From Comamonadaceae bacterium (GTDB lineage Bacteria; Pseudomonadota; Gammaproteobacteria; Burkholderiales; Burkholderiaceae_C): 64,000 bases of DNA. Below the pieces are notes generated by a model. That model was given only the letters and a program-made list of their open reading frames with translations, was not told the origin of the DNA and did no database searches. Of this stretch, positions 1-64,000 are shown one piece after another. The translations under genes and the position numbers were made by a program. The stretch is from positions 1-64,000 of the forward strand of contig CANFOS010000014.1 in NCBI GenBank assembly GCA_947448735.1, given 5' to 3'. Position 1 is the stretch's first letter. Each line of letters starts with the position of its first letter.

Positions 1-160
1 AGGCAATGCCTGCGCGCATCTTGGCCACACTCTGCGGCAGGTGCAGGTCGTCGCCGTCGACCATGTCCAGGCGCAAGTGCTCGCTCAAGGCTTTAGCTAT
101 GGTCGACTTGCCACAACCGGACACCCCCATGACGATCAGGCGCAAAGGCGTCATGCTCAT
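1..160 (-). CDS. gntK: Gluconokinase, N-terminal part (cut by window edge)
   Basis: Only the first 53 codons are in the window. The translation carries a P-loop, GVSGCGKST, close to the N-terminus, followed by VDGDDLH and a VAKMRAG stretch, as in GntK-type gluconate kinases, which phosphorylate gluconate to 6-phosphogluconate. Two ATG codons lie two codons apart (160 and 154); I took the first. The gene starts 16 bp after the stop of a 2-hydroxyacid dehydrogenase on the same strand, so the two are probably co-transcribed. That pairing would suit 2-ketogluconate reduction followed by gluconate phosphorylation, but this is inference. Shikimate kinase is a weaker alternative for the P-loop; the residues after it favour gluconokinase. 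Confidence 0.75.
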   Translation of the reverse strand, partial: MSMTPLRLIVMGVSGCGKSTIAKALSEHLRLDMVDGDDLHLPQSVAKMRAGIA

Positions 161-176
161 GGCTTGGGCTGGGCTG

Positions 177-1136
177 TCACTTGGCCATGGCCATGCACTC
201 GGGCACAGGCGAGAGCAAAGGCTGGCCTGAGACACCCGCCAACATGTTGGCAAAAGCCAGATCGGCCATGGCTTGTCGAGTTTGGCTGGTGGCGCTGGCG
301 ATGTGTGGGGTCAGAACCACCTGGGGCAGGCTCCAGAGCGCCTGGGGCACATGAGGTTCGCTGGCAAACACATCGAGGCCCGCGCCCGCGATGGTGGCGT
401 TTTGCAGGGCTTCGATCAGGGCCTCTTCATCGACCACGCTGCCACGCGCCACGTTGATCAAAAAGCCGCGTGGACCCAGGGCCTTGAGCACATCAGCATT
501 GATCAGGTGCCTGGTGCCTGCGCCGCCGGGCGTGATGACCACCAGGAAATCCACGTTCGCGGCCAGCGCTGCAGCCGTTGGGAAGAACTTGAAGCCCGAT
601 TCGGGTTTTTCACTACGAGCGGTGTAGGCAATCGACATACCGAAAGCCCGCGCCCGCAGCGCGATGGCTTTGCCAATGCGGCCCAAGCCAACAATGCCCA
701 AACGCGCGCCAGACACCTTACGGCCCAGTGCCATGGGGCCACTGGGCCACTGGCCAGCACGCACAAACTGGTCGGCCTGTGGAATAGCCCGGCCTACCGA
801 CAGCACCAGGCCCATGGCCAGATCGGCCACATCGTCAGTGAGCACGTCCGGGGTGTGGGTCACTGGAATGCCGTGTTCGATGGCCGCTTGCACATCCACG
901 CCGTCGTAGCCCACGCCAAAAACCGCTACCACTTTGGCGTTGGGCAGTTGTGACAGCAAACTGCGTGGCACGCTCGATTCGCCCGTGCCCGCAACGCCCA
1001 CAATGCGCGGGCCCAAAGCAGCGAAAGCGGCAGGGTCGGTCAGATGGGTGCGGTCGTGCACCGTGTAGACCGATTCCAGTGCTTTTTGATAGAAGGGGTG
1101 GAGTTTGGCGACAGCCAGCACTTCGGGTTTTGACAA
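177..1136 (-). CDS. D-2-hydroxyacid dehydrogenase (2-ketogluconate/hydroxypyruvate reductase type)
   Basis: NAD(P)-dependent reductase of 2-oxoacids, about 319 residues, the normal family length. The Rossmann motif is GLGRIG in the middle of the protein. The catalytic triad of the family is complete: Arg in NVARGSVVDEEAL, Glu in DVFASEP, His in TPHIAS. The frame is open up to 1184, but a TTG at 1136 is preceded by AAGGAAAG at the right distance, and no ATG precedes the conserved N-terminus as well, so TTG is the chosen start. The gene directly precedes gntK, which suggests a sugar-acid substrate such as 2-ketogluconate. The exact substrate cannot be read from the sequence. Confidence 0.85.
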   Translation of the reverse strand: MSKPEVLAVAKLHPFYQKALESVYTVHDRTHLTDPAAFAALGPRIVGVAGTGESSVPRSLLSQLPNAKVVAVFGVGYDGVDVQAAIEHGIPVTHTPDVLTDDVADLAMGLVLSVGRAIPQADQFVRAGQWPSGPMALGRKVSGARLGIVGLGRIGKAIALRARAFGMSIAYTARSEKPESGFKFFPTAAALAANVDFLVVITPGGAGTRHLINADVLKALGPRGFLINVARGSVVDEEALIEALQNATIAGAGLDVFASEPHVPQALWSLPQVVLTPHIASATSQTRQAMADLAFANMLAGVSGQPLLSPVPECMAMAK

Positions 1137-1584
1137 AATAACTTTCCTTGAATGACAACGCTGGACAGCGCTGTCCAAGAGCAATAAAAATAAGGTTCAG
1201 ATGGTGTAGCCTTGCAGTGGTATTGGCAAAAACCTGACTTCGATCAGCCTCTTGACCACTCGCCTTGAAACAAAGCAAGCCTATCGGAGCCGTTAGCCCA
1301 TTTTTCTCCGGATTAACCCTTGCCCACCCCGCGCATGACAGGATTGGAGAGGCTGCGGCGCAGATGTTGCTGACGCCTACGCAAGGTGAACGAAGTGAGG
1401 AGCCGCCTTGTAGGCAACTCGATCTGGGTTATGAAATCGTGCAGCGTTCAAACACCTGAATTCGCCGCTGCTGCAGCAAACCTGTGGCCGCAGGGCACCT
1501 ACTCCACCAAAAGACATCGTATTTTCTTCAGCGTCTGATGCTTTGGCTGCGAGCCCCTGCTCGCAAATGCTCGCCAATGCTTGT
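1137..1584. other. Gene-free stretch between two dehydrogenase genes
   Basis: About 450 bases. Short open frames here have no recognisable product or ribosome binding site. It should hold the promoter of the dehydrogenase/gntK unit. I see no clear terminator, repeat or RNA gene. Confidence 0.5.
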
Positions 1585-2574
1585 TCAGCGCGGGCCGTGC
1601 AAGACGTTGATCAATGGCTCATCGCGGCTCAAGCGCTCAATGTTATCGGCCAGGGTTTCTTGGCGGCGGCGTACAGTGCCTGCCGTCCAGCCCGACATAT
1701 GGGGCGTCATGAGCACGTTGTCCAGCGCCGAAAAGTCGTATTGCGAGGGCGCGCATTCGGTTTGAGTGGGGGTGGGGTACTGGTACCAGGTATCGATCAC
1801 CGCGCCGCCAATCCGGCGCGCTGCCAGCGCGTCGTAAAGAGCTTTTTCGTCGATCACCGCGCCGCGCCCGACGTTCATCAGAACGGCATCGGGCCGCATG
1901 GATGCGATCGCGCGAGCATTCACCAATCCCTCGGTGTTTTCAGTCAGCGGCAGGCTCACCACAATGGCGTCGGCAGAGCCCATGAAGTCGTGCAGGCCGT
2001 CAAGCGTCCAGCTTTGGTCCACGCTGGCGTGCCCAACGGGGCTGCGGTTGGCCACATGTACCCGCATGCCAAAAGCCTTGGCGCGCAGCGCCACCGTTTG
2101 CGCAATGTGACCAAAACCCAGCAGACCCATCGTTTGCGAACCCAGCTCGGTGCGCAAAGCGGCCTTTTGGCCGGCCCAGTACGTCCATTGCTGTCGGCGC
2201 AGGTCCTGGTCGGCACGAAATAAGGGGATGTGACGCATGAGCAGAGCGGCAATCACGTATTCAGCGATGGCGTTTTCGTGGCCAAAGCAATTGGCCAGGC
2301 TGCAGGAAGTGGGCAGCAAGGCGGTGTTGACTGCGTCGGTGCCAGCCGCCGGCGCATGGAAAAGCCGTGCTTTAAGCGGCACCGGCATGCTGAGGTTCAG
2401 TTTGATGCCGATCACCACGTCAGCGCTTTCGTAATGCGCGCGCTCGCCAGCTTGATCGAGAGCATCGCTCACGTCGACGATCTGATGTTCAGGGCCAATG
2501 AGCGCATCAAAACCTTGGCGGAAATTGGCGGCGTTTTGGCCATGGAAAACGATCTTCAAAGGTGTGAATTTCAT
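1585..2574 (-). CDS. D-2-hydroxyacid dehydrogenase family protein with altered catalytic Glu
   Basis: 329 residues. The fold signature is there: a Rossmann motif GLLGFGHIAQ, the substrate Arg in NVGRGAVIDEKAL and the catalytic His in TPHMSGW. At the place where the family normally has DVFxxEP, this protein has DTWYQYPTP, so the catalytic Glu appears to be replaced by Tyr. It is therefore a phosphoglycerate-dehydrogenase-like protein of unknown substrate, possibly with altered kinetics. It lies 33 bp downstream of pcaF on the same strand and may be the last gene of that operon, although no link to the beta-ketoadipate pathway is known to me. Confidence 0.8.
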   Translation of the reverse strand: MKFTPLKIVFHGQNAANFRQGFDALIGPEHQIVDVSDALDQAGERAHYESADVVIGIKLNLSMPVPLKARLFHAPAAGTDAVNTALLPTSCSLANCFGHENAIAEYVIAALLMRHIPLFRADQDLRRQQWTYWAGQKAALRTELGSQTMGLLGFGHIAQTVALRAKAFGMRVHVANRSPVGHASVDQSWTLDGLHDFMGSADAIVVSLPLTENTEGLVNARAIASMRPDAVLMNVGRGAVIDEKALYDALAARRIGGAVIDTWYQYPTPTQTECAPSQYDFSALDNVLMTPHMSGWTAGTVRRRQETLADNIERLSRDEPLINVLHGPR

Positions 2575-2607
2575 GGGGTTTCGATCGTTTTTGCTGTGCA
2601 GGTACGT

Positions 2608-3810
2608 TCAGACCCGTTCCAGCACCAATGCAATGCCCTGCCCCACACCAATGCACATGGTGCACAGGGCGTAGCGGCCGCCGGTGCGGTGCAACTGGTT
2701 CACTGCAGTGGTAGCAAGCCTTGCGCCGGATGCACCGAGCGGGTGACCCAAAGCAATGGCACCACCATTGGGGTTGACGCGTGGGTCGTTGTCTTGCAAG
2801 CCCAGCAGGCGCAGCACCGCCAGGCCTTGGGCTGCAAAGGCTTCGTTGAGCTCAATCACATCCATCAGCGCCAGCGTCAAACCTGTCAGCGCCAGCACTT
2901 TTTGCGTGGCAGGTGCAGGGCCAATGCCCATGATGCGTGGGGCAACGCCAGCAGTTGCCATGCCGACAATGCGGGCGCGTGGGGTCAGGCCGTTTTTGGC
3001 AGCAGTGGCTTCGTCAGCCAGCAGCAGCGCACAGGCGCCATCGTTGACGCCGGACGCATTGCCGGCGGTCACGCTGCCCTCGGGCCGCACAGCGCCCTTG
3101 AGCTGGGCAAGCGCTTCCATGCTGGTTTCACGCGGGTGCTCGTCTTTGCTGACAACAACAGCGTCACCTTTTTTCTGCGGAATGATCACCGGCGTGATTT
3201 CTGCATCAAAGTAGCCTGCTTTTTGCGCAGCCACGGCTTTGAGCTGGCTGCTCAGGGCCATCTTGTCCTGGTCTTCGCGGCTGATGTTGTAGTCTTTGGC
3301 CACGTTTTCAGCTGTTTCTGGCATGGCATCCACGCCGTATTTTTCTTTCATCAGCTTGTTGACGAAGCGCCAGCCAATGGTGGTGTCGTACATTTGCGCG
3401 GCGCGGCTGAAGGCGCTTTCGGCCTTGCCCATCACAAAGGGGGCGCGGCTCATGCTTTCCACGCCGCCCGCAATCATCATGGTGGCTTCGCCCGACTTGA
3501 TGGCGCGGGCTGCTGTGCCAATCGCGTCCAGGCCAGAGCCGCACAGGCGGTTGATCGTTGCCCCTGGCAACTCCATCGGCAAGCCTGCCAGCAGCGTTGC
3601 CATGTGGGCAACGTTGCGGTTGTCTTCACCGGCTTGGTTGACGCAGCCGTAAATCACGTCTGTCACGGCCAGCCAGTCCACCTTGGGGTTGCGCGCCATC
3701 AGCGCTTTGAGGGGAACGGCGCCCAAGTCGTCGGTGCGCACGCTGCTGAGTGCGCCGCCATAGCGGCCAAAAGGGGTACGAATGGCGTCACAGATAAAGG
3801 CGTGGTTCAT
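2608..3810 (-). CDS. pcaF: Beta-ketoadipyl-CoA thiolase
   Basis: Last step of the beta-ketoadipate pathway: 3-oxoadipyl-CoA plus CoA gives succinyl-CoA and acetyl-CoA. The protein has 400 residues, the usual length. The thiolase active-site segments are all visible: the acylated Cys in NRLCGSGLDA (about residue 90), the His in GHPLGASGAR, and the second Cys in CTMCIGVGQG near the C-terminus. The N-terminus AFICDAIRTPFGRYGG is typical of PcaF rather than of acetoacetyl-CoA thiolases. A GGAG box precedes the ATG. It follows pcaIJ, which supplies its substrate, with about 50 bp between. Confidence 0.93.
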   Translation of the reverse strand: MNHAFICDAIRTPFGRYGGALSSVRTDDLGAVPLKALMARNPKVDWLAVTDVIYGCVNQAGEDNRNVAHMATLLAGLPMELPGATINRLCGSGLDAIGTAARAIKSGEATMMIAGGVESMSRAPFVMGKAESAFSRAAQMYDTTIGWRFVNKLMKEKYGVDAMPETAENVAKDYNISREDQDKMALSSQLKAVAAQKAGYFDAEITPVIIPQKKGDAVVVSKDEHPRETSMEALAQLKGAVRPEGSVTAGNASGVNDGACALLLADEATAAKNGLTPRARIVGMATAGVAPRIMGIGPAPATQKVLALTGLTLALMDVIELNEAFAAQGLAVLRLLGLQDNDPRVNPNGGAIALGHPLGASGARLATTAVNQLHRTGGRYALCTMCIGVGQGIALVLERV

Positions 3811-3863
3811 GTTGATAGGTCTCCAAAGGTAAAACGGATACGACAGTAAATAGGCAGCGACCG

Positions 3864-4517
3864 CTACACGGCAATAGGCAGGCCAACCAGCTTTTCAAGC
3901 TCGGCATGCTCAAGCCCATCGACCTTGTCAATCAGCTTGAGGCCTTGCGGCGTGCAGGCCAGCGTGGCCAGCTCAGAGTAAATGCGTTTGACGCAGCCAA
4001 TCCCGGTCAGCGGGTAGCTGCATGCGGCAACCACCTTGCTCACGCCCTGCTTGGTGAGCAAGTCCATCATCACCCAGGTTTGCTTGGCACCAATGGCCAG
4101 GTCCATCGCGCCGCCCACTGCTGGTATCGAGCCGGCCTCGCCCGTGCTCCAGTTCGCCAGGTCGCCCGTGCTGGACACCTGAAACGCGCCGAGTACGCAA
4201 ATGTCCAGATGACCGCCGCGCATCATGGCAAAGCTGTCGGCATGGTGAAAATACGCACCGCCACTGAGCAGCGTCACGGGCTGTTTGCCAGCGTTGATCA
4301 GGTCATAGTCTTCATCACCCTCCGAAGGTGCAGGGCCCATGCCCAGAATGCCGTTCTCGCTGTGCAACAGCACCTCTGTTGTGGCAGGAATGTGGTTGGC
4401 GACCAGCGTCGGCATGCCGATACCGAGATTGACTGTGGCCCCTTCGGGGATGTCCTGGGCGACGCGTGCTGCAAGCTGGTCTTTGCTGCGTTTTTGATAG
4501 CTTGTTGTTTGAGTCAT
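3864..4517 (-). CDS. pcaJ: 3-oxoadipate CoA-transferase subunit B
   Basis: Beta subunit of the succinyl-CoA:3-oxoadipate CoA-transferase, 217 residues. The catalytic Glu sits in the family motif SENGILG, preceded by GIGMPTLV near the N-terminus. It begins 2 bp after the stop of pcaI, so the two subunits are translated together. The enzyme moves CoA from succinyl-CoA to 3-oxoadipate made from protocatechuate or catechol. Confidence 0.93.
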   Translation of the reverse strand: MTQTTSYQKRSKDQLAARVAQDIPEGATVNLGIGMPTLVANHIPATTEVLLHSENGILGMGPAPSEGDEDYDLINAGKQPVTLLSGGAYFHHADSFAMMRGGHLDICVLGAFQVSSTGDLANWSTGEAGSIPAVGGAMDLAIGAKQTWVMMDLLTKQGVSKVVAACSYPLTGIGCVKRIYSELATLACTPQGLKLIDKVDGLEHAELEKLVGLPIAV

Positions 4518-4519
4518 GT

Positions 4520-5236
4520 TCAGGCCGCCTTTTTCAGACCACCGGCCTGAGTTTTCACCCGGTCAATTTTGACGACGGCGTGTACGAAGATACCGGGCGT
4601 CACAATGTGCTCGGGGTTCAGCGCGCCCAGTTCCACCACCTCGTGCACGGTGGCTACGGTTTTTTGAGCAGCAGTGGCCATGATGGGGCCAAAGTTGCGC
4701 GCTGCCTTGCGGTAGGTCAGGTTGCCCCAGCGGTCGCCCTGCTCGGCCTTGATGAGCGCTACATCGGCATGAATCGGGAACTCAAGAACGTAATGTTTGC
4801 CCCTGATTTCGCGCGTTTCCTTCAGGCTGCCATCGGCGTTTTTAGCCAGATCGGTGCCGTAACCTGTGGGCGAGAAGAAAGCCCCAATGCCCGCACCAGC
4901 AGCACGTATGCGCTCGGCCAGATTGCCTTGCGGCACCAGTTCCAGTTCAAGCTTGCCGGAGCGGTACAGGTCATCAAAGACATAGCTGTCGGCCTGGCGC
5001 GGAAAGCTGCAAATGATTTTGCGCACGCGCCCCGCCTTGAGCAGGGCTGCGAGCCCCGCATCCGCGTTGCCAGCGTTGTTGTTCACCACAGTCAGGTCCT
5101 TGGCGCCCTGAGCAATCAGCCCGTCTATCAGTTCGTCAGGAATACCCGCCGTACCGAAGCCGCCAATTAAAACCGTTGCGCCGTCTTTCACATCCGCCAA
5201 TGCATCCGCAACTGAGCGGGCAATTTTGTTGATCAT
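4520..5236 (-). CDS. pcaI: 3-oxoadipate CoA-transferase subunit A
   Basis: Alpha subunit of the same transferase, 238 residues. The CoA-binding GGFGTAGIP loop follows the N-terminus MINKIARSVADAL. The frame is open further upstream to 5338, but the ATG at 5236 has a GGAGATT box and matches the family N-terminus, so the extension was left out. It is the first gene of the pcaIJF unit. The promoter should lie in the roughly 200 bp before the divergent DUF1841 gene. I did not find a PcaR-type site by eye, and no ring-cleavage genes are in the window. Confidence 0.92.
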   Translation of the reverse strand: MINKIARSVADALADVKDGATVLIGGFGTAGIPDELIDGLIAQGAKDLTVVNNNAGNADAGLAALLKAGRVRKIICSFPRQADSYVFDDLYRSGKLELELVPQGNLAERIRAAGAGIGAFFSPTGYGTDLAKNADGSLKETREIRGKHYVLEFPIHADVALIKAEQGDRWGNLTYRKAARNFGPIMATAAQKTVATVHEVVELGALNPEHIVTPGIFVHAVVKIDRVKTQAGGLKKAA

Positions 5237-5441
5237 GCTTGTCAATCTCCAGCAACACCGATGGACAACACGACGGCCCATCCGCGCAATTTCCACCTCT
5301 GGCCTGTCTGAGGCCCGCAGAAATAATAGCCCACGCACCCAGGTGAAGAGGGCATTGACGTGGAAATCAGATTTTCAAGGCGCGCATCTGGGTGTTTTTG
5401 GTGAAGCCAAAGCCGCTTTCAACGCGTGATATTCTTCAAGC

Positions 5442-5876
5442 ATGTTCACGCCTTCCCAAGCCGATGTCCGGCGTTTTTTTTGCGCTGTTTACGCAAAATC
5501 CCGAGCCGGTCAACCGATGGAAGCGATTGAAACCCTGGCCAGTCAGTGGCTGGAGGAACACCCCGAATACCACGCCGATGTTGCAGATGCCGACGTTGCA
5601 CTTGAAAAAATGTACGACGTTGAAGGCGGTAAAACGAACCCGTTTTTGCACTTGTCGATGCATCTGTCGATCAGCGAGCAATGCTCCATTGACCAGCCGC
5701 GCGGCATTCGGCAGGCAGTTGAGCTTTTGACAGCCAAGCGCGACTCACTGCACGACGCACACCATGAAGCGATGGACTGCCTGGGCCAAATGGTGTGGGA
5801 GAGCCAGCGCGCAGGACGCCCGCCTGACGGTGCGGCTTACATCGCCTGCGTTCAGCGCAGGGCAACGAAGGATTAA
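5442..5876 (+). CDS. DUF1841 family protein
   Basis: 144 residues, soluble, no signal peptide. The segments NPFLHLSMHLSISEQ and DQPRGIRQAV, together with EEHPEYH upstream of them, are the hallmarks I recognise for the DUF1841 family, which is widespread in beta- and gammaproteobacteria and has no known function. It is monocistronic and followed directly by a strong intrinsic terminator. Confidence 0.85.
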   Translation: MFTPSQADVRRFFCAVYAKSRAGQPMEAIETLASQWLEEHPEYHADVADADVALEKMYDVEGGKTNPFLHLSMHLSISEQCSIDQPRGIRQAVELLTAKRDSLHDAHHEAMDCLGQMVWESQRAGRPPDGAAYIACVQRRATKD

Positions 5877-5891
5877 TTCAGTGCAGCCATG

Positions 5892-5919
5892 AAAAAACCG
5901 CTGTTTTCAGCGGTTTTTT
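5892..5919. terminator. Bidirectional intrinsic terminator
   Basis: A perfect 12-bp stem AAAAAACCGCTG / CAGCGGTTTTTT with a TTTT loop. It ends the DUF1841 transcript on the plus strand. The A-tract on the other side lets it also terminate the minus-strand cytochrome gene, whose stop is at 6022. Confidence 0.9.
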
Positions 5920-6021
5920 GAATTTCTGGAAGGTGAACTATTTTTAGCCGGGTCAACCCTAGCCAACGGGCCGCCTAGGGGGAAGCGCATGACATGGAGT
6001 GAAAAGCGCGGGAGCCAGTTT

Positions 6022-6690
6022 CTATCTGAATTGGCTCTGTGACACGGTTTTCAGTTCGCCATTGAGTGAGGACAAATAACCTGCAAGCACTTTTAATTCA
6101 GCATTCGTGTATTGCTTGGCCATGCTCGCCATGATGGCGTTGCCACGACCTACCTTGGGGTTGTTTTCAACTTTGTAAGACTTCAGAGCCACCAGCAGAT
6201 AGTCAGCGTGCTGACCTGCCAACTTGGGATACGACGGATCAATTGGCTTGCTGAAGTTACTGCCATGGCAAGACGAGCAATTGGCCTTGGCAAGCAGCGC
6301 CTGTACTTTCTCGCCTGGCTCTTTCGATGGCTTGTCAGCCAGCGGCTCAGCGCCGGCTACGACGCCGCTGTTGCTGTAGTAAACGGCCAGGTCAGCCATG
6401 TCCTGGTCGGACAAGGTTTCAGCAATGCCGCGCATGCTGGGGTGCTTGCGCTCACCTTTTTTGTAAGCGTTGAGCGCCGAAGCAATGTATTTGGCAGATT
6501 GCCCGGAAATCATGGGGACTTTGTAGACTTCAGGAAAGCTGGCCTGGTAGCCCTTGATACCGTGGCAACCAATGCACATGGCGTTTTTGGACTCGCCTGC
6601 CTTGGCATCGCCCTTGACGTCTTGAGCCAAAGCAGAAATCGTCACTAAAGAGACAACCAGAGCAGAAATCTTGATTAACAGCTTATTCAT
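6022..6690 (-). CDS. Diheme cytochrome c4-like protein
   Basis: 222 residues with an N-terminal signal peptide (hydrophobic stretch ending in SALAQ). Two heme c attachment motifs are visible, CIGCH at about residue 39 and CSSCH at about residue 138. Each has a downstream Met in a suitable context as possible sixth ligand, giving two similar half domains as in cytochrome c4. It is a periplasmic electron carrier, probably donating to a terminal oxidase. It is transcribed divergently from the MoxR gene, with about 155 bp between them. Confidence 0.88.
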   Translation of the reverse strand: MNKLLIKISALVVSLVTISALAQDVKGDAKAGESKNAMCIGCHGIKGYQASFPEVYKVPMISGQSAKYIASALNAYKKGERKHPSMRGIAETLSDQDMADLAVYYSNSGVVAGAEPLADKPSKEPGEKVQALLAKANCSSCHGSNFSKPIDPSYPKLAGQHADYLLVALKSYKVENNPKVGRGNAIMASMAKQYTNAELKVLAGYLSSLNGELKTVSQSQFR

Positions 6691-6845
6691 TTTTCGCGCA
6701 CAATTAGAAGAGAATCCGGGTGGAAAAGTTTTTTTGAAATCAACATTTCATTATATCTGGGCGATAGATGAAAGACCGCCCGGTCTGACAAATACCGGAA
6801 AACCCGGACAAATTCATTGCAACCGTCACCAGAACTGAACGACTC

Positions 6846-7700
6846 ATGAAATTTCAAGGCTCCAAAAACTACGTCGCCACGCAAGACCTGATGCTCGCCG
6901 TCAACGCTGCCGCCATCCTTAAAAAACCATTGCTCGTCAAGGGTGAACCCGGGACCGGCAAAACCATGCTGGCAGAAGAAGTGGCGCAGGCCATGGGCAT
7001 GCCGCTGTTGCAATGGCATATCAAGTCGACCACCAAGGCGCAGCAAGGCCTGTATGAATATGACGCCGTGTCACGCTTGAGAGACTCGCAGCTATCCACA
7101 CTTGACGGTGGCGAGAAGGTTAAAAACATCCATAACTACATTGTCAAAGGGGTGTTGTGGCAAGCCTTCACGTCAGAGACACCGGTGGCGTTGTTGATCG
7201 ATGAAATCGACAAGGCTGACATTGAGTTTCCAAATGACTTGCTGCGCGAAATCGACCGTATGGAGTTCTATGTTTACGAAACGCGTGAACTCATCAAAGC
7301 CAAGCACCGGCCACTGGTATTCATCACCTCAAACAACGAAAAAGAACTGCCGGACGCATTCTTGAGGCGCTGCTTTTTTCACTACATCAAGTTCCCTGAT
7401 GCGGACACCATGCGGCAAATTGTGGACGTGCATTTCCCGGGCTTGAAAAAAGAGCTGCTGGCAGCCGCGATGAAAACTTTTTATGACGTGCGCAACCTGC
7501 CCGGCCTGAAGAAAAAGCCATCCACCAGCGAACTGCTGGACTGGCTCAAACTGCTGGTGGCTGAAGACATTCCACTCGAAGCCCTGCAAAGCAAGGACGA
7601 CAAGGTGACCGTGCCGCCGCTAGTGGGTGCTTTGCTTAAAAACGAGCAAGATGTGACGCTATTCGAAAAGCTGGTGTTCATGCAGCGTAACAACCGATAA
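6846..7700 (+). CDS. MoxR-family AAA+ ATPase
   Basis: 284 residues. Walker A is GEPGTGKT (about residues 33-40), Walker B is ALLIDEIDKAD, and sensor 1 is VFITSNNEKELPDAFLRR. MoxR ATPases act as chaperones with a partner carrying a von Willebrand factor A domain, usually in assembling or activating a metal enzyme or membrane complex. The VWA partner is three genes downstream at 8605. The client is not evident. Confidence 0.9.
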   Translation: MKFQGSKNYVATQDLMLAVNAAAILKKPLLVKGEPGTGKTMLAEEVAQAMGMPLLQWHIKSTTKAQQGLYEYDAVSRLRDSQLSTLDGGEKVKNIHNYIVKGVLWQAFTSETPVALLIDEIDKADIEFPNDLLREIDRMEFYVYETRELIKAKHRPLVFITSNNEKELPDAFLRRCFFHYIKFPDADTMRQIVDVHFPGLKKELLAAAMKTFYDVRNLPGLKKKPSTSELLDWLKLLVAEDIPLEALQSKDDKVTVPPLVGALLKNEQDVTLFEKLVFMQRNNR

Positions 7701-7715
7701 AAAATCACCAAAACC

Positions 7716-7994
7716 ATGAATCAAAAATCGATGCTCGCCGAAGGCCTGACCGATGCCATCGGCTTTGTTGGCGGCGCATTGATGGGGTTCTGGCTGGGCA
7801 AACTGCTGGGACTGAATATTTTTGACCCTGGCTACAGCAACAGCAGTCTGGTCGCCATTGGCCTGGCGGGCTTGGGCGGCGGTTTGGGCGTACAGGCGGC
7901 GCGGCGAGTGCGAGCGACCCATCTGGCAAAAAAAGCGAAAGAAGCGAAAGAAGCGAAAGAAGCGAAAGAAGCGAAAGAAGCGAAAGAAGACTGA
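7716..7994 (+). CDS. Small membrane protein with charged KEA-repeat tail
   Basis: 92 residues. The N-terminal two thirds is hydrophobic and glycine-rich (two probable membrane segments, FVGGALMGFWLGKLLGL and LVAIGLAGLGGGLG). The C-terminus is a run of Lys-Glu-Ala triplets ending in KED, encoded by a perfect 9-bp tandem repeat. It sits 15 bp after the MoxR ATPase and 2 bp before the acetyltransferase. I do not recognise a family. Confidence 0.65.
   Translation: MNQKSMLAEGLTDAIGFVGGALMGFWLGKLLGLNIFDPGYSNSSLVAIGLAGLGGGLGVQAARRVRATHLAKKAKEAKEAKEAKEAKEAKED
7933..7989 (+). repeat. 9-bp tandem repeat (GAAGCGAAA) in coding sequence
   Basis: Five perfect copies of GAAGCGAAA at 7941-7985, with partial copies on both sides. 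Each unit adds Glu-Ala-Lys to the tail of the small membrane protein, so copy-number change stays in frame. Confidence 0.9.
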
Positions 7995-7996
7995 CG

Positions 7997-8584
7997 ATGG
8001 CTTTTGTTGAACCCGTCACCTTGCAGGCGCGCAATATTCGCTTGCTGCCGTTGAGCCTTGAACATGAGGAAGGCCTGCGGGCGGCGGCCAGCGACGGGCA
8101 ATTGTGGAAGCTGCGTGTGACGTCGGTGCCCGAACCGCATGAAGTACGAGCTTATATTGAAACTGCGCTTCGAACAGACAACCGTTTTGCCTTTGCAGTG
8201 CTGGATGCGACAACCCGCCAAGTGCTGGGCTCCAGCAGTTATCACGATATTTTGCCGCCCGTCAAACGGGTCGAGATTGGCTACACCTGGTACGCGGCGC
8301 GATGCCAGCGAACCCACATCAACAGCACCTGCAAACTGTTGCTGATGACGCATGCTTTCGAAACGCTGGGCTGCAACGTGGTGGGTTGGCGGACAGACAA
8401 TTTCAACTTTGCATCACAACAGGCCATCGAGCGGCTGGGCGCACAAAAAGACGGCGTGATCAGAGGCCATGCCATGCGCCGCGACGGAACCATACGCGAC
8501 ACCGTGATGTACAGCATGCGCGCCGGGGAATGGCCTGAGGCCAAGGCACAACTGCTTGACCAACTGGACAAACCACGCAACTGA
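7997..8584 (+). CDS. GNAT-family N-acetyltransferase (RimJ/RimL-like)
   Basis: 195 residues. The order of elements matches the GNAT class that acetylates protein N-termini or small amines: an N-terminal LRLLPL-like strand, EIGYTWY in the middle, and the later segments with ASQQAIERLGAQKDGVIRGH. The acetyl-CoA loop is less typical here (RCQRTHINSTCKLLL where QGxGxN-type loops are usual). It lies inside the MoxR-VWA operon, with 2 bp to the previous gene. The substrate is unknown. Confidence 0.8.
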   Translation: MAFVEPVTLQARNIRLLPLSLEHEEGLRAAASDGQLWKLRVTSVPEPHEVRAYIETALRTDNRFAFAVLDATTRQVLGSSSYHDILPPVKRVEIGYTWYAARCQRTHINSTCKLLLMTHAFETLGCNVVGWRTDNFNFASQQAIERLGAQKDGVIRGHAMRRDGTIRDTVMYSMRAGEWPEAKAQLLDQLDKPRN

Positions 8585-8604
8585 CATCTGATGGACATTT
8601 CGCC

Positions 8605-9822
8605 ATGTTGATTGATTTTTTCTACACCCTTCGTTCGGCCAAGCTGCCTGTGTCTCCCAAGGAATACCTGATGCTGCTGGAAGCCTTGCAGGCGGGCGTG
8701 GTGGGGCCTAACAGCGCGGCTGCTTCAGATGGCGAGGTCAATGAAGGTGCCTACAAGATCGACGACTTCTACTATCTGAGCCGCACGATCCTGGTCAAGG
8801 ACGAGAAGCACTACGATAAGTTTGACCGTGCCTTCGCCGCTTACTTCAAGGGGGTGGAGCTGCTGGCTGACTTCACCAAAGACATTCCCCTGGAATGGCT
8901 GCGTAAAAATCTGGAGCTGGAACTGAGCCCCGAGGACAAAGCCAAGATTGAAAAAATGGGCTGGGACGAGCTCATGGAAACGCTCAAGAAACGTTTTGAA
9001 GAGCAAAAAGAACGCCACGAAGGCGGCAGCAAAATGATTGGTACCGGCGGCACCTCCCCCTTTGGGGCGAACGGCTACAACCCGCAAGGCATACGCATCG
9101 GCCAGGAGAAAAGCCGCAACAAAAGTGCGGTGAAGGTATGGGACCAGCGCGCTTACAAAGACTACGACGACACGCAAGAACTGGGCACCCGTAACATCAA
9201 AGTCGCGCTGCGCCGCCTGCGCAAGTTTGCGCGACTGGGCCATGTTGAAGAGCTGGACTTGCCCGACACCATTCATTCGACGGCCGCCAATGCAGGCTGG
9301 CTGGACATCAAGATGATTCCCGAGCGGCACAACAATGTGAAGGTGCTGCTGCTGATGGACGTGGGTGGCACCATGGACGAACACATTGGCCGGGTCGAAG
9401 AAATGTTTTCTGCGGTGAAGTCAGAATTCAAATACTTGGAGTTTTATTACTTTCACAACTGCGTGTATGACTTCATGTGGAAGAACAACCGCCGCCGATT
9501 CAGTGAGAAGTTTGCGACTTGGGACATCATTCGCAAGTACAACAAAGACTACAAACTGATTTTTGTCGGCGACGCCACCATGAGCCCGTATGAGATTTTG
9601 CAGCCAGGTGGCAGCGTGGAATACAACAACGAAGAAGCGGGCGCTGAATGGATGCAGCGCCTGACCAACGCCTTCCCAAAATTCGCATGGATCAACCCTG
9701 AACCCCAGGGCGTGTGGCAATACCGTCAATCGATCAGCGTTATCCAGCAACTGGTCAACCAGCGCATGTACCCGTTGACCATCAAGGGGCTGGAAGAGGC
9801 AATGCGACTGTTGTCGAAATAG
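8605..9822 (+). CDS. VWA-domain (CoxE-like) protein
   Basis: 405 residues. The C-terminal half is a von Willebrand A fold whose metal-site motif reads MDVGGTMDEH (about residues 251-260), where the usual form is DxSxS, so the first Ser is Gly. The N-terminal half is charged and helical. It is the expected partner of the MoxR ATPase at 6846; in the CO-dehydrogenase system the equivalent pair is CoxD/CoxE. No cox structural genes are present, so the client complex is open. Confidence 0.83.
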   Translation: MLIDFFYTLRSAKLPVSPKEYLMLLEALQAGVVGPNSAAASDGEVNEGAYKIDDFYYLSRTILVKDEKHYDKFDRAFAAYFKGVELLADFTKDIPLEWLRKNLELELSPEDKAKIEKMGWDELMETLKKRFEEQKERHEGGSKMIGTGGTSPFGANGYNPQGIRIGQEKSRNKSAVKVWDQRAYKDYDDTQELGTRNIKVALRRLRKFARLGHVEELDLPDTIHSTAANAGWLDIKMIPERHNNVKVLLLMDVGGTMDEHIGRVEEMFSAVKSEFKYLEFYYFHNCVYDFMWKNNRRRFSEKFATWDIIRKYNKDYKLIFVGDATMSPYEILQPGGSVEYNNEEAGAEWMQRLTNAFPKFAWINPEPQGVWQYRQSISVIQQLVNQRMYPLTIKGLEEAMRLLSK

Positions 9823-9848
9823 TCAGCCCGTACAATCTGCACTTGTCA

Positions 9849-9923
9849 GCCGCCATAGTTCAACGGATAGAACGAGTGCCTCCTAAGCGCTAGATACAGG
9901 TTCGATTCCTGTTGGTGGTACCA
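9849..9923 (+). tRNA. tRNA-Arg (anticodon CCT)
   Basis: A complete cloverleaf can be drawn: acceptor GCCGCCA with TGGTGGT (two G-U pairs), D stem GTTC/GAAC, anticodon stem AGTGC/GCGCT with loop CTCCTAA, and T arm ACAGG TTCGATT CCTGT. The discriminator is A and CCA is encoded. It reads AGG codons. It immediately precedes the catabolic cluster. Confidence 0.96.
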
Positions 9924-10340
9924 AAAATCGCTTTGATCGACAACATGTTATTTTCTGGGAAATGGCGCGGACGTCAAGCTGTTTTGAACAGCCACTTTTT
10001 CGCCCCACGATGCGCCTTGAACCCATGTCACTCGCCGCATGGGACTGGCGAAAAATGAGACCCTTAGCTCTTGGCTCGTAGCCTGCCAAGAGAAAAAGAA
10101 CATGGATTAAATCATCAGCTTACTGAGGCCCATACTTGCGCAGATGGGCGGACAGTGACCATGACCGCCTAAAAGACTTGGCATTTCCCAAATCAGTCAA
10201 CGACTTTGACCAACGATCTGTTATCTGCCGGAAGCATGACCTCGTGCCTGAACGAAAAAGGCCGCCTGCTTGTGGTGGCCCGCTCGATTTATAACGTCCA
10301 ACTGTTCACCCAAGGTTCCAAGCTAAACCGCTGATGATGA
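9924..10340. other. Gene-free stretch after tRNA-Arg
   Basis: About 415 bases between the tRNA and the Bug gene. The minus-strand open frame through the tRNA is an artefact. The only structure I can support is the terminator at 10253-10280. No integrase remnant or direct repeat of the tRNA end was found. Confidence 0.55.
10253..10280 (-). terminator. Intrinsic terminator of the Bug receptor gene
   Basis: Read on the minus strand: GGCCACC, loop, GGCGGCC, then TTTTTCG. A 7-bp stem with a T-run lies 60 bp after the stop of the gene at 10341. Confidence 0.8.
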
Positions 10341-11321
10341 TCAGTCTGCCTTGAAGCCAGATGCCTTGACAGTCGGCTCCCAGAATGCCCGCAAAGTACG
10401 GTTCCTCTGCTGGGCTTCGGCAGGTGTGCTGGCTTCGGGCATGAAATTCAGCGCGGTGATCTTGTCACGCACCTGCTTGTCGCCAAGCGCGGTCGCTACG
10501 GCTGCGCTCCACTTCTGCACCACAGCCGTTGGCGTGTTGCGGGGCAGGCAGAGTGAAAAGATCGACGATGCGGTCAGGTTCTTGTAGCCCAGTTCGGTGA
10601 AAGTGGGCACCTCTGGCACCAGCGGGGATCGCTTACTACCCGAAATGGCCAAGATCCGGACTCGGCCACCCTTGTGGTATTCAACAAGGTCTCCCACATA
10701 GGAAGTGCCCGAACTGAACTGGTTACCCACCAACCCAGGCATCATCGCTGCCGCACCAGAAAACGGCACGTCCGTCATCGGTACACCGATTTCCTTGCCG
10801 ATCATCAGGCCCAGGAGGTAGGTGGGGCCACCCAGCGCGCCGTGGCCGAAATTGGCCTGGCCGGGGTTGGCGCGGACCCAGTCGGCATACTGAGCCAGAG
10901 TCTTGCTGGTCGAAGCAGCAGGAACTGCCAAGGCCATCGCGGACTCCGCCACTGTTGAAGCCACCACAAGGTCAAGATCAGGGTCGTAGTTCAGCTTCTG
11001 GTAGACCAGTGGATAGATGGTACTGAGGAAGTCAGGGCACATCATGGCAACGCTGCCGTCGGTAGGCATCGTCTTGAGTATGTCGATGGCGATCCTGCCG
11101 CCCGCACCCGGCTTGTTGTCGACGATCACGTTGTGCCCGAGCGGTTCCCGAACCTTATCTGCCAGCAGCCTAGCAATCGTGTCGAGCGTGCCGCCCGGCG
11201 CAAAGCCCACCAGTATTTTGTAGGGCTGCTGTGTACCTTGAGCCTGAGTTTCCGGGACCACTGCAGCAGCGAAGGCCGCGCCGATGAACAAAGATAAAGC
11301 AAATTGCTTGAATGATTTCAT
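10341..11321 (-). CDS. Bug-family (tripartite tricarboxylate type) periplasmic solute receptor
   Basis: 326 residues with a signal peptide ending in ETQAQ. The family segments are ILVGFAPGGTLDTIARLLADK, NKPGAGG, and a C-terminal EVPTFTELGY. These proteins bind small carboxylates in the periplasm. Most Burkholderiales copies, like this one, have no TctA/TctB permease nearby. ATG at 11321 has AAGGA before it; longer in-frame starts would disrupt the signal peptide. An operator-like palindrome lies 42 bp upstream, which places the gene in the GntR-linked cluster. Confidence 0.9.
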   Translation of the reverse strand: MKSFKQFALSLFIGAAFAAAVVPETQAQGTQQPYKILVGFAPGGTLDTIARLLADKVREPLGHNVIVDNKPGAGGRIAIDILKTMPTDGSVAMMCPDFLSTIYPLVYQKLNYDPDLDLVVASTVAESAMALAVPAASTSKTLAQYADWVRANPGQANFGHGALGGPTYLLGLMIGKEIGVPMTDVPFSGAAAMMPGLVGNQFSSGTSYVGDLVEYHKGGRVRILAISGSKRSPLVPEVPTFTELGYKNLTASSIFSLCLPRNTPTAVVQKWSAAVATALGDKQVRDKITALNFMPEASTPAEAQQRNRTLRAFWEPTVKASGFKAD

Positions 11322-11362
11322 ATCCGTCCTTAAAAAATTATTCATTCCAAGATTACACAATA

Positions 11363-11372
11363 TGTACGGACA
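11363..11372. promoter_or_regulatory. GntR-type operator, site A
   Basis: Core TGTACGGACA in the context AATATGTACGGACAAC, matching the cluster consensus TTGTMCGGACAWAT. It precedes the minus-strand Bug gene. Confidence 0.75.
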
Positions 11373-11474
11373 ACTGTAAAGTCGTAGCAAACCCTTGGGC
11401 GTCTTTTTTTTGCAAAACTGATAAACCAGCAAGTTTTAAAGTTCTCGGGTTGCGGTAAACCCGTTCAACACTGC

Positions 11475-11503
11475 TTGCTATCAAGCTGACGCTCATCCAT
11501 AAT
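11475..11503 (+). promoter_or_regulatory. Sigma-70-like promoter of the CMD gene
   Basis: TTGCTA, 17-bp spacer, CATAAT. The operator core at 11505 starts 1 bp after the -10 box, so a bound repressor would cover the transcription start. Confidence 0.5.
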
Positions 11504-11504
11504 T

Positions 11505-11514
11505 TGTATGGACA
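11505..11514. promoter_or_regulatory. GntR-type operator, site B
   Basis: Core TGTATGGACA, one base off the consensus, between the -10 box and the ATG at 11546. Confidence 0.68.
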
Positions 11515-11545
11515 ACGGGCGTTACTGTAGGCACATGATCCATCC

Positions 11546-12094
11546 ATGAACTTTCCTATTCTTCCTGTCGACCAGATCGGCTCTCCCCTGCGCGAGAAGA
11601 TCGGAACCATTGAAGCGCTGGGCGGCGACACGCGCTTCTTCCAGTTTGCCGCGCATGCGCCCCATGTGGTCCAGCTGTACTGGGTCCAGTTTTACCAGGA
11701 CGTCTTTTTCAAGGGGCTTTTACCAGTGCGTCTGAAGGAGATCGCTCGCCTGCGGCTCGCAGCGCTGAATGGCTGCTCGTTCTGCCAGGTCGGTGACAGG
11801 GCGTCAGCCATGGCCAACGGGTTGCTGGAAAGCGAAGTCGAGGCGCTTTTCGGCGACGGGCAGTCCCCTACTTTTTCAGCAGCCGAGCAGGCGAGCGCCG
11901 ATGCAGCCACGCGCATGTCGAATTTTGATGCCGAAGGGGTGCTCGACGACAGATTGAAGGCGACGCTGATGCAATGCTTCGAACCCGATGAACTGGTGGA
12001 ACTGTTTGCAGTCATTGGCATCCTCACCGGGATGGCACGCATGCTGCACGCGGCCGGCTTCATCACGCGCACCTGCGAAACGCGGCCCGCCTGA
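11546..12094 (+). CDS. Carboxymuconolactone decarboxylase (CMD/AhpD-like) family protein
   Basis: 182 residues. The AhpD-type motif is in LRLAALNGCSFCQVGDRAS, with the CxxC pair at about residues 74-77 and no distal His in the usual place (CSFCQ instead of CxxCxxxH). Family members are decarboxylases or thiol peroxidase partners. The CxxC favours a redox role. The gene is a single-gene unit under sites A/B, divergent from the Bug receptor and convergent with the racemase-like gene. Confidence 0.82.
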   Translation: MNFPILPVDQIGSPLREKIGTIEALGGDTRFFQFAAHAPHVVQLYWVQFYQDVFFKGLLPVRLKEIARLRLAALNGCSFCQVGDRASAMANGLLESEVEALFGDGQSPTFSAAEQASADAATRMSNFDAEGVLDDRLKATLMQCFEPDELVELFAVIGILTGMARMLHAAGFITRTCETRPA

Positions 12095-12201
12095 AACTCG
12101 GGCAATGCCAACGCTGCCCTTTGGCGGTAAGTTCTCCGTCTTGCGAACCGGCCGGTGAATCAAGGGCTTGCGCTGGAACGACTGACACCTTCCTGCTGAT
12201 A

Positions 12202-12945
12202 TCAGTGGCGCTCCAGCAGGCGGCCAAAGCCGCTTTGGCGGTCGGCGATGCCTGAGGCGCGCAGTGCGTGCCAGTAGATGGCAGTGTTGATCGCCACCAC
12301 CGGTTTCCTGAGCCATGTCTCGGCCTGGCCGGCCAACCTGGCCATGGCCAGGTTGGTGCCCACCTGCACCAGGCCATCGATGTCATCACCGTCGAGCTCG
12401 GCAAGCGCGTCGCGCAGTTGCGCCTCGGATACGTGGGCGATCTTCACCGGACTCTCGCAGCGCAGGCCTTTGATCCGCTTCACCTCGAAACCAGCCTCCT
12501 CGAAAAAGCGCACCACGTTGCGGTCGCCCACTGACTGGTAGGGCGTGACCACGGCGATCTTTTTCATGCCCAATGCCTGGAACGCGGCCTCACAAGCCTC
12601 GGAGCCCATGGACACCGGCAATCCGGTGCGTTCGTGCAGCTGCGCCTTCAGTTTGCGACTGGCGCCCAAGCCGTCCCAGAAGGTCTCTGCGGAAATGCCA
12701 AGCACCAGGCGGTCAGGCTCGCAGGACATCGCCGAGTCGACCGCCTCGTCCTGCGTGGCGGCAATCAGTGCGATCAGCCGTTCGAAGTCCGCGTCGTTGT
12801 GCAGCGGGATATTGGGGATGCGGATGCGGCTGACGTGGTTGGTCACGCCGGGCGGGCGCATGTCATCGAACTCGGGCTGCACGCTCGTGTTGGTCGAAGG
12901 GATCAGCACGGCGAACTTTTGGCGCCATCCAAGCGAATCGGACAT
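12202..12945 (-). CDS. Asp/Glu racemase superfamily protein (maleate isomerase/arylmalonate decarboxylase-like) without the cysteines
   Basis: 247 residues, the normal length. The N-terminal PSTNTSVQPEFD corresponds to the PSSNTxxE substrate loop of maleate cis-trans isomerases. In the family one or two Cys do the chemistry, in motifs like GCTS and SCTN. Here the first reads GISAETFW and the second VGTNLAM, so both Cys are replaced (by Ile and Gly in my alignment). The protein must use another mechanism or a different role (lyase or binding). A maleate, malonate or succinate-like substrate is the family expectation. It is under site C, divergent from the cupin/TRAP operon. Confidence 0.8.
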   Translation of the reverse strand: MSDSLGWRQKFAVLIPSTNTSVQPEFDDMRPPGVTNHVSRIRIPNIPLHNDADFERLIALIAATQDEAVDSAMSCEPDRLVLGISAETFWDGLGASRKLKAQLHERTGLPVSMGSEACEAAFQALGMKKIAVVTPYQSVGDRNVVRFFEEAGFEVKRIKGLRCESPVKIAHVSEAQLRDALAELDGDDIDGLVQVGTNLAMARLAGQAETWLRKPVVAINTAIYWHALRASGIADRQSGFGRLLERH

Positions 12946-13033
12946 GGGTCACTCCATCATAAAACCAGGGACAAGACGACAAAATTGTAGACATGGATCC
13001 CCGTGAAGCCGCTAGATTACTGTATATTAAGGT

Positions 13034-13043
13034 TGTACGGACA
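13034..13043. promoter_or_regulatory. GntR-type operator, site C
   Basis: Core TGTACGGACA in GGTTGTACGGACAAATAATT, in the divergent region between the racemase-like gene (minus) and the cupin/TRAP operon (plus). A TATATT box at 13023-13028 lies just upstream. Confidence 0.78.
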
Positions 13044-13170
13044 AATAATTTTGTTTGATTGTCGACAGGGGTGCCACTGGGCCAACGGCGCATGTTTGAC
13101 ATCGACGAAATCGCCGACGCGTATTGGCTTGGGCCGGGGCGTCGGGCAGCACGCACCCAAAGGACGCCAG

Positions 13171-13563
13171 ATGAACGTAGACCCGCGCGCGATAGCGCCC
13201 ACCCTGGGCTTCTTCACCACCCGTGACGCCATTGCGCCCGAACGCTTGGCCTCGGTCGAAGGCGTCAAGCCCAAGGGCAAAGTCGAGGTGCGCCGCGTGA
13301 TGGTGGGCAACGAGATCCTGATGCTGCATGTGCTGCGTGAAAAAGGCCTGGTCGACCCGTTGCACCAGCACGATGACCATGAAACCGTCGCCTACCTGAT
13401 CAAGGGCCGCTTGCGTCTGGTGATCGGCGGCAAGGAATTCATCGCTGAAGCCGGCACCTCCTGGATCCACCCGCGCGGCGTTGCGCACTTCAGCGAAGCA
13501 CTGGAGGACTGCGAGCAGCTTGAGATCAAGTCGCCCCCGCGCAAGACCTGGACCACTGAATAA
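13171..13563 (+). CDS. Small single-domain cupin, copy 1
   Basis: 130 residues. A cupin barrel with metal-ligand pattern HQHDDHETVAYLIKG followed by G(x)5HPRGVAHF, and a C-terminal SPPRKTW. The ATG at 13171 follows AAGGACGCCAG; an upstream extension in the same frame has no ribosome binding site. It is the first gene of the unit with the TRAP transporter. It is clearly a paralogue of the cupin at 30884, which ends this cluster. The function is unknown; such cupins can be small isomerases, dioxygenases or ligand sensors. Confidence 0.83.
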   Translation: MNVDPRAIAPTLGFFTTRDAIAPERLASVEGVKPKGKVEVRRVMVGNEILMLHVLREKGLVDPLHQHDDHETVAYLIKGRLRLVIGGKEFIAEAGTSWIHPRGVAHFSEALEDCEQLEIKSPPRKTWTTE

Positions 13564-13633
13564 GGCCAGCAGTTCGCCTGCAGGCACAAGCACAGGCACC
13601 TGCCGATAGCCCCCGTTTTTTGAGGAGATGAAG

Positions 13634-14206
13634 ATGACGACCTTGCTTCAATGGTGTTCAGGTGTTTCGCGCTGGCTGGCCTGGCTGGGCGGAGCCGCCC
13701 TGCTACTGAGTGCCGGCCTGATCTCGTTCGACGTGGTGTTCCGGGCCCTGTGGAAGGTCACCTACTTCGAGAGCTTCGAGTTGTCGACCTACGCTTTCGC
13801 GATCGCCACTGCCATGGGCATGTCCTATGCGCTGGTGACCAGAGCCCATATTCGCATCGAACTGCTGTACGTTGCGCTGCCGGAAAAATGGCGGGCATGG
13901 CTGGATGTGTGGTCCTACGCCGGGCTTTCGGTGGTCAGTGTGGTGCTGGTTTACTGGTGCGCGCAGACCGTGTTGGGCAACTGGCAGAGCGGTGCACGAT
14001 CGAACTCGTCGCTGTCCATACCGCTGATATGGCCGCAAGGTATCTGGCTGCTGGGCCTGGCCTGGCTGGCGCTGCTGTCCACCTTGTATGCGTTGCTCGG
14101 GCTCGCCAAATGCCTGCGCGGGCGCACGACCGACGCCAACCGGATGCTCGGGATGGCGTCGTTACAGGAAGAAATTGAGGCCGGCACCGGCCAGGAGTTG
14201 CGCTGA
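13634..14206 (+). CDS. TRAP transporter small permease (DctQ-type)
   Basis: 190 residues with four predicted membrane helices, the DctQ pattern. Typical segments are FDVVFRALWKVTYFESFELSTYAF and the polar DxxxRA at the end of helix 1. GAGGAG lies 6 bp before the ATG at 13634 (an ATG two codons earlier overlaps the box itself). Its stop overlaps the start of the large permease as ATGA, so the two are translationally coupled. Confidence 0.9.
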   Translation: MTTLLQWCSGVSRWLAWLGGAALLLSAGLISFDVVFRALWKVTYFESFELSTYAFAIATAMGMSYALVTRAHIRIELLYVALPEKWRAWLDVWSYAGLSVVSVVLVYWCAQTVLGNWQSGARSNSSLSIPLIWPQGIWLLGLAWLALLSTLYALLGLAKCLRGRTTDANRMLGMASLQEEIEAGTGQELR

Positions 14207-15501
14207 TGCTAAGCCTTACCCTGATCCTTTTGCTGGTGCTGGCCGGTAGCAGCCTGTTTGTGGCGGCAGTGCTGGGCGTGCTCGGTTATTCGCTGGGTAC
14301 TTTCTTTTCGCCATTTCCGCTGATACGCGGTCTGGGCGAAGTAGCGTGGAGTTCCAGCGCCGACTTCATCCTGGTTGCAGTACCGATGTTCATCCTCATG
14401 GGCGAATTGCTGCTGCGTTCCGGCGTGACCGATGCCATGTACGAGGCGCTGGACCGCTGGGTCGGCCACATCCCTGGTGGGTTGATGCACACCAACATCG
14501 CAGCGTCGGCGGTGTTCGCAGCCACCTCAGGCTCCAGCATTGCCACGGCGGCCACCATCGGCACAGTCTCGATCCCCAACATGGATCGCTACGGGTACGA
14601 CCGCGGCATGTTCCTGGGTACGATCGCCGCAGGTGGCACGCTGGGCATCCTGATCCCGCCGAGCATCAACATGGTGCTGTATGGCGCCATGTCCGATACG
14701 GCCGTCGGGGACCTCTACCTCGCAGCACTCATTCCCGGAGTGATGCTCGCGTGCATCTTCTCGGTCTATGTCTATTTGCGCTGCATCATGAACCCCTCGC
14801 TGGCGCCGCGCGGCAAGGTTTCCACCTGGAGTCAGCGCGTGCGGGCGTTGGTACACCTGCTGCCGCCGGTGATGCTGTTCCTGCTGGTGGTGGGCTCTAT
14901 CTATGCCGGCCTGGCCACGGCCACCGAGGCGTCGGCGCTGGGCGTGATGGGCGCGCTGGCACTGGTTGTCACGCGCGGGCGGTTGACGCTGGCGCTGCTG
15001 CTGCGCTCATTCGAGGGGACGGTGCGCACCACCGCCATGGTGATGGCGATCGTGATCGCGGCCTATTTCCTCAACTTCGTGTTGTCCACGCTGGGCCTGA
15101 CCGACGCCGCCGTCAAGTGGGTTGGTGAGTTGGGGTGGACGCCACTGGCGGTGATGCTGTCCATCATCGTGCTCTACATCTTTCTCGGCTGCTTTGTCGA
15201 GTCGCTCACACTGATGATTGCCACCACCCCAATCGTGGTGCCCATCATCAAGCAACTGGGTTACAGCCCGGTCTGGTTTGGGGTGGTGTTCGTGATCCTG
15301 ATCGAGACCGCACTGATCACCCCACCCATTGGGATGAACCTCTTTGTGGTGCAGTCGGTGCGCAAGGGGGGACCGTTCCGCGACGTGGTCATGGGGTCGC
15401 TGCCCTATGTGGTACTGATGTTCCTGCTGATCGTCGGCCTGATCGCGTTCCCTGGGCTCGCGCTCTGGCTGCCATCCGTTTTCGCTGCAAGCCGTGCGTG
15501 A
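14206..15501 (+). CDS. TRAP transporter large permease (DctM-type)
   Basis: 431 residues and about 12 hydrophobic segments, as expected for DctM. Family motifs include the N-terminal FILMGELLLRSGVTDAMY, ATSGSSIATAATIG and GTLGILIPPSINMVLYG. It is the Na+-dependent translocation subunit working with the DctQ subunit upstream and the binding protein downstream. The ligand is probably a small carboxylate or its amide or imide, inferred from the cluster. Confidence 0.95.
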   Translation: MLSLTLILLLVLAGSSLFVAAVLGVLGYSLGTFFSPFPLIRGLGEVAWSSSADFILVAVPMFILMGELLLRSGVTDAMYEALDRWVGHIPGGLMHTNIAASAVFAATSGSSIATAATIGTVSIPNMDRYGYDRGMFLGTIAAGGTLGILIPPSINMVLYGAMSDTAVGDLYLAALIPGVMLACIFSVYVYLRCIMNPSLAPRGKVSTWSQRVRALVHLLPPVMLFLLVVGSIYAGLATATEASALGVMGALALVVTRGRLTLALLLRSFEGTVRTTAMVMAIVIAAYFLNFVLSTLGLTDAAVKWVGELGWTPLAVMLSIIVLYIFLGCFVESLTLMIATTPIVVPIIKQLGYSPVWFGVVFVILIETALITPPIGMNLFVVQSVRKGGPFRDVVMGSLPYVVLMFLLIVGLIAFPGLALWLPSVFAASRA

Positions 15502-15534
15502 CACGGCCTGTTCTTTCAACCTGAGGAGAAGTCA

Positions 15535-16590
15535 ATGAAACTCGTACGCCGTTTTGTCTGGAGCGCTGCGGCGCTCGGTCTGTGTCTCGCCAGTGCGGTA
15601 CAGGCGCAGTCATCCCCCAAGGTCAGCCTGCAGGTCGTGGGCAACCTGGGCATCACCACCCAATACAAGGACCTCGAAGCACCGTTTTGGACCAAGGATA
15701 TCCCGGCCGCGACCGGTGGCGCGGTCACGGCCAGCATCAAGCCCTGGAACGAGATGGGCCTGAAAGGCCCCGAGGTCTTCAAACTGCTGAGCCAGGGCGT
15801 GTTCGATGTCGGGACCACTCAGCTCGGCTTCGTCGCCGGTGATGCCGCCATCAACGACGCGACCGACCTGGCCGGTGTGTCGCCCACGATCCAGACCTTC
15901 TGGGAAGTGACGACCGCCTTTCGTCCGGAGCTGACGCGCTACTATGAACAGCAGCTCAAGGTCAAGGTCATGGCCATGTACTCGTTCCAGGCGCAGGTGC
16001 TTTTCTGCCGCTCCGAGATCAAGAGCCTGGCCGACCTCAAGGGCCGCAAGGTGCGCACCTCGGGCGCCTCGCAGGCCGACTTCATCAGCTACTTCGGTGG
16101 CTCTGGCGTGAACATGGCTTTCGGCGAGGTGCAGCAGTCGCTGCAGAACGGCGTCATTGACTGCGCCATCACCGGCACCTTGGGCGGCTACAAAGCCAAG
16201 TGGTACGACGGTGCCAAGTACCTGTATGCGCTGCCTATCAACTGGGGCTCCGGCATGGCTGCTTTCAACCTGAACAGCTGGCGCAAGCTTGACGCGGCCA
16301 CCCAGAAGACCATCACCAGCGAATACGCGCGCTTGGAAAAGGCCATATTCGACCAGAACGTGCGTGAAAATGACCTCGGCCTGGCGTGCAACACCGGTGG
16401 AGCCTGCTCTGAAGGTCCAGCGGGCAAGATGGTGCTGGTCGCTCCCGCGGCCGGTGACGTCGAACTGCGCCGCAAGGCGCTGATTGAGCAGGTGCTGCCG
16501 CGCTGGGCGGCCCGTTGCGGCGCTGAGTGCGTCAAGAACTGGAACGCCACCGCTGGCAAGGTGGTCAACCTGACGGCCAAGGCCAACTGA
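15535..16590 (+). CDS. TRAP transporter periplasmic substrate-binding protein (DctP-type)
   Basis: 351 residues with a signal peptide ending in AVQAQ. The DctP-family core LADLKGRKVRTSGASQ and GEVQQSLQNGVIDCAITG is present; the Arg in KVRTSG is the conserved carboxylate-binding Arg of the family. Four Cys in the C-terminal third (ACNTGGAC, RCGAEC) could form disulphides in the periplasm, which is not common for DctP. A GAGGAG box lies in front of the ATG. It is the third TRAP subunit, 33 bp after the large permease. Confidence 0.92.
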   Translation: MKLVRRFVWSAAALGLCLASAVQAQSSPKVSLQVVGNLGITTQYKDLEAPFWTKDIPAATGGAVTASIKPWNEMGLKGPEVFKLLSQGVFDVGTTQLGFVAGDAAINDATDLAGVSPTIQTFWEVTTAFRPELTRYYEQQLKVKVMAMYSFQAQVLFCRSEIKSLADLKGRKVRTSGASQADFISYFGGSGVNMAFGEVQQSLQNGVIDCAITGTLGGYKAKWYDGAKYLYALPINWGSGMAAFNLNSWRKLDAATQKTITSEYARLEKAIFDQNVRENDLGLACNTGGACSEGPAGKMVLVAPAAGDVELRRKALIEQVLPRWAARCGAECVKNWNATAGKVVNLTAKAN

Positions 16591-17505
16591 TTGGCCAGTG
16601 CCAGCGACACCGGTGCCAACCACGGCATGCCTGTGTTGCTGATCCTGGTCATGGTGGCTTGGGGTGCCAACATCCCGGCCGTCAAGGCCCTGACTGGCGT
16701 CATGGACGTGATGTGGGTTGCTGCGCTGCGCATGCTGTTGGCCACGCTGGTGCTCACTGTAGGTCTGTGGTTGCGTGATCGTCGCCTACCCCGTCTGCCA
16801 GTGGCCCAGTGGTGCTATTTGGGCGCCACTTCGTTTCTGGTCGTTTACCTCAACCAGGTGATGTTCGCCCACGGCATGGGCCTGACCACCGCCACGAGTG
16901 CGTCACTGCTCATGGCCCTGATTCCCCCTCTGTCTGTGGCGGCGGGTGCCTTGCTGATGAGAGAGCGGGTGCAGCAGCGGGTCATGCTCGGCATCGCGCT
17001 GGGTTTTGCCGGTGTGACGCTGGTGGTGGTCAAGGCGCCTGGCGCACATTTAGGCATCACCGGGCTGGGGGAGGCGGTGCTTGTGCTGGGCTTGCTGGCC
17101 TTCGTCGGCGGCGGTCTTCTTATCCAGCGACTGGCGCAAGACATCGATGTGCTGGTGGTAGGCTGGTCGACCTATGGCATGGGGACGCTGATGCTGCTCG
17201 CACACGCCATGCTCGACGGTGACTGGGGACAGGCCCGAGCCGCCCTCGAAACACCTTCTGTGTGGGGGTACCTGCTGTATTCCGGGATGGTGGGCACGGC
17301 GCTGGCCAATCTGGCGTGGTACTTCGCGATCGGCCGCATCGGGCAGAGCCGGGCCAGCCCCTTTCTTTACTTGCTGCCGATCTTCGGCGTGTTGTCCTCT
17401 GCACTGATGCTGGGCGAGCCGCTGGGTTGGTGGCACCTGGTCGGCTTGTTGCTGGTGATTGCCGGTACACGGCTGGGCACGGCACCGCGCATCGCGCCTT
17501 TGTAG
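16591..17505 (+). CDS. EamA/DMT-family membrane transporter
   Basis: About 304 residues with ten predicted membrane helices in two EamA repeats, the RhaT/YdcZ-like drug/metabolite transporter fold. The TTG at 16591 touches the TGA of the previous gene and has AAGG before it. The first ATG, at 16627, would remove only 12 polar residues and is the alternative start. As the last gene of the TRAP unit it might export a product of the pathway. The substrate is unknown. Confidence 0.8.
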   Translation: MASASDTGANHGMPVLLILVMVAWGANIPAVKALTGVMDVMWVAALRMLLATLVLTVGLWLRDRRLPRLPVAQWCYLGATSFLVVYLNQVMFAHGMGLTTATSASLLMALIPPLSVAAGALLMRERVQQRVMLGIALGFAGVTLVVVKAPGAHLGITGLGEAVLVLGLLAFVGGGLLIQRLAQDIDVLVVGWSTYGMGTLMLLAHAMLDGDWGQARAALETPSVWGYLLYSGMVGTALANLAWYFAIGRIGQSRASPFLYLLPIFGVLSSALMLGEPLGWWHLVGLLLVIAGTRLGTAPRIAPL

Positions 17506-17529
17506 GTGGTGACCCTCGTACCTTGGTCT

Positions 17530-18948
17530 TCAGGCGGCAGCGGCCAGCAGCGCCACCAGCGGGGCGGCGTCAGGTGCCTCGGGCAGGCGATTGAGCCACG
17601 CGATCATTGCTTCCATGTGCTGGTCCTGCGCGGCGCTGCGCTCGCGCGTCAGGTGCCAGCACAAGCGGAACTTGTCCTCGCGTTCCTGCGCGTTCAACGG
17701 CAGCAGCGGGTGCCCCCAGGCGTAAGGAATCTCGCGCGTGATGCGCTCGCCGCTGCTGAGCAACAGCGTCAGCGTCTGAGGATAGAAAGCGTTTGCGTTG
17801 GGATGCGGCTTTTCTTCGGTGACCACGCGCATCGCCAATGCTTCCAGCACCGGGTCACCCAGACGCTCGGGCACGAAAGTGGTGGGATCAACACCACCGA
17901 ACACGACTTCTGCTGCAGCCACGAAAGGGATACACAGGCGCGCATAGTTGGGGGGCGGCTGGTGAACCATGGGACGGCCCACCAGACGCATTCCTAACGG
18001 TGGCAGCGTGACGTGTAGGGACTGCACGCGCGCCAGCGCGTTGGACGCCGTGAGGCCCAGCTCCTGCCGCAGACCCCGCATGGCATGGATCACGCCGTGT
18101 GTCACCCGCCCGCTGGGAAAGGGCTTGTGCGACAGCTGCGTCACTTTCCAAGGGTCACCCATGGCGTCCAGCGCCGCAGGCAGCTCGTGGTCGTGCTCGA
18201 AGTTGGTGAAGAAGCCAAATCGGCCACCCAGCAGCTCGACCGGCGCGGTGATGCCCACGCGTGCCATGTCGTGGGCTTGCAGCGCATTGCGCGCAGCAAA
18301 CCCCATCTGCATGGCCAGCATCATCGAGCCTTCCTCGTGGGCCTGCATCGGGCCGCACATCTGCGAGTAACCAATGCCGTAGGCGTAACGCAATTGCTCG
18401 CGAGGCAGCGGGTCCAGGCATGCTAGGGCGGCCAGCGCCGAGAACACGCCGGTGGTGGCCGGGCGGAAAAAGAACATCGCGTTGCGCGTTGCACCCGACA
18501 GTGTGCAGGAAACCTCCAGTGCCACGGTGAAAGCGCGGATCAGGTCGCGGCCACTGGGCGGGCGGCCCAGCGCGGTCAGTTCGTCCACCTTGGCCATCAG
18601 CGCGCCGAAGATCGGCGGTGTGGGCAGGATCACGCCAGGTTCAAAGACGCAGTCGTATTCCAGCGCATGGCACTGGTAACCATTGATCAGCGCCGCCACC
18701 GGGCCTGGCGCCTGCAGGCCGGTGTTCCAGACCGAGGCAGCGGCCTCGCCCGGGGCGCCCCAGCGTGCCGATGTGGCCATGAGGGCGTCCATCCGGGGGG
18801 CCAGTTTTCCGGCGCAGGCCACGCCCACGGTATCGAGGAAAAACACCGTTGCCGCGCTCACCGCTTCGGGGGGCAGGTCGTCGAAGCGGGTGCGCTCTAT
18901 GAGGTCGAGAATGCGCTCGATCGGATCGTGATAGTGCTTGTCGGTCAT
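17530..18948 (-). CDS. MmgE/PrpD family protein
   Basis: 472 residues. This family includes 2-methylcitrate dehydratase, cis-aconitate decarboxylase and iminodisuccinate epimerase, all acting on tri- or dicarboxylates. Typical parts are the N-terminal VFFLDTVGVACAG, LINGYQCHALEYDCVFEP (position of the GAxxHxxDxDD motif of PrpD) and KPFPSGRVTHGVIHAM. The family His-Asp motif is weakly kept here (ALEYDCVF). The gene overlaps the enoyl-CoA hydratase upstream by ATGA. The reaction cannot be fixed from sequence. Confidence 0.85.
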   Translation of the reverse strand: MTDKHYHDPIERILDLIERTRFDDLPPEAVSAATVFFLDTVGVACAGKLAPRMDALMATSARWGAPGEAAASVWNTGLQAPGPVAALINGYQCHALEYDCVFEPGVILPTPPIFGALMAKVDELTALGRPPSGRDLIRAFTVALEVSCTLSGATRNAMFFFRPATTGVFSALAALACLDPLPREQLRYAYGIGYSQMCGPMQAHEEGSMMLAMQMGFAARNALQAHDMARVGITAPVELLGGRFGFFTNFEHDHELPAALDAMGDPWKVTQLSHKPFPSGRVTHGVIHAMRGLRQELGLTASNALARVQSLHVTLPPLGMRLVGRPMVHQPPPNYARLCIPFVAAAEVVFGGVDPTTFVPERLGDPVLEALAMRVVTEEKPHPNANAFYPQTLTLLLSSGERITREIPYAWGHPLLPLNAQEREDKFRLCWHLTRERSAAQDQHMEAMIAWLNRLPEAPDAAPLVALLAAAA

Positions 18949-19742
18949 GGCTCTGTACCCTGATGGTGGGAGGGAAAATCGGCCGGGCGCTTCTGCAGGA
19001 AGGCGTCGCGCCCCTCAGTGAAGTCCCGACCGTGGAACAGGTCGAGAAAGGCTTGCGCAGCTTGGGACAGTCCGACCTGGTCGTTCGCCGTCACAGCACG
19101 CAGGCCCTGCTTGATAGCCCGCGTACCATCGACCGAGTTGGCTGCGATAGCCCGCAGCAAGGCATCGGCCTGCGCGGCAAACTCCGCCACCGGCAAGACC
19201 TGGTTGACCAGCCCGCAGCCCAAGGCGCGCTCGGCTGTCCACAACTGGCCACCCATCAGCAATTCGCTGGCCGGGGCAAGGCCGCAAGCGCGCACCAGAC
19301 GGCGCAGATCGTCAGGGTGGTAGGACAGTCCGAGCCGGGCCGGGGTCACTGCAAAACGCGCCTGCGCGCTGGCGATGCGCAGGTCGCAGGCCACGGCCAG
19401 CGCAACGCCGCCGCCGACACAGGGGCCGTCGATCAGCGCCACCACCGGAAGCGGGCAGCGCTCCAGCGCGTCGACCGCGTCCTGGATCTCGCGCGCCGCC
19501 ACGGCACCTTCTCCAGGGGTGGTGTAGGTGTGTTCGAACTCACTGATGTCGGCGCCGGCCGCAAACAGGCCTGGCTGCACTCCCTGCAGTGTGAGCAGCC
19601 GGGTCTGCGATTGGGCAATGGCAGCGGCGACCAGGCCCGGCATGGCACGCCACATGGCGCGCGAGAACGCATTCTTGCGCGCCGGGTGGTTGATCACGAT
19701 GCGGGCGACCGGGCCGGTCTGGTGCAGCTCAAGCAGTTCCAT
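18945..19742 (-). CDS. Enoyl-CoA hydratase/isomerase family protein
   Basis: 265 residues, crotonase fold. The oxyanion-hole segment FAAGADISEFE and the second loop GPCVGGGVALAVACDLRIAS are clear. In the latter, the position of the first catalytic Glu of hydratases is not obviously kept, so isomerase, hydrolase or lyase activity is possible. The ATG at 19742 starts the family N-terminus MELLELHQTGPVARIVIN; an upstream in-frame extension crosses the operator and was rejected. It is the first gene of the unit with MmgE/PrpD, under site D. Confidence 0.85.
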   Translation of the reverse strand: MELLELHQTGPVARIVINHPARKNAFSRAMWRAMPGLVAAAIAQSQTRLLTLQGVQPGLFAAGADISEFEHTYTTPGEGAVAAREIQDAVDALERCPLPVVALIDGPCVGGGVALAVACDLRIASAQARFAVTPARLGLSYHPDDLRRLVRACGLAPASELLMGGQLWTAERALGCGLVNQVLPVAEFAAQADALLRAIAANSVDGTRAIKQGLRAVTANDQVGLSQAAQAFLDLFHGRDFTEGRDAFLQKRPADFPSHHQGTEP

Positions 19743-19774
19743 GGGTTGTCGTGGTGACCGCGGATGAACAGCGG

Positions 19775-19802
19775 TTGCGTTGTGGTTGCCAGCGATGATA
19801 AT
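19775..19802 (+). promoter_or_regulatory. Sigma-70-like promoter of the deacetylase/CoA-transferase unit
   Basis: TTGCGT, 16-bp spacer, GATAAT, with the operator core starting at 19804, directly after the -10 box. Predicted by eye. Confidence 0.5.
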
Positions 19803-19803
19803 A

Positions 19804-19813
19804 TGTCCGTACA
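19804..19813. promoter_or_regulatory. GntR-type operator, site D
   Basis: Core TGTCCGTACA on the plus strand (TGTACGGACA on the minus) in AATATGTCCGTACAAC, between the enoyl-CoA hydratase (minus) and the deacetylase-like gene (plus). Confidence 0.8.
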
Positions 19814-19892
19814 ACTTTGCAAGGCCTGCGTGCGGTTGTTTGTTGGCGGTGCAACCAGCGCTCAGGTATGTCGTCTGTCGGGGAGGAATTTC

Positions 19893-20780
19893 ATGCGTTA
19901 CCAGATCGGTCCCAAACCCTATGCCTGGCCCGGCGACGCCCGGCTGGCCCTGTCGGTGGTTGTCAACGTCGAGGAAGGGGCCGAAGCCAACATCCTCGAT
20001 GGCGACAAATACCCCGAGGCGGTCGACGAGATGGGTATTGCCCTCAAGCGCTCAGTGCGCAACCATGGCAACGAGTCCAACTACCGGTATGGCATCAACC
20101 GCGGCGCACCGCGTGTGATGCGGTTGCTGGAGCGCTACGGCATACGTGCCACCGTCACCGGCTGCGCCCTGGCCCTTGAGCGAGCGCCGGAACTCACGCG
20201 CGAAATCGTGCGTCAAGGCCACGAAGTCACCTCGCATGGCTACCGTTGGGCGCACCAGTTCACCATGAGCGAGGACGACGAGCGGGCGTACATCCGCAAG
20301 GCTGTGGCCTCAATCACGCAGACCACCGGGCGCCGGCCCCAGGGATGGTTGTCGCGTTACCTCACCACCGACAACACGCGCCGCCTGCTGATCGAGGAAG
20401 GTTTCCTCTACCACATGGATGATTTTTCCGACGATGCGCCGTTTTGGGACTCACGCGCGGGCAAGCCCATTGTGGTTTTGCCCTACCAGCTCGACAACAA
20501 CGACATGAAGATGTGGTCCGAGGGATCCTACACGCCAGACCAGTGGCTCAAGTACGCCAAAGACAACCTCGACTGGGCGCTGTCCGAGGGCGAACACGAG
20601 GTCAACGTGATGTCGATCGGTCTGCACCTGCGCATCATCGGACGGCCTGGTCGCATCGGGGCCCTGGAGCAATTTCTGGCCTACGCAGCCGAGCGCGCCG
20701 CCCAGCCGCGCGGGGTGTGGATCGCCACCCGCGAGGAGATCGCCCGGCACTTTGCCCACCACGTGCCCTGGCAGCCCTGA
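19893..20780 (+). CDS. Polysaccharide-deacetylase (CE4/PuuE-like) hydrolase, candidate cyclic imidase
   Basis: 295 residues, NodB-homology fold. The metal-binding His motif reads HEVTSHGYRW at about residue 110, and the N-terminus MRYQIGPKPYAWPG resembles PuuE-type allantoinases and cyclic imide hydrolases rather than sugar deacetylases. No signal peptide, so it acts in the cytoplasm on a small C-N substrate. GGGAGGAA precedes the ATG at 19893. Together with the amidase at 22148 it would give ring opening of a cyclic imide followed by half-amide hydrolysis. The family assignment is firm; the substrate is inference. Confidence 0.8.
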   Translation: MRYQIGPKPYAWPGDARLALSVVVNVEEGAEANILDGDKYPEAVDEMGIALKRSVRNHGNESNYRYGINRGAPRVMRLLERYGIRATVTGCALALERAPELTREIVRQGHEVTSHGYRWAHQFTMSEDDERAYIRKAVASITQTTGRRPQGWLSRYLTTDNTRRLLIEEGFLYHMDDFSDDAPFWDSRAGKPIVVLPYQLDNNDMKMWSEGSYTPDQWLKYAKDNLDWALSEGEHEVNVMSIGLHLRIIGRPGRIGALEQFLAYAAERAAQPRGVWIATREEIARHFAHHVPWQP

Positions 20781-20781
20781 G

Positions 20782-22026
20782 ATGGACTGGGCACGCTGGC
20801 TGCGGGCGGGTGACCACCTGGTCTGCTCGCACATGTCCAGCGAGCCGGTAGCCCTGCTTCAGTCGCTGGCGCACTCAGCGCCATCGTTGCCCCTGCACCT
20901 GATGCTGGGTGTGCCTTTTTCCGACGCCGCCGCAGCACTGCCGTCCAGTTGCGACATCACCGTCTACGGCGGCATGGGCAGTGCCGCGCGGCTTGCGCTG
21001 GCGCGGCCGGTGCACTTGAGCCTGTTGCGCTACAGCCTCTGCGGGCAGGTTTACCAGCAAGGCCTGTGGCCTGCCGATGTGGTGCTGTTGAGCCTGGCGC
21101 GGGACGCCGACGGAAGCCTGTACCTGGGGGCCTCGCACGGGCCAGCGCTGGCAGCGGCACGGCGCGCTCGGCACGTCATTGCCGAGGTCAATGCGCAGGC
21201 GCCCTGCTTGACCGGCGCACGCTGGCCCGACGACATCCCGCTGGCCGCCGTGGTCGAGGCAGACCACGCGCCGGCGCCGCTGCGCGAGGCTGCGCCGACC
21301 GAGGCCGAGCAAGCCATTGCGCGCCATGTGGCAGCACTGGTGCCCGACGGCGCCTGCGTGCAGGTCGGCATCGGAGCCCTGCCATCGGCGATGCTGGCTG
21401 CGCTGTCGTCGCACCGCCATCTGGGTGTGCACAGCGGCCAGTACACCGACAGCATGCAGGCGCTGGTCGACGCCGGCGCGGCGGACCACTCCCGCAAGAC
21501 GCTGGACGCGGGCGTGGCGGTGGTGGGCAGCGTTGTGGGCAGCAATGCGCTGTACCGCACTGCGCATCAGCATCCTGGTATTTGCCTGCGCGCGCCGGGC
21601 TACACCCACGATGCGGCGGTGATCGCAGGCCTGGACGACTTCTTCAGCCTCAACAGTGCGATCGAGGTCGATCTGCTGGGCAACGTCAATGCCGAGACCG
21701 TGACTGCGCAAGACGGCCGGTGGCGCTACGTGGGAGGCGTTGGCGGCCTGCCGGATTTCGTGCGGGCGGCACAGTGCGCGCGCCGTGGGCAGGCGGTGAT
21801 TGCGCTGCAGTCGCGGTCAGCGCGCCAGCAACCGCGCATCGTGGCCCGACTGAGCGGCCCCTGCACCGTGGCGGCCAGTGATGCCGACCTTGTCTGCACC
21901 GAGTACGGCGTGGCGCGCCTGCGCCATGCGAGTCTGGAGCAGCGTGTGCGCAGCATGCTGGCCATTGCCCATCCCGAAGACCGCGATGCGCTGGCCGCAG
22001 CGGCGCACGGTCTCGGCCTGTTGTAA
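20782..22026 (+). CDS. Acetyl-CoA hydrolase/4-hydroxybutyrate CoA-transferase family protein
   Basis: 414 residues. The segments VQVGIGALPSAML, LGVHSGQYTD and LNSAIEVDLLGNVNAE match Cat1/Cat2-type CoA-transferases, the last holding the Glu that carries CoA. Family members activate succinate, 4-hydroxybutyrate, itaconate or acetate. It starts 2 bp after the stop of the deacetylase-like gene, so its acid substrate is probably made by hydrolysis of the same compound. Itaconate CoA-transferases are in this family, which fits the CitE and MaoC genes of the cluster. The exact acid is open. Confidence 0.87.
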   Translation: MDWARWLRAGDHLVCSHMSSEPVALLQSLAHSAPSLPLHLMLGVPFSDAAAALPSSCDITVYGGMGSAARLALARPVHLSLLRYSLCGQVYQQGLWPADVVLLSLARDADGSLYLGASHGPALAAARRARHVIAEVNAQAPCLTGARWPDDIPLAAVVEADHAPAPLREAAPTEAEQAIARHVAALVPDGACVQVGIGALPSAMLAALSSHRHLGVHSGQYTDSMQALVDAGAADHSRKTLDAGVAVVGSVVGSNALYRTAHQHPGICLRAPGYTHDAAVIAGLDDFFSLNSAIEVDLLGNVNAETVTAQDGRWRYVGGVGGLPDFVRAAQCARRGQAVIALQSRSARQQPRIVARLSGPCTVAASDADLVCTEYGVARLRHASLEQRVRSMLAIAHPEDRDALAAAAHGLGLL

Positions 22027-22147
22027 GGACATAAATGCTGCATTGACTTGGCTTGTTGGACTATCAGGGCCACGGCTAGGCCTAAGAAGATCATCTGGAT
22101 GACCTTCGCCCCCTCCTGCATGGTCCTTCCTGCAGGGTGGTGCCTGC

Positions 22148-23455
22148 TCAGGGGCTGCGCGGCGGGTTGGGTGTCAGGGCGTTTTCGAGGACGGCGGACA
22201 GTTGCAACAGGGCCAGGTCGTGGCCGCGATGACCCACCACCTGCAGGCCGACCGGCAACGCCCCGGCTGGTACGGGCAAAGGCAGGCTGATGGCCGGCGC
22301 GCCATTCATGTTGGCCATCGCGGTGAAATCGGCCTGGTTGGCTGGCGCAGACGCGTCCATCGCAAATGCCACCTGTGGCGCGGTTGGCAACAAAACAGCG
22401 TCCAGCCCCTGGACAAGGATGTCGAGCCTTTCGCCGGTGCGCGCCACCTGTGCCACGGCCTGCCCCAGGTCGAGCGCCGACTTGCGCTCGATGTAGCGCA
22501 TCATGGCGAGCAGGTCGGCGGGAAGTACCTCGGGGCGTTCACGTAGCAGCGGAGCCAGGCGATGGTGCAGTTCAGCTTCGCACAGCAGCAGGCCAGCACG
22601 GCGGCTGGCACCGAGATCGCTGGCAGCCAGGTGCAGCGGCAAGGTGTCCATCGGCAGGACCTGTTGGAGTTGCGCGATGGCGGCATCAAAAGCGATGCAG
22701 ACCGCCTCGCTGGCGCCTAGCGCGGGCAGATCCTGCACCACGCCGATGCGCCAGCGCGCCGCCACCGGCCGCGGCGCCGACTGCAGGTGGGGAGCGGCGA
22801 TGCGCAACGCGGCAATGACGTCCTCCACACTTCGGGCCAGCAGACCAACGTGGTCCAGCCAGCGGCACAGGGTGTCGACGCCGTCAAGGCCCAAGGTCTC
22901 ATGGCTGGGTTTGAACCCGACCACACCGCAGTACGCGGCGGGGATTCGCACCGAGCCCATGGTGTCGCTGCCCAGTGCCAAGCCACACAGGCCAGCAGCC
23001 ACAGCCGCGCCCGAGCCGCCGCTCGAACCACCGGGCGTCAAGCCTGCACGCACCGGATTGAAACAGTTGCCGTAATCGGGGTTATGGTTGCTTGCACCGA
23101 GTGCCACCGGATGCATATTGAGCTTGCCCAGGCACGCCAGGCCCGCCGCACGCAGGCGTGCCACCACCGTGGCATCCCGCGACGCCTTGTGGGACAGTGC
23201 CCGCAGGCCCGAAGCGGTGGGCAGACCGGCAACGTCAAAGTTGTCCTTGACCGCAAAGCTGCTGCCCGCCAGCGGCGACTCCCCCCGACCCGGGGTCGGC
23301 GCCGGTGCGCGTGCGATATAGGTGTTGAGCGCCGGTTGCCAATGGTCGATCGCTTCGAGCTGCCATTGCAGCAGGGCTGCGGCGCTGATGTTCCCGGTCG
23401 CCACCGCGCGCGCCTGGTCGCTGGCACTGGCGAGCAGCAAGGGGTATGTCGCCAT
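22148..23455 (-). CDS. Amidase signature family hydrolase, candidate half-amidase
   Basis: 435 residues. The Ser-Ser-Lys triad is visible: Lys in SSFAVKDNFDVAG, then GGSSGGSGAAVAAG, and the nucleophile Ser in GSDTMGSVRIPAAYCGVVG. The ATG at 23455 follows the ligase stop by 5 bp; the frame is open further upstream but that part lies inside the ligase gene. In the cluster context it could release ammonia from a half-amide of a dicarboxylic acid. AtzF/allophanate hydrolase-like or general amidase roles are alternatives. Confidence 0.87.
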   Translation of the reverse strand: MATYPLLLASASDQARAVATGNISAAALLQWQLEAIDHWQPALNTYIARAPAPTPGRGESPLAGSSFAVKDNFDVAGLPTASGLRALSHKASRDATVVARLRAAGLACLGKLNMHPVALGASNHNPDYGNCFNPVRAGLTPGGSSGGSGAAVAAGLCGLALGSDTMGSVRIPAAYCGVVGFKPSHETLGLDGVDTLCRWLDHVGLLARSVEDVIAALRIAAPHLQSAPRPVAARWRIGVVQDLPALGASEAVCIAFDAAIAQLQQVLPMDTLPLHLAASDLGASRRAGLLLCEAELHHRLAPLLRERPEVLPADLLAMMRYIERKSALDLGQAVAQVARTGERLDILVQGLDAVLLPTAPQVAFAMDASAPANQADFTAMANMNGAPAISLPLPVPAGALPVGLQVVGHRGHDLALLQLSAVLENALTPNPPRSP

Positions 23456-23460
23456 GCGGC

Positions 23461-24849
23461 TCAGCCAAGCTTGCGCAGACGGACCGGTTTTTGCCGGGTC
23501 TCGACGCCGGTCAGCTCCGACAGCGACTTGAGCGGACACAACTGCACCTGCACGTCGACGCCGAGCCGGTGTTTGAGCCGGTCGTGGTACTGCTGCGACA
23601 GCGCCTGGTCGGCCGGCAACTCGCATTCGACCTTCACCAGCAGGTCCTCGCGCCCATTGGCGTCGCGCGACAGTTCACACAGGTACTCGCCACGAAATCC
23701 CGGCATGTCGGCCAGGATGGACGACAGCGCCTGCGGAAACACATTGATGCCGCGCAGCTTGACCATGCTGTCGCTGCGGCCCATGAATCCCTCCATGCGC
23801 CGAAACGGCAGGCCCAGTTGCGACACTCCGGGCAACAGCCGGGTCAGGTCGTGGGTATTGAACCGGATAATGGGAAAGATGTCTTCGGTGAACAGGCAGG
23901 TGACGACCAGGTCGCCGACCCCGCCATGCGGCACGGCGGCGCCGGTCTCGATGTCGCATATCTCGATCCAGTGGGCGTCTTCCATCACATGCATGCCATC
24001 GTGATCGGTGCCCTCGGCAGCAATCAGGCCGGTGTCGCCCACGCCGTACCAGTCGAACAATTCGGCGCCACCCCAGGCCTCGGACAAGGCCTGGCGGGCG
24101 TCCTTGGCCAGGTGGCCCGATATCATGCGCACGGGAATGTCACGACCCGGCTCCAGCCCTTGTTCACGGGCAACGTCGGCCAGGCGCTTGATGTAGTCAG
24201 CAAAACCCACGATCACCGTCGCGCCGAAGTCGCGCATGAACTCGACCTGCTTGACCGAGGGTGTCTCGACACCGGTTCCGGCGGCGAAGAACATCGCCGC
24301 AGTGTGGTGGATCACCGCCTCGCGCACGTAGTGCCCGCCGTTGACTGGCCCGTGGCCGTAGACCGAATGCACCATGTCGGTGGGGCGCAGACCCTGCATT
24401 TGGTAGGCACGGGCCAGCATCAGTGCGTGCACCTCGCGAGTGCGCGGGCTAAAGAGCAGTGGTTGCGGCCGACCCGTGGTGCCGCTGGTAGCGTGCAGGA
24501 TCATGGGGTAGATCTTGCCGTCGATGGGAATGTCGCGCCCGTGGTGATCCCCCAGCGGCGGGTGGCGCTCGATCGACGCCATCACCTCGTCCTTGCCAAA
24601 GCTGGGCAGTCGGGCAATGTCGTCGACGCTTCGGATGTCGCCCGGCTGGACACCCGCCTGGCCCCACAGACGCTGGTAGAAAGGCAACTGCCAGGCGCGC
24701 TTGAGCTGGCGCGCGAACAGGCGGTTTTGGTGTGCGCGCAATGCATCGGCGCCCATGCCCCTGAATCTGGCCATGAAGGCATCGCCGACCGGAAATGCCT
24801 CCATCAGCGCTTTGGTGTCGACGACTTCGTGGTAAGTGGTGTGCTGCAT
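23461..24849 (-). CDS. PaaK-like acyl-CoA ligase (phenylacetate-CoA ligase family)
   Basis: 462 residues, adenylate-forming enzyme. The P-loop ATSGTTGRPQPL is at about residue 119, EIxD-like adenine segment WYGVGDTGLIAAE follows, then MGRSDSMVKLRGINVFP, which marks the PaaK/F390-synthetase branch rather than acetyl-CoA synthetases. It activates a carboxylic acid with ATP and CoA. No ribosome binding site is evident before the ATG. The operator site E lies 18 bp upstream. It is followed by the amidase. Confidence 0.87.
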   Translation of the reverse strand: MQHTTYHEVVDTKALMEAFPVGDAFMARFRGMGADALRAHQNRLFARQLKRAWQLPFYQRLWGQAGVQPGDIRSVDDIARLPSFGKDEVMASIERHPPLGDHHGRDIPIDGKIYPMILHATSGTTGRPQPLLFSPRTREVHALMLARAYQMQGLRPTDMVHSVYGHGPVNGGHYVREAVIHHTAAMFFAAGTGVETPSVKQVEFMRDFGATVIVGFADYIKRLADVAREQGLEPGRDIPVRMISGHLAKDARQALSEAWGGAELFDWYGVGDTGLIAAEGTDHDGMHVMEDAHWIEICDIETGAAVPHGGVGDLVVTCLFTEDIFPIIRFNTHDLTRLLPGVSQLGLPFRRMEGFMGRSDSMVKLRGINVFPQALSSILADMPGFRGEYLCELSRDANGREDLLVKVECELPADQALSQQYHDRLKHRLGVDVQVQLCPLKSLSELTGVETRQKPVRLRKLG

Positions 24850-24866
24850 GAAGGAGGAAAGTTACT

Positions 24867-24876
24867 TGTCCGGACA
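24867..24876. promoter_or_regulatory. GntR-type operator, site E (autoregulatory)
   Basis: A perfect palindrome TGTCCGGACA, flanked by CT and TATT, between the ligase gene (minus) and the GntR regulator gene (plus). This suggests that the regulator controls itself and the divergent ligase/amidase unit. Confidence 0.82.
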
Positions 24877-24954
24877 TATTGTGATCCCGGGTTGTGCAAA
24901 AATCAAGACGACTGCTGTGCCTTTTCAGCATCGTGTACCCAACCCATCAACACC

Positions 24955-25683
24955 ATGACCAGCGAACCCTACTACCTTCAGATGTACCACGCGCTGGCCG
25001 AAAAGATCAAGGATGCACGGTATGCCGTAGGCACCACCTTGCCGACGGAACGCGAGCTGTGCGAGAGCTTCGGCGTCAGCCGTCACACCGCACGCGAGGC
25101 GCTGCGTCAGCTTGAGCAGCGCGGACTGATCACGCGCCGCCAGGGCTCGGGCTCGACGGTCGTGGCCCGCACACCACCGGTGCGTTATGAGCAGAGCATC
25201 CAGAGCATTGACGACCTGATGCAGCAGGGCAGCGCGAGCCGGCTGCAGGTGCTGGGTGGAGAGGAAATGGTGGCCGACGCCAACCAGTTCGCCAGCCAGA
25301 TCACCCTGATGTCCAAATTGCCATGTATCCGGGTGCGGTCGATACGGTACCTGCGCAACGATGTGCGACCGCTGGCGCTGGTGGATGTCTACGTGGCAGT
25401 GCGCACCAAGACGCAGGCGCGCAGGCTGCTGGGCCCTGACAGCGCAGCGCAGGAGATCGTGGCCACAGTCGATCCGTCGCGTCTGGACCGCATCGAGCAG
25501 GCCTTCAATGCCATCAACCTGGACGAGAACGCAGCCAAGTTGCTGCATGTGACGACCGGCGATGCTGCGTTCCAGACCATCCGCAACTATTTTGACCTCA
25601 ACGGTCGGCTGGTGGTCGTGGCGCATTCACTCTACCAGGGCCAGCTGTTCACATACGCCTCCACCCTGCGGCGCCACGGCTGA
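24955..25683 (+). CDS. GntR-family (HutC subfamily) transcription regulator of the cluster
   Basis: 242 residues. The winged helix-turn-helix is at about residues 5-70, with the GntR signature LPTERELCESFGVSRHTARE and the wing RQGSGSTV. The rest is a UTRA-type effector domain (IRVRSIRYLRNDVRPLALVDVYV), which places it in the HutC subfamily, usually repressors released by a pathway metabolite. It is the only regulator gene in the 10-31 kb cluster, and six copies of one palindrome lie at the promoters there, so it is the best candidate to bind them. The frame is open far upstream, but the ATG at 24955 fits the family N-terminus. Confidence 0.88.
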   Translation: MTSEPYYLQMYHALAEKIKDARYAVGTTLPTERELCESFGVSRHTAREALRQLEQRGLITRRQGSGSTVVARTPPVRYEQSIQSIDDLMQQGSASRLQVLGGEEMVADANQFASQITLMSKLPCIRVRSIRYLRNDVRPLALVDVYVAVRTKTQARRLLGPDSAAQEIVATVDPSRLDRIEQAFNAINLDENAAKLLHVTTGDAAFQTIRNYFDLNGRLVVVAHSLYQGQLFTYASTLRRHG

Positions 25684-25805
25684 CACCGCAAGGGCGCAGG
25701 CCACGTTGGCGCGCCGTCTGCCAGACGGCCCAGCGGACGCCAGCGCATCACGACCTGAGCGACAGGTCCACGCACGCCGGCAACCACCGGACAAAGGCCG
25801 CCAAG

Positions 25806-25835
25806 TTGACCTTACTGGCCCTGAGACCTTATACT
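25806..25835 (+). promoter_or_regulatory. Sigma-70-like promoter of the CitE operon
   Basis: TTGACC, 18-bp spacer, TATACT. The perfect operator palindrome begins on the very next base, so it would overlap the transcription start. Confidence 0.62.
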
Positions 25836-25845
25836 TGTCCGGACA
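25836..25845. promoter_or_regulatory. GntR-type operator, site F
   Basis: Perfect palindrome TGTCCGGACA in ACTTGTCCGGACATATT, nearly the same 17 bases as site E, 23 bp before the CitE start codon. Confidence 0.82.
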
Positions 25846-25868
25846 TATTTCAAGTCCAGCGTACTGCA

Positions 25869-26711
25869 ATGCCAACACCCCCACGCACCCTGCTTTTTGT
25901 CTCGGCTGAACGGCCGGAGCGGTTCGACAAAGCCATGGCCAGCGGCGCCGATGTGGTGTGTATAGACCTCGAAGATGCGGTCCATCCTGATCGCAAGGAC
26001 GCCGCGCGCAGCGCAGCCATGGCCTACCTGAAGGGGCGTACCAAGGGTTCCACTTCCGGTCCGCGTCTGGCTGTGCGGATCAACGCCAGCAAGACCCTGG
26101 CCGGTTTGCGCGATGTGATGGCCGTGGCCGTGGCCGATATCCACATGGATGTGCTGCTGCTTCCGAAGGCCGAATCGTCCCACGAACTGGAAGCTATGCA
26201 CGCGTGGCTGCCGCATGCATTTACCGAGTTGGTGGCCTTGGTTGAGACCCCGCTGGGCGTGGAGCGCGCCAATGAGATTGCAGGGGCGGCACGGTACGCA
26301 GCGCCGAGGCTGACGGCGCTGATGCTGGGCGGCGGTGACCTTTCCATGGAGCTGGGCGCCCGCTTTGACTGGGACGGCCTGCTCAGCGCGCGCGGCCGCC
26401 TGGTGAATGCAGCGCGGGCGTGGGGACTGCAGGCCTGGGATGTGCCGTGCATCGACATCGCCGACGAAGCCGGCCTGGTACAGGAGACGCGGCGTGCACT
26501 CGACCTCGGTTTCGACTGCAAAGCGGCCATCCATCCGGCCCAGATCGCACCCATGCACGGCGTGTTCCGGCCCGACCAGCGCGAGGTCGATTGGGCGCGC
26601 GGTGTCTGTTCAGCTGCGGCTGGTGGCCAAGGTGCATTTTTGTACGAGGGCAGGATGGTGGATGCACCCCTGCTCAGGCGCGCCGAGCGCATTCTTCAAC
26701 GCGCGCAATAA
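25869..26711 (+). CDS. HpcH/HpaI aldolase (CitE-like) family lyase
   Basis: 280 residues, the typical CitE length. Visible family motifs are the Mg-ligand DLEDAV (about residue 36), the catalytic Arg region AVRINAS, ALVETPLGVE and the C-terminal KAAIHPAQIAPM. Members cleave malyl-CoA, beta-methylmalyl-CoA, citramalyl-CoA or citryl-type thioesters. Standing before a MaoC hydratase and an acyl-CoA dehydrogenase, it is probably the carbon-carbon cleavage step of the pathway. The ATG at 25869 follows operator F. The product, such as glyoxylate, pyruvate or acetyl-CoA, depends on the unknown substrate. Confidence 0.88.
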   Translation: MPTPPRTLLFVSAERPERFDKAMASGADVVCIDLEDAVHPDRKDAARSAAMAYLKGRTKGSTSGPRLAVRINASKTLAGLRDVMAVAVADIHMDVLLLPKAESSHELEAMHAWLPHAFTELVALVETPLGVERANEIAGAARYAAPRLTALMLGGGDLSMELGARFDWDGLLSARGRLVNAARAWGLQAWDVPCIDIADEAGLVQETRRALDLGFDCKAAIHPAQIAPMHGVFRPDQREVDWARGVCSAAAGGQGAFLYEGRMVDAPLLRRAERILQRAQ

Positions 26712-26741
26712 CGCGCACCCAACCCAACCCAGGAGACGTCC

Positions 26742-27260
26742 ATGGTTCAACAATCCAAGCAGATCGCCGAAAACCGCTACCGTGAATCGTTCGGTCGTTA
26801 TTACGAAGACTTCAAGGTCGGGGACGTTTACGAACACCGACCGGGACGCACGGTAACCCAGACCGAGAACATCTGGTTCACGCTGCTCACCATGAACAAG
26901 CATCCCATGCACTTCGACGAGGAATACGCCAAGCACAGCGAGTTTGGCCAGTGCATTGTGGCCAGCCCCTTCACGCTGGCCGTGCTGGTGGGCATGACTG
27001 TCAGCGATGTCAGCCAGAAGGCGATCGCCAACCTCGGCTGGACCGACATCAAGATGACCCACCCCGTGTTTGCCGGCGACACCCTCTACGCCGAGACCGA
27101 GGTCATGTCCAAGCGCGAATCCGGCTCGCGTCCCAACGCTGGCCTGGTCACCGTGCGCACCGCCGGCAACAACCAGAGGGGCGAGGTGGTCTGCACCTTC
27201 GAGCGCACCATCCTGGTGGCCAAACAGGGCCACGGCGTCGACGACAAAGCGGGCTATTGA
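26742..27260 (+). CDS. MaoC-like hydratase (mesaconyl/itaconyl-CoA hydratase type)
   Basis: 172 residues, hot-dog fold. The hydratase motif region reads MNKHPMHFDEEYA: the catalytic His is kept (His57), while the usual Asp of GDxNPxH is Asn52. The N-terminal GRYYEDFKVGDVYEHRPGRTV is characteristic of the MaoC branch that includes mesaconyl-CoA hydratase. It would add water to an unsaturated dicarboxyl-CoA, giving the substrate of the CitE-like lyase encoded 30 bp upstream. An AGGAG box precedes the ATG. Confidence 0.85.
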   Translation: MVQQSKQIAENRYRESFGRYYEDFKVGDVYEHRPGRTVTQTENIWFTLLTMNKHPMHFDEEYAKHSEFGQCIVASPFTLAVLVGMTVSDVSQKAIANLGWTDIKMTHPVFAGDTLYAETEVMSKRESGSRPNAGLVTVRTAGNNQRGEVVCTFERTILVAKQGHGVDDKAGY

Positions 27261-27286
27261 CGCAACCCACCCACCTAGGAAACGCC

Positions 27287-28450
27287 ATGAGCAACACCAC
27301 CCCGCGCACCAGCGATGATGACCAGTCCCTGATCGACGCCATCGAGGTCTGGGCAGAGAAGGAACTGCGCCCCGTCGCGCGCAAGTTCGACCTGGCCGAC
27401 GAGTACCCCGAGGACATCGTCGAGCAGATGAAGGAGTTGGGCCTTTTCGGTGCCACCATCGACGAGGCCTACGGCGGGCTGGGGCTTTCAGCCTGGACCT
27501 ATGCACAGATCGTGACCAAGGTGTCATCGATCTGGATGGCGCCCTGCGGTATCTTCAATTCGCACCTGATCATGGCCGCAGCCATTGAGCGCAACGGCAC
27601 CGAGGAGCAAAAACGCGCCTACCTGCCGCGCATGGCCACAGGCGCATTCCGTGGCAGCCTGGGGCTGACCGAACCCAATGCCGGGTCCGACCTGCAGGCC
27701 ATACGCACTGTGGCGCGGCGCGAGGGCGACCACTATGTGGTCAATGGCAGCAAGACCTGGATCACCAACAGCCTGCACGGGCACGGCACATTGCTGCTGG
27801 TCAAGACCGACACGCAGGCCGAGCCGCGGCACAAGGGCATGAGCCTGCTGATCGCCGAAAAGGGACCGGGATTCTTGGTCACTGGCAAGCTCAAGAAGAT
27901 GGGCTACCGCGCCATCGACAGCTGCGAGTTGTCGTTCCAAGACTATCGCGTGCCGGCCGACCGCCTGCTGGGCGGCGTCGAAGGCAAGGGTTTCGTTCAC
28001 ACCGCTGGCGGCCTCGAGCTGGGGCGCATCAACGTAGCCGCGCGTGGCGCCGGTATTGCCGAGGGCGCGCTCAAGCATGCGCTGCGGTATGCGCAGGAGC
28101 GCAGTGCCTTTGGCAAGCCGATCTGGAACCACCAGGCGGTGCAGCTCAAGCTGGCCGACATGGTGACCCAGGTCGAGGGCGCCAAGCATTTGATCGAAAA
28201 GGCCGCGCGCAAGTACGACGTCGGCGAGCGCTGCGACCTTGAGGCAGCCGTGGCCAAGCTCGCGGGCTCCGAGGCTGGCGTGTTCTGCGCCCAGGAGGCG
28301 ATGCGCATCTTCGGCGGCTACAGCTACTCGGTCGAGTACGAGATCGAGCGGTACTACCGCGACAGCATGCTGATGTGTATCGGCGAGGGCAGCAACGAGA
28401 TTCTGCGCACTGTGATCGCCAAGCAGCTCATCGACCGCTACCGCATCTGA
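27287..28450 (+). CDS. Acyl-CoA dehydrogenase
   Basis: 387 residues, full length. The FAD/substrate segments are GSLGLTEPNAGSDLQA and SKTWITNS in the middle domain. The C-terminal helix domain carries FGGYSYS and IGEGSNEI, with the Glu before GSNE at the usual base position. Glutaryl-CoA, (methyl)succinyl-CoA and short-chain dehydrogenases share these motifs. In this operon it would make the double bond that the MaoC protein hydrates. The start at 27287 follows AGGAAACGCC. Confidence 0.9.
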   Translation: MSNTTPRTSDDDQSLIDAIEVWAEKELRPVARKFDLADEYPEDIVEQMKELGLFGATIDEAYGGLGLSAWTYAQIVTKVSSIWMAPCGIFNSHLIMAAAIERNGTEEQKRAYLPRMATGAFRGSLGLTEPNAGSDLQAIRTVARREGDHYVVNGSKTWITNSLHGHGTLLLVKTDTQAEPRHKGMSLLIAEKGPGFLVTGKLKKMGYRAIDSCELSFQDYRVPADRLLGGVEGKGFVHTAGGLELGRINVAARGAGIAEGALKHALRYAQERSAFGKPIWNHQAVQLKLADMVTQVEGAKHLIEKAARKYDVGERCDLEAAVAKLAGSEAGVFCAQEAMRIFGGYSYSVEYEIERYYRDSMLMCIGEGSNEILRTVIAKQLIDRYRI

Positions 28451-28453
28451 GCC

Positions 28454-29662
28454 ATGGACCCCCGCCTGCCTCTGCAAGGCCTGCGCATACTGAGTGCTGA
28501 ACAGTACGGCGCCGGCCCCTATGGTTCCATGTTGCTGGCCGATCTTGGGGCCGAAGTCATCAAGATTGAAAACCCACGCGACGGCGGGGATGTGTCGCGC
28601 CAGACCGGTCCCTACTTCCTTGGCACTGACCCAACTGCGCCCGACAGCCAGTTTTTCCAAAGTTTCAACCGCAACAAGAAGAGCCTCACGCTCGACCTCA
28701 AGACCGCGGAGGGCCAGGCGGTGCTGCACCGCTTGGTAGTCAGCTGTGATGCAGTGATGAATAACCTGCGTGGCGACCAGCCCGACAAGCTCGGGCTGAC
28801 CTACGCGGCACTTGGCGCGCACCGGCCGTCGCTGGTGTGTGTGCACCTGTCGGCATATGGCCGCGACAACGAACGCGCGGGCTGGCCCGGCTACGACTAC
28901 CTGATGCAGGCCGAAGCCGGTTTCTTGCACCTGACCGGCGAGCCCGACGGCCCACCTGCACGCATGGGCCTGAGCATGGTCGACTACATGACTGGAACCA
29001 CCACAGCGATGGCCCTGCTGGCCGGGGTGCTGGGCGCCTCGCGCAGCGGCCATGGTTGCGATCTGGACATCAGCCTGTTCGACGTCGCCCTGGCGCAACT
29101 GACCTACCCGGCCACCTGGTACCTGAACACCGGCCATGTGGTGCAGCGCATGCCGCGTTCTGCCCACCCTTCTGCCGTGCCTTGCGAACTGGTGCGAAGT
29201 GCCGACGGCTGGTTGTTCGTGATGTGCATGACCCCAAAGTTCTGGGAGGCGCTGGCGCGTGGTGTGGGTCGCCCAGAGTGGCTGCATGACCCGCGTTTCG
29301 CCACGGCCGTTACCCGCCGCGAGCACCGCGCCGCGCTCAGTGACGTGCTTGACGCGGCCATGAGCCGCGAGACCAGCGCACACTGGATGGGGCTGCTGGC
29401 CGGCCAGTTGCCGGTGGCCCCCGTGCTCGACCTGCCGCAGGCGCTGGACAATCCCTTCGTTCAGCGTGTAGGCATGGTGCAGGCATTGCCACACCCGCAG
29501 GCGCCTGACCAACGCGTGTTGGCCAACCCGGTGCGGGTGGACGGTCATCGGCTGCCAGGCCGTGTGTGTTCGGCGCTGGGTGCCGACAACGAGGCATTGC
29601 TGGTCGCGGCTGGTTATTCGCCCGCAGAGATCGGGCAACTTCGTCAAAAGGGCGTGGTATGA
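28454..29662 (+). CDS. Family III CoA-transferase (CaiB/BaiF), copy 1
   Basis: 402 residues. The N-terminus LQGLRILSAEQYGAGPYGSMLLADLGAEVIKIENP and the RNKKSLTLDLK segment are family hallmarks. The active-site Asp, which forms an anhydride with the acyl group, is in MVDYMTGTTTAM. Family III enzymes move CoA between carboxylic acids such as succinate, malate, citramalate, formate and oxalate. It begins 3 bp after the dehydrogenase stop. It shares the fold but not close sequence with the next gene. In the 3-hydroxypropionate cycle such pairs act as heteromers, and this pair may too. Confidence 0.88.
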   Translation: MDPRLPLQGLRILSAEQYGAGPYGSMLLADLGAEVIKIENPRDGGDVSRQTGPYFLGTDPTAPDSQFFQSFNRNKKSLTLDLKTAEGQAVLHRLVVSCDAVMNNLRGDQPDKLGLTYAALGAHRPSLVCVHLSAYGRDNERAGWPGYDYLMQAEAGFLHLTGEPDGPPARMGLSMVDYMTGTTTAMALLAGVLGASRSGHGCDLDISLFDVALAQLTYPATWYLNTGHVVQRMPRSAHPSAVPCELVRSADGWLFVMCMTPKFWEALARGVGRPEWLHDPRFATAVTRREHRAALSDVLDAAMSRETSAHWMGLLAGQLPVAPVLDLPQALDNPFVQRVGMVQALPHPQAPDQRVLANPVRVDGHRLPGRVCSALGADNEALLVAAGYSPAEIGQLRQKGVV

Positions 29663-30843
29663 AGCTTGAAGGCATCCGCGTGGTCGACCTCTCGCAGTTC
29701 CTGCCGGGGCCCCACTTCACCATGATGATGGCCGACCACGGCGCCGAGGTGATTCGTGTCGAACCACCCGGTGGCGAACCTACGCGGGAAATCGGCGCGC
29801 GCCAGGGCAACGCCAGTGTGTGGTTCCGCAATACCCACCGTGGCAAAAAGAGTGTCGTGCTCGACCTCAAGCGCACCGAAGGCGTGGCCGCCTTTATGCG
29901 CCTGGCCACCTCGGCCGACGTCATCGTCGAGTCTTTCCGACCTGGCGTGGTGGACCGCTTGGGCATCGGTTACCGGCAGGTCAGCGCACTGCACCCCGGC
30001 ATCGTGTATGCATCGATCGCGGCCTACGGCCAGACCGGGCCGATGGCCCAGCGTCCGGCGCACGATCTCAGCATCCAGGCTGAAAGCGGACTGGTCCATC
30101 TGAACCGCGGCAGCGATGGGCGCCCGGCCTTGCCCAATATTCCCGCGGCCGACATGGCCTCGTCGCTGATGGCGATGAACGGCGTGTTGATGGCGCTGCT
30201 GCGCCGCGCCACGACGGGCCAGGGGGATTACCTGGACATCTCGATGCAGGACTCCCTGATGAGCTGGCTCGTCAACGTGGTGGGGCCGGTTTTCGCCGAA
30301 GACCGCGACCTGGTGCTGGCCAACGAGCGTGGTTTTGGTGGCAACGCCTTCTACAACATCTACGAATGCGCCGACGGGCGGTTCCTGACCCTGGGCGGCA
30401 GCGAGATCAAGTTCGCCATCAACCTCCTGACGGCACTGGGCCGCACTGACCTGATCGCCTTGTGCCGGCTGCCGCCCGGCCCTGGTCAGCTGCCTGTACG
30501 CGATTTTCTGAGCCAGACCTTCATTTTGCAGCCGCTGGCGCACTGGGAGGCGTTTCTGCTGCCGCTCGACGTCTGCTGGGCGCCGGTGCGCGGCCTGCAC
30601 GAGGCCTTGCAGCAGGATCAGGTGCGCGCCCGCAACATGCGCATCGAGGTCGAGCAGGCCGGTTTTGGTGGCGGAACAGTGACTGAACTCGGCATTCCCA
30701 TCCAGTTCCAGCGCGAACCGGGGCGGGTTGATCCCGAGATTCCACAACTGGGCGAACACACCTATGCGGTGCTGGGTGCCCTGGGGCTGTCGACCGAAGA
30801 GGTGGCACAGGCTTGCGGCCTGGCACCCAAGGCGGCGCCGTGA
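29659..30843 (+). CDS. Family III CoA-transferase (CaiB/BaiF), copy 2
   Basis: 394 residues. N-terminus LEGIRVVDLSQFLPGPHFTMMMADHGAEVIRVEPPGG, RGKKSVVLDLKR, and the Asp of IPAADMASSLMAM as active-site candidate. ATG overlaps the TGA of copy 1 (ATGA), so the two are coupled in translation. Two adjacent family III genes could be an alpha/beta transferase, or two transferases for different acids. Confidence 0.88.
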   Translation: MKLEGIRVVDLSQFLPGPHFTMMMADHGAEVIRVEPPGGEPTREIGARQGNASVWFRNTHRGKKSVVLDLKRTEGVAAFMRLATSADVIVESFRPGVVDRLGIGYRQVSALHPGIVYASIAAYGQTGPMAQRPAHDLSIQAESGLVHLNRGSDGRPALPNIPAADMASSLMAMNGVLMALLRRATTGQGDYLDISMQDSLMSWLVNVVGPVFAEDRDLVLANERGFGGNAFYNIYECADGRFLTLGGSEIKFAINLLTALGRTDLIALCRLPPGPGQLPVRDFLSQTFILQPLAHWEAFLLPLDVCWAPVRGLHEALQQDQVRARNMRIEVEQAGFGGGTVTELGIPIQFQREPGRVDPEIPQLGEHTYAVLGALGLSTEEVAQACGLAPKAAP

Positions 30844-30883
30844 TGGTCCATGATGAAGTGACCCTCCTCGACAGGAAAACGCC

Positions 30884-31279
30884 ATGACCCACGACCCCCG
30901 CACATTACCCAGGACCACCAGCGTGTGCGTGCACGGCGCACAGTTTGCACCGCTGCGCATGATGGCGCTGGAAGGGCAGGACAGCAGCGGCGTGGTCGAC
31001 CTCAAGCCACTGATGGTGGGCGAGACCATGGTGCTGGTAGAGATCTTCGAGCAGGCCGGCGTGGCAGTGCCGATGCACACGCACGACGACCACGAGTCGG
31101 TCGTCTACCTGGTCAAAGGGCGCATGCACCTGGTGATTGGCGAGGAGGTCTTCGAAGCCCGCGCGGGCGATACCTGGCGGCATCCCATCGGGGTGCCGCA
31201 TTCCAGCGTGGCACTGGAAGACTGCCTGGCCGTCGAGGTGAAATCGCCGCCGCGCAAGACCTGGAACATCGGCAGCTGA
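30884..31279 (+). CDS. Small single-domain cupin, copy 2
   Basis: 131 residues. Metal-site pattern HTHDDHESVVYLVKG, then HPIGVPHS, and the C-terminal SPPRKTW shared with the cupin at 13171. The two are paralogues about 17 kb apart, each in a separate unit of this cluster. It is the last gene of the CitE operon. The function is unknown; HxH and the downstream His suggest that it binds a metal. Confidence 0.83.
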   Translation: MTHDPRTLPRTTSVCVHGAQFAPLRMMALEGQDSSGVVDLKPLMVGETMVLVEIFEQAGVAVPMHTHDDHESVVYLVKGRMHLVIGEEVFEARAGDTWRHPIGVPHSSVALEDCLAVEVKSPPRKTWNIGS

Positions 31280-31642
31280 TACGGCTTGGCATTCAGAGAT
31301 CAGTCAACCAAACGAGCGGATCCGGCCTGAATCGATTGTTCGAAGGCAGGGGCTTTTCAAACGCCCCATGCTCTTCCCTTGGCCACCCCAACAAGGCAGA
31401 ACTCCTGGCGCAACATGTGCGATTTTTTTGTTGGCGAAAGCCACATGCTACTTTTTTTGTAGCTACTCGCCTATGTTTTCATTGGCCTAAAGGCCCAAAA
31501 GATGCACCAAAACGGTATGAAAAAGACTTTTCCACGCCTTTGACGGCAATGATTTGACTTCAAAGGCTTCAAATTCCCTGAATTTGTTTAAAGTCATGGG
31601 TCGCGCATTGCTTTTTGGCGCTCATTCAAACCGCAAAACAAC
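31280..31642. other. Gene-free stretch at the right end of the catabolic cluster
   Basis: About 360 bases. It holds the hairpin repeat at 31447-31495 and is richer in A+T than the cluster. No terminator, integrase remnant or copy of the tRNA-Arg end was found. Confidence 0.5.
31447..31495. repeat. Short hairpin repeat, copy 1
   Basis: GCTAC-T7-GTAGC, then about 20 bases, then GGCCTAAAGGCC. It aligns over about 50 bases with 55300-55349. Such elements are common between genes in Comamonadaceae. Confidence 0.65.
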
Positions 31643-32038
31643 ATGACCTCACCAGACCACACACACCTCAAAGTTAGCTTGCTGGAAGCCGAAGAAGCGC
31701 GCCGCCTGGCCATGCTGGACAGCAACACCCAGAAGCTGGACACACTGATGGCTGACAGCGTCTACTACGCGCATTCCAGCGGGATCATCGACGACAAACC
31801 GGCCTATCTGCACCTGCTGTCAAGCGGAACAGTAAAGTATGAAACGGTGGCGTTTGACCGGCTGAATATCCAGTTGATCGGGCAGGTGGGCCTGATCACC
31901 GGCATCATGAAAGCCAGCCTGATGCGCGCTGGCACCCGCAAACAGATTGCCACGGCTTACCTGGCAGTCTGGGAGCACACCGGTGGCGACTGGCTGCTGC
32001 ATGCGGTACAGGCCACCACCTTGCCGGCCGCTGCTTGA
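31643..32038 (+). CDS. NTF2-like (DUF4440) protein
   Basis: 131 residues. A helix-rich start (EAEEARRLAMLDSNTQKLDTLMADSVYYAHSSG cut short here) is followed by beta strands with KYETVAFDRLNIQLIG and AYLAVWEHTGGDWLLHAVQATT, the cone fold of SnoaL/DUF4440 proteins. They are small enzymes or ligand binders. Its stop overlaps a possible TTG start of the Bug receptor that follows, so they form one unit. Confidence 0.75.
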   Translation: MTSPDHTHLKVSLLEAEEARRLAMLDSNTQKLDTLMADSVYYAHSSGIIDDKPAYLHLLSSGTVKYETVAFDRLNIQLIGQVGLITGIMKASLMRAGTRKQIATAYLAVWEHTGGDWLLHAVQATTLPAAA

Positions 32039-32052
32039 GTGCGGGCGGCCCG

Positions 32053-33030
32053 ATGATGCCGAAATACATTTTCAAATTGTTTGGGCTTGCGCTGACGCTG
32101 GTTTTGACCGGTGCGGGTTCGCTGCAGGCACAGACTTACCCCGACCGCGTCATCAAGCTCATCGTGGCCTACCCGCCGGGCGGCGGTAACGACACGCTGG
32201 CCCGGCTGGTTGCGCAGCGGCTGTCAGCCACGCTGGGTCAACAGGTGATCGTTGACAACAAACCCGGTGCTGGCGGCAACATTGGCACCGAGCAAGCCGC
32301 CAAGGCCAAGCCAGACGGCTACACGCTGCTGCTGGGCTTTGTGGCCAACATGGCGATGACACCCAGCATGGGCAAGGTCGGCTATGACCCGCTGACAGGC
32401 TTTGTACCCATCAGCATGGTGGCGCAGGGTTACCAGGTGCTGTCGGTCAACCCGACGTTCCCAGCCAGGTCAGTGGCTGAGCTGATCGCGATTGCCAAAG
32501 CCAAGCCCAACAGCCTGAACTACGGCTCGGGCGGCACCGGGACACCGCTGCATTTGGTCGGTGAGCTGTTCAAGCTGCGCACCGGCACTGACATTCAGCA
32601 CGTGGCCTACAAAGGCAGCCCACAAGCTACCACAGCCGTGCTGGCGAACGAAACACAAATGGTGTTTGGCAGCGTGGTGGCCACCTTGCCCTTTGTGCAA
32701 TCAGGCAAGCTGCGCGCATTGGCAGTGACCTCACCCAAGCGGATTGATGCCGCACCCGATGTGCCAACCCTGAACGAACTTGGCTATCCCGGCATTGAAG
32801 CGAGTTCCTGGTACGGCCTGTTTGCGCCTGCCGGCACACCGGCTACCATCGTGGCGCGCATCAACACCGAGATGGTCAAGCTGGCACAAGACACCGAGTA
32901 CAAGCAGCAACTCAACAAGTACGGCCAGGAAGCCATGGCCAGTACACCCGACGAGCTCAAGCGCTATGTCAAGTCAGAATTCGACACCTGGGCACGCGTG
33001 ATCAAAACCGCCAACATCAAGGCTGAATAA
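32053..33030 (+). CDS. Bug-family periplasmic solute receptor
   Basis: 325 residues with a signal peptide ending in SLQAQ. The core IVAYPPGGGNDTLARLVAQRL, NKPGAGGNIGTEQAAKAKPDGYTLL and the C-terminal DVPTLNELGYPGIEAS are typical. An in-frame TTG at 32035 overlaps the previous stop; I chose the first ATG at 32053, with a second ATG right after it. No TctAB permease is near. Neighbours are an NTF2-like protein and a Pht5-like protein, suggesting a small aromatic or aliphatic acid as ligand. Confidence 0.87.
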   Translation: MMPKYIFKLFGLALTLVLTGAGSLQAQTYPDRVIKLIVAYPPGGGNDTLARLVAQRLSATLGQQVIVDNKPGAGGNIGTEQAAKAKPDGYTLLLGFVANMAMTPSMGKVGYDPLTGFVPISMVAQGYQVLSVNPTFPARSVAELIAIAKAKPNSLNYGSGGTGTPLHLVGELFKLRTGTDIQHVAYKGSPQATTAVLANETQMVFGSVVATLPFVQSGKLRALAVTSPKRIDAAPDVPTLNELGYPGIEASSWYGLFAPAGTPATIVARINTEMVKLAQDTEYKQQLNKYGQEAMASTPDELKRYVKSEFDTWARVIKTANIKAE

Positions 33031-33031
33031 A

Positions 33032-34030
33032 TTGAACCCTCTAGCACTCACCATGGCCCTGGGGCCTTACGACCAGACCCGCGACGTCACCGACGGCAGC
33101 GTTCCGATCGAAGGCGTTCAGCTGCGCACCCTCAATTTACCGATTGAGGAAATCTTTTACCGCTTCACCATGTATCGGGAATGGGACATTTCTGAAATGT
33201 CAATGGGCAAGTACATCGCCCTGCGGGCTCAGGGAGACACGTCGATGACGGCCTTACCGGTGTTCGTGTCACGCGCGTTTCGCCACTCGATGTTTTATGT
33301 CAAGGCTGGCAGCGCTGTTCAACGCCCCGAAGATCTGCGCGGCAAGCGCATTGGCATCCCCGAGTGGGCACAAACCGCCGGCATTTATGGCCGGGGTTAC
33401 CTGAGCGACTACGTGGGTCTTGATTTAGCCAGCATCCAGTGGGTGCAAGCCGGGGTCAATCAGCCAGGACGTGTTGAAAAAGTACGCCTGACCTTGCCAG
33501 CAGGCATCCACTACAGCAGCGCCCCCGACAAGTCACTGAACCAGATGCTGCTGGACGGCAGCGTGGATGCCGTCATGACTGCACGACCGCCAGCGGGTTT
33601 AGGTCAAGGCATTGAGCGCCTGATGCCTGACTACCAGGCCTTGGAGCTGGCGTATTTCAAGGCCACGCGCATTTACCCGATCATGCATGCGCTGGTGATC
33701 AAAACCGCTGTACTGGACGCACACCCCTGGGTCGCCATGAATGTGTACAAAGCCTTTATGCAGGCCAAAACGCAATCGATGGCGCGGCTGTCAGACATCA
33801 CAGCATCCCATGCGCCCCTGCCCTGGCTGGCCGACTACACCAGCCGCCTGCAGGCTGTCTTTGGCGCAGATTTCTTCCCGTACGGTATCGGGCAGGACGC
33901 AGGCGGGCAGATCAACCGTGCCACGCTGGAGGCCTTCTGCAAGTTTGGCCATGACCAAGGGGTCTGTGACCGCTTGCTGCGTGTGGAAGAGCTGTTTGCC
34001 AAAAACGTACTGGGCAGCTTTAAAGTGTGA
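33032..34030 (+). CDS. 4,5-dihydroxyphthalate decarboxylase-like / periplasmic-binding-fold protein
   Basis: 332 residues. The pattern LTMALGPYDQTRDVTDGSV, EMSMGKYI, LPVFVSRAFRHSMFYV and LRGKRIGIPEWAQTAGIYGRG is that of Pht5-type decarboxylases, which have a substrate-binding-protein fold. No signal peptide is seen, so it is cytoplasmic. It starts with TTG directly after the TAA of the Bug receptor. The phthalate pathway is not otherwise present, so the substrate may be another acid. Confidence 0.75.
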   Translation: MNPLALTMALGPYDQTRDVTDGSVPIEGVQLRTLNLPIEEIFYRFTMYREWDISEMSMGKYIALRAQGDTSMTALPVFVSRAFRHSMFYVKAGSAVQRPEDLRGKRIGIPEWAQTAGIYGRGYLSDYVGLDLASIQWVQAGVNQPGRVEKVRLTLPAGIHYSSAPDKSLNQMLLDGSVDAVMTARPPAGLGQGIERLMPDYQALELAYFKATRIYPIMHALVIKTAVLDAHPWVAMNVYKAFMQAKTQSMARLSDITASHAPLPWLADYTSRLQAVFGADFFPYGIGQDAGGQINRATLEAFCKFGHDQGVCDRLLRVEELFAKNVLGSFKV

Positions 34031-34093
34031 GCCAGGCAGCGTTTTGAGCACGGGCACCATGCCTACAATTGTGTCCCATCAAGGAATTTCACA

Positions 34094-34666
34094 ATGAGCA
34101 TCAAAAGCGACAAATGGATACGCCGCATGGCTGAAACCACCGGCATGATCGAGCCGTTCGAGCCGGGGCAGATCCGTCAGGCAGACGGCAAGAAAATCAT
34201 CAGCTACGGCACCTCCAGCTACGGCTACGACATCCGCTGTGCGCCAGAGTTCAAGGTGTTTACCAACATCCACAGCACCGTGGTGGACCCGAAAAACTTC
34301 GATGAAAAAAGCTTTGTTGATTTCTCGGGCGACAGCTGCATCATCCCACCCAACAGCTTTGCGCTGGCTCGTACGCTGGAATACTTTCGGATCCCGCGCA
34401 ATGTGCTGACCATCTGCTTGGGCAAGAGCACCTACGCGCGCTGCGGCATCATCGTCAACGTCACCCCCTTTGAGCCGGAATGGGAGGGCTATGTGACGCT
34501 GGAATTTTCAAACACCACACCCTTACCCGCCAAAATTTATGCAGGCGAAGGCTGCGCGCAGGTGCTGTTTTTTGAGAGCGACAAAGACGACGTCTGCGAG
34601 GTGTCGTACAAAGACCGGGGCGGCAAGTACCAGGGCCAAATTGGGGTAACGCTGCCGAAGGCCTGA
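34094..34666 (+). CDS. dcd: dCTP deaminase
   Basis: 190 residues, typical length. Converts dCTP to dUTP for thymidylate synthesis. Motifs include the N-terminal [43 protein letters not shown] with the catalytic Glu, and [13 protein letters not shown] precedes the ATG. It begins the conserved chromosomal part after the accessory genes. Confidence 0.96.
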
Positions 34667-34792
34667 TATCGCCTGGCAATGAAGGCAGGTTTGCCCTCAT
34701 CCTACACACAGATTCGGCATCGGCTGAATACATTGTGAAAACTGCGGACTAGCATCAAGGCAGACACCCACTGCACTTGAGGAGCATCCGCC

Positions 34793-35083
34793 ATGTTCTC
34801 AGATCACCTTCAGAAAATTGACCACGCGTCTGCTAAAACCCTGCTCCTGATCGCAGGCGGCCTGGTGATCCTTTGCCAACTCATTGCCATGATGCTGGTG
34901 TCGCAGGGCCAGGTCGAAAGAGCTCAAGCGCGTGATGCAAACCGCGCCAATCAGCGCATCGCCGCCTGGTGCGTGGAGACGAGCCGTGGCGCTGAGCTGA
35001 GGACTTGTGCGCCGGAACAGTCTGCAGGCTACGCCGCAAAAGCCGCTGACAGCACATCCTTCACATCGGCCAGCCGCTATTGA
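34793..35083 (+). CDS. Small single-pass membrane protein, unrecognised
   Basis: 96 residues. One membrane segment (TLLLIAGGLVILCQLIAMMLV) is followed by a polar periplasmic or cytoplasmic tail with two Cys (AWCVET, RTCAPE) that may pair. GAGGAG lies before the ATG. I do not recognise a family. Confidence 0.6.
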   Translation: MFSDHLQKIDHASAKTLLLIAGGLVILCQLIAMMLVSQGQVERAQARDANRANQRIAAWCVETSRGAELRTCAPEQSAGYAAKAADSTSFTSASRY

Positions 35084-35151
35084 TGGGGTCAGCTTGCGCT
35101 TGATCGCAGGCGGTGGGCGTGCCCTTTGGCGCTGCGGTTAGCATTTGCAGC

Positions 35152-35373
35152 ATGAAACTGCTGCGTTTGTATCAACCGCGCAATCCTGTGTTCTGGTTCA
35201 TGGTGGCCTTGAATGTGCTGTCGTATGCGCTGGCCTGGATTGTGCAAAACCGAGCTCTCAACACCCTAGGCATGCTGCTAGTGGGCGGGCTTGCGCTGGC
35301 CAATGCGCTGATTGGCATGTGGCTGATGTGGCGCTTGATGAACACCGTGCCACCTGAAAACCAAGACCCGTAA
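35152..35373 (+). CDS. Small two-helix membrane protein, unrecognised
   Basis: 73 residues with two hydrophobic segments (VFWFMVALNVLSYALAWIV and MLLVGGLALANALIGMWLM). The start at 35152 gives KLLRLYQPRNPVFWF; 13 upstream codons are open but unlikely. Convergent with pcp. Unknown function. Confidence 0.55.
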   Translation: MKLLRLYQPRNPVFWFMVALNVLSYALAWIVQNRALNTLGMLLVGGLALANALIGMWLMWRLMNTVPPENQDP

Positions 35374-35382
35374 ACAAGCGCA

Positions 35383-36045
35383 TCAGTTCAGTGCGCCTGC
35401 GCCGATCAGCGCATCTTGTTCAGTGACCAATGCGCACGCCACCGCCAGCCGCAGTCCGCGCACCATGTCTTGCAGTGGCATGCACGGCAGGCCCTGCCCC
35501 GGCAAATACGGCAGGTGCACAAACCCGCCGCGCGCGCTGCGGTTTCGCTGCCTTTTCAGGGCGTGCATCAGCACATAAAACACATGGTTACAGACAAAGG
35601 TCCCCGCTGTTTGCGACACCTCGGCGGCGATGCCGGCCGTCACCAGCGACTGCTGCATGGCCTTGATGGGCAGGCTGCTGAAATAAGCGGCAGGGCCGCG
35701 CATGGCAACAGGCACATCCACTGGCTGCGCGCCAGCATTGTCTGCAATTCTTGCATCGTCCACATTGATGGCGATGCGCTCCAGCGAGAAGGCGGGCCGC
35801 CCGCCCGCAAGACCCAAGCACATGACCAGCGCGGGTTTATGGGTGCGCAGCAGCTTCAAAAGCAGAGCCTCTGAGTCCGCAAAAGTGGTGGGCAACTGTG
35901 CCGCCACGCAGCGGTGGCCGTGCACCACATCATCATGCAGGGCTTTTGCTGCCAGCCAGCTGGGGTTGACAGTGTCGCCACCAAAGGCGTCGAAGCCTGT
36001 CAGCAAGACTGTTGGCAGTGAGCTTGGAGGAGTGGGTTGCGGCAT
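35383..36045 (-). CDS. pcp: Pyroglutamyl-peptidase I
   Basis: 220 residues from the chosen ATG. A cytoplasmic Cys peptidase that removes N-terminal pyroglutamate. The triad is visible: Glu in FSLERIAINVDDARIADN, Cys in GTFVCNHVFY, His in GGFVHLPYLP. The N-terminus VLLTGFDAFGGDTVNPSW is standard. The frame is open to 36123; the later ATG gives the usual length. Confidence 0.92.
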   Translation of the reverse strand: MPQPTPPSSLPTVLLTGFDAFGGDTVNPSWLAAKALHDDVVHGHRCVAAQLPTTFADSEALLLKLLRTHKPALVMCLGLAGGRPAFSLERIAINVDDARIADNAGAQPVDVPVAMRGPAAYFSSLPIKAMQQSLVTAGIAAEVSQTAGTFVCNHVFYVLMHALKRQRNRSARGGFVHLPYLPGQGLPCMPLQDMVRGLRLAVACALVTEQDALIGAGALN

Positions 36046-36212
36046 GGCTGTATTGTGCGTTGCCAGGTCTTCGTTGTCGCCTTCATCAACGGTGCGTGAC
36101 TCAAACACGGCGCACAGCGCCAAACCCGATTGTCTAGGCGTTTAAAGACTGGTCAACATCAAGGCTAGCGAAGCCTTCTCACACAGGGGCGTCTCGTCGC
36201 CCGCCAGGCGGG

Positions 36213-36662
36213 TCAAGGGCGGGAGGGGACAGGCCGGGCAGCAGGTGCCACGGTGATCAGCACATCATTGCCGCCAAAGCTGCTGCCCTGCATTTGAATA
36301 CTGGCAACCCGATCGCCCTTGGTAAAGGTCAGCAAACTGGTCTTTGAAAACGAGCTTGACGTCAGCGTCCAGCCAGATGCAGGCATGCCGTCTTTGAAGT
36401 AGGTAAACAAGGCCTGTGGATCACCCGACACGCTCAAGCTGATTCGCCCCAGCCAGGTGCTGGCAGCACTCATGACCAAGCTATCCTGTTGCTTGACCAC
36501 TGCGCCCGGCGGCAAAGGCACATCCCCGGAAAGCTGCTTGGCTGTTGCATCTGTCACGGTGCTGTCGCCCCCCACTACCGAGCCACCCGTGGAGGTACAG
36601 GCGGATACAAAAAGACAGGTTAGCAATACGAACAGGAGCTTGGTGGTCGGTGCAATAGTCAT
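36213..36662 (-). CDS. Putative lipoprotein
   Basis: 149 residues with a lipoprotein signal and lipobox VSAC at about residues 19-22. The rest is a small alpha/beta domain without a recognised family name; DPQALFTYFKDGMPASGW suggests a ligand-binding or protein-binding fold. Location is the outer or inner membrane, periplasmic side. The last residues are Pro-rich. Confidence 0.75.
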   Translation of the reverse strand: MTIAPTTKLLFVLLTCLFVSACTSTGGSVVGGDSTVTDATAKQLSGDVPLPPGAVVKQQDSLVMSAASTWLGRISLSVSGDPQALFTYFKDGMPASGWTLTSSSFSKTSLLTFTKGDRVASIQMQGSSFGGNDVLITVAPAARPVPSRP

Positions 36663-36755
36663 GGTGTTGAACCCAGTAAGAATGGCAAGAGGCTTATCGG
36701 CAGGACCACCCTGTGCAGGGCGCCCACAACGATTGTAGCTATCGTCTTATGCCGG

Positions 36756-37751
36756 TTATTGCTCAATTTGCAGTTTGGTGTCGCGCACCAATTGTGTCCA
36801 CTTGGCCACTTCTGCTTTAAGGAAGGTCTCAAACTGCAAAGGAGACAGGGGTGTGGGCTCTGCAGCCATCTCATGCAGCCGCGCCTTGATGTCGGGCAGG
36901 GCCAGCGCGTCATTCAGCGCCTTGTTCAGTCGCGCCACCACTGGCTCGGGTGTTTTGGCAGGGGCGCACAAGCCCCACCACTGAATGGCGCTAAACCCGG
37001 CAAAGCCCTGTTCAGCCACGGTGGGAAGGTCTGGTAATACCGGGTCGCGCTTGTTTGATGCAACAGCCAACGCCCGCAGCCTGCCCGACTTGATATGCGG
37101 CAGCGCAGTCGTCAGACTGGGGAACATCGCATCGACTTGCCCGCCCAGCAAGTCCTGCATGGCCGGCGCTGCACCTTTGTAGGGCACGTGAACCAAATCG
37201 ACACGCGCCTGGTTTTCAAGGTATTCCATGATCAGGTGCGTGGCCGAGCCACTGCCTGCAGACGAAAAGCTCATGCCGCCCGCCTTGGCCCGCGCCAGCG
37301 CCAAAAATTCTTGCAGGGTTTTGGCCTTGTTCTTGTCGCCCACCACCAGCACGTTGGACGTTTGCGCCATCATGCCAACGGGCGCAAAGTCGGCAACCGG
37401 GTCGTACTTGATTTTCAGCACAGCCGGGTTGGTGCTGTGGGTGGCCACAAAGCACTGCATCAGCGTGTAGCCGTCAGGGGCAGCGCGCGCCACCTCCATC
37501 GCCGCAATCGAACCCGAAGCGCCCGCCTTGTTTTCAATGATGATCGGCGTGCTTAGGGACTGCGACATTTTCTCAAGCACCATGCGCGCCACCGCATCTG
37601 CCCCTCCGCCAGGCGCTACCGGAACAATGACTTTGATCACCCGGTTGGGAAAGGCGGTTTGCGCATTGCCGAAGACGGGAAACAACAACAGGGCGACAAG
37701 CGGCGCTGCAAGGTATTTGATGGTGTGGCGGTTTGAGAAGGTGAGGTGCAT
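36756..37751 (-). CDS. Bug-family periplasmic solute receptor
   Basis: 331 residues with a signal peptide ending in FGNAQ. Core VIVPVAPGGGADAVARMVLEKM, ENKAGASGSIAAMEVARAAPDGYTL and DLPTVAEQGFAGFS. The TTG at 37769 is open but the ATG at 37751 is the better start. No permease nearby. It is the third orphan Bug gene in the window. Confidence 0.87.
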   Translation of the reverse strand: MHLTFSNRHTIKYLAAPLVALLLFPVFGNAQTAFPNRVIKVIVPVAPGGGADAVARMVLEKMSQSLSTPIIIENKAGASGSIAAMEVARAAPDGYTLMQCFVATHSTNPAVLKIKYDPVADFAPVGMMAQTSNVLVVGDKNKAKTLQEFLALARAKAGGMSFSSAGSGSATHLIMEYLENQARVDLVHVPYKGAAPAMQDLLGGQVDAMFPSLTTALPHIKSGRLRALAVASNKRDPVLPDLPTVAEQGFAGFSAIQWWGLCAPAKTPEPVVARLNKALNDALALPDIKARLHEMAAEPTPLSPLQFETFLKAEVAKWTQLVRDTKLQIEQ

Positions 37752-38188
37752 CGTAGTCGGGTTTTTCAACAGAATTCAGCGGAAGCGGTCAGTCATGTTC
37801 GCCACTTCACTTAAGTGACAGGGGCGGGTCAATAGCTAGCAGGTAGCCGGCCAAGCGTTTGGTACAGCCCATCACAGGTCTGGAGATTTAGAACTATCGC
37901 TGGTCTATGAGCGCCAGCGTACATACAAGAACATGCCCATATGTAACAGTTGCGCCCATGTGTTCATGGCTGAAACTGCCTACCGGCTCTGACGCCACAT
38001 TGCCTTGGGGCGATGGGCCTTAGATCATAAAGCGCTACGACACCATCCTTGCAACGTGCGACAGCGAGCCGGTAAAAAAACCCGGCTGCATCTAAGCGCG
38101 CTGCGCCATGCTGATGTTGCTGCTAGACAAGCTGCACGGATTCCAAGCCATCGAAAACAGAACAAAACTAGATTTACAGAAGCAAAGA
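37752..38188. other. Divergent promoter region of about 440 bases
   Basis: Between the Bug receptor (minus) and the periplasmic binding protein (plus). It contains the perfect palindrome at 37807-37818. No gene or terminator was found. Confidence 0.5.
37807..37818. promoter_or_regulatory. Palindrome TCACTTAAGTGA, possible operator
   Basis: A perfect 12-base inverted repeat 56 bp upstream of the Bug receptor start codon. No other copy was noticed in the window, and no regulator gene is adjacent. Confidence 0.35.
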
Positions 38189-39376
38189 ATGACCATCAAT
38201 AGTAAATCACCCGGCATGCTCGCCGCTGCGCTGCTTGTGTGCGCGCTCACGCTACACAAAGCACGGGCTGCTGAACCTGTTCATATTGGCTTTGATGGCG
38301 CTTACGGTATCAAGACCAATACCGCTGCGAAATCCATCGAGCGCGGCGTGTTGGCTGCCATGGAAGAGATCAATGCGGCCGGCGGCGTACTGGGTGGGCG
38401 GCCCTTGCGCTTATTAACTCGGGACAACCAGGGTCTGCCTGCACGCGCCAAGGACAACGTGGCAGAGCTGGCCGCCGTAGCAGACATGATTGGCGTGCTG
38501 GGCGGCAAGTACAGCCCGGCCATTATTGAATCATTTGGGCAGGGGCCAGCGCTTCGGGTGCCGCTGATCAGCGTCTGGGGCTCGGCCGACGAAATCACCG
38601 ACGCTACCGGCTCGGGCTCTTATGTTTTTCGGCTCTCGCTCAAAGACAGCTGGGGCGTGCAGGCCCTGCTGGACAGAGCTGCCCGCCGCTACCAGACCAA
38701 GCGGGTCTGTGCGGTCTTGCCCAACACCGCATGGGGGCGCTCAAGCGATAGCGTGCTCAAGAAAAAAAACCCGAAAACCGATGCGTCCATTGTATTTACG
38801 GCTTGGTACAACTGGGGCGACACCTCATTTACCGAGACGCTCACCAGTTGTCGCAGCAGCGGCGGGCAAGCGGTGATTTTGGTGGCCAATGAAAAAGAAG
38901 CAGCCTCCTTCTTTCAGGAAATGGCTAGGCTCCCCGTGCCTCAGCGTTTCCCGGTGGTGGCGCACTGGGGTATGGCCGGCGGGGTGTTTCATGAACTGGC
39001 GGGCAACGCGGTGGAGGCAGTCGATCACCAGGTGATTCAGACCTTCACCTTTATCGACAACAAGCGACCGGCTGCCCAGCGCTTGGCCAAATCACTGATG
39101 GCTGCAGGCGGCTTTACCAGCCTGGCGCAAATCCCCAGTCCCGTGGGCGCTGCACATGCTTATGACATGACACATTTGCTGGCGCTCGCGGTCAACAAGG
39201 CCGGTTCGACCAACGGTGCCAAAGTTCGCCAAGCCCTGGAAAAACTGCCCTCGTACCAAGGCGCGGTGCGTTTGTATGCGCCTGCCTTCACCGCCAAAAG
39301 CCACGAAGCGCTGGGCCCGGACCAAGTGATTTTTGTCAAGATTACGCCCTCTGGCGCCTTAAGCCCGCAAAAATGA
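38189..39376 (+). CDS. LivJ-type periplasmic binding protein coupled to the GGDEF/EAL gene
   Basis: 395 residues with a signal sequence ending in KARAA. The fold pattern is that of branched-chain amino acid or amide receptors: AMEEINAAGGVLGGRPL, DNQGLPARAKDNVAEL, VLGGKYSPAIIE, and QTKRVCAVLPNTAWG. No ABC permease or ATPase gene is near. Instead its stop overlaps the start of a membrane GGDEF/EAL protein (ATGA), so it probably reports a ligand to that protein. The start at 38189 is chosen because the in-frame extension upstream is not signal-like. Confidence 0.83.
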   Translation: MTINSKSPGMLAAALLVCALTLHKARAAEPVHIGFDGAYGIKTNTAAKSIERGVLAAMEEINAAGGVLGGRPLRLLTRDNQGLPARAKDNVAELAAVADMIGVLGGKYSPAIIESFGQGPALRVPLISVWGSADEITDATGSGSYVFRLSLKDSWGVQALLDRAARRYQTKRVCAVLPNTAWGRSSDSVLKKKNPKTDASIVFTAWYNWGDTSFTETLTSCRSSGGQAVILVANEKEAASFFQEMARLPVPQRFPVVAHWGMAGGVFHELAGNAVEAVDHQVIQTFTFIDNKRPAAQRLAKSLMAAGGFTSLAQIPSPVGAAHAYDMTHLLALAVNKAGSTNGAKVRQALEKLPSYQGAVRLYAPAFTAKSHEALGPDQVIFVKITPSGALSPQK

Positions 39377-42075
39377 AAGACCGCGCTCCCGGCAAAGGCC
39401 ACAGTCTCAAACAGCGCATACGCCATGAATTGACCCGCTTGATACGCGTTTACGTGGTCATCACGGGTCTGTTCGTCGTCGTGACAGCACTGACCATCAG
39501 TTTCTACTACAAGATTTCTGAACTAGAGCACCAGCGCGACCTGATAGCGGCCAAACTGGGCTTTGCTGCGGACAATATGCTCCAGCAAATGCAGGCCTTG
39601 GGAGCGTCTTCGGTGTTGTGGACGGGCATGACCGATAGCGTGGGCCGCAGCATTTACCTCGAACCTCTGCTCAAGCAGTTCAACCAGTTGGGAACTCACC
39701 AACTGTTTTTACTGGACTACCGCGGCCGAATCTTGTTGGCCCCTGATCGAGCCCTGGCAGAACTGCTGCTCCAGGCCCCGCCTGTCGTACGGGCTGTCAG
39801 CGAAGCCAGCTCGAGCTACGGCACAAGGCCAGGCGATTCGCTCAGTCCAGAATTATTCATTTACACCCAACCCATTTTTTCGCCCCAAGTGCAAATGCCC
39901 GTCGGTTTTATTGTGGGCAGCATGGACCCGCAAGCGTCCTTAAAAGACCTGGCGCTGAGGGACAACATCAGCGTTACCCTTGGCTTTGGAGAAGCACCCA
40001 AGCAGTTCAAACTCGTCGAGACTTTTTTGCTGGCGAGCGAAAAAACCGTGTGGCTCAGCCGGGACGGCAGGAAAATTCCCATTTACCTGCACCTGGCGCA
40101 GACGCAGTGGGACCACTTGCTGTTTGTGCTGGTGCTGGTGATGTTGACGTTTGCGCTGGGCGACCGGATCGTCAGGAGGGTAAATGCATGGGCACGCGTG
40201 TTCGCGGCAAACACCACCGAACGCTTGGATCAGCTGGTTCAGTCTTGCCAAGATATTTTGGTGGGGCGGGCAGTGACGGCCTCAGGGCAGGACTATGACG
40301 ACGAGATCGCGTCAGTGTTCGCCGACCTGGGCAAAATTCTGGCCCAGCAAAAAACGCTGACCGACGAGTTACGCGCCACTTCGCTGGTGTTCATGACGGC
40401 GGCCGAGGCTATCTTGGTCACCGACAAAAACGGAAGAATTGTCGATGTCAATCCAGCCTTGAGCCGCATGACGGGCTATTCACGCAAGGAGCTGATTGGC
40501 CAGCTGGCGGGACAGCTGTACCGCGTGGCCGGCTCCGATGAGCAGCCCCTGGGCATCGCCCAAGCCCTGAAAAGCCAAAAAGTCTGGCACGGCGAGACCT
40601 TCTTTTTTAACCGGGACGGCTCGCACATCCCCACAACAACCTCCATCTCTCCAATTGTGGATGACAAGGGGGAAACGATTGGCCGCGTGGCGGTAGTTGC
40701 TGATGTCACCAAGCTCAAGCAAGCCGAGGAAAAGCTGCGCTTTCTGGCCTACCACGACGCCCTGACTGAGCTGCCCAACTTTCGCATGCTCAACAGACTG
40801 GTCGAGGGCCGCTTTGGCAAACCCCAGGGTGCGCAGCGCTCGGCCGCATTGCTTTTCATAGACATGGACCGGCTCAAGGCGTTGAACGACAACTACGGCC
40901 ACGACATTGGCGACGTCGTCATCAAAGCTATTGCCAAGCACCTGGCGGCCCGACTACCGCATGGCAGCATCTTGTGCCGGCGTTCTGGCGACGAGTTCAT
41001 CGCGCTGGTCAATCTTCCTGAAGGCATGGACATGGCCACGCTGCGCCGTGACTATTTTCTCGACCTGAACCAGTTGCTGGTCAGCACCGCTGCCGGCTTG
41101 GTCGCAGCCAGCGTGAGTGTGGGCGTGGCGCGCTACAGCGTGGACGCCAGCAATTTCAACGACCTCATGATTTGCGCTGATATTGCCCTGAACGAAGCCA
41201 AGCACACCCAACGCGGCACGGTGGTCTGGTACGAGTCGGGCATGAGCGAAAAGCTCCACCGCAACAAACTCATCCAGTCCAGACTGGTCAATGCCCTGGC
41301 CGCGAACGTGCTGCAGGTGCATTACCAGCCTGAGGTCGACCTGCGTACGGGCGAGTTGATCTGCTTGGAAGCCTTGCTGCGCTGGTCTGACCCGGAGCTC
41401 GGCGAGATCAAGCCCAGCGAGTTCATCAGCATTGCCGAGGATGTCCATCTGGCCGAGGGCATCGCCATTTATGTCTTCAATCAAATCGTCAAAGACAAGC
41501 CGAAAATTCGTCAACATTTTCCGGGGGTGGTCATTGCCTTTAACGTGGCGCCCCAGGCGTTTCGGGATTTCCGGCTGGTCAATGCCATGACAGATCAACT
41601 AGAAGGGGGCGAAGACGGATTGTCGGGCCTGGAAATAGAACTCACCGAAAGCGACATTGCGAGCGGCGAGCAAAATTTACTCAAACAACTGCGGATGCTC
41701 GCTGGCGTAGGCGTGCCCGTGGTGATTGACGACTTTGGCACAGGCTATTCATCCCTGAGCCGGCTGTCGAGCTTTCCGATCAGCCGCTTGAAGATAGACA
41801 GCGACTTTGTCGCCAGCATGCAAAGCGGCCGGCAGGCGCGGATTGTGGAAGTCATCATCAAGATGGCCGCCGTGCTGGAGCTCGAGGTGACGGCTGAGGG
41901 CGTGGAAAACCAGGCGCAGCGCCAGCGTTTGATCGAGCTGGGCTGCTACCGCGGGCAAGGGTGGCTGTATGCACGCGCCATGCCCTTGCACGAGTTACTG
42001 AGCTTGCCCGCCGTGCTGGTGCCGATTGCCGCCGAAGATTTGACGGCCATGCCAGATGTGGTGGCTGCCTCTTGA
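39373..42075 (+). CDS. Membrane PAS-GGDEF-EAL cyclic-di-GMP enzyme
   Basis: 900 residues. Order: cytoplasmic tip, membrane helix at about 24-46, periplasmic sensor domain of about 200 residues, second membrane helix at about 248-268, linker, PAS domain at about 340-455, GGDEF and EAL domains. The cyclase motif is SGDEF (about residues 538-542), a variant often still active. The EAL site looks complete: EALLRW, FNVAP, ELTES, DDFGTGYSS, LKIDSDF, AEGVENQ and GQGWLYARAMP, so phosphodiesterase activity is likely. It overlaps the binding-protein gene by 4 bases. Confidence 0.9.
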   Translation: MKDRAPGKGHSLKQRIRHELTRLIRVYVVITGLFVVVTALTISFYYKISELEHQRDLIAAKLGFAADNMLQQMQALGASSVLWTGMTDSVGRSIYLEPLLKQFNQLGTHQLFLLDYRGRILLAPDRALAELLLQAPPVVRAVSEASSSYGTRPGDSLSPELFIYTQPIFSPQVQMPVGFIVGSMDPQASLKDLALRDNISVTLGFGEAPKQFKLVETFLLASEKTVWLSRDGRKIPIYLHLAQTQWDHLLFVLVLVMLTFALGDRIVRRVNAWARVFAANTTERLDQLVQSCQDILVGRAVTASGQDYDDEIASVFADLGKILAQQKTLTDELRATSLVFMTAAEAILVTDKNGRIVDVNPALSRMTGYSRKELIGQLAGQLYRVAGSDEQPLGIAQALKSQKVWHGETFFFNRDGSHIPTTTSISPIVDDKGETIGRVAVVADVTKLKQAEEKLRFLAYHDALTELPNFRMLNRLVEGRFGKPQGAQRSAALLFIDMDRLKALNDNYGHDIGDVVIKAIAKHLAARLPHGSILCRRSGDEFIALVNLPEGMDMATLRRDYFLDLNQLLVSTAAGLVAASVSVGVARYSVDASNFNDLMICADIALNEAKHTQRGTVVWYESGMSEKLHRNKLIQSRLVNALAANVLQVHYQPEVDLRTGELICLEALLRWSDPELGEIKPSEFISIAEDVHLAEGIAIYVFNQIVKDKPKIRQHFPGVVIAFNVAPQAFRDFRLVNAMTDQLEGGEDGLSGLEIELTESDIASGEQNLLKQLRMLAGVGVPVVIDDFGTGYSSLSRLSSFPISRLKIDSDFVASMQSGRQARIVEVIIKMAAVLELEVTAEGVENQAQRQRLIELGCYRGQGWLYARAMPLHELLSLPAVLVPIAAEDLTAMPDVVAAS

Positions 42076-42202
42076 AAGTTCCAGACAGGTCATGACAAGC
42101 TCATGGCCGAGTCTTGACGCGTGGAATTGCCCGAATTCACCGGACACTTTGACCTTCTTGAACAGGGCCACTGCTGCCACCACACTTAAGACCCTTGAAT
42201 CG

Positions 42203-42232
42203 CCGCAAACCCACTTTTTATGCGGGTTGCGG
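42203..42232. terminator. Imperfect hairpin after the GGDEF/EAL gene
   Basis: CCGCAAACCC with GGGTTGCGG (one bulged base), followed by GACTTTTA on the plus strand. It lies 10 bp from the 3-prime end of the tRNA on the other strand, so it could serve either. Confidence 0.45.
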
Positions 42233-42242
42233 GACTTTTAGA

Positions 42243-42318
42243 TGGTGCCGGAGAGATGAATCGAACACCCGACCTTCTCATTACGAATGAGCTGCTCTAC
42301 CGACTGAGCTACACCGGC
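42243..42318 (-). tRNA. tRNA-Thr (anticodon CGT)
   Basis: 76 bases on the minus strand. D arm GCTC/GAGC, anticodon stem CTCAT/ATGAG with loop TCGTA inside TTCGTAA, T arm GGGTG TTCGATT CATCT, CCA encoded, discriminator A. The acceptor GCCGGTG pairs with CTCCGGC except for a T-T opposition at position 6. It reads ACG codons. The gene is otherwise complete. Confidence 0.93.
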
Positions 42319-42343
42319 TTGTGTATTTTTCGTCAGCCTTGGA

Positions 42344-43375
42344 TTATAGACCGGCGCCGGTGTTGTGATGGTAAGCCGTCACCCGCTCCACCTCATTTTT
42401 GGACCCCAGCACCACGCTGACGCGCTCGTGGAGTTTGCTGGGCTGCAAGTCCATGATGCGTTGCTTGCCGTTGGTTGATGCGCCGCCGGCTTGCTCAATC
42501 AGCCAGCTCATGGGGTTGGCTTCGTACATCAGGCGCAGCTTGCCGGCTTTGTCTGGCTCGCGTTTGTCCCAGGGGTACATGAAGATGCCGCCGCGCGTCA
42601 GGATGCGGTGCACGTCGGCCACCATCGAGGCTATCCAGCGCATGTTGAAGTTTTTGCCGCGTGGGCCTTCGCTGCCCTGCAAGCATTCGTCAATGTAGCG
42701 TTTGACGGGTTCGTCCCAGTGCCGCATGTTGCTCATGTTGATGGCGAACTCTTGCGTGTCTTTGGGGATTTGCACGTTTTCTTCCGTCAGCACAAACGAG
42801 CCTTGCTCGCGGTCCAGCGTGAACATGGCCACGCCGTCGCCCACCGTTAGCACCAGCGTGGTTTGTGGGCCGTACACACAGTAGCCAGCAGCCACCTGCT
42901 GATTGCCGGCCTGTAGAAAGTCGGCTTCTGACACGCCTGCCTGGCCGGCCGAAACGGCCTCGGGCTTTTTCAGCACACTGAAGATCGTGCCAATGCTGAC
43001 GTTGACATCAATGTTGCTGCTGCCATCGAGCGGGTCAAACAGCAGCAAATACTCACCCTGCGGGTAGCGGTTGGGCACGACGTAAATACCGTCCATTTCT
43101 TCACTTGCCATGGCCGCCAGGTGCCCGCCCCATTCGTTGGCCTCAATCAGCACTTCGTTGGCGATGATGTCGAGCTTTTTTTGCACTTCACCCTGGATGT
43201 TCTCGCTGCCCGCCGTGCCCAGCACGCCGCCAAGAGCGCCCTTGTTCACGGCCTGGCTGATGCTTTTGCAGGCCCGGGCCACCACTTCAAGCAGCAGGCG
43301 AAGCTCTGGCGGAATATGACCATCCTGGCGCTGCTGCTCAACCAGGTAACGGGTCAGAGAGATTTTGCTGGACAT
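42344..43375 (-). CDS. fbp: Fructose-1,6-bisphosphatase, class I
   Basis: 343 residues. Gluconeogenesis: removes the 1-phosphate of fructose 1,6-bisphosphate. Metal-site motif [15 protein letters not shown], the early Glu in [17 protein letters not shown], and the substrate segments [19 protein letters not shown] and [19 protein letters not shown]. The N-terminus [14 protein letters not shown] is standard for proteobacterial class I enzymes. It lies 57 bp after pepN on the same strand. Confidence 0.96.
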
Positions 43376-43432
43376 AAAAAGATGTTCCCGTTTGTGATGT
43401 GGATGCGTCAGGCCGCTCAGCTGGTCAGCTGG

Positions 43433-46156
43433 TCAGCCGGCCAAAGCCCGCGTGACGACTTCGAGTGTGTCTTTGCTCAGGGCATTTTTGGCAGCCACCC
43501 GCACGATCGCCTCGCGGGCTGCGCTGCGGTACGGCTCGTCGAGTTTGCTCCAGCGGTCCAAGGCTCGGGCCAAACGTGCCGCCACCTGGGGGTTGATGGC
43601 GTCAAGTTCCACGACGCGCTCGCTCCAGAAGACATAGCCCGCCGCATCTGCCCGGTGAAAAGCCGCCGGGTTGCCGCAGTAGGTGCTGATGACGCTGCGC
43701 GCGCGATTTGGGTTCTTCAGGCTGAAGTCGCTGTGCCTCATGAGCTGCTTGACCGTTGTCAAGATGTTGCCGCCGCGGTCTGAGCTGCCCGCTTGCAGGC
43801 TGAACCATTTGTCAATCACCAATGCTTCGTCTTTGAACATCGCGTGGAACTGCGCCAAGGCCTGCGCCGCCAGCGCGTGGCCGCTGGCGACCAAAGCACC
43901 CAGGGCGTTGAAGCGGTCAGTCATGTTGTCCGCGCCCTGGAAACGTTGCAAGGTTTTACCTGGCCAGACGTCATCGCCAGATGCCACAGCAGCGGTGCAG
44001 AGGTAAGTCAAGGCGATACCTGCCAGCGCACGGCGGCCTGACGATACTGCATCGGGCCTGTAATTGCCTGTGTCCTGATTGGCTTCGTAGATCACTGCCC
44101 AGTCAGATTGCAAACGGGTGGCCAGTTGCAAGCGCATGGCTTCGCGCACCGCGTGAATCTGCTGTGGGTCGACCACGTCGAGCTGCTCGGCCAGGTAGGT
44201 TTCAGACGGCAAGGTGAGCACCAGCTCTTTGAAGGCGGCGTCCAGCGTCGGGTGATGCAACACCTGCTTCATGGCAGCCACATAGACCTCATCTAGCACA
44301 TCATTTTTGGCTGTAGCGCCCTGAATACGGCCGCGGTACGCTCCCGAATGAATAGCAGCCAGTGCAGACCTGACGGCCAAGCGCTGACCGGATTCCCAGC
44401 GGTTGAAGGGATCACTGTCGTGCGCCAGCAGGTGCAGCAGTTGCGCATCGGTGTAGTCAAATGCCAGCACCACGGGGGCCGTGAAGCCGCGCAAGATGGA
44501 CGGCACGGGTTGCTCTGTCATGCCTGTGAACGTGAAGGCCTCGGTTGCTTGCGTCATCACCAATGTTCGGCCAGTGGCAGCTGAGTTGTCGCCATCCATT
44601 TGCAGCGGCAAGTCCTGACCGTTGGCACCCAACAAGCCCACCGCGACCGGAATGACGAACGGCTCCTTGCTGGGCTGGCCCGTGGTGGCTGCGCAGGTCT
44701 GGCTCAGCGTCAGGGTGTAGGTGCTGGCCGCCGCATCGTATTCACCCTGAGCCGTCACGCGGGGTGTGCCTGCCTGGCTGTACCAGCGCTTGAACTGCGG
44801 CAGCAAACGCGCCAGCTCAGATGCTGGATTGGCATCAGCAACAGCTTGTGCAAAGTCGTCGCAAGTCACGGCATGGCCGTCGTGCCGTTCAAAGTACAGC
44901 GTCATGCCTTTGGCAAAACCTTCCCTGCCTACCAGCGTTTGCATCATGCGCACGACTTCAGCACCTTTTTCATAAATCGTGACGGTGTAGAAGTTGCTGA
45001 TCTCCACATAGCTGTCAGGCCGCACCGGGTGCGACATCGGGCCGGCGTCTTCAGGGAACTGGGCGGTACGCAACACGCGCACGTCTTCAATCCGTTTGAC
45101 GGCGCGGGCTGAGGCCTCACCGCACAGGTCCTGGCTGAACTCCTGGTCTCGGAAAACGGTCAGGCCTTCTTTCAAAGACAACTGAAACCAGTCGCGGCAG
45201 GTCACGCGGTTGCCCGTCCAGTTGTGAAAATACTCGTGGCCGACCACGCTTTCGATGTTGCCAAAATCAAGGTCGGTCGCGGTGGTCTGATTGGCCAGCA
45301 CGTACTTGGTGTTGAAGATGTTCAGGCCCTTGTTTTCCATCGCGCCCATGTTGAAGTCGCTGGTGGCCACAATCATGAAGCGCTCCAGGTCGAGGGGCAA
45401 ACCAAAGCGGGCCTCGTCCCAGGCCACCGAGTGCATCAGCGACGTCATCGCGTGCTCGGTTTTGTCCAGATCACCAGGCCTTACATAAACTTGCAGTGTG
45501 TGGTGCTTGCCCGCACGCGAGGTGATGCGTTGCTCCCTGCAAACCAGTTGGCCGGCGACCAGCGCAAACAAATAGGCGGGCTTTTTGTGGGGGTCTACCC
45601 ACTTGGCAAAGTGGCGGCCATCGTCAAGCGCGCCTTGCTCGACCAGGTTGCCGTTGGACAGCAGTACCGGGAACTTGGCTTTGTCGGCCCGCAGCGTCAC
45701 GGTGTACAGCGCCATCACATCGGGGCGGTCTAAAAAGTACGTGATGCGCCTGAAACCTTCCGCTTCGCACTGGGTAAAAAAAGAATCGTTGCTGAGATAC
45801 AAGCCCATCAGCTTGGTGTTTTTTGACGGGTTGGTGGTGGTAAAAATCTCCAGCTCGAAGACGTCTGGCAAGTTGTCAAGCACCAGCTGGTTGCCGTCCA
45901 TCTTGAACGACGTGCCCTGGCCGTTGACCAGCACGCGTGACAAGTTGAGGTCTTCACCATCCAGGCGCAGCGGCTGCACAGGCACATCCGCATTGCGTCG
46001 CAGCGTCATTTTGTTGAGCACCCGGGTTTTGGCCGGGTCCAGGTCAAAGCACAGATCGACAGTGTCTATCCAGTAAGCCGGGGGGGTGTAATCAGCGCGG
46101 TGAATGGCCACGGAGGGGCCTTGCCCGGCGCCGCTGGCGTCTAGCTTATGAAGCAT
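43433..46156 (-). CDS. pepN: Aminopeptidase N (M1 family)
   Basis: 907 residues, close to the usual PepN length. The exopeptidase motif NMGAMENKGLN and the zinc site VVGHEYFHNWTGNRV (HExxH with the third ligand Glu in SLKEGLTVFRDQEFS) are intact. It trims N-terminal residues from peptides in the cytoplasm. AGGAACC precedes the ATG. The C-terminal domain shows no truncation. Confidence 0.96.
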   Translation of the reverse strand: MLHKLDASGAGQGPSVAIHRADYTPPAYWIDTVDLCFDLDPAKTRVLNKMTLRRNADVPVQPLRLDGEDLNLSRVLVNGQGTSFKMDGNQLVLDNLPDVFELEIFTTTNPSKNTKLMGLYLSNDSFFTQCEAEGFRRITYFLDRPDVMALYTVTLRADKAKFPVLLSNGNLVEQGALDDGRHFAKWVDPHKKPAYLFALVAGQLVCREQRITSRAGKHHTLQVYVRPGDLDKTEHAMTSLMHSVAWDEARFGLPLDLERFMIVATSDFNMGAMENKGLNIFNTKYVLANQTTATDLDFGNIESVVGHEYFHNWTGNRVTCRDWFQLSLKEGLTVFRDQEFSQDLCGEASARAVKRIEDVRVLRTAQFPEDAGPMSHPVRPDSYVEISNFYTVTIYEKGAEVVRMMQTLVGREGFAKGMTLYFERHDGHAVTCDDFAQAVADANPASELARLLPQFKRWYSQAGTPRVTAQGEYDAAASTYTLTLSQTCAATTGQPSKEPFVIPVAVGLLGANGQDLPLQMDGDNSAATGRTLVMTQATEAFTFTGMTEQPVPSILRGFTAPVVLAFDYTDAQLLHLLAHDSDPFNRWESGQRLAVRSALAAIHSGAYRGRIQGATAKNDVLDEVYVAAMKQVLHHPTLDAAFKELVLTLPSETYLAEQLDVVDPQQIHAVREAMRLQLATRLQSDWAVIYEANQDTGNYRPDAVSSGRRALAGIALTYLCTAAVASGDDVWPGKTLQRFQGADNMTDRFNALGALVASGHALAAQALAQFHAMFKDEALVIDKWFSLQAGSSDRGGNILTTVKQLMRHSDFSLKNPNRARSVISTYCGNPAAFHRADAAGYVFWSERVVELDAINPQVAARLARALDRWSKLDEPYRSAAREAIVRVAAKNALSKDTLEVVTRALAG

Positions 46157-46203
46157 GGTTGGTTCCTGAAAGTTGCGTCATGTCTGACATCGGATGGCGC
46201 AGC

Positions 46204-47308
46204 TCAAACGCCTTGTTTGAGAGAAGCCTCAATAAACTGGTCCAGATCCCCGTCCAGCACCTTTTGGGTGGCCGAGGTTTCGTAGTTGGTGCGCAGGTCT
46301 TTGATGCGGCTGTTGTCCAGCACGTAGCTTCGGATCTGGTGGCCCCAGCCGACGTCGGTTTTGGTGTCTTCTAGTTTTTGCTGGGCTTCTTGTTGTTTGC
46401 GCAACTCAAAGTCATACAGGCGCGAGCGCAAGCGCTTCCACGCCACGTCGCGGTTGCCGTGCTGGCTGCGGCCGTCCTGGCACTGCACCACGATGCCGGT
46501 GGGGATGTGCGTCAGGCGCACAGCAGAATCCGTTTTGTTGATGTGCTGGCCACCCGCGCCGCTGGCGCGAAAGGTGTCTACCCGAACGTCAGACGGGTTG
46601 ATGTCAATTTCAATCGAGTCGTCAATCTCTGGATAAACAAAAATCGACGCAAACGAGGTGTGCCTACCGCCGGAGGAGTCAAATGGCGACTTGCGCACCA
46701 GGCGGTGTACACCGGTCTCGGTGCGCAGCAGGCCAAAAGCATATTCGCCTTCAATTTTGATGGTGGCGCCCTTGATACCCGCGGTGTCACCGGCGGTTTC
46801 GTCTTCAATCGTGGTTTTGAAACCCTTGCGCTCGGCGTATTTGAGGTACTGGCGCAGCAGCATGCTGGCCCAGTCGCAGGCCTCGGTGCCGCCAGCGCCT
46901 GATTGAACGTCCAAAAAGCAGTTGAGCGGGTCAGCCGGGTTGTTGAACATCCGGCGAAACTCCATCTTTTCAACCTCTAGCGCGACGTTGGCAGCTTCGG
47001 CCTCGATCGACTGCATGCCCTGCTCGTCGCCCTCTTCTTTGGCCATGTCAAAAAGCTCGGCGTTGTCCGCCAGCTCAGACGTCAGCCGGTCGATGACCTG
47101 AACCACATCTTCGAGCGATTTTTTCTCTTTGCCAAGCTCTTGCGCACGCTTGGGGTTGTCCCAAACTTTCGGGTCTTCCAGGGCGGCGTTGACTTCGTTT
47201 AACTTGCGTTCTTTGGCAGGATAGTCAAAGATACCCCCTGAGCTCGTTGACACGCGTGCTCAGGTCTGCGAGCTGGTTACCAATGGCGTTGATGTTTTCT
47301 GCTTCCAT
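46204..47308 (-). CDS. prfB: Peptide chain release factor 2, with programmed +1 frameshift
   Basis: 367 residues when both parts are joined. Frame one runs from ATG 47308 (after GAGGA) for 27 codons to TGA at 47227-47225. Frame two continues after a +1 slip at CTT-TGA with [14 protein letters not shown]2 recognises UGA and UAA; its tripeptide SPF is in RKSPFDSSG and the hydrolysis motif GGQ in [11 protein letters not shown]. The in-frame TGA makes its own synthesis depend on RF2 level. Ends 48 bp before pepN. Confidence 0.96.
47224..47239 (-). promoter_or_regulatory. prfB +1 frameshift site
   Basis: The minus strand reads AGG GGG TAT CTT TGA C, identical to the known autoregulatory site of prfB: an internal Shine-Dalgarno-like AGGGGG, slippery CTT, and the UGA stop followed by C, a poor termination context. 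Confidence 0.96.
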
Positions 47309-47450
47309 GATGTCCTCAATCGGGTAGTTGCTTCAATCCACTGATTTTCTCATGGCCAGAGGCTGCCTGGATTTAAGGTGCTTCTGGAAATTCAGATTTT
47401 CGGGATGAAGTGCAAGACGCACGGAGCGCAACAACCGGAATGCACTTCAG

Positions 47451-47504
47451 GTGCATGAGGATTGCGAGCACCGCACAACGCGGCAATTCGCCCGAAAAAT
47501 GAAT
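47451..47504 (+). repeat. Intergenic repeat, left copy
   Basis: GTGCATGAGGATTGCGAGCACCG followed by a CAACGC and GCCCGAAAA portion, ending at the stop of the hydrolase gene. The reverse complement of 50230-50302 matches it, except that the right copy has three extra 7-bp CGAGCAC units. Confidence 0.75.
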
Positions 47505-48443
47505 TTACAGAGGTACCTTCAAAAAGTCCTCAATCAGCTTTGCCAGCACTTCTGGCTGGTCATGGTGCAGCATGTGACCGGCATCGGCAACCACGGCCAC
47601 TTTGGCATCAGCGACCTGTTTGAGCCGCTCATGGTAATCAGCCAGTGTGTAGCTGCCCTGATTCCATTTCTCGAGTGAATCGTCGGCTGCTTCTACCGCC
47701 AGCACGGGGGCGGTGATGCGCTGGTAGAGCGCCAGCGTTTCCGGCACCTGGTAAATGTTGGCATTGACGACTTTGTGCCCCGGCTCGCCCAGTATCTGCC
47801 ACTTGCCTTCTGCGTTGGGGGCGGCCCAGTGACTGGCCAGCCAATTGGCTTTGTCCTCGCTCAGGCGGGGGTTGGTTTTCATCAGTCTTCGAGCCACACC
47901 ACCGACGTCGGCATAGGGTTTCAGATCAAGCTCACCTTTGTGCAAGCTTTTCAGCTCTTGCAACCATTTGGCATAGCGGGTGGGCGCTTGGACGGGTTTT
48001 GTCGGAGCCATGCCAAAGCCCTCTAGGTTGACCAGCCGCCGGATGCGCTCTGGCTGCACGCCGGCATACGTCATGGCCACATTGCCGCCCATGCTGTGGC
48101 CGACCAGGTCGACTTTTTGGTCCTGCACATAATGGTCCAGCAAAAAATCAAGGTCAGCCAGATAGTCTGGAAACCAGTAGTTGTCTTTAGCGCCCTCGGC
48201 CACCGATTTGGTCAAGCCAAAACCGCGCCAGTCGGGTGCAATGATGGTGCGTTCCGTCGCAAAAGCATCGCTGAGGGCATCGACCATGAACTGGTAGGAG
48301 GCGGCCACGTCCATCCAGCCATGAACCAACACCAGCGGCGCCACGGCGCTTGAGGGCTTGTCGCCCTGCCAGATGCGGACGTGATAGCGGAGCCCGCGTA
48401 TTGGGACAAACTCGCTGCGAGAAGTGCGTTTTTCTTTGTACAT
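47505..48443 (-). CDS. Alpha/beta hydrolase
   Basis: 312 residues. HG-box LVLVHGWMDVAASY, nucleophile elbow VGHSMGGNVAM (Ser about residue 117), an Asp in VEAADDS and the His in DAGHMLHHDQPEVLA, so the triad is complete. An epoxide hydrolase/haloalkane-type or esterase role is possible. Its start codon is 7 bp from the start of the divergent acyl-CoA synthetase. Confidence 0.85.
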   Translation of the reverse strand: MYKEKRTSRSEFVPIRGLRYHVRIWQGDKPSSAVAPLVLVHGWMDVAASYQFMVDALSDAFATERTIIAPDWRGFGLTKSVAEGAKDNYWFPDYLADLDFLLDHYVQDQKVDLVGHSMGGNVAMTYAGVQPERIRRLVNLEGFGMAPTKPVQAPTRYAKWLQELKSLHKGELDLKPYADVGGVARRLMKTNPRLSEDKANWLASHWAAPNAEGKWQILGEPGHKVVNANIYQVPETLALYQRITAPVLAVEAADDSLEKWNQGSYTLADYHERLKQVADAKVAVVADAGHMLHHDQPEVLAKLIEDFLKVPL

Positions 48444-48450
48444 TCCGTCA

Positions 48451-50229
48451 ATGATAAAGAAACAGCAGACCCAACGCAGTCAAAACCGAGACAAGACCGT
48501 CGACCACTACGCCGCGTTGCACCAAGGCTTTGCCTGGCAGGTGCCTGAGTCCTTCAACATCGCAGAGGTGTGTTGTCGTCGCTGGGCCCGGCCCGGCAGC
48601 GACAAACAAGACGCTACCAAAAAAGTAGCGATTTACGCACACAAACAGGGCGCTGCAGCCACTTTTTATAGTTATTTTGAGCTTCAACAGGCCGCCGACG
48701 CGCTCAGCCATGTTCTGACAGACCTGGGCGTGCAGCGCGGCGACCGGGTGGCCATTGTGATGCCCCAGCGCTTTGAAACCGCTGTGGCTTATATGGCTGT
48801 TTTTCAGATGGGCGCGGTGGCCATGCCACTGTCGATGCTGTTTGGGCCCGAGGCGCTGGAATACCGCTTGCAAGACAGCGCGGCGGTGGTCGCGATTGCC
48901 GACGACAGCAGCATGGCCAGTGTGCAACAGATACGCGCCGCCTGCCCTGCCCTGCGCACCGTCATTGGCGTTGCCAATGCGCAGGCCGATGTTCAGTACG
49001 AGGCCGCCATTGCCCAGCAAAACAGCGCGTTCAGGGCCGTTAAAACCAAAGCTGAAGAGGCGGCCATATTGATTTACACCAGCGGCACCACCGGCCCGCC
49101 CAAAGGTGCCTTGCTGCCGCACCGGGCGCTGATTGGCAATTTGACAGGTTTTGTTTGCAGCCAGAACTGGTTTGGCTTTGATGGCAAAACCAATGCGGAT
49201 TCAAAAGCGGTGTTTTGGTCGCCGGCGGATTGGGCTTGGACAGGCGGACTGATGGACGCGCTGCTGCCGACCCTTTACTTTGGCCGGCCCATCGTGGCCT
49301 TGAACACCCACAAAGATGGCCGCTTTAGCCCTGAATTGGCGTTCAGTTTGATGCAGCAACACGGCGTGACGCACAGCTTTTTGTTCCCGACAGCGCTCAA
49401 GGCCATGATGAAAGCCTACCCGCAGCCGCGCCAGCATTTCAAGCTCAAACTCGAAGGCCTGATGAGTGCTGGAGAAGCCGTGGGCGATGCGGTGTTTGAC
49501 TACTGCCGTGATGAGATGGGCGTGGTCGTCAATGAGATGTTCGGCCAGACCGAGATCAACTACGTGGTGGGCAATTGCAACCGGTTTTGGCCCGCGCGTG
49601 CTGGCAGCATGGGCAAAGGCTACCCTGGTCACCGGGTGGCGGTGATTGACGACGACGGCAATGAATGCGCTACGGGCATACCGGGGGATGTGGCTGTCAA
49701 CCGCTTTGACTTGCACGGCCAGCCCGACCCGATTTTCTTTTTGGGCTACTGGAAAAACGATGCGGCCACCCAAGCCAAATTCACGGGAAACTGGTGCCGC
49801 ACTGGCGACCTGGCCACCCGCGATGCGGACGGCTACCTGTGGTACGAGGGCCGGGCTGACGATGTGTTCAAGGCAGCGGGCTACCGCATTGGGCCGGGCG
49901 AGATTGAAAACTGCCTGGTCAAACACCCGGCTGTGGCCAACGCTGCGGTGGTGCCCAAGCCCGACAAGGAGCGCGGCGCGGTCGTCAAGGCTTATGTGGT
50001 GCTTGCTCCTGATTTAGCAGCGGCTCGTGCACGTATTCAGTCTTCAAAAGCCGTTTTTGATGCCGAAATAAAGGCCCAATTGCAGCGCCACGTCAAAAAA
50101 ATGCTCGCGCCTTATGAGTACCCGAAGGACATCGAATTCATGGATGCCTTGCCGATGACGACAACCGGCAAGGTTCAACGCCGGGTGTTGCGTCTACAAG
50201 AAGAAGAACGCTTCAGGGCACTTTCATAA
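48451..50229 (+). CDS. AMP-forming acyl-CoA synthetase
   Basis: 592 residues. ATP loop AILIYTSGTTGPPKGALL, adenine segment NEMFGQTEINYVVGN, hinge TGDLATRDADGYLWYEGRADDVFKAAGYRIGP with the core GRADD, and the C-terminal Lys in MTTTGKVQRRVLR. Closest in style to medium-chain/acetyl-CoA-like synthetases. It activates a carboxylic acid; chain length is not evident. Two short stretches (about residues 55-62 and 518-537) look like captured intergenic repeats. Confidence 0.87.
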   Translation: MIKKQQTQRSQNRDKTVDHYAALHQGFAWQVPESFNIAEVCCRRWARPGSDKQDATKKVAIYAHKQGAAATFYSYFELQQAADALSHVLTDLGVQRGDRVAIVMPQRFETAVAYMAVFQMGAVAMPLSMLFGPEALEYRLQDSAAVVAIADDSSMASVQQIRAACPALRTVIGVANAQADVQYEAAIAQQNSAFRAVKTKAEEAAILIYTSGTTGPPKGALLPHRALIGNLTGFVCSQNWFGFDGKTNADSKAVFWSPADWAWTGGLMDALLPTLYFGRPIVALNTHKDGRFSPELAFSLMQQHGVTHSFLFPTALKAMMKAYPQPRQHFKLKLEGLMSAGEAVGDAVFDYCRDEMGVVVNEMFGQTEINYVVGNCNRFWPARAGSMGKGYPGHRVAVIDDDGNECATGIPGDVAVNRFDLHGQPDPIFFLGYWKNDAATQAKFTGNWCRTGDLATRDADGYLWYEGRADDVFKAAGYRIGPGEIENCLVKHPAVANAAVVPKPDKERGAVVKAYVVLAPDLAAARARIQSSKAVFDAEIKAQLQRHVKKMLAPYEYPKDIEFMDALPMTTTGKVQRRVLRLQEEERFRALS

Positions 50230-50302
50230 ATCCGATTTCCGGGCGCATGGCAGCGTTGCGCGGTGCTCGGTGCTCGGTGCTCGGTGCTCGGAATCCTCAT
50301 GC
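50230..50302 (-). repeat. Intergenic repeat, right copy, with 7-bp tandem repeat
   Basis: On the minus strand GTGCATGAGGATTCCGAGCACCG, then the CGAGCAC unit repeated, then CAACGC and GCCCGGAAA. The plus-strand tandem CGGTGCT runs 4.4 times at 50261-50291. It abuts the stop of the acyl-CoA synthetase. Confidence 0.75.
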
Positions 50303-50451
50303 ACACAATTCAAACTTTCGTCGTAAAGCGCTCTTCGGTCAGCGATTCTTTTCAGCAGGGGCGCCGAGCTGGCTTTGCCAGGCGGCGGAGCCTGTCCCCT
50401 GCAAGGGGAAAAGGTTCTACACGAAGTGAGAATCCGATAGGGGTGTGCCAA

Positions 50452-51114
50452 CTATCTAGATGAGACCTGTTCAGCCACGTAAATCTCGATCCGGCGGTTT
50501 TTATCGCGGCCCTGTGTGGTGCCGTTGTCTGCGACGGGTTCGCGTGCGCCGCGGCCGTCTGTGCTGATGCGGTTGCGGGCGACACCGCGTCCTGCCAAGT
50601 AGTCACGCGCAGCGTTGGCACGGTCAAACGACAAGGGGTTGTTGATGGCTTCCGTGCCTGTGCTGTCGGTGTGGCCAACAATGCTGATGGTGGTTTCAGG
50701 GTGCTGCAGCAGCGTTGTCGCAAACTGGTTCAGGATGGGGTCAAAATTGGACTTGATGGCCGAGCGTCCCACGTCAAACGACACGTCGCTGGGAATGTCC
50801 AGTTTCAAACGGTTGTCGCTGGTCTGCGTCACGGCAACGCCCGTACCGACGGTGGCTTTTTCCATCGCCGTTTTTTGGTCTTGCATTTTTTTGGACCAGA
50901 TATTGCCGCCCACCGCCCCAGCAGCGCCGCCCAGCACGGCACCCGTGACAGCACCACTGCGACCGCCCACCACGGCACCCAAAACAGCACCGGCAGCAGC
51001 GCCAATGCCCGCGCCCTTGGCAGTACCCTGCTGGGTCTCGTTCATGTTGGCGCAGCCTGACAGTACGCCCACGGCAAGAGCAATACAGGTCAGGGATTGA
51101 AGGATGGGTTTCAT
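50452..51114 (-). CDS. OmpA-family lipoprotein with glycine zipper
   Basis: 220 residues. Lipobox LSGC at about residues 18-21, a Gly/Ala-rich zipper (GAGIGAAAGAVLGAVVGG and further), then an OmpA C-terminal domain with VGHTDSTGTEAINNPLS and RISTDGRGAREPVADN, the peptidoglycan-binding segment. The YiaD/Pal-like architecture anchors the outer membrane to the cell wall. ATG at 51114 has GGAGAAATTC in front. Confidence 0.9.
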   Translation of the reverse strand: MKPILQSLTCIALAVGVLSGCANMNETQQGTAKGAGIGAAAGAVLGAVVGGRSGAVTGAVLGGAAGAVGGNIWSKKMQDQKTAMEKATVGTGVAVTQTSDNRLKLDIPSDVSFDVGRSAIKSNFDPILNQFATTLLQHPETTISIVGHTDSTGTEAINNPLSFDRANAARDYLAGRGVARNRISTDGRGAREPVADNGTTQGRDKNRRIEIYVAEQVSSR

Positions 51115-51307
51115 GAATTTCTCCGTTATCAAAGGAACTTGGCAGGCCGCCAACGGCACCCGTCTTGCAGACCTCCAGACTAATCCACGCTTGCGCTATC
51201 AGCACGTCAGGCGATGACGACAGCTGTTGTGGGCTGATTCTGGTCACGACAGCCGCAAGCTTTAAAATCACCTCGTCCTCCACTCTTTTCAACATTGCGC
51301 AGCGCCC

Positions 51308-52372
51308 ATGAACAAAGTCCAACTCGGCCAAAGCGGCCTGCACGTTACCCCCATCTGCTTGGGCACCATGACATTTGGGGAGCAGGTCAATGAGCAGACC
51401 GCCCACAGCATTCTTGACCGCGCCAGCGAGCGCGGCATCAACTTCATGGATGCTGCCGAGATGTATTCGGTGCCCGCCAGGGCCGAGACCTTTGGCGCCA
51501 CCGAAACCATTTTGGGCAACTGGTTTGCCAAGCATCCGTCTCAAAGGGCCCACTGGGTCGTGGCCAGCAAAGTGGCCGGTCCGTCGCGCGGCATGGCATG
51601 GATAAGAAATGGCAGCCCTGACCTGACGGCAGCCGACATTGTGGGCGCCTGCGACGCCAGCCTGAAGCGCCTGAAAACCGATGTGATCGACCTGTACCAG
51701 ATTCACTGGCCCGCGCGCAATGTGCCGATGTTTGGCATGCTTTACTTTGAGCCTGCCAAAGACAAGGTGGTGTCCAGCATTCACACCCAGCTCGAAGCTT
51801 TAGGCACACTGGTCAAGGCGGGCAAGGTGCGCGCGATTGGCCTGTCGAACGAAACCCCTTACGGCGTGCACGAATTTGTTCGCCTGGCGGACCAGCACGG
51901 CCTGCCACGCGTTGCTACGCTGCAAAACCCGTACTGCCTGGTCAACCGCACCTATGAAAACGCCCTGGACGAAACCATGTACCGCCTCGGTGTGTCCTTG
52001 CTGGCGTATTCACCGCTGGCCTTTGGCCTTTTGACAGGCAAGTACGACAAGACTGGTACCGAAGGGCCAGATGCGCCACAGGATGCGCGTCTGGGCAAGT
52101 TTGAGTCGGTGCGCAAACAGCGTTGGGGCCGGCCCGAAGCATTGACAGCGGCACGGCGCTACAACGCCCTGGCAGCGGCCAACGGCATGTCGCCGACCCA
52201 AATGGCGCTGGCTTTTTGCTACACCAAATGGCAAGTGGCCAGCACCATCATTGGCGTCACGTCAGTGGCGCAGCTTGACCAGAACATCGATGCCTACGGC
52301 ACCATACTCAGCGCTGACGTGCTGGCCGAGATTGACAAGATTCGCTGGGACATTCGCGACCCGGCACTGTAA
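51308..52372 (+). CDS. tas: Aldo/keto reductase (Tas-like)
   Basis: 354 residues. N-terminus LGQSGLHVTPICLGTMTFGEQ, catalytic Asp-Tyr in MDAAEMYSVP, Lys in VVASKVAGPSR and His in DLYQIHWPARN, the full aldo/keto reductase tetrad. The EMYSVPARAETFG stretch is characteristic of Tas/NADPH-dependent AKRs. Substrate unknown. Confidence 0.9.
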   Translation: MNKVQLGQSGLHVTPICLGTMTFGEQVNEQTAHSILDRASERGINFMDAAEMYSVPARAETFGATETILGNWFAKHPSQRAHWVVASKVAGPSRGMAWIRNGSPDLTAADIVGACDASLKRLKTDVIDLYQIHWPARNVPMFGMLYFEPAKDKVVSSIHTQLEALGTLVKAGKVRAIGLSNETPYGVHEFVRLADQHGLPRVATLQNPYCLVNRTYENALDETMYRLGVSLLAYSPLAFGLLTGKYDKTGTEGPDAPQDARLGKFESVRKQRWGRPEALTAARRYNALAAANGMSPTQMALAFCYTKWQVASTIIGVTSVAQLDQNIDAYGTILSADVLAEIDKIRWDIRDPAL

Positions 52373-52402
52373 GGTGCGGTTAACAAAAACACGGAGATTT
52401 TT

Positions 52403-53041
52403 TTGGACTATCTGTACGCCTTGATGGCGGTGGTGCTGGCCTACCTGATGGGCTCGCTGTCGTTTGCCGTGATCATCAGCCGCGTGATGGGCCTGAAAGA
52501 CCCGCGCAGCTATGGCAGCCAGAACCCTGGCGCCACCAACGTGCTGCGCTCGGGCAGCAAGAAGGCCGCCATAGCCACTTTGCTGCTGGACGGCCTCAAG
52601 GGCTGGCTGCCCGTGGTGCTGGTCAAGTGGTTTGGCAAGGACTACGGGATGGACGATGCGGCTGTGGCAGCCGTTGGTTTTGCCGCGTTTTTAGGTCACC
52701 TGCTGCCGGTGTTCTTCAGGTTCAAGGGCGGCAAAGGCGTGGCGACGGCGGCGGGCGTGCTGATGGGCATTGACGCGATGCTGGGCCTGGCCACGCTGGC
52801 GACCTGGGTGATCGTGGCCTATTTCAGCAGGTATTCGTCACTGGCGTCGATTGCCAGCGCTGTATTTGCGCCGCTGTTCTATATCCTCGGCGACAGAGCT
52901 GGGTGGTATGTTGACCGCGGCATATTGCTGGCCGTTTTCATGATCAGCATTGTGCTGGTCGTACGCCACCGCGAGAACATCAACAAGCTGCTGGCGGGCA
53001 AAGAATCCAAATTGAACTTTGGAAAATCTTCACCCAAGTAG
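52403..53041 (+). CDS. plsY: Glycerol-3-phosphate acyltransferase PlsY
   Basis: 212 residues, five predicted membrane helices. The acyl-phosphate-dependent first step of phospholipid synthesis. Motifs: GSLSFAVIISRVMGLKDPR, SQNPGATNVLR, DGLKGWLPV and FKGGKGVATAAG. It starts with TTG at 52403 after a GGAG box (next ATG is 7 codons further). Confidence 0.93.
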   Translation: MDYLYALMAVVLAYLMGSLSFAVIISRVMGLKDPRSYGSQNPGATNVLRSGSKKAAIATLLLDGLKGWLPVVLVKWFGKDYGMDDAAVAAVGFAAFLGHLLPVFFRFKGGKGVATAAGVLMGIDAMLGLATLATWVIVAYFSRYSSLASIASAVFAPLFYILGDRAGWYVDRGILLAVFMISIVLVVRHRENINKLLAGKESKLNFGKSSPK

Positions 53042-53042
53042 T

Positions 53043-53684
53043 TCAGTATTTTTTGGTCAGCGTGAGCTGGTCGTTGTCACGCAGCATTTGGAAGCGGTTT
53101 AAAAAACTGTTGCCCAGCAGCATGAAGGGCATGGCTTGCGGCATGACCACCGCATCGACGTTGAGCACCTCGACCTCCCCGACACGCACTGAATCAAGCT
53201 TGACCTGAAACGCCTGCGTGTTGCCGTTGGCGGTTGACAGGGTCAGCGGCCGGCCCGCCTTGTACTGGATACCCGCACGCTCGGCGTCCTGGCTGCTCAT
53301 GGCAACTGATGTTGCCCCGGTGTCGACCATGAACTGCACCGCCTTGCCATTGACTTGCCCGGCGGTGACGAAATGGCCGCCGCTGCCGGCCATCAGCACA
53401 ATTTTGTTGCCCTTGTCACCGCTTTTGCTGCTGCCCATGTGCACTGGCGCTTCGCCCACGCGCAGCGTGCTGCGTTTGCCGTCCTGTTCAATCACCGCCT
53501 GCTCGCCACGGGTGGAGATGACGGTCACGCCCCGATGCGTTTGACCGGCAGCCACCGATTGAGGGGCACTGCCGTCCACCACCAAAAGCGCCTTGTTGCC
53601 CAGCATGCCCGCCAAAACCACTGGCTGAGCATGCGCTACAGAACCGAGAATCAGCAGCGCAGAAACCGCCAGCGCAGCGGTCAT
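53043..53684 (-). CDS. Retroviral-type aspartyl protease family protein (TIGR02281-like)
   Basis: 213 residues with an N-terminal signal or anchor ending in AHA. One pepsin/retropepsin motif, FMVDTGATSVAMSSQDAERAG, and the flap-side AVVMPQAMPFMLLGNSFLNRF. These work as dimers in the periplasm. Its start overlaps the last base of the YajQ stop (TGATG), so they are coupled. Confidence 0.85.
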   Translation of the reverse strand: MTAALAVSALLILGSVAHAQPVVLAGMLGNKALLVVDGSAPQSVAAGQTHRGVTVISTRGEQAVIEQDGKRSTLRVGEAPVHMGSSKSGDKGNKIVLMAGSGGHFVTAGQVNGKAVQFMVDTGATSVAMSSQDAERAGIQYKAGRPLTLSTANGNTQAFQVKLDSVRVGEVEVLNVDAVVMPQAMPFMLLGNSFLNRFQMLRDNDQLTLTKKY

Positions 53685-54169
53685 CAGTCCCTGAAGTTGT
53701 TAAAGCTCAAAGGAAAGTCAGCGTTTTCAGCCCGGATCAAAGCCATGGCGGCCTGCAGGTCGTCACGCTTGCCACCGGTCACCCGGACTTTTTCTTCCTG
53801 GATCGCGCCTTGCACCTTGATTTTGCTGCCCTTGAGGAGCACCTGAATTTTCTTGGCCAACTCGCTTTCAATGCCATTGCGCACCGTGTTGATCTGCTTG
53901 ACCTTGTCACCGCCGATCTTGGTGGATTTGCCGACATCCAGAAAACGCGCGTCCACAGCCGCCTTGGTCAGCTTGTTGCGCAAAATGTCGTTGATCTGGT
54001 CGAGCTGAAAGTCGCTGTCGCCGATCAGAATGATCTCCTTGTCCTTCAACTCAATGGACGCTGATGTTCCCTTGAAATCAAAGCGCGTGCCAATTTCTTT
54101 GGCGGTGTTTTCAACCGCGTTTTTGACCTTGACCAGGTCGGCTTCAAGTACAGTGTCAAAAGAAGGCAT
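53684..54169 (-). CDS. yajQ: YajQ family nucleotide-binding protein
   Basis: 161 residues, the exact family length. [22 protein letters not shown] and [23 protein letters not shown] are diagnostic. YajQ proteins bind cyclic di-GMP or RNA in some species. Divergent from murB with about 50 bp between. Confidence 0.95.
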
Positions 54170-54221
54170 GGTTTTGGCTTTTCAGTGTCTAAGAAGTAAG
54201 GGGCAGTGAGACAATCAGCCG

Positions 54222-55280
54222 ATGTTAGTCGAGAAAAACGTCCCCCTCCAGTCTTTTAACACCTTTGGCATCGTCGCCAAGGCTTTGTCACTTGTTCGTC
54301 TTCAAAGTCTGGCGGACATCGATGCCCTGTTGGCGGATGCCGCCCTGAAAACCGCACCCAAATTCATTTTGGGCGGTGGCAGCAACATTGTGCTGACGGG
54401 CGACGTCAAGCCGCTGGTGCTGAAAGTCGAGATCATGGGCAAACAACTGGTCAGCGAAACCGCCAAAGCCTGGATTGTCGAGGCCGGCGCAGGCGAGAAC
54501 TGGCACGACCTGGTGACCTGGACGCTTGAAAACGGCTACCCCGGCCTGGAAAACCTGGCGCTGATCCCAGGCAGCGTGGGCGCATCACCGGTGCAAAACA
54601 TTGGGGCCTACGGCGTCGAGCTGCAAGACCGTTTTGAGTCCCTGGATGCGGTTGACATGACGACCGGTCAGCGCTTTACCCTGAACGCCGCACAGTGCGC
54701 TTTTGGCTACCGGGACTCGGTGTTCAAGCATCTGTCAAATCACGGCTCCCAGCCGGGTTTTGGCCTGGCAGACAAGGCGCTGATCACCCATGTTCGCTTT
54801 GCCTTGCCCAAAAACTGGAAGCCGGTGCTGGGCTATGCCGACATCGAGAAAAAGCGCTTGCAAGCCGGCATGGACCATCCCACAGCCCGGCAAATTTATG
54901 ACTGGGTCTGCGACATTCGGCGTGCCAAGCTGCCCGACTGGCGGGTGCTGGGCAATGCTGGCAGCTTTTTTAAAAACCCGACAGTCAGCGCCGAGCAATG
55001 CGCAGACATCATCGAGCGCGAACCCAAAATTGTTCACTACGTGCTGGCCGATGGCTCGGTCAAGCTGGCGGCTGGCTGGCTGATCGATGCCTGCGGGTGG
55101 AAGGGCAAACACATCGGCAACGCGGGCGTTTACGAACGCCAGGCCCTGGTGCTGGTCAACCGGGGCGGCCAGGCCAACCCGGTCACTGGCGGCGAAGTCA
55201 TGACGCTGGCCAAGTCGATTCAAACCAGTGTTTACGAACGCTTTGGCATCATGCTGGCGCATGAACCTGTGGTGGTGTAG
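54222..55280 (+). CDS. murB: UDP-N-acetylenolpyruvoylglucosamine reductase
   Basis: 352 residues, type I MurB. Peptidoglycan precursor step forming UDP-MurNAc. FAD-binding NTFGIVAKAL, LGGGSNIVLTGD, IPGSVGASPVQNIGAYG; the catalytic Arg in FGYRDSVFK, Ser in GNAGSFFKNP, and the C-terminal Glu in AHEPVVV. All catalytic residues are present. Confidence 0.96.
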   Translation: MLVEKNVPLQSFNTFGIVAKALSLVRLQSLADIDALLADAALKTAPKFILGGGSNIVLTGDVKPLVLKVEIMGKQLVSETAKAWIVEAGAGENWHDLVTWTLENGYPGLENLALIPGSVGASPVQNIGAYGVELQDRFESLDAVDMTTGQRFTLNAAQCAFGYRDSVFKHLSNHGSQPGFGLADKALITHVRFALPKNWKPVLGYADIEKKRLQAGMDHPTARQIYDWVCDIRRAKLPDWRVLGNAGSFFKNPTVSAEQCADIIEREPKIVHYVLADGSVKLAAGWLIDACGWKGKHIGNAGVYERQALVLVNRGGQANPVTGGEVMTLAKSIQTSVYERFGIMLAHEPVVV

Positions 55281-55416
55281 CTGGCTGATCGATCCGATTG
55301 CTATATTTTTAATAGCTATTGGGGCACTGTTTCATTAGCCTAATAGCCAAAGAGCTTTCCAGTTCGGCTCAGACAATGAATTTGCCAGCCAGACGACATC
55401 GAGCAACGGGTCTGCT
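55281..55416. other. Intergenic region with a hairpin repeat
   Basis: Between murB and recJ only the repeat at 55300-55349 and the small open frame at 55417-55491 can be supported; the remaining bases to 55668 show nothing further. Confidence 0.5.
55300..55349. repeat. Short hairpin repeat, copy 2
   Basis: GCTAT, short A/T loop, ATAGC, then GTTTCATTAGCCTAATAGCC. Aligns with 31447-31495 over its length. Confidence 0.65.
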
Positions 55417-55491
55417 TCAGCGAAAGCCAAAGTAGGACAAGATAAAGCCGATCACAACGACGAGACCAACGATGTAAATGATAGTGTTCAT
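55417..55491 (-). CDS. 24-residue hydrophobic mini-protein
   Basis: ATG at 55491 gives MNTIIYIVGLVVVIGFILSY followed by FGFR and TGA. It is a single membrane helix with a Tyr/Arg end. Proteins of this look occur between genes in other Burkholderiales, but no strong ribosome binding site is seen, so it stays tentative. It is too short for normal gene finders. Confidence 0.5.
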   Translation of the reverse strand: MNTIIYIVGLVVVIGFILSYFGFR

Positions 55492-55668
55492 GGCTTTTAA
55501 CGCTTGTTAGGAAAATCATGTTTCAGGCGGGTGCATGCCCATGATGCATCGCGCACCCCACAAGCTCTGTCGGCTAGCGACAAGCCACAGCGTCAGCCGA
55601 AGCCTTGAACTGCCGACTTCAAGCCACCTCAACCAGGACTGCTTTTCAGGGCGCGCCTGGTGGCAGCT

Positions 55669-57402
55669 TCAAACCTCGGCCGCTTCGACCAGAAACCGAA
55701 CCCGCCGCACGCCCTGCCACTCATCCGCGTCCAGCCTGAATGCCAGTTTTACCCGTGCAGGGAGCGGCTCGGTGTGGCCAAACCAGATGCCGTCAACCGG
55801 CTGACCCTGGTGCTTGAGTTTGAGTGCCAGATGCTTTTCACCGACCAGGCGCTGCGAGACGACCTCGACTTCTTCACTGAACGTGGGCGCGGCAAAACCC
55901 TGGCCCCAGACTTCTTTGTGCAGGGTGTCCACCACGTCTGTGCGGCGGTATTGAGCGTCTAGCGGACCGTCGGTGTCGATGCGGCGGGTCAGCGTGGCGG
56001 CGTCCAGCCATTCGCGTGCGACCTGCTGAAAGCTGTGTTCAAACAGTTCAAAGTTCTTCTCCTCAATCGTGCAGCCCGCCGCCATGGCGTGGCCGCCGAA
56101 CCTGAGCAGCACGCCGGGCTGACGCTTGGCGACCAGATCGAGCGCGTCGCGCAAATGAAAGCCTGCAATCGAGCGACCTGAGCCTTTGATTTCATGCGAC
56201 TTGCCTTCAGCCTGGCTGGCGGCAAAAACAAAGGTGGGGCGGTGCAGCTTGTCCTTGATGCGCGAGGCAACGATGCCCACCACGCCTTCATGAAAGCTGG
56301 CGTCGTAAATCGCGATGGCCGGTGGGGGTACGTCGTCTACATCGATCATCGCGTCAGCAGCCAGCTGGGCCTGCTCGCGCATGTCGGCTTCAATGTCACG
56401 CCGCTCGCGGTTGATGCCGTCCAGCGTTTTGGCCAACTCGTCGGCCCGTGCTGCGTCGTCGGTCAGCAGGCATTCAATGCCCAGCGTCATGTCGGCCAGG
56501 CGGCCAGCGGCGTTGATGCGTGGGCCGAGGGCAAAGCCAAAGTCAAAGGTGGTGGCAACGCTGGATTGGCGGCCTGCAGCGGTAAAGAGGCTGGCCAGTC
56601 CGGCGGGCAAGTGGCCGCTTCGGATGCGTTTTAAGCCTTGCGCGACCAGGCGGCGGTTGTTGGCATCCAGCTTCACCACATCGGCGACTGTGCCCAAGGC
56701 AACAAGTGGCAGCAGCGCATCCACTTTGGGTTGGTTTTGCAGCGTGAACACGCCACGCTCGCGTAACTCGGCCCGCAGCGCCAGCAGCACATAAAACATC
56801 ACGCCCACACCCGCCATGGATTTGCTTTCAAACTCGCAGCCGGGCTGGTTGGGGTTGACGATCACATCTGCATGGGGCAAGCCAACCGTTCCGTCCGCGT
56901 TGTTCATGACGGCCGGCAAGTGGTGGTCTGTGACCAGCACCTGCATGCCAAGGGCCTTGGCGCGCGCCACGCCGTCAAAGCTGGCAATGCCGTTGTCCAC
57001 CGTCACCAGCACATCAGCACCAGCGGCTTTGACGCGCTCGGCAATCGGCGCGGTCAGGCCGTAACCGTCAATCACGCGGTCGGGTACCAGGTAGCTGACG
57101 CGTGCTGCACCCAGAAGACGCAGGCCACGCATGGCAACTGCACAGGCGGTGGCGCCGTCGCAGTCGTAGTCGGCCACGATGCAGATGTGCAAGTTGTTTT
57201 TAATCGCATTCGCCAGTAGAACCGCAGCCTCATTGGCCCCCAGCAGGGTGGTGGGGCTGAGCAGGCGGACCAAGCCTTCGTCCAGTTCGGCTGCTGTTTT
57301 TACGCCTCGCGCGGCATACAGTTGCGCCAGCAGCGGGTGCACGCCTGCTTGCTGCAGCGCCCACGCGGCGCGGGGCGGAACGTCTCTGACGTGTATTTTC
57401 AT
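55669..57402 (-). CDS. recJ: Single-stranded-DNA exonuclease RecJ
   Basis: 577 residues, full length. The DHH phosphoesterase motifs are all present: IVADYDCDGATA, LVTVDNGIAS, VTDHHLP, and the GFHLRDALD-GGHAMAAGCTI domain near the C-terminus. It degrades ssDNA 5-prime to 3-prime in recombination and mismatch repair. The upstream gene ends 14 bp inside recJ's 5-prime side spacing, so they may be one unit. Confidence 0.96.
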   Translation of the reverse strand: MKIHVRDVPPRAAWALQQAGVHPLLAQLYAARGVKTAAELDEGLVRLLSPTTLLGANEAAVLLANAIKNNLHICIVADYDCDGATACAVAMRGLRLLGAARVSYLVPDRVIDGYGLTAPIAERVKAAGADVLVTVDNGIASFDGVARAKALGMQVLVTDHHLPAVMNNADGTVGLPHADVIVNPNQPGCEFESKSMAGVGVMFYVLLALRAELRERGVFTLQNQPKVDALLPLVALGTVADVVKLDANNRRLVAQGLKRIRSGHLPAGLASLFTAAGRQSSVATTFDFGFALGPRINAAGRLADMTLGIECLLTDDAARADELAKTLDGINRERRDIEADMREQAQLAADAMIDVDDVPPPAIAIYDASFHEGVVGIVASRIKDKLHRPTFVFAASQAEGKSHEIKGSGRSIAGFHLRDALDLVAKRQPGVLLRFGGHAMAAGCTIEEKNFELFEHSFQQVAREWLDAATLTRRIDTDGPLDAQYRRTDVVDTLHKEVWGQGFAAPTFSEEVEVVSQRLVGEKHLALKLKHQGQPVDGIWFGHTEPLPARVKLAFRLDADEWQGVRRVRFLVEAAEV

Positions 57403-57415
57403 ATCACTCTTATTT

Positions 57416-58432
57416 TTATAGCTGCTTGAGCACGTTAATCGGGGGCTGAGGGCTTAAAGCGTTGCTAATTTTGGTCAGAATGCCGTGCTGAGCAGTCTCA
57501 AAAGTCATGGTATGGTTTTCGCCGCACAGGCTCAGGCGTACTGTTTTACCGCTCTTTTGCTGGGCTAAAAGTTGTGCCATATCTGTCTCATCCAGCTTTG
57601 CCCAAGCCTGCGCGTACGCGGCCCAGTCGTTGGCAAAAGCGGCTTGGGCCAAGACTCGGGTCGTCACGACCTGCGGTTGAGCGCCTGCTGGCTCATTTAA
57701 AGCCCCCGAGCCACTGACCCAAAACGAATTGATGCTGCGCTGGCCCTTGGCTGCGCGTTCGTCATTGACCGAATGGGTATACAGCAGCATTTGCATTTCA
57801 TTCTGCAGCAGCTTGAGGGATCTTGCCCCCACGCTTGTCGCCTTGCGTACTACGCTGCCCCCCGATGGGGCTGAACTTGCTCGGGGCGGCCCGTCGCGGC
57901 GTTCGTCTTGCGGCAGCCACCTGTCGACATTGCGGCCAAGCACCCGGTCGAGTGAGGCGGTCGGCAAGCTTTTGAATACATCCCCCTCGGCCAGCCAGCG
58001 GGTGGGCGCAGCGTAGTTCAGCGTGATACCTTCTGTCGCAAAGTAGGGCTGCATGGCGGCCAGCAGGGCGCGTGAGTCGGTCTCGCTCAACTCGAGCGTG
58101 GCCGGGTCTGTCAGGGTGGCGTGCTCGCGGCCCATGGCCCAATGGCACGGGGTGATGACCGCCCAGCCTTCATGGCAGTTCGCATGGGCCTCAAGCGCCG
58201 CCCATGGGATCAAGCCATCGGCGCTTGCTGGCAAGCCCAAAGCCTTGGCTAGCACCCGCTCATGCGGTGGGCTCAAGCTGTCTGCCTGGCCCACATCTGT
58301 GTAGCTCAGCTTCATGCCGCGCAGCAACTGACCGAGGTTTTTCAGCAGGGTGGATCCCATCGCTTGCAGCCAGTCGTCGTGGCTACAACTGGCAAAGGGA
58401 ACGATCAGGTGGGGTACAGAGTCTGAGGACAT
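57416..58432 (-). CDS. RpfE-type protein with captured repeat
   Basis: 338 residues, soluble, no signal. N-terminus HLIVPFASCSHDDWLQAM and segments LNYAAPTRWLAEGDVF and RSINSFWVSGSGAL resemble the proteins annotated as RpfE-type or cofactor-independent phosphoglycerate-mutase-like regulators next to recJ in Burkholderiales and Xanthomonas; the resemblance is from memory. Residues of about 174-204 are low-complexity and encoded by a typical intergenic repeat. Without it the protein would be about 30 residues shorter. Function unknown. Confidence 0.65.
   Translation of the reverse strand: MSSDSVPHLIVPFASCSHDDWLQAMGSTLLKNLGQLLRGMKLSYTDVGQADSLSPPHERVLAKALGLPASADGLIPWAALEAHANCHEGWAVITPCHWAMGREHATLTDPATLELSETDSRALLAAMQPYFATEGITLNYAAPTRWLAEGDVFKSLPTASLDRVLGRNVDRWLPQDERRDGPPRASSAPSGGSVVRKATSVGARSLKLLQNEMQMLLYTHSVNDERAAKGQRSINSFWVSGSGALNEPAGAQPQVVTTRVLAQAAFANDWAAYAQAWAKLDETDMAQLLAQQKSGKTVRLSLCGENHTMTFETAQHGILTKISNALSPQPPINVLKQL
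57822..57913. repeat. Comamonadaceae-type intergenic repeat inside a gene
   Basis: About 90 bases with stem GCCCC-CCGAT-GGGGC and a second GGGCGGCCC part. It is usually seen between genes; here it is in frame within the RpfE-like gene. Confidence 0.6.
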
Positions 58433-58466
58433 GGCCCTATTGTCCGGGATGCCACAATTGAAGCTT

Positions 58467-59720
58467 ATGCAATTACCTTACGAACTGATTCTGGGCTGGC
58501 GCTACACCCGCGCTGGCCGGGCCACGCGGCGTAACGGTTTTATCTCGTTTATCTCTGGCGTGTCGATGCTGGGCATTGCGCTGGGTGTGGCGGCCCTCAT
58601 CATTGTGCTGAGCGTGATGAACGGCTTTCAAAAAGAAGTGCGTGACCGCATGCTGGGCGTGATCTCGCACATCGAGGTATTTGCCCCGAATGGCGCGGCA
58701 TTGCCTGATCCGCAAAAAACACTGGCTGAGATCAAAGCCAATCAAAATGTGGTCGGTGCTGCAACCTTCATAGCAGCCCAGGCCCTGCTGGCGCGCGGTG
58801 ATGATATGAAAGGCACACTGGTACGCGGCATTGACCCGGCGCTGGAGGGCCAAGTGACAGACCTGGCCGCCACATCCAGCACGACGCTGGCCAAACTGGT
58901 ACCGGGCGAATTTGGCGTTGTGCTGGGCGGCGAGCTGGCACGCAGCATGGGCGTGCGTGAGGGGGACAGCGTCACGCTGATCGCGCCCAGCGGACAAGTC
59001 ACCCCCGCAGGGGTGGTGCCGCGGCTCAAACAGATGAAGGTGGTGGGTACTTTTGATTCAGGTCACTACGAATACGACTCGGCGCTGGTCATGCTGCATC
59101 AGGACGATGCGGCGAAAATTTTCAGACTCGAAGGACCCACCGGTATTCGCATCAAGCTCAAGGACTTGCACCAGGCGCGTCAGGTGGCGCAAGAATTGTC
59201 GCGCTCGTTGACGGGTGACCTGCTGATACGCGACTGGACGCGGCAAAACAAAACCTGGTTTGCCGCTGTGCAGCTTGAAAAACGCATGATGTTCATCATC
59301 CTCACCCTGATCGTGGCAGTGGCGGCGTTTAACCTCGTCAGCACGCTGGTGATGACGGTGACCGACAAGCGCGCCGACATCGCCATCTTGCGCACGCTGG
59401 GTGCCAGCCCGAAAAGCATCATGGGGATATTTGTGGTGCAAGGCGCGATGGTGGGCGTGATTGGCACGCTGGCGGGCTTGCTGCTGGGCCTGGGCATTGC
59501 CTTGAACATCGACGTGCTGGTACCCGCTTTGGAACGGATGCTGAACGCCAGCTTCTTGCCCAAAGACATTTACCTGATCAGCCGTATGCCCAGCGAGCCG
59601 CAGTACGCCGACATCATGCCGATTGTGGTGATTGCGCTGATACTGGCTTTTTTGGCCACGCTGTACCCCAGCTGGCGCGCGAGCCGGGTGAATCCGGCGG
59701 AGGCCTTGCGCTATGAGTGA
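58467..59720 (+). CDS. lolC: Lipoprotein-releasing ABC transporter permease
   Basis: 417 residues. A first membrane helix (SGVSMLGIALGVAALIIVLSV) after an N-terminal LILGWRYTRAGR, a large periplasmic domain with LARSMGVREGDSVTLIAPSG, and three C-terminal helices with TDKRADIAILRTLGASP. LolC/E detaches lipoproteins from the inner membrane. No second permease gene is present in the window, so it may act as a homodimer (LolF-type) or with LolE elsewhere. ATG at 58467 gives the standard N-terminus. Confidence 0.92.
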   Translation: MQLPYELILGWRYTRAGRATRRNGFISFISGVSMLGIALGVAALIIVLSVMNGFQKEVRDRMLGVISHIEVFAPNGAALPDPQKTLAEIKANQNVVGAATFIAAQALLARGDDMKGTLVRGIDPALEGQVTDLAATSSTTLAKLVPGEFGVVLGGELARSMGVREGDSVTLIAPSGQVTPAGVVPRLKQMKVVGTFDSGHYEYDSALVMLHQDDAAKIFRLEGPTGIRIKLKDLHQARQVAQELSRSLTGDLLIRDWTRQNKTWFAAVQLEKRMMFIILTLIVAVAAFNLVSTLVMTVTDKRADIAILRTLGASPKSIMGIFVVQGAMVGVIGTLAGLLLGLGIALNIDVLVPALERMLNASFLPKDIYLISRMPSEPQYADIMPIVVIALILAFLATLYPSWRASRVNPAEALRYE

Positions 59721-59807
59721 TATTGCCCGCACGCTCCCCGAGAGGGCCGCTGCGCCTGCGGCCCGGCAAAACCGGTTCTGCGGCCCCTGCTTGAAGGCAG
59801 GAAAGCC

Positions 59808-60551
59808 ATGACCCGTGCCAACGACAGCGCTGCCGTCCTCAGTGCAACTCAATTGACCAAGCGCTTCGTAGAAGGCCGCCTCGATGTCACGGTACTGCAG
59901 GGCGTCGACCTGCAAGTCAACCAGGGCGACACCATCGCCATCGTCGGCGCGTCTGGCTCCGGCAAAAGCACGCTGCTGCATTTGATGGGTGGGCTGGACG
60001 CCCCCACCAGCGGACAAGTCGTGCTCAAAGGCCAAGACTTGTCAACGCTGTCGGCCACAGTACAAGGCCAGTTGCGCAACCAGCACCTGGGCTTTGTGTA
60101 TCAGTTTCACCATTTGCTGCCCGAGTTCAACGCGTTGGACAACGTTGCCATGCCCTTGTGGATTCGCCGCATGGCGCCCGAAAAAGCGGCGCACATCGCA
60201 ACCCAGATGCTGGCCAGTGTCGGCTTGGAAGACCGCTTGCACCACCGCCCGGCAGAGCTGTCAGGCGGCGAGCGCCAGCGCGTGGCGATTGCGCGCGCAC
60301 TGGTCGCGCAACCGGCTTGCGTACTGGCCGACGAGCCCACTGGCAACCTGGACCGGTCCACCGCAGAAGGCGTGTTCGAACGCATGCTGCAGCTGGCCCG
60401 TGACCAGGGCACAGCCTTCATCATGGTCACGCATGATGAATCATTGGCCGCACGCTGTGCGCGGAGGTACCGATTGGTAGAGGGGCGCCTGTCGGCTTGG
60501 GCTAATTCGCCAATAGCGTCAAAGGGCGGCAAGTCTGCTGAGATGCTGTGA
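59808..60551 (+). CDS. lolD: Lipoprotein-releasing ABC transporter ATPase
   Basis: 247 residues. Walker [14 protein letters not shown], signature [16 protein letters not shown], Walker [13 protein letters not shown], the switch His in MVTHDE. LolD powers lipoprotein release with LolC encoded just upstream. The gap of about 90 bp holds a GC-rich spacer. Its stop overlaps the GTG start of the J-domain gene. Confidence 0.95.
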
Positions 60552-60823
60552 CTGACCACTACACCACCCTGGGCCTGAACAGCGCTGCCACGCTGGCAGA
60601 CATCAAAAAAGCGTTTCGCCAAAAGGCATCTTTTTATCACCCCGACAGAAACACGGCTGACGACGCTGCGGCGCGGTTTAGAGCCGTGCAGGAGGCGTAT
60701 GACGTGCTGTCAGACCCGGACAAGCGCCAAGCCTACGACGACAACCGCCGACGCAATTTGCTGGACAACCCACTTGAAACCGCCCAGGACATTTGGCAGG
60801 CTTATTTCAAGTCGGTGGTTTAA
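60548..60823 (+). CDS. Small J-domain protein
   Basis: 91 residues, a bare J-domain: [32 protein letters not shown] with the HPD loop, then [19 protein letters not shown]. No zinc-finger or C-terminal domain is present. It should stimulate DnaK on a specific client. GTG start overlapping the lolD stop means translational coupling. Confidence 0.9.
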
Positions 60824-60855
60824 CTTCTTTTTTCTGACCCCACCTACACGTTCTG

Positions 60856-61395
60856 ATGACAATTTCCCCCTTCTTCACTGACCTTCGCTCTGCCTACCAG
60901 GCAGAACTTGACGACCTGCGCCAAGATTCGGAGGGCAAGGACGTGCTGAAAAAGCGCCTGGCTGACAAGCGCAGCGAGATCGACTTTTTGGTCAAAATGA
61001 TGGCGTTGAGCCCCGAAATGGTGGCGGTGGTTTTTCATCAGGCGTTTGCCTTCAGTGCGCCTGCTGTGATGGACGATTTGATGGGCTTTGAAGCCGACGA
61101 GTTGCCCGACTGGACAGGTTTGTCAAACGACATTCAAATGGCGCCTTGGGCACAACACTTGGCTGACAAAGTGCTGGGCGAGCCAGGGGGTGAATGGTTT
61201 TTGACGGTGGCGGCGACGCTGGAATACATGGCAGGCAAGCCTGTCAGCCACGCAGCACACGCCGATGACAATGAGGACAACGATGAAGACAGCGAAGAGT
61301 TTGACGGTGACGCCGAAGAACGCGCCGATGCCAAAGCCCGCAAGGAAGCCGCTGAAGACTGGATGGTTGGCCAAGGCTTTGACCGCAAGGAATGA
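60856..61395 (+). CDS. Acidic protein of unknown function, gene 1 of 3
   Basis: 179 residues. A helical N-terminal half (LRSAYQAELDDLRQDSEGKD, KRSEIDFLVKMMALSPEMVAVV), then a very acidic stretch (DDNEDNDEDSEEFDGDAEE) and a basic-acidic tail. No family recognised, no signal peptide. It starts 32 bp after the J-domain gene and ends 3 bp before the next unknown gene. Confidence 0.7.
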   Translation: MTISPFFTDLRSAYQAELDDLRQDSEGKDVLKKRLADKRSEIDFLVKMMALSPEMVAVVFHQAFAFSAPAVMDDLMGFEADELPDWTGLSNDIQMAPWAQHLADKVLGEPGGEWFLTVAATLEYMAGKPVSHAAHADDNEDNDEDSEEFDGDAEERADAKARKEAAEDWMVGQGFDRKE

Positions 61396-61398
61396 CCC

Positions 61399-62154
61399 AT
61401 GAGTACCTCGACAAACAACCTCGCCCTGATCACCAAAACCCAGACCCTGATTGCCGCTGGTGACATCGTGGGCGCTGAAGGCGCACTGGTCGAGCTGGCC
61501 GATACCGAGGGAGATGCCGCCCTGATGGTGGTGCTGGAGCAATTGCCCGCCAAAGACATCCTGGCCGTGATTCGTGAATACGACAACTCCAAAGAATCTG
61601 TGGTGAACCTGCTGGTGTCGCCCGCCCAGTTTGCGCGCGCGGTGGTGATTGAAAAGCAATACAAAGACCTGACGCGCACGCACCTGCGCGGCATGGTCAA
61701 CGCCATCATCTTCCGGGACGATGCAGACCCGGTCGAGTTTTTGACGGCCATTGGCGACCTGGAAGGCGGCAGCGAGGCGCTGGCCGATTACTTTTCTGAA
61801 AAGTGGAGCCGGGTCGAGGCATTCGCGCGCAGCGGCGTGTTTGACGCCATGGAAGACCATGGCGACATGCTGTCGCAGGACGAACTGCTGGGCAAAGCCT
61901 ATGAAAAGCCCAAGCTTGAAGAAGACGAGATCGCCGACAAGGACTGGATGCAGCTGGCCTGGATTCTGCGCTACGAGCTACCTGATTTGTTCATTGAAAT
62001 GCTGCTGGTGCTGCGTGCCAAGGCCAGTGCGTTTGATGCTGGTTTTGGCGAAGACGAGGTCGCTGAAGACGATGGCAAAGTGGAAACCGCTGATACCGAC
62101 CGCGGCAACGTGACGCCTGCCAAGCGAGATTCTGACGAAGAGTCGGCGATCTAG
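61399..62154 (+). CDS. Helical protein of unknown function, gene 2 of 3
   Basis: 251 residues, mostly helix, with repeat-like LVELADTEGDAALMVVLEQLPAKDILAVI reminiscent of the MgtE N-terminal helical repeats. The C-terminus is acidic and disordered. No catalytic motif is seen. It lies 3 bp after gene 1 and 8 bp before gene 3. Confidence 0.7.
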   Translation: MSTSTNNLALITKTQTLIAAGDIVGAEGALVELADTEGDAALMVVLEQLPAKDILAVIREYDNSKESVVNLLVSPAQFARAVVIEKQYKDLTRTHLRGMVNAIIFRDDADPVEFLTAIGDLEGGSEALADYFSEKWSRVEAFARSGVFDAMEDHGDMLSQDELLGKAYEKPKLEEDEIADKDWMQLAWILRYELPDLFIEMLLVLRAKASAFDAGFGEDEVAEDDGKVETADTDRGNVTPAKRDSDEESAI

Positions 62155-62162
62155 GGCAAGCC

Positions 62163-63398
62163 ATGGCTGACACACCGGATTCAGGCGTTGGTGTCACTCT
62201 GTACGACGCGCGACCTTTTTTTGAAAAGGCGTTACAGCACGGCATTCAACACCACATCATTGGCCGCGCCAAGCTTGACGCCATCCACAACGATGCGCCC
62301 AAAGGCATGGTGCAGATTGCACGCTACTTTGGTAGCGAGTTTTTACGACCCGAGCTTGAAAAAGCCAAGGAGCGCATCGTCAACCTGGTGAGCCTGCACC
62401 TGGAGCACACCCACGGCGGCGACCTGCAGGCAGCGGCGACGGCCTTGCGCGATCATTCCTTTTTGTCGCGCTCCAAAGCGGGCTCAGACATGCTCAAAGC
62501 CCTGATTGCCATGCCGCAAAACAGCCACTTTGGCATGAACGAGCAAGGCGGCTTCAGGGACGACCACATCCCCCAGTTGGCCAAATGGTCGCTGCGCAGC
62601 CTGGCCGATTACCAGTCCGAGCTGGCCAAGCGCGAGCAGGTGGCAACTGTCATTGATGCGGCTTTGTGGCTGGCGGCCGAGCTGGGTCTGGATGCAGACG
62701 ATCTGGAAGAAGCGGGCAAGGACGCACAAGCCGTGGTACGCACCGCCCTGCTGGTGCTGGCCACGCGGGGCAGCAGGCTGCCCGACTGGGTGGCGTTTGA
62801 CAAAATGATTGCTGGCCTGCGCAAAAAATACGCGTCAAATGAGGCCGGCTTTGTGCTGCTGATAGCCAAGACCCGACCCCAACAATTGCCTGCAGAATTT
62901 CAGGATGTGGTCAGCCAGGCACAGGAGTCCATCGGGCGCGATGCGGGCAAAATTCTGGACACCCGGCTCGCCACCCGCAAGCTGTTCGACCACATGCCCG
63001 CTTTCATGGGGCGTTATTTCTGGCTCGAAGATGGCTTGAGCGAGATCGACCACCATGACCGTTCAAATGCCAGCGCATGGGACAAGCTGACCGGCGGCAA
63101 CAGCGACGACAGCTCGTTGCTGACGCTGCTGTTTTGCGTGGCGGCCCATGCTGCGCCCAAAACGCTGTTGACCGAAAAAAGCGCTGCTACGCTGTTGCGC
63201 AAGGTTCAAAAAGCCGGCTTCAAGCCAGAAGCCGCCGAAGCCTTTGTGACCGCCAACGCCCCGGCGCAGTACCAAAACGACTACCAAGCGCTGTGGGCGT
63301 CGTTTGTGGACGAAGCCGGGAACATCTTCAACAGCGACGCGGTCGGCGCTTTGGATGATGCGGCGGCTTTGCTGCGCCGCGAATGCAACATCAAATAG
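62163..63398 (+). CDS. Protein of unknown function, gene 3 of 3
   Basis: 411 residues, soluble, mainly helical. Recognisable only as ALQHGIQHHIIGRAKLDAI, RDHSFLSRSKAGSDMLKAL and a C-terminal region with QNDYQALWASFVDEAGNIF. No known domain recalled, no signal or membrane segment. Same unit as genes 1 and 2. Confidence 0.7.
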   Translation: MADTPDSGVGVTLYDARPFFEKALQHGIQHHIIGRAKLDAIHNDAPKGMVQIARYFGSEFLRPELEKAKERIVNLVSLHLEHTHGGDLQAAATALRDHSFLSRSKAGSDMLKALIAMPQNSHFGMNEQGGFRDDHIPQLAKWSLRSLADYQSELAKREQVATVIDAALWLAAELGLDADDLEEAGKDAQAVVRTALLVLATRGSRLPDWVAFDKMIAGLRKKYASNEAGFVLLIAKTRPQQLPAEFQDVVSQAQESIGRDAGKILDTRLATRKLFDHMPAFMGRYFWLEDGLSEIDHHDRSNASAWDKLTGGNSDDSSLLTLLFCVAAHAAPKTLLTEKSAATLLRKVQKAGFKPEAAEAFVTANAPAQYQNDYQALWASFVDEAGNIFNSDAVGALDDAAALLRRECNIK

Positions 63399-63510
63399 CT
63401 TGCCCAACGCGGGTCAGCGAATACTCGCAAAGTGGTTGCAGCGTTTGCAAATTCGGTGCATCCTATGGGCACGTGCAGGCCATATTGCCTGCGGATTTTG
63501 GAGAACCAGC

Positions 63511-64000
63511 ATGCTATTGCCCAGTCCTTCCCATCTGATACGTGGCCCCGTTCTGGCCGCCCTGCTTTTGGGCCTGGCCTGCCTGCCACCCGCCAGGGCA
63601 GCAAGTGCCAGCACGGCGGCCAGCGCGCAAAGCATCATGGAGGCCATGGCCAAGGCCAATGCAGCGGTGGTCGGGGTCAAAGTGACCGCTGTCAAAGAGG
63701 CGCGCTCAGCGCGCACGCTGGGCTTGAACCGCAGCGGCTCGGGTGTGGTAATTGGTAGCGACGGCTTGATTCTGACCATCGGTTACCTGATGCTGGAGGC
63801 CGAGCAGATCGAAATTACCACCCAGGCGGGAAAAACCCTGCCCGCCGTGGCCGTGGCCTATGACCAGGCCACCGGCTTTGGCCTCATCAAGCCCTTGCTG
63901 CCTCTGCGGGGCGTGGTGCCGGTGGCGCTGGGCAGCCTGCAAGACGTGAACCCGGGCGAGCCGCTGATGGCCGCCACTGGCGCCACCGCCGACGGTGACG
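63511..64000 (+). CDS. Trypsin-like (S1C/DegP-type) protein without catalytic His and Asp, cut by window edge
   Basis: 163 codons in the window. A signal peptide is followed by GSGVVIGSDGLILTIGYLM. In DegP-type proteases the last part is TNNHVV, so the catalytic His becomes Tyr92. The later FGLIKP corresponds to DLAVLK, and the catalytic Asp becomes Gly122. The Ser region is beyond the edge. This is probably a pseudoprotease with scaffold or sensor function in the periplasm. GGAG lies before the ATG. Confidence 0.72.
   Translation, partial: MLLPSPSHLIRGPVLAALLLGLACLPPARAASASTAASAQSIMEAMAKANAAVVGVKVTAVKEARSARTLGLNRSGSGVVIGSDGLILTIGYLMLEAEQIEITTQAGKTLPAVAVAYDQATGFGLIKPLLPLRGVVPVALGSLQDVNPGEPLMAATGATADGD

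Follow-up and report, generated by a model that had tools for sequence, protein, structure and literature searches.

Conserved CG-centred palindromes as putative operators of a HutC-subfamily regulator in a freshwater bacterial degradation gene cluster

RESULTS

A degradation gene cluster with six palindromes at its promoters

The DNA analysed here (the window, 64,000 nucleotides) comes from a freshwater bacterium and carries six palindromes at the promoters of a degradation gene cluster. The genes and sites are as follows.

10341–11324, minus strand: Bug1, a Bug/TctC solute receptor
11363–11372, no strand: putative operator A, TGTACGGACA; centre 44 bp upstream of Bug1 (itself on the minus strand)
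11505–11514, no strand: putative operator B, TGTATGGACA, the weakest; the CATAAT −10 box of CMD ends one base before it
11546–12094, plus strand: carboxymuconolactone decarboxylase-family protein (CMD)
12202–12945, minus strand: arylmalonate decarboxylase/maleate isomerase-like protein (Amdase-like)
13034–13043, no strand: putative operator C, TGTACGGACA; between Amdase-like (minus) and the cupin/TRAP operon (plus)
13171–13563, plus strand: small cupin
13628–17505, plus strand: TRAP transporter (DctP receptor by Pfam, two permeases by eye from the translation) and EamA transporter
17530–19742, minus strand: enoyl-CoA hydratase and MmgE/PrpD protein
19804–19813, no strand: putative operator D, TGTCCGTACA; between enoyl-CoA hydratase (minus) and PuuE-like (plus)
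19893–22026, plus strand: PuuE/allantoinase-like deacetylase-fold hydrolase and acetate-type CoA-transferase
22148–24849, minus strand: amidase and PaaK-like CoA ligase
24867–24876, no strand: putative operator E, TGTCCGGACA; between CoA ligase (minus) and GntR regulator (plus)
24955–25683, plus strand: regulator, 242 aa, GntR HTH (PF00392) and UTRA (PF07702), recognition helix SRHT
25836–25845, no strand: putative operator F, TGTCCGGACA; abuts the TATACT −10 box of the CitE operon
25869–31279, plus strand: CitE/RipC-like lyase, MaoC hydratase, acyl-CoA dehydrogenase, two CaiB CoA-transferases and a cupin

All six sites are TGT-N4-ACA palindromes, with GT and AC 4 nt apart in every one and a CG centre in five. 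Read on one strand, TTGTMCGGACAWAT is exact at 13034, 19804, 24867 and 25836, with one mismatch at 11363 and two at 11505. A first-pass annotation had placed six sites at these positions, with E and F identical and the others one or two bases off, and this is what we found: the core TGTCCGGACA occurs at 24867 and 25836, is one base off at 11363, 13034 and 19804, and two bases off at 11505. Its description of a palindrome at every promoter holds for the units of the cluster; the next unit (31643–34030) is without a site.

Promoter geometry points to repression

At four promoters (CMD, PuuE-like, CoA ligase and CitE), a candidate −10 box is followed after 0–1 bases by the operator, with GATAAT one base upstream of operator D on the plus strand and the CACAAT box of the CoA ligase one base upstream of operator E on the minus strand. 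Simple repression is likely because of this arrangement, in which the operator would cover the transcription start. Three sigma-70-like promoters were found in 10300–26000, vs 2.7 by chance, and all three touch sites.

An activator role for the regulator at these sites, alone or combined with repression, seems improbable. Such a role would suit the site in the −35/spacer region of candidate enoyl-CoA hydratase promoters and operator A, which overlaps the same region of candidate Bug1 promoters (the Bug1 promoter is uncertain), and the HutC-type NagR of Bacillus thuringiensis is called a dual regulator in the title of one report (PMC6141813). It is opposed by the position of the operator on the presumed start site at four promoters and by the abstracts on HutC, DasR and B. 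subtilis NagR, each of which calls its protein a repressor.

Autoregulation of the predicted regulator, also put forward in the first-pass annotation, appears likely. The centre of operator E lies 83 bp upstream of the regulator gene, and in some relatives the regulator sits in an operon behind a site; counting against it, no clear promoter was found upstream of the regulator gene.

The regulator and its recognition helix

The assignment of the regulator to the HutC-type GntR proteins in the first-pass annotation was borne out by domain matches, with 79 bits for the N-terminal PF00392 GntR HTH (cut-off 27) and 30.5 bits for the C-terminal PF07702 UTRA domain (cut-off 23.8), the weakest of the genome's six UTRA matches. 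Its best NCBIfam match is TIGR02018, the HutC histidine repressor, yet at 93.3 bits vs a cut-off of 220. The recognition-helix motif SRHT is common to all 17 homologues compared below. A second regulator of the genome with this His, C12:31421 (helix NRHT), has no such palindrome upstream.

In a published study of the HutC subfamily, the helix position occupied by this His is linked to the two central operator bases, Met is the most frequent residue at that position, and His is named among the residues that prefer G in general (PMC4494728). The operator consensus given there is GTMTAKAC, with GT and AC 4 nt apart and a TA centre that is a tendency with published exceptions (PMC4494728). The half-site spacing of our sites fits this family norm, as the first-pass annotation had noted, whereas their CG centre (GTMCGKAC) departs from the consensus, just as His departs from the most frequent Met. 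The His of SRHT probably reads the operator centre. Should this His/CG pairing hold, the HutC recognition code as published would gain a testable rule.

Regulator and palindrome are conserved together

A site scoring at least 17 lies near the regulator homologue in 16 of 17 examined loci, which range from Burkholderiales to Alphaproteobacteria and from 94 to 31% identity; the sites of close relatives are non-independent observations. L049, with a 34% homologue and the same SRHT, has no site within its 20 kb. Not counted among the 17 is the Clostridium locus L020, whose match (44%) is confined to 63 residues of the helix region and whose palindromes score 16.0 at best; on plasmids, 29 records have a homologue, and 3 of them were examined. 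A centre-blind search of the 17 loci (379 kb) with WTGTN4ACAW gave 59 occurrences, 51 CG-centred and none TA-centred, vs 3 for the mirrored control WACAN4TGTW. This count supersedes a hand-made list of 53 sites (centre CG in 50, TG in 2, CC in 1), which leans on a CG-rich matrix and left out five rows scoring 13–15 (one each in L016, L033, L048, L051 and L084) as well as L030, L077, L078 and L086. In L048 the only site of at least 17 coincides with a coding start, ATG TCC GGA CAA; L050 and L051 each have a pair of adjacent sites, one of which does the same (in L051 via an identical 18-mer), so part of the signal at these three loci may be coding.

Across 87 genus genomes searched on both strands, the exact pattern has 6–10 matches in the six regulator-bearing genomes (five by homologue search, plus G080 with a regulator fragment at a contig end) vs 0–3 in the other 81, which are without the regulator. 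We took the matches in the latter as coding coincidence, with genes inspected at two loci: at L067 the match falls on the first codons of lon (ATG TCC GGA CAA), with the same 18-mer in L068–L072, and at L079 it lies beside a clpX-like gene; L076 and L082, also inspected, have other sites, inside genes. Between relatives, operator and −10 box are invariant amid diverging flanks at the CitE promoter (4 sequences) and the PuuE-like promoter (5); at the ligase promoter (5) the operator is kept bar one base and the −10 box varies. In G046, the Bug1/CMD pair is on a separate contig with its operator still present (L084), which shows that the regulon need not be confined to one locus. With this qualification, the idea of one local regulon under the cluster's GntR protein is well supported by co-conservation of regulator and palindrome, helix identity and operator/−10 geometry.

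It is very unlikely that another regulator of the genome reads the palindromes, with the GntR gene a bystander target. Other candidates are at hand, since the genome has 25 GntR-type HTH matches and 6 UTRA proteins and C12:31421 shares the His, but regulator and palindrome occur together in nearly all loci and the pattern is scarce in the 81 regulator-less genomes. Furthermore, the 400 bases upstream of 32 distinct UTRA/GntR regulators without His gave no GT-N4-AC palindrome with a CG centre, in a survey that took in 30 of 69 matches, those with loci.

Rarity of the extended site

Loose scans of the window are weak evidence, at or near chance: up to 3 mismatches gave 14 matches vs a shuffle mean of 8.2 (equalled in 2 of 100 shuffles), and the core, with up to 2 allowed, gave 21 vs 29.7. 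The rarity argument rests on the extended site. With a matrix built from the six sites, these score 19.7–26.7 and the rest of the window at most 11.0, in agreement with the earlier remark that no further copy was noticed in the window; a site at 22022 (TGTAAGGACA, score 10.7) was rejected, as it sits where a coding gene ends. A score of at least 19 is expected 0.01 times per 20 kb against a first-order Markov background, a figure that is partly circular because the matrix was made from these same sites. All six sites fall in non-coding DNA, which makes up 1336 of the 20939 bases of 10341–31279 (~6%, by our own gene starts), giving 0.064^6 = 7e-8 if placements are independent.

The first-pass annotation had proposed a whole-genome check for many copies away from the cluster, and the pattern search found no such spread. 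In the 3.83-Mb genome, WTGTMCGKACAWNT occurs without mismatch at 5 places, all inside the cluster; allowing one mismatch brings in 11505 together with three places outside it (C2, C4, C9). The short core TGTNCGNACA shows no enrichment, with 22 places (5 in the cluster and 17 outside) vs 61 for the reversed control, and of 10 outside places scored with flanks, nine reach at most 12.9 and C9:102722 reaches 20.2. The latter palindrome precedes an enoyl-CoA hydratase/Bug/CaiB-like operon, and four orthologues were found among the 87 genus genomes. The 98% orthologue in G085, where no regulator was found, has GATTTGTGTGCACAAATA (12.9); the other three, in G073 (without regulator), G069 and G083 (both with it), have no match that reaches 10. 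We rejected C9:102722 as a seventh target: the palindrome is not kept in the two regulator-bearing relatives, though their orthologues are only 63% identical.

Palindromes that are chance or coding-driven and kept through relatedness of close species are scarcely credible: the loose scans and the exact match at the lon start in many regulator-less genus members would fit, against intergenic placement, low expectation, the excess over the mirrored control and recurrence in rearranged clusters at 31–42% regulator identity.

Proposed mechanism

The comparison across relatives strongly suggests that the six palindromes are switches of one cluster-encoded repressor. In all probability they are the operators of the cluster's own HutC-subfamily repressor at 24955–25683, which would block the units until an effector binds. 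From the sites, their positions, the regulator family, the conservation and the candidate −10 geometry, which are read from the sequence, we infer a model of binding, repression rather than activation, autoregulation, effector and substrate. A regulator dimer would bind TGTMCGKACA. Without substrate, it would block RNA polymerase at every unit, probably its own gene too; beyond the four promoters described above, the operator would act from within the promoter region. Binding of a pathway intermediate to the UTRA domain would then release the regulator, for joint induction of uptake and catabolism.

DISCUSSION

Systems of this kind are already known; what is new is the regulon itself, the centre of its operator and the breadth of its conservation. 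By title and abstract start, no paper among the literature matches listed is on this regulon, and supplementary tables may hold a related operator group; the 18 papers matching TGTCCGGACA all have eukaryotic subjects by title, several on p53. With the HutC subfamily (HutC, DasR, NagR/YvoA, PhnF), the system shares the GntR HTH plus UTRA domain, the GT-N4-AC palindrome, sites shared by divergent promoters and targets close to the regulator. The likeness to HutC itself stops at the sub-threshold NCBIfam match, and no hut genes were recognised among the annotated cluster genes.

Itaconate and citramalate degradation employs a RipC-type lyase, a MaoC hydratase and a CaiB transferase. The cluster resembles it in its CitE/RipC-like lyase, mesaconyl-CoA hydratase-like MaoC and CaiB transferases. 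It differs in the 231.5 bits reached with RipC model NF038242 (cut-off 375) and in adding an amidase, the PuuE-like hydrolase, the PaaK-like ligase and two transporter types. The PuuE-like protein (295 aa) shares with PuuE allantoinase the polysaccharide-deacetylase fold (PDB relative PuuE 3cl6), whereas TIGR03212 gives 256.9 bits vs a cut-off of 424.6; no purine genes were recognised in the cluster. Cyclic imide hydrolase is another near likeness of this deacetylase-fold protein. The pathway probably handles an amide- or imide-linked branched dicarboxylic acid.

A wider reading is offered tentatively: a widespread SRHT clade of HutC repressors, ranging from Burkholderiales to Azospirillum and Roseobacteraceae, may read CG-centred GTMCGKAC and mostly control an undescribed pathway, in which the PuuE-like hydrolase and the amidase would open an imide/amide precursor, to be activated with CoA and then broken down to central metabolites by acyl-CoA dehydrogenase, MaoC and CitE. 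Speculatively, the natural freshwater substrate would be maleimide-type breakdown products of tetrapyrroles. An uncharacterised regulator is now tied to a defined operator and defined target genes, so a binding assay or reporter plasmid could be used to screen for the substrate, and searches for the operator can help to annotate this pathway in other Proteobacteria.

Six palindromes at the promoters of the cluster

The first-pass annotation had placed six palindromes at promoters of the catabolic cluster, and TGT-N4-ACA palindromes indeed occur at all six positions (11363, 11505, 13034, 19804, 24867, and 25836). All are intergenic, with non-coding sequence making up 6.4% of the cluster's 20939 bases by our own gene starts. 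On a matrix built from these same six sites and then symmetrised, they score 19.7–26.7, versus 11.0 for the next best position of the window; loose consensus scans of the window by themselves gave results at or near chance. In the surrounding genome (3.83 Mb, 62 contigs), a search for numerous copies elsewhere found the exact 14-base pattern in the cluster only (5 matches), while one mismatch added 11505 and three places outside. The bare core TGTNCGNACA is rarer than its reversed control (22 versus 61 genome places), with five occurrences inside the cluster; among the 10 of 17 outside places that were scored, only C9:102722 is site-like.

This lone palindrome (TTTGTACGCACAAA; L038:5723) lies upstream of an enoyl-CoA hydratase/Bug/CaiB-like operon and adjoins a LysR-like gene (by eye). 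It was rejected as a regulon site because the two relatives that have both the gene and the regulator do not conserve it, and it is probably the site of another regulator. The start of lon (ATG TCC GGA CAA; L067:4823), a recurrent single exact match in genus genomes, mimics the operator and is a pitfall for motif scans. A PrpD-like gene (MSGQ) likewise has its start codon in operator-like sequence at L050:10929 and L048:9713.

Co-occurrence of regulator and palindrome

The regulator (24955–25683, 242 aa) combines a GntR helix-turn-helix with a UTRA domain, the latter match weak yet above cut-off. Its best NCBIfam model is HutC, far below that model's cut-off; the protein is thus HutC-type, as first proposed, and not the histidine repressor. 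It shares 94% identity with the regulator of a Limnohabitans sp. Rim8 MAG.

Seventeen homologue loci were examined: L016, G046, G030, L019, G083, G069, G448, G123, G530, G613, G752, G490, G694, G664, and plasmids L112–L114 (3 of the 29 plasmid records with a homologue). A palindrome scoring at least 17 is present in 16, against an expected background of 0.026 per 20 kb at score 17; G490 (L049) has none at its homologue locus. Counted without regard to its centre across the 379 kb of these loci, WTGTN4ACAW occurred 59 times versus 3 for the mirrored control, with CG at 51 centres and TA at 0. Depending on the locus, the sites precede the ligase/regulator divergon, PuuE-like, CitE, MaoC, TRAP, CMD, or CaiB units. 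The site lies between CitE and MaoC in Azospirillum, between CaiB and MaoC in Pseudosulfitobacter, and in Paraburkholderia, where the metabolic genes alongside differ, between the regulator and a gene annotated as pcaB.

Across 87 genus genomes, some of them incomplete, the five called regulator-bearing (E threshold 1e-40) have 9, 6, 10, 7, and 6 exact-pattern matches on both strands. G080, where a contig end holds a fragment of the regulator, has 6, and the remaining 81 have 0–3. Together with the homologue loci, this co-occurrence gives good support to the proposed single regulon under the cluster's GntR protein. Its supposed local character holds in the window's genome and fails in G046, where the Bug1/CMD pair retains its operator on a separate 80-kb contig, more than 30 kb from its ends (L084); the regulator would act there in trans. 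A new regulon of a known kind is well supported, its points of interest being the variant operator centre and the wide conservation.

Recognition helix and operator centre

SRHT occurs in the recognition helix of all 17 homologues. We take its His to be position 39 of a published numbering, using an alignment to E. coli FadR. His occupies that helix position in 2 of 25 GntR helices of the window's own genome. In the numbering source, position 60 is FadR Lys67; the study correlates position 39 with the two central operator bases, gives Met as the commonest HutC residue there and Asp as preferring G/C, and lists His among donors preferring G, though not specifically for position 39 (PMC4494728). 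A CG-centred GT-N4-AC palindrome was absent from the 400 bases upstream of 32 distinct non-His regulators (33 rows, one gene twice). The scan also took in three His regulators: that of the window has a CG palindrome upstream, and L143 (the same as L049) and L101 have none. Given this mixed result, a pairing of His39 with the CG centre is suggestive, not proven. A second UTRA regulator of the window's genome (C12:31421) has His at the central-base position (NRHT), with no CG palindrome upstream.

Promoter geometry

Four promoters (CMD, PuuE-like, ligase, and CitE) have a candidate −10 box that ends 0–1 bases ahead of the operator. Alignments covered the last three: the stretch of −10 plus operator is unchanged amid diverging flanks for CitE (4 sequences) and PuuE-like (5), and the five ligase sequences agree at all but one operator position, with a varying −10. 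Consensus promoters in 10300–26000 numbered 3, no more than by chance (2.7), but all three touch sites. With the operator presumably lying over the transcription start, repression by occlusion is the simplest model. The Bug1 and CMD sites are 142 bp apart, and paired sites recur in the Bug1/CMD divergon of L019 and L084. From the shared ligase/regulator divergon, and from two relatives (L034, L036) whose regulator follows a site and a CoA-transferase gene, we infer that the regulator would control its own expression.

Pathway and gene content

The cluster encodes the following predicted functions.

Uptake: Bug receptor and TRAP transporter
Hydrolysis: PuuE-like hydrolase and amidase
CoA activation: PaaK-like ligase, two CaiB, and one acetate-type CoA-transferase
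Later steps: acyl-CoA dehydrogenase, MaoC (mesaconyl-CoA hydratase-like), and CitE/RipC-like lyase

Such a succession of steps would suit a branched, itaconate/methylsuccinate-type dicarboxylate freed from an imide or amide. None of the specific enzyme models looked at for the pathway genes reached its cut-off. Ligase and amidase occur together in 7 of 8 Burkholderiales loci with regulators of 34–42% identity.

Downstream of the cluster, 31643–34030 holds, without an operator, an NTF2-like gene (by eye), a second Bug receptor, and a solute-binding-like gene. Adjoining one distant cluster is a pair of aconitase-family large and small subunits (Pfam; L048:16690–18769), perhaps an alkylmaleate hydratase. 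In another distant relative, a strong site (27.9; L050:18054) lies upstream of a long gene, outer-membrane receptor-like by eye, suggesting a different uptake route.
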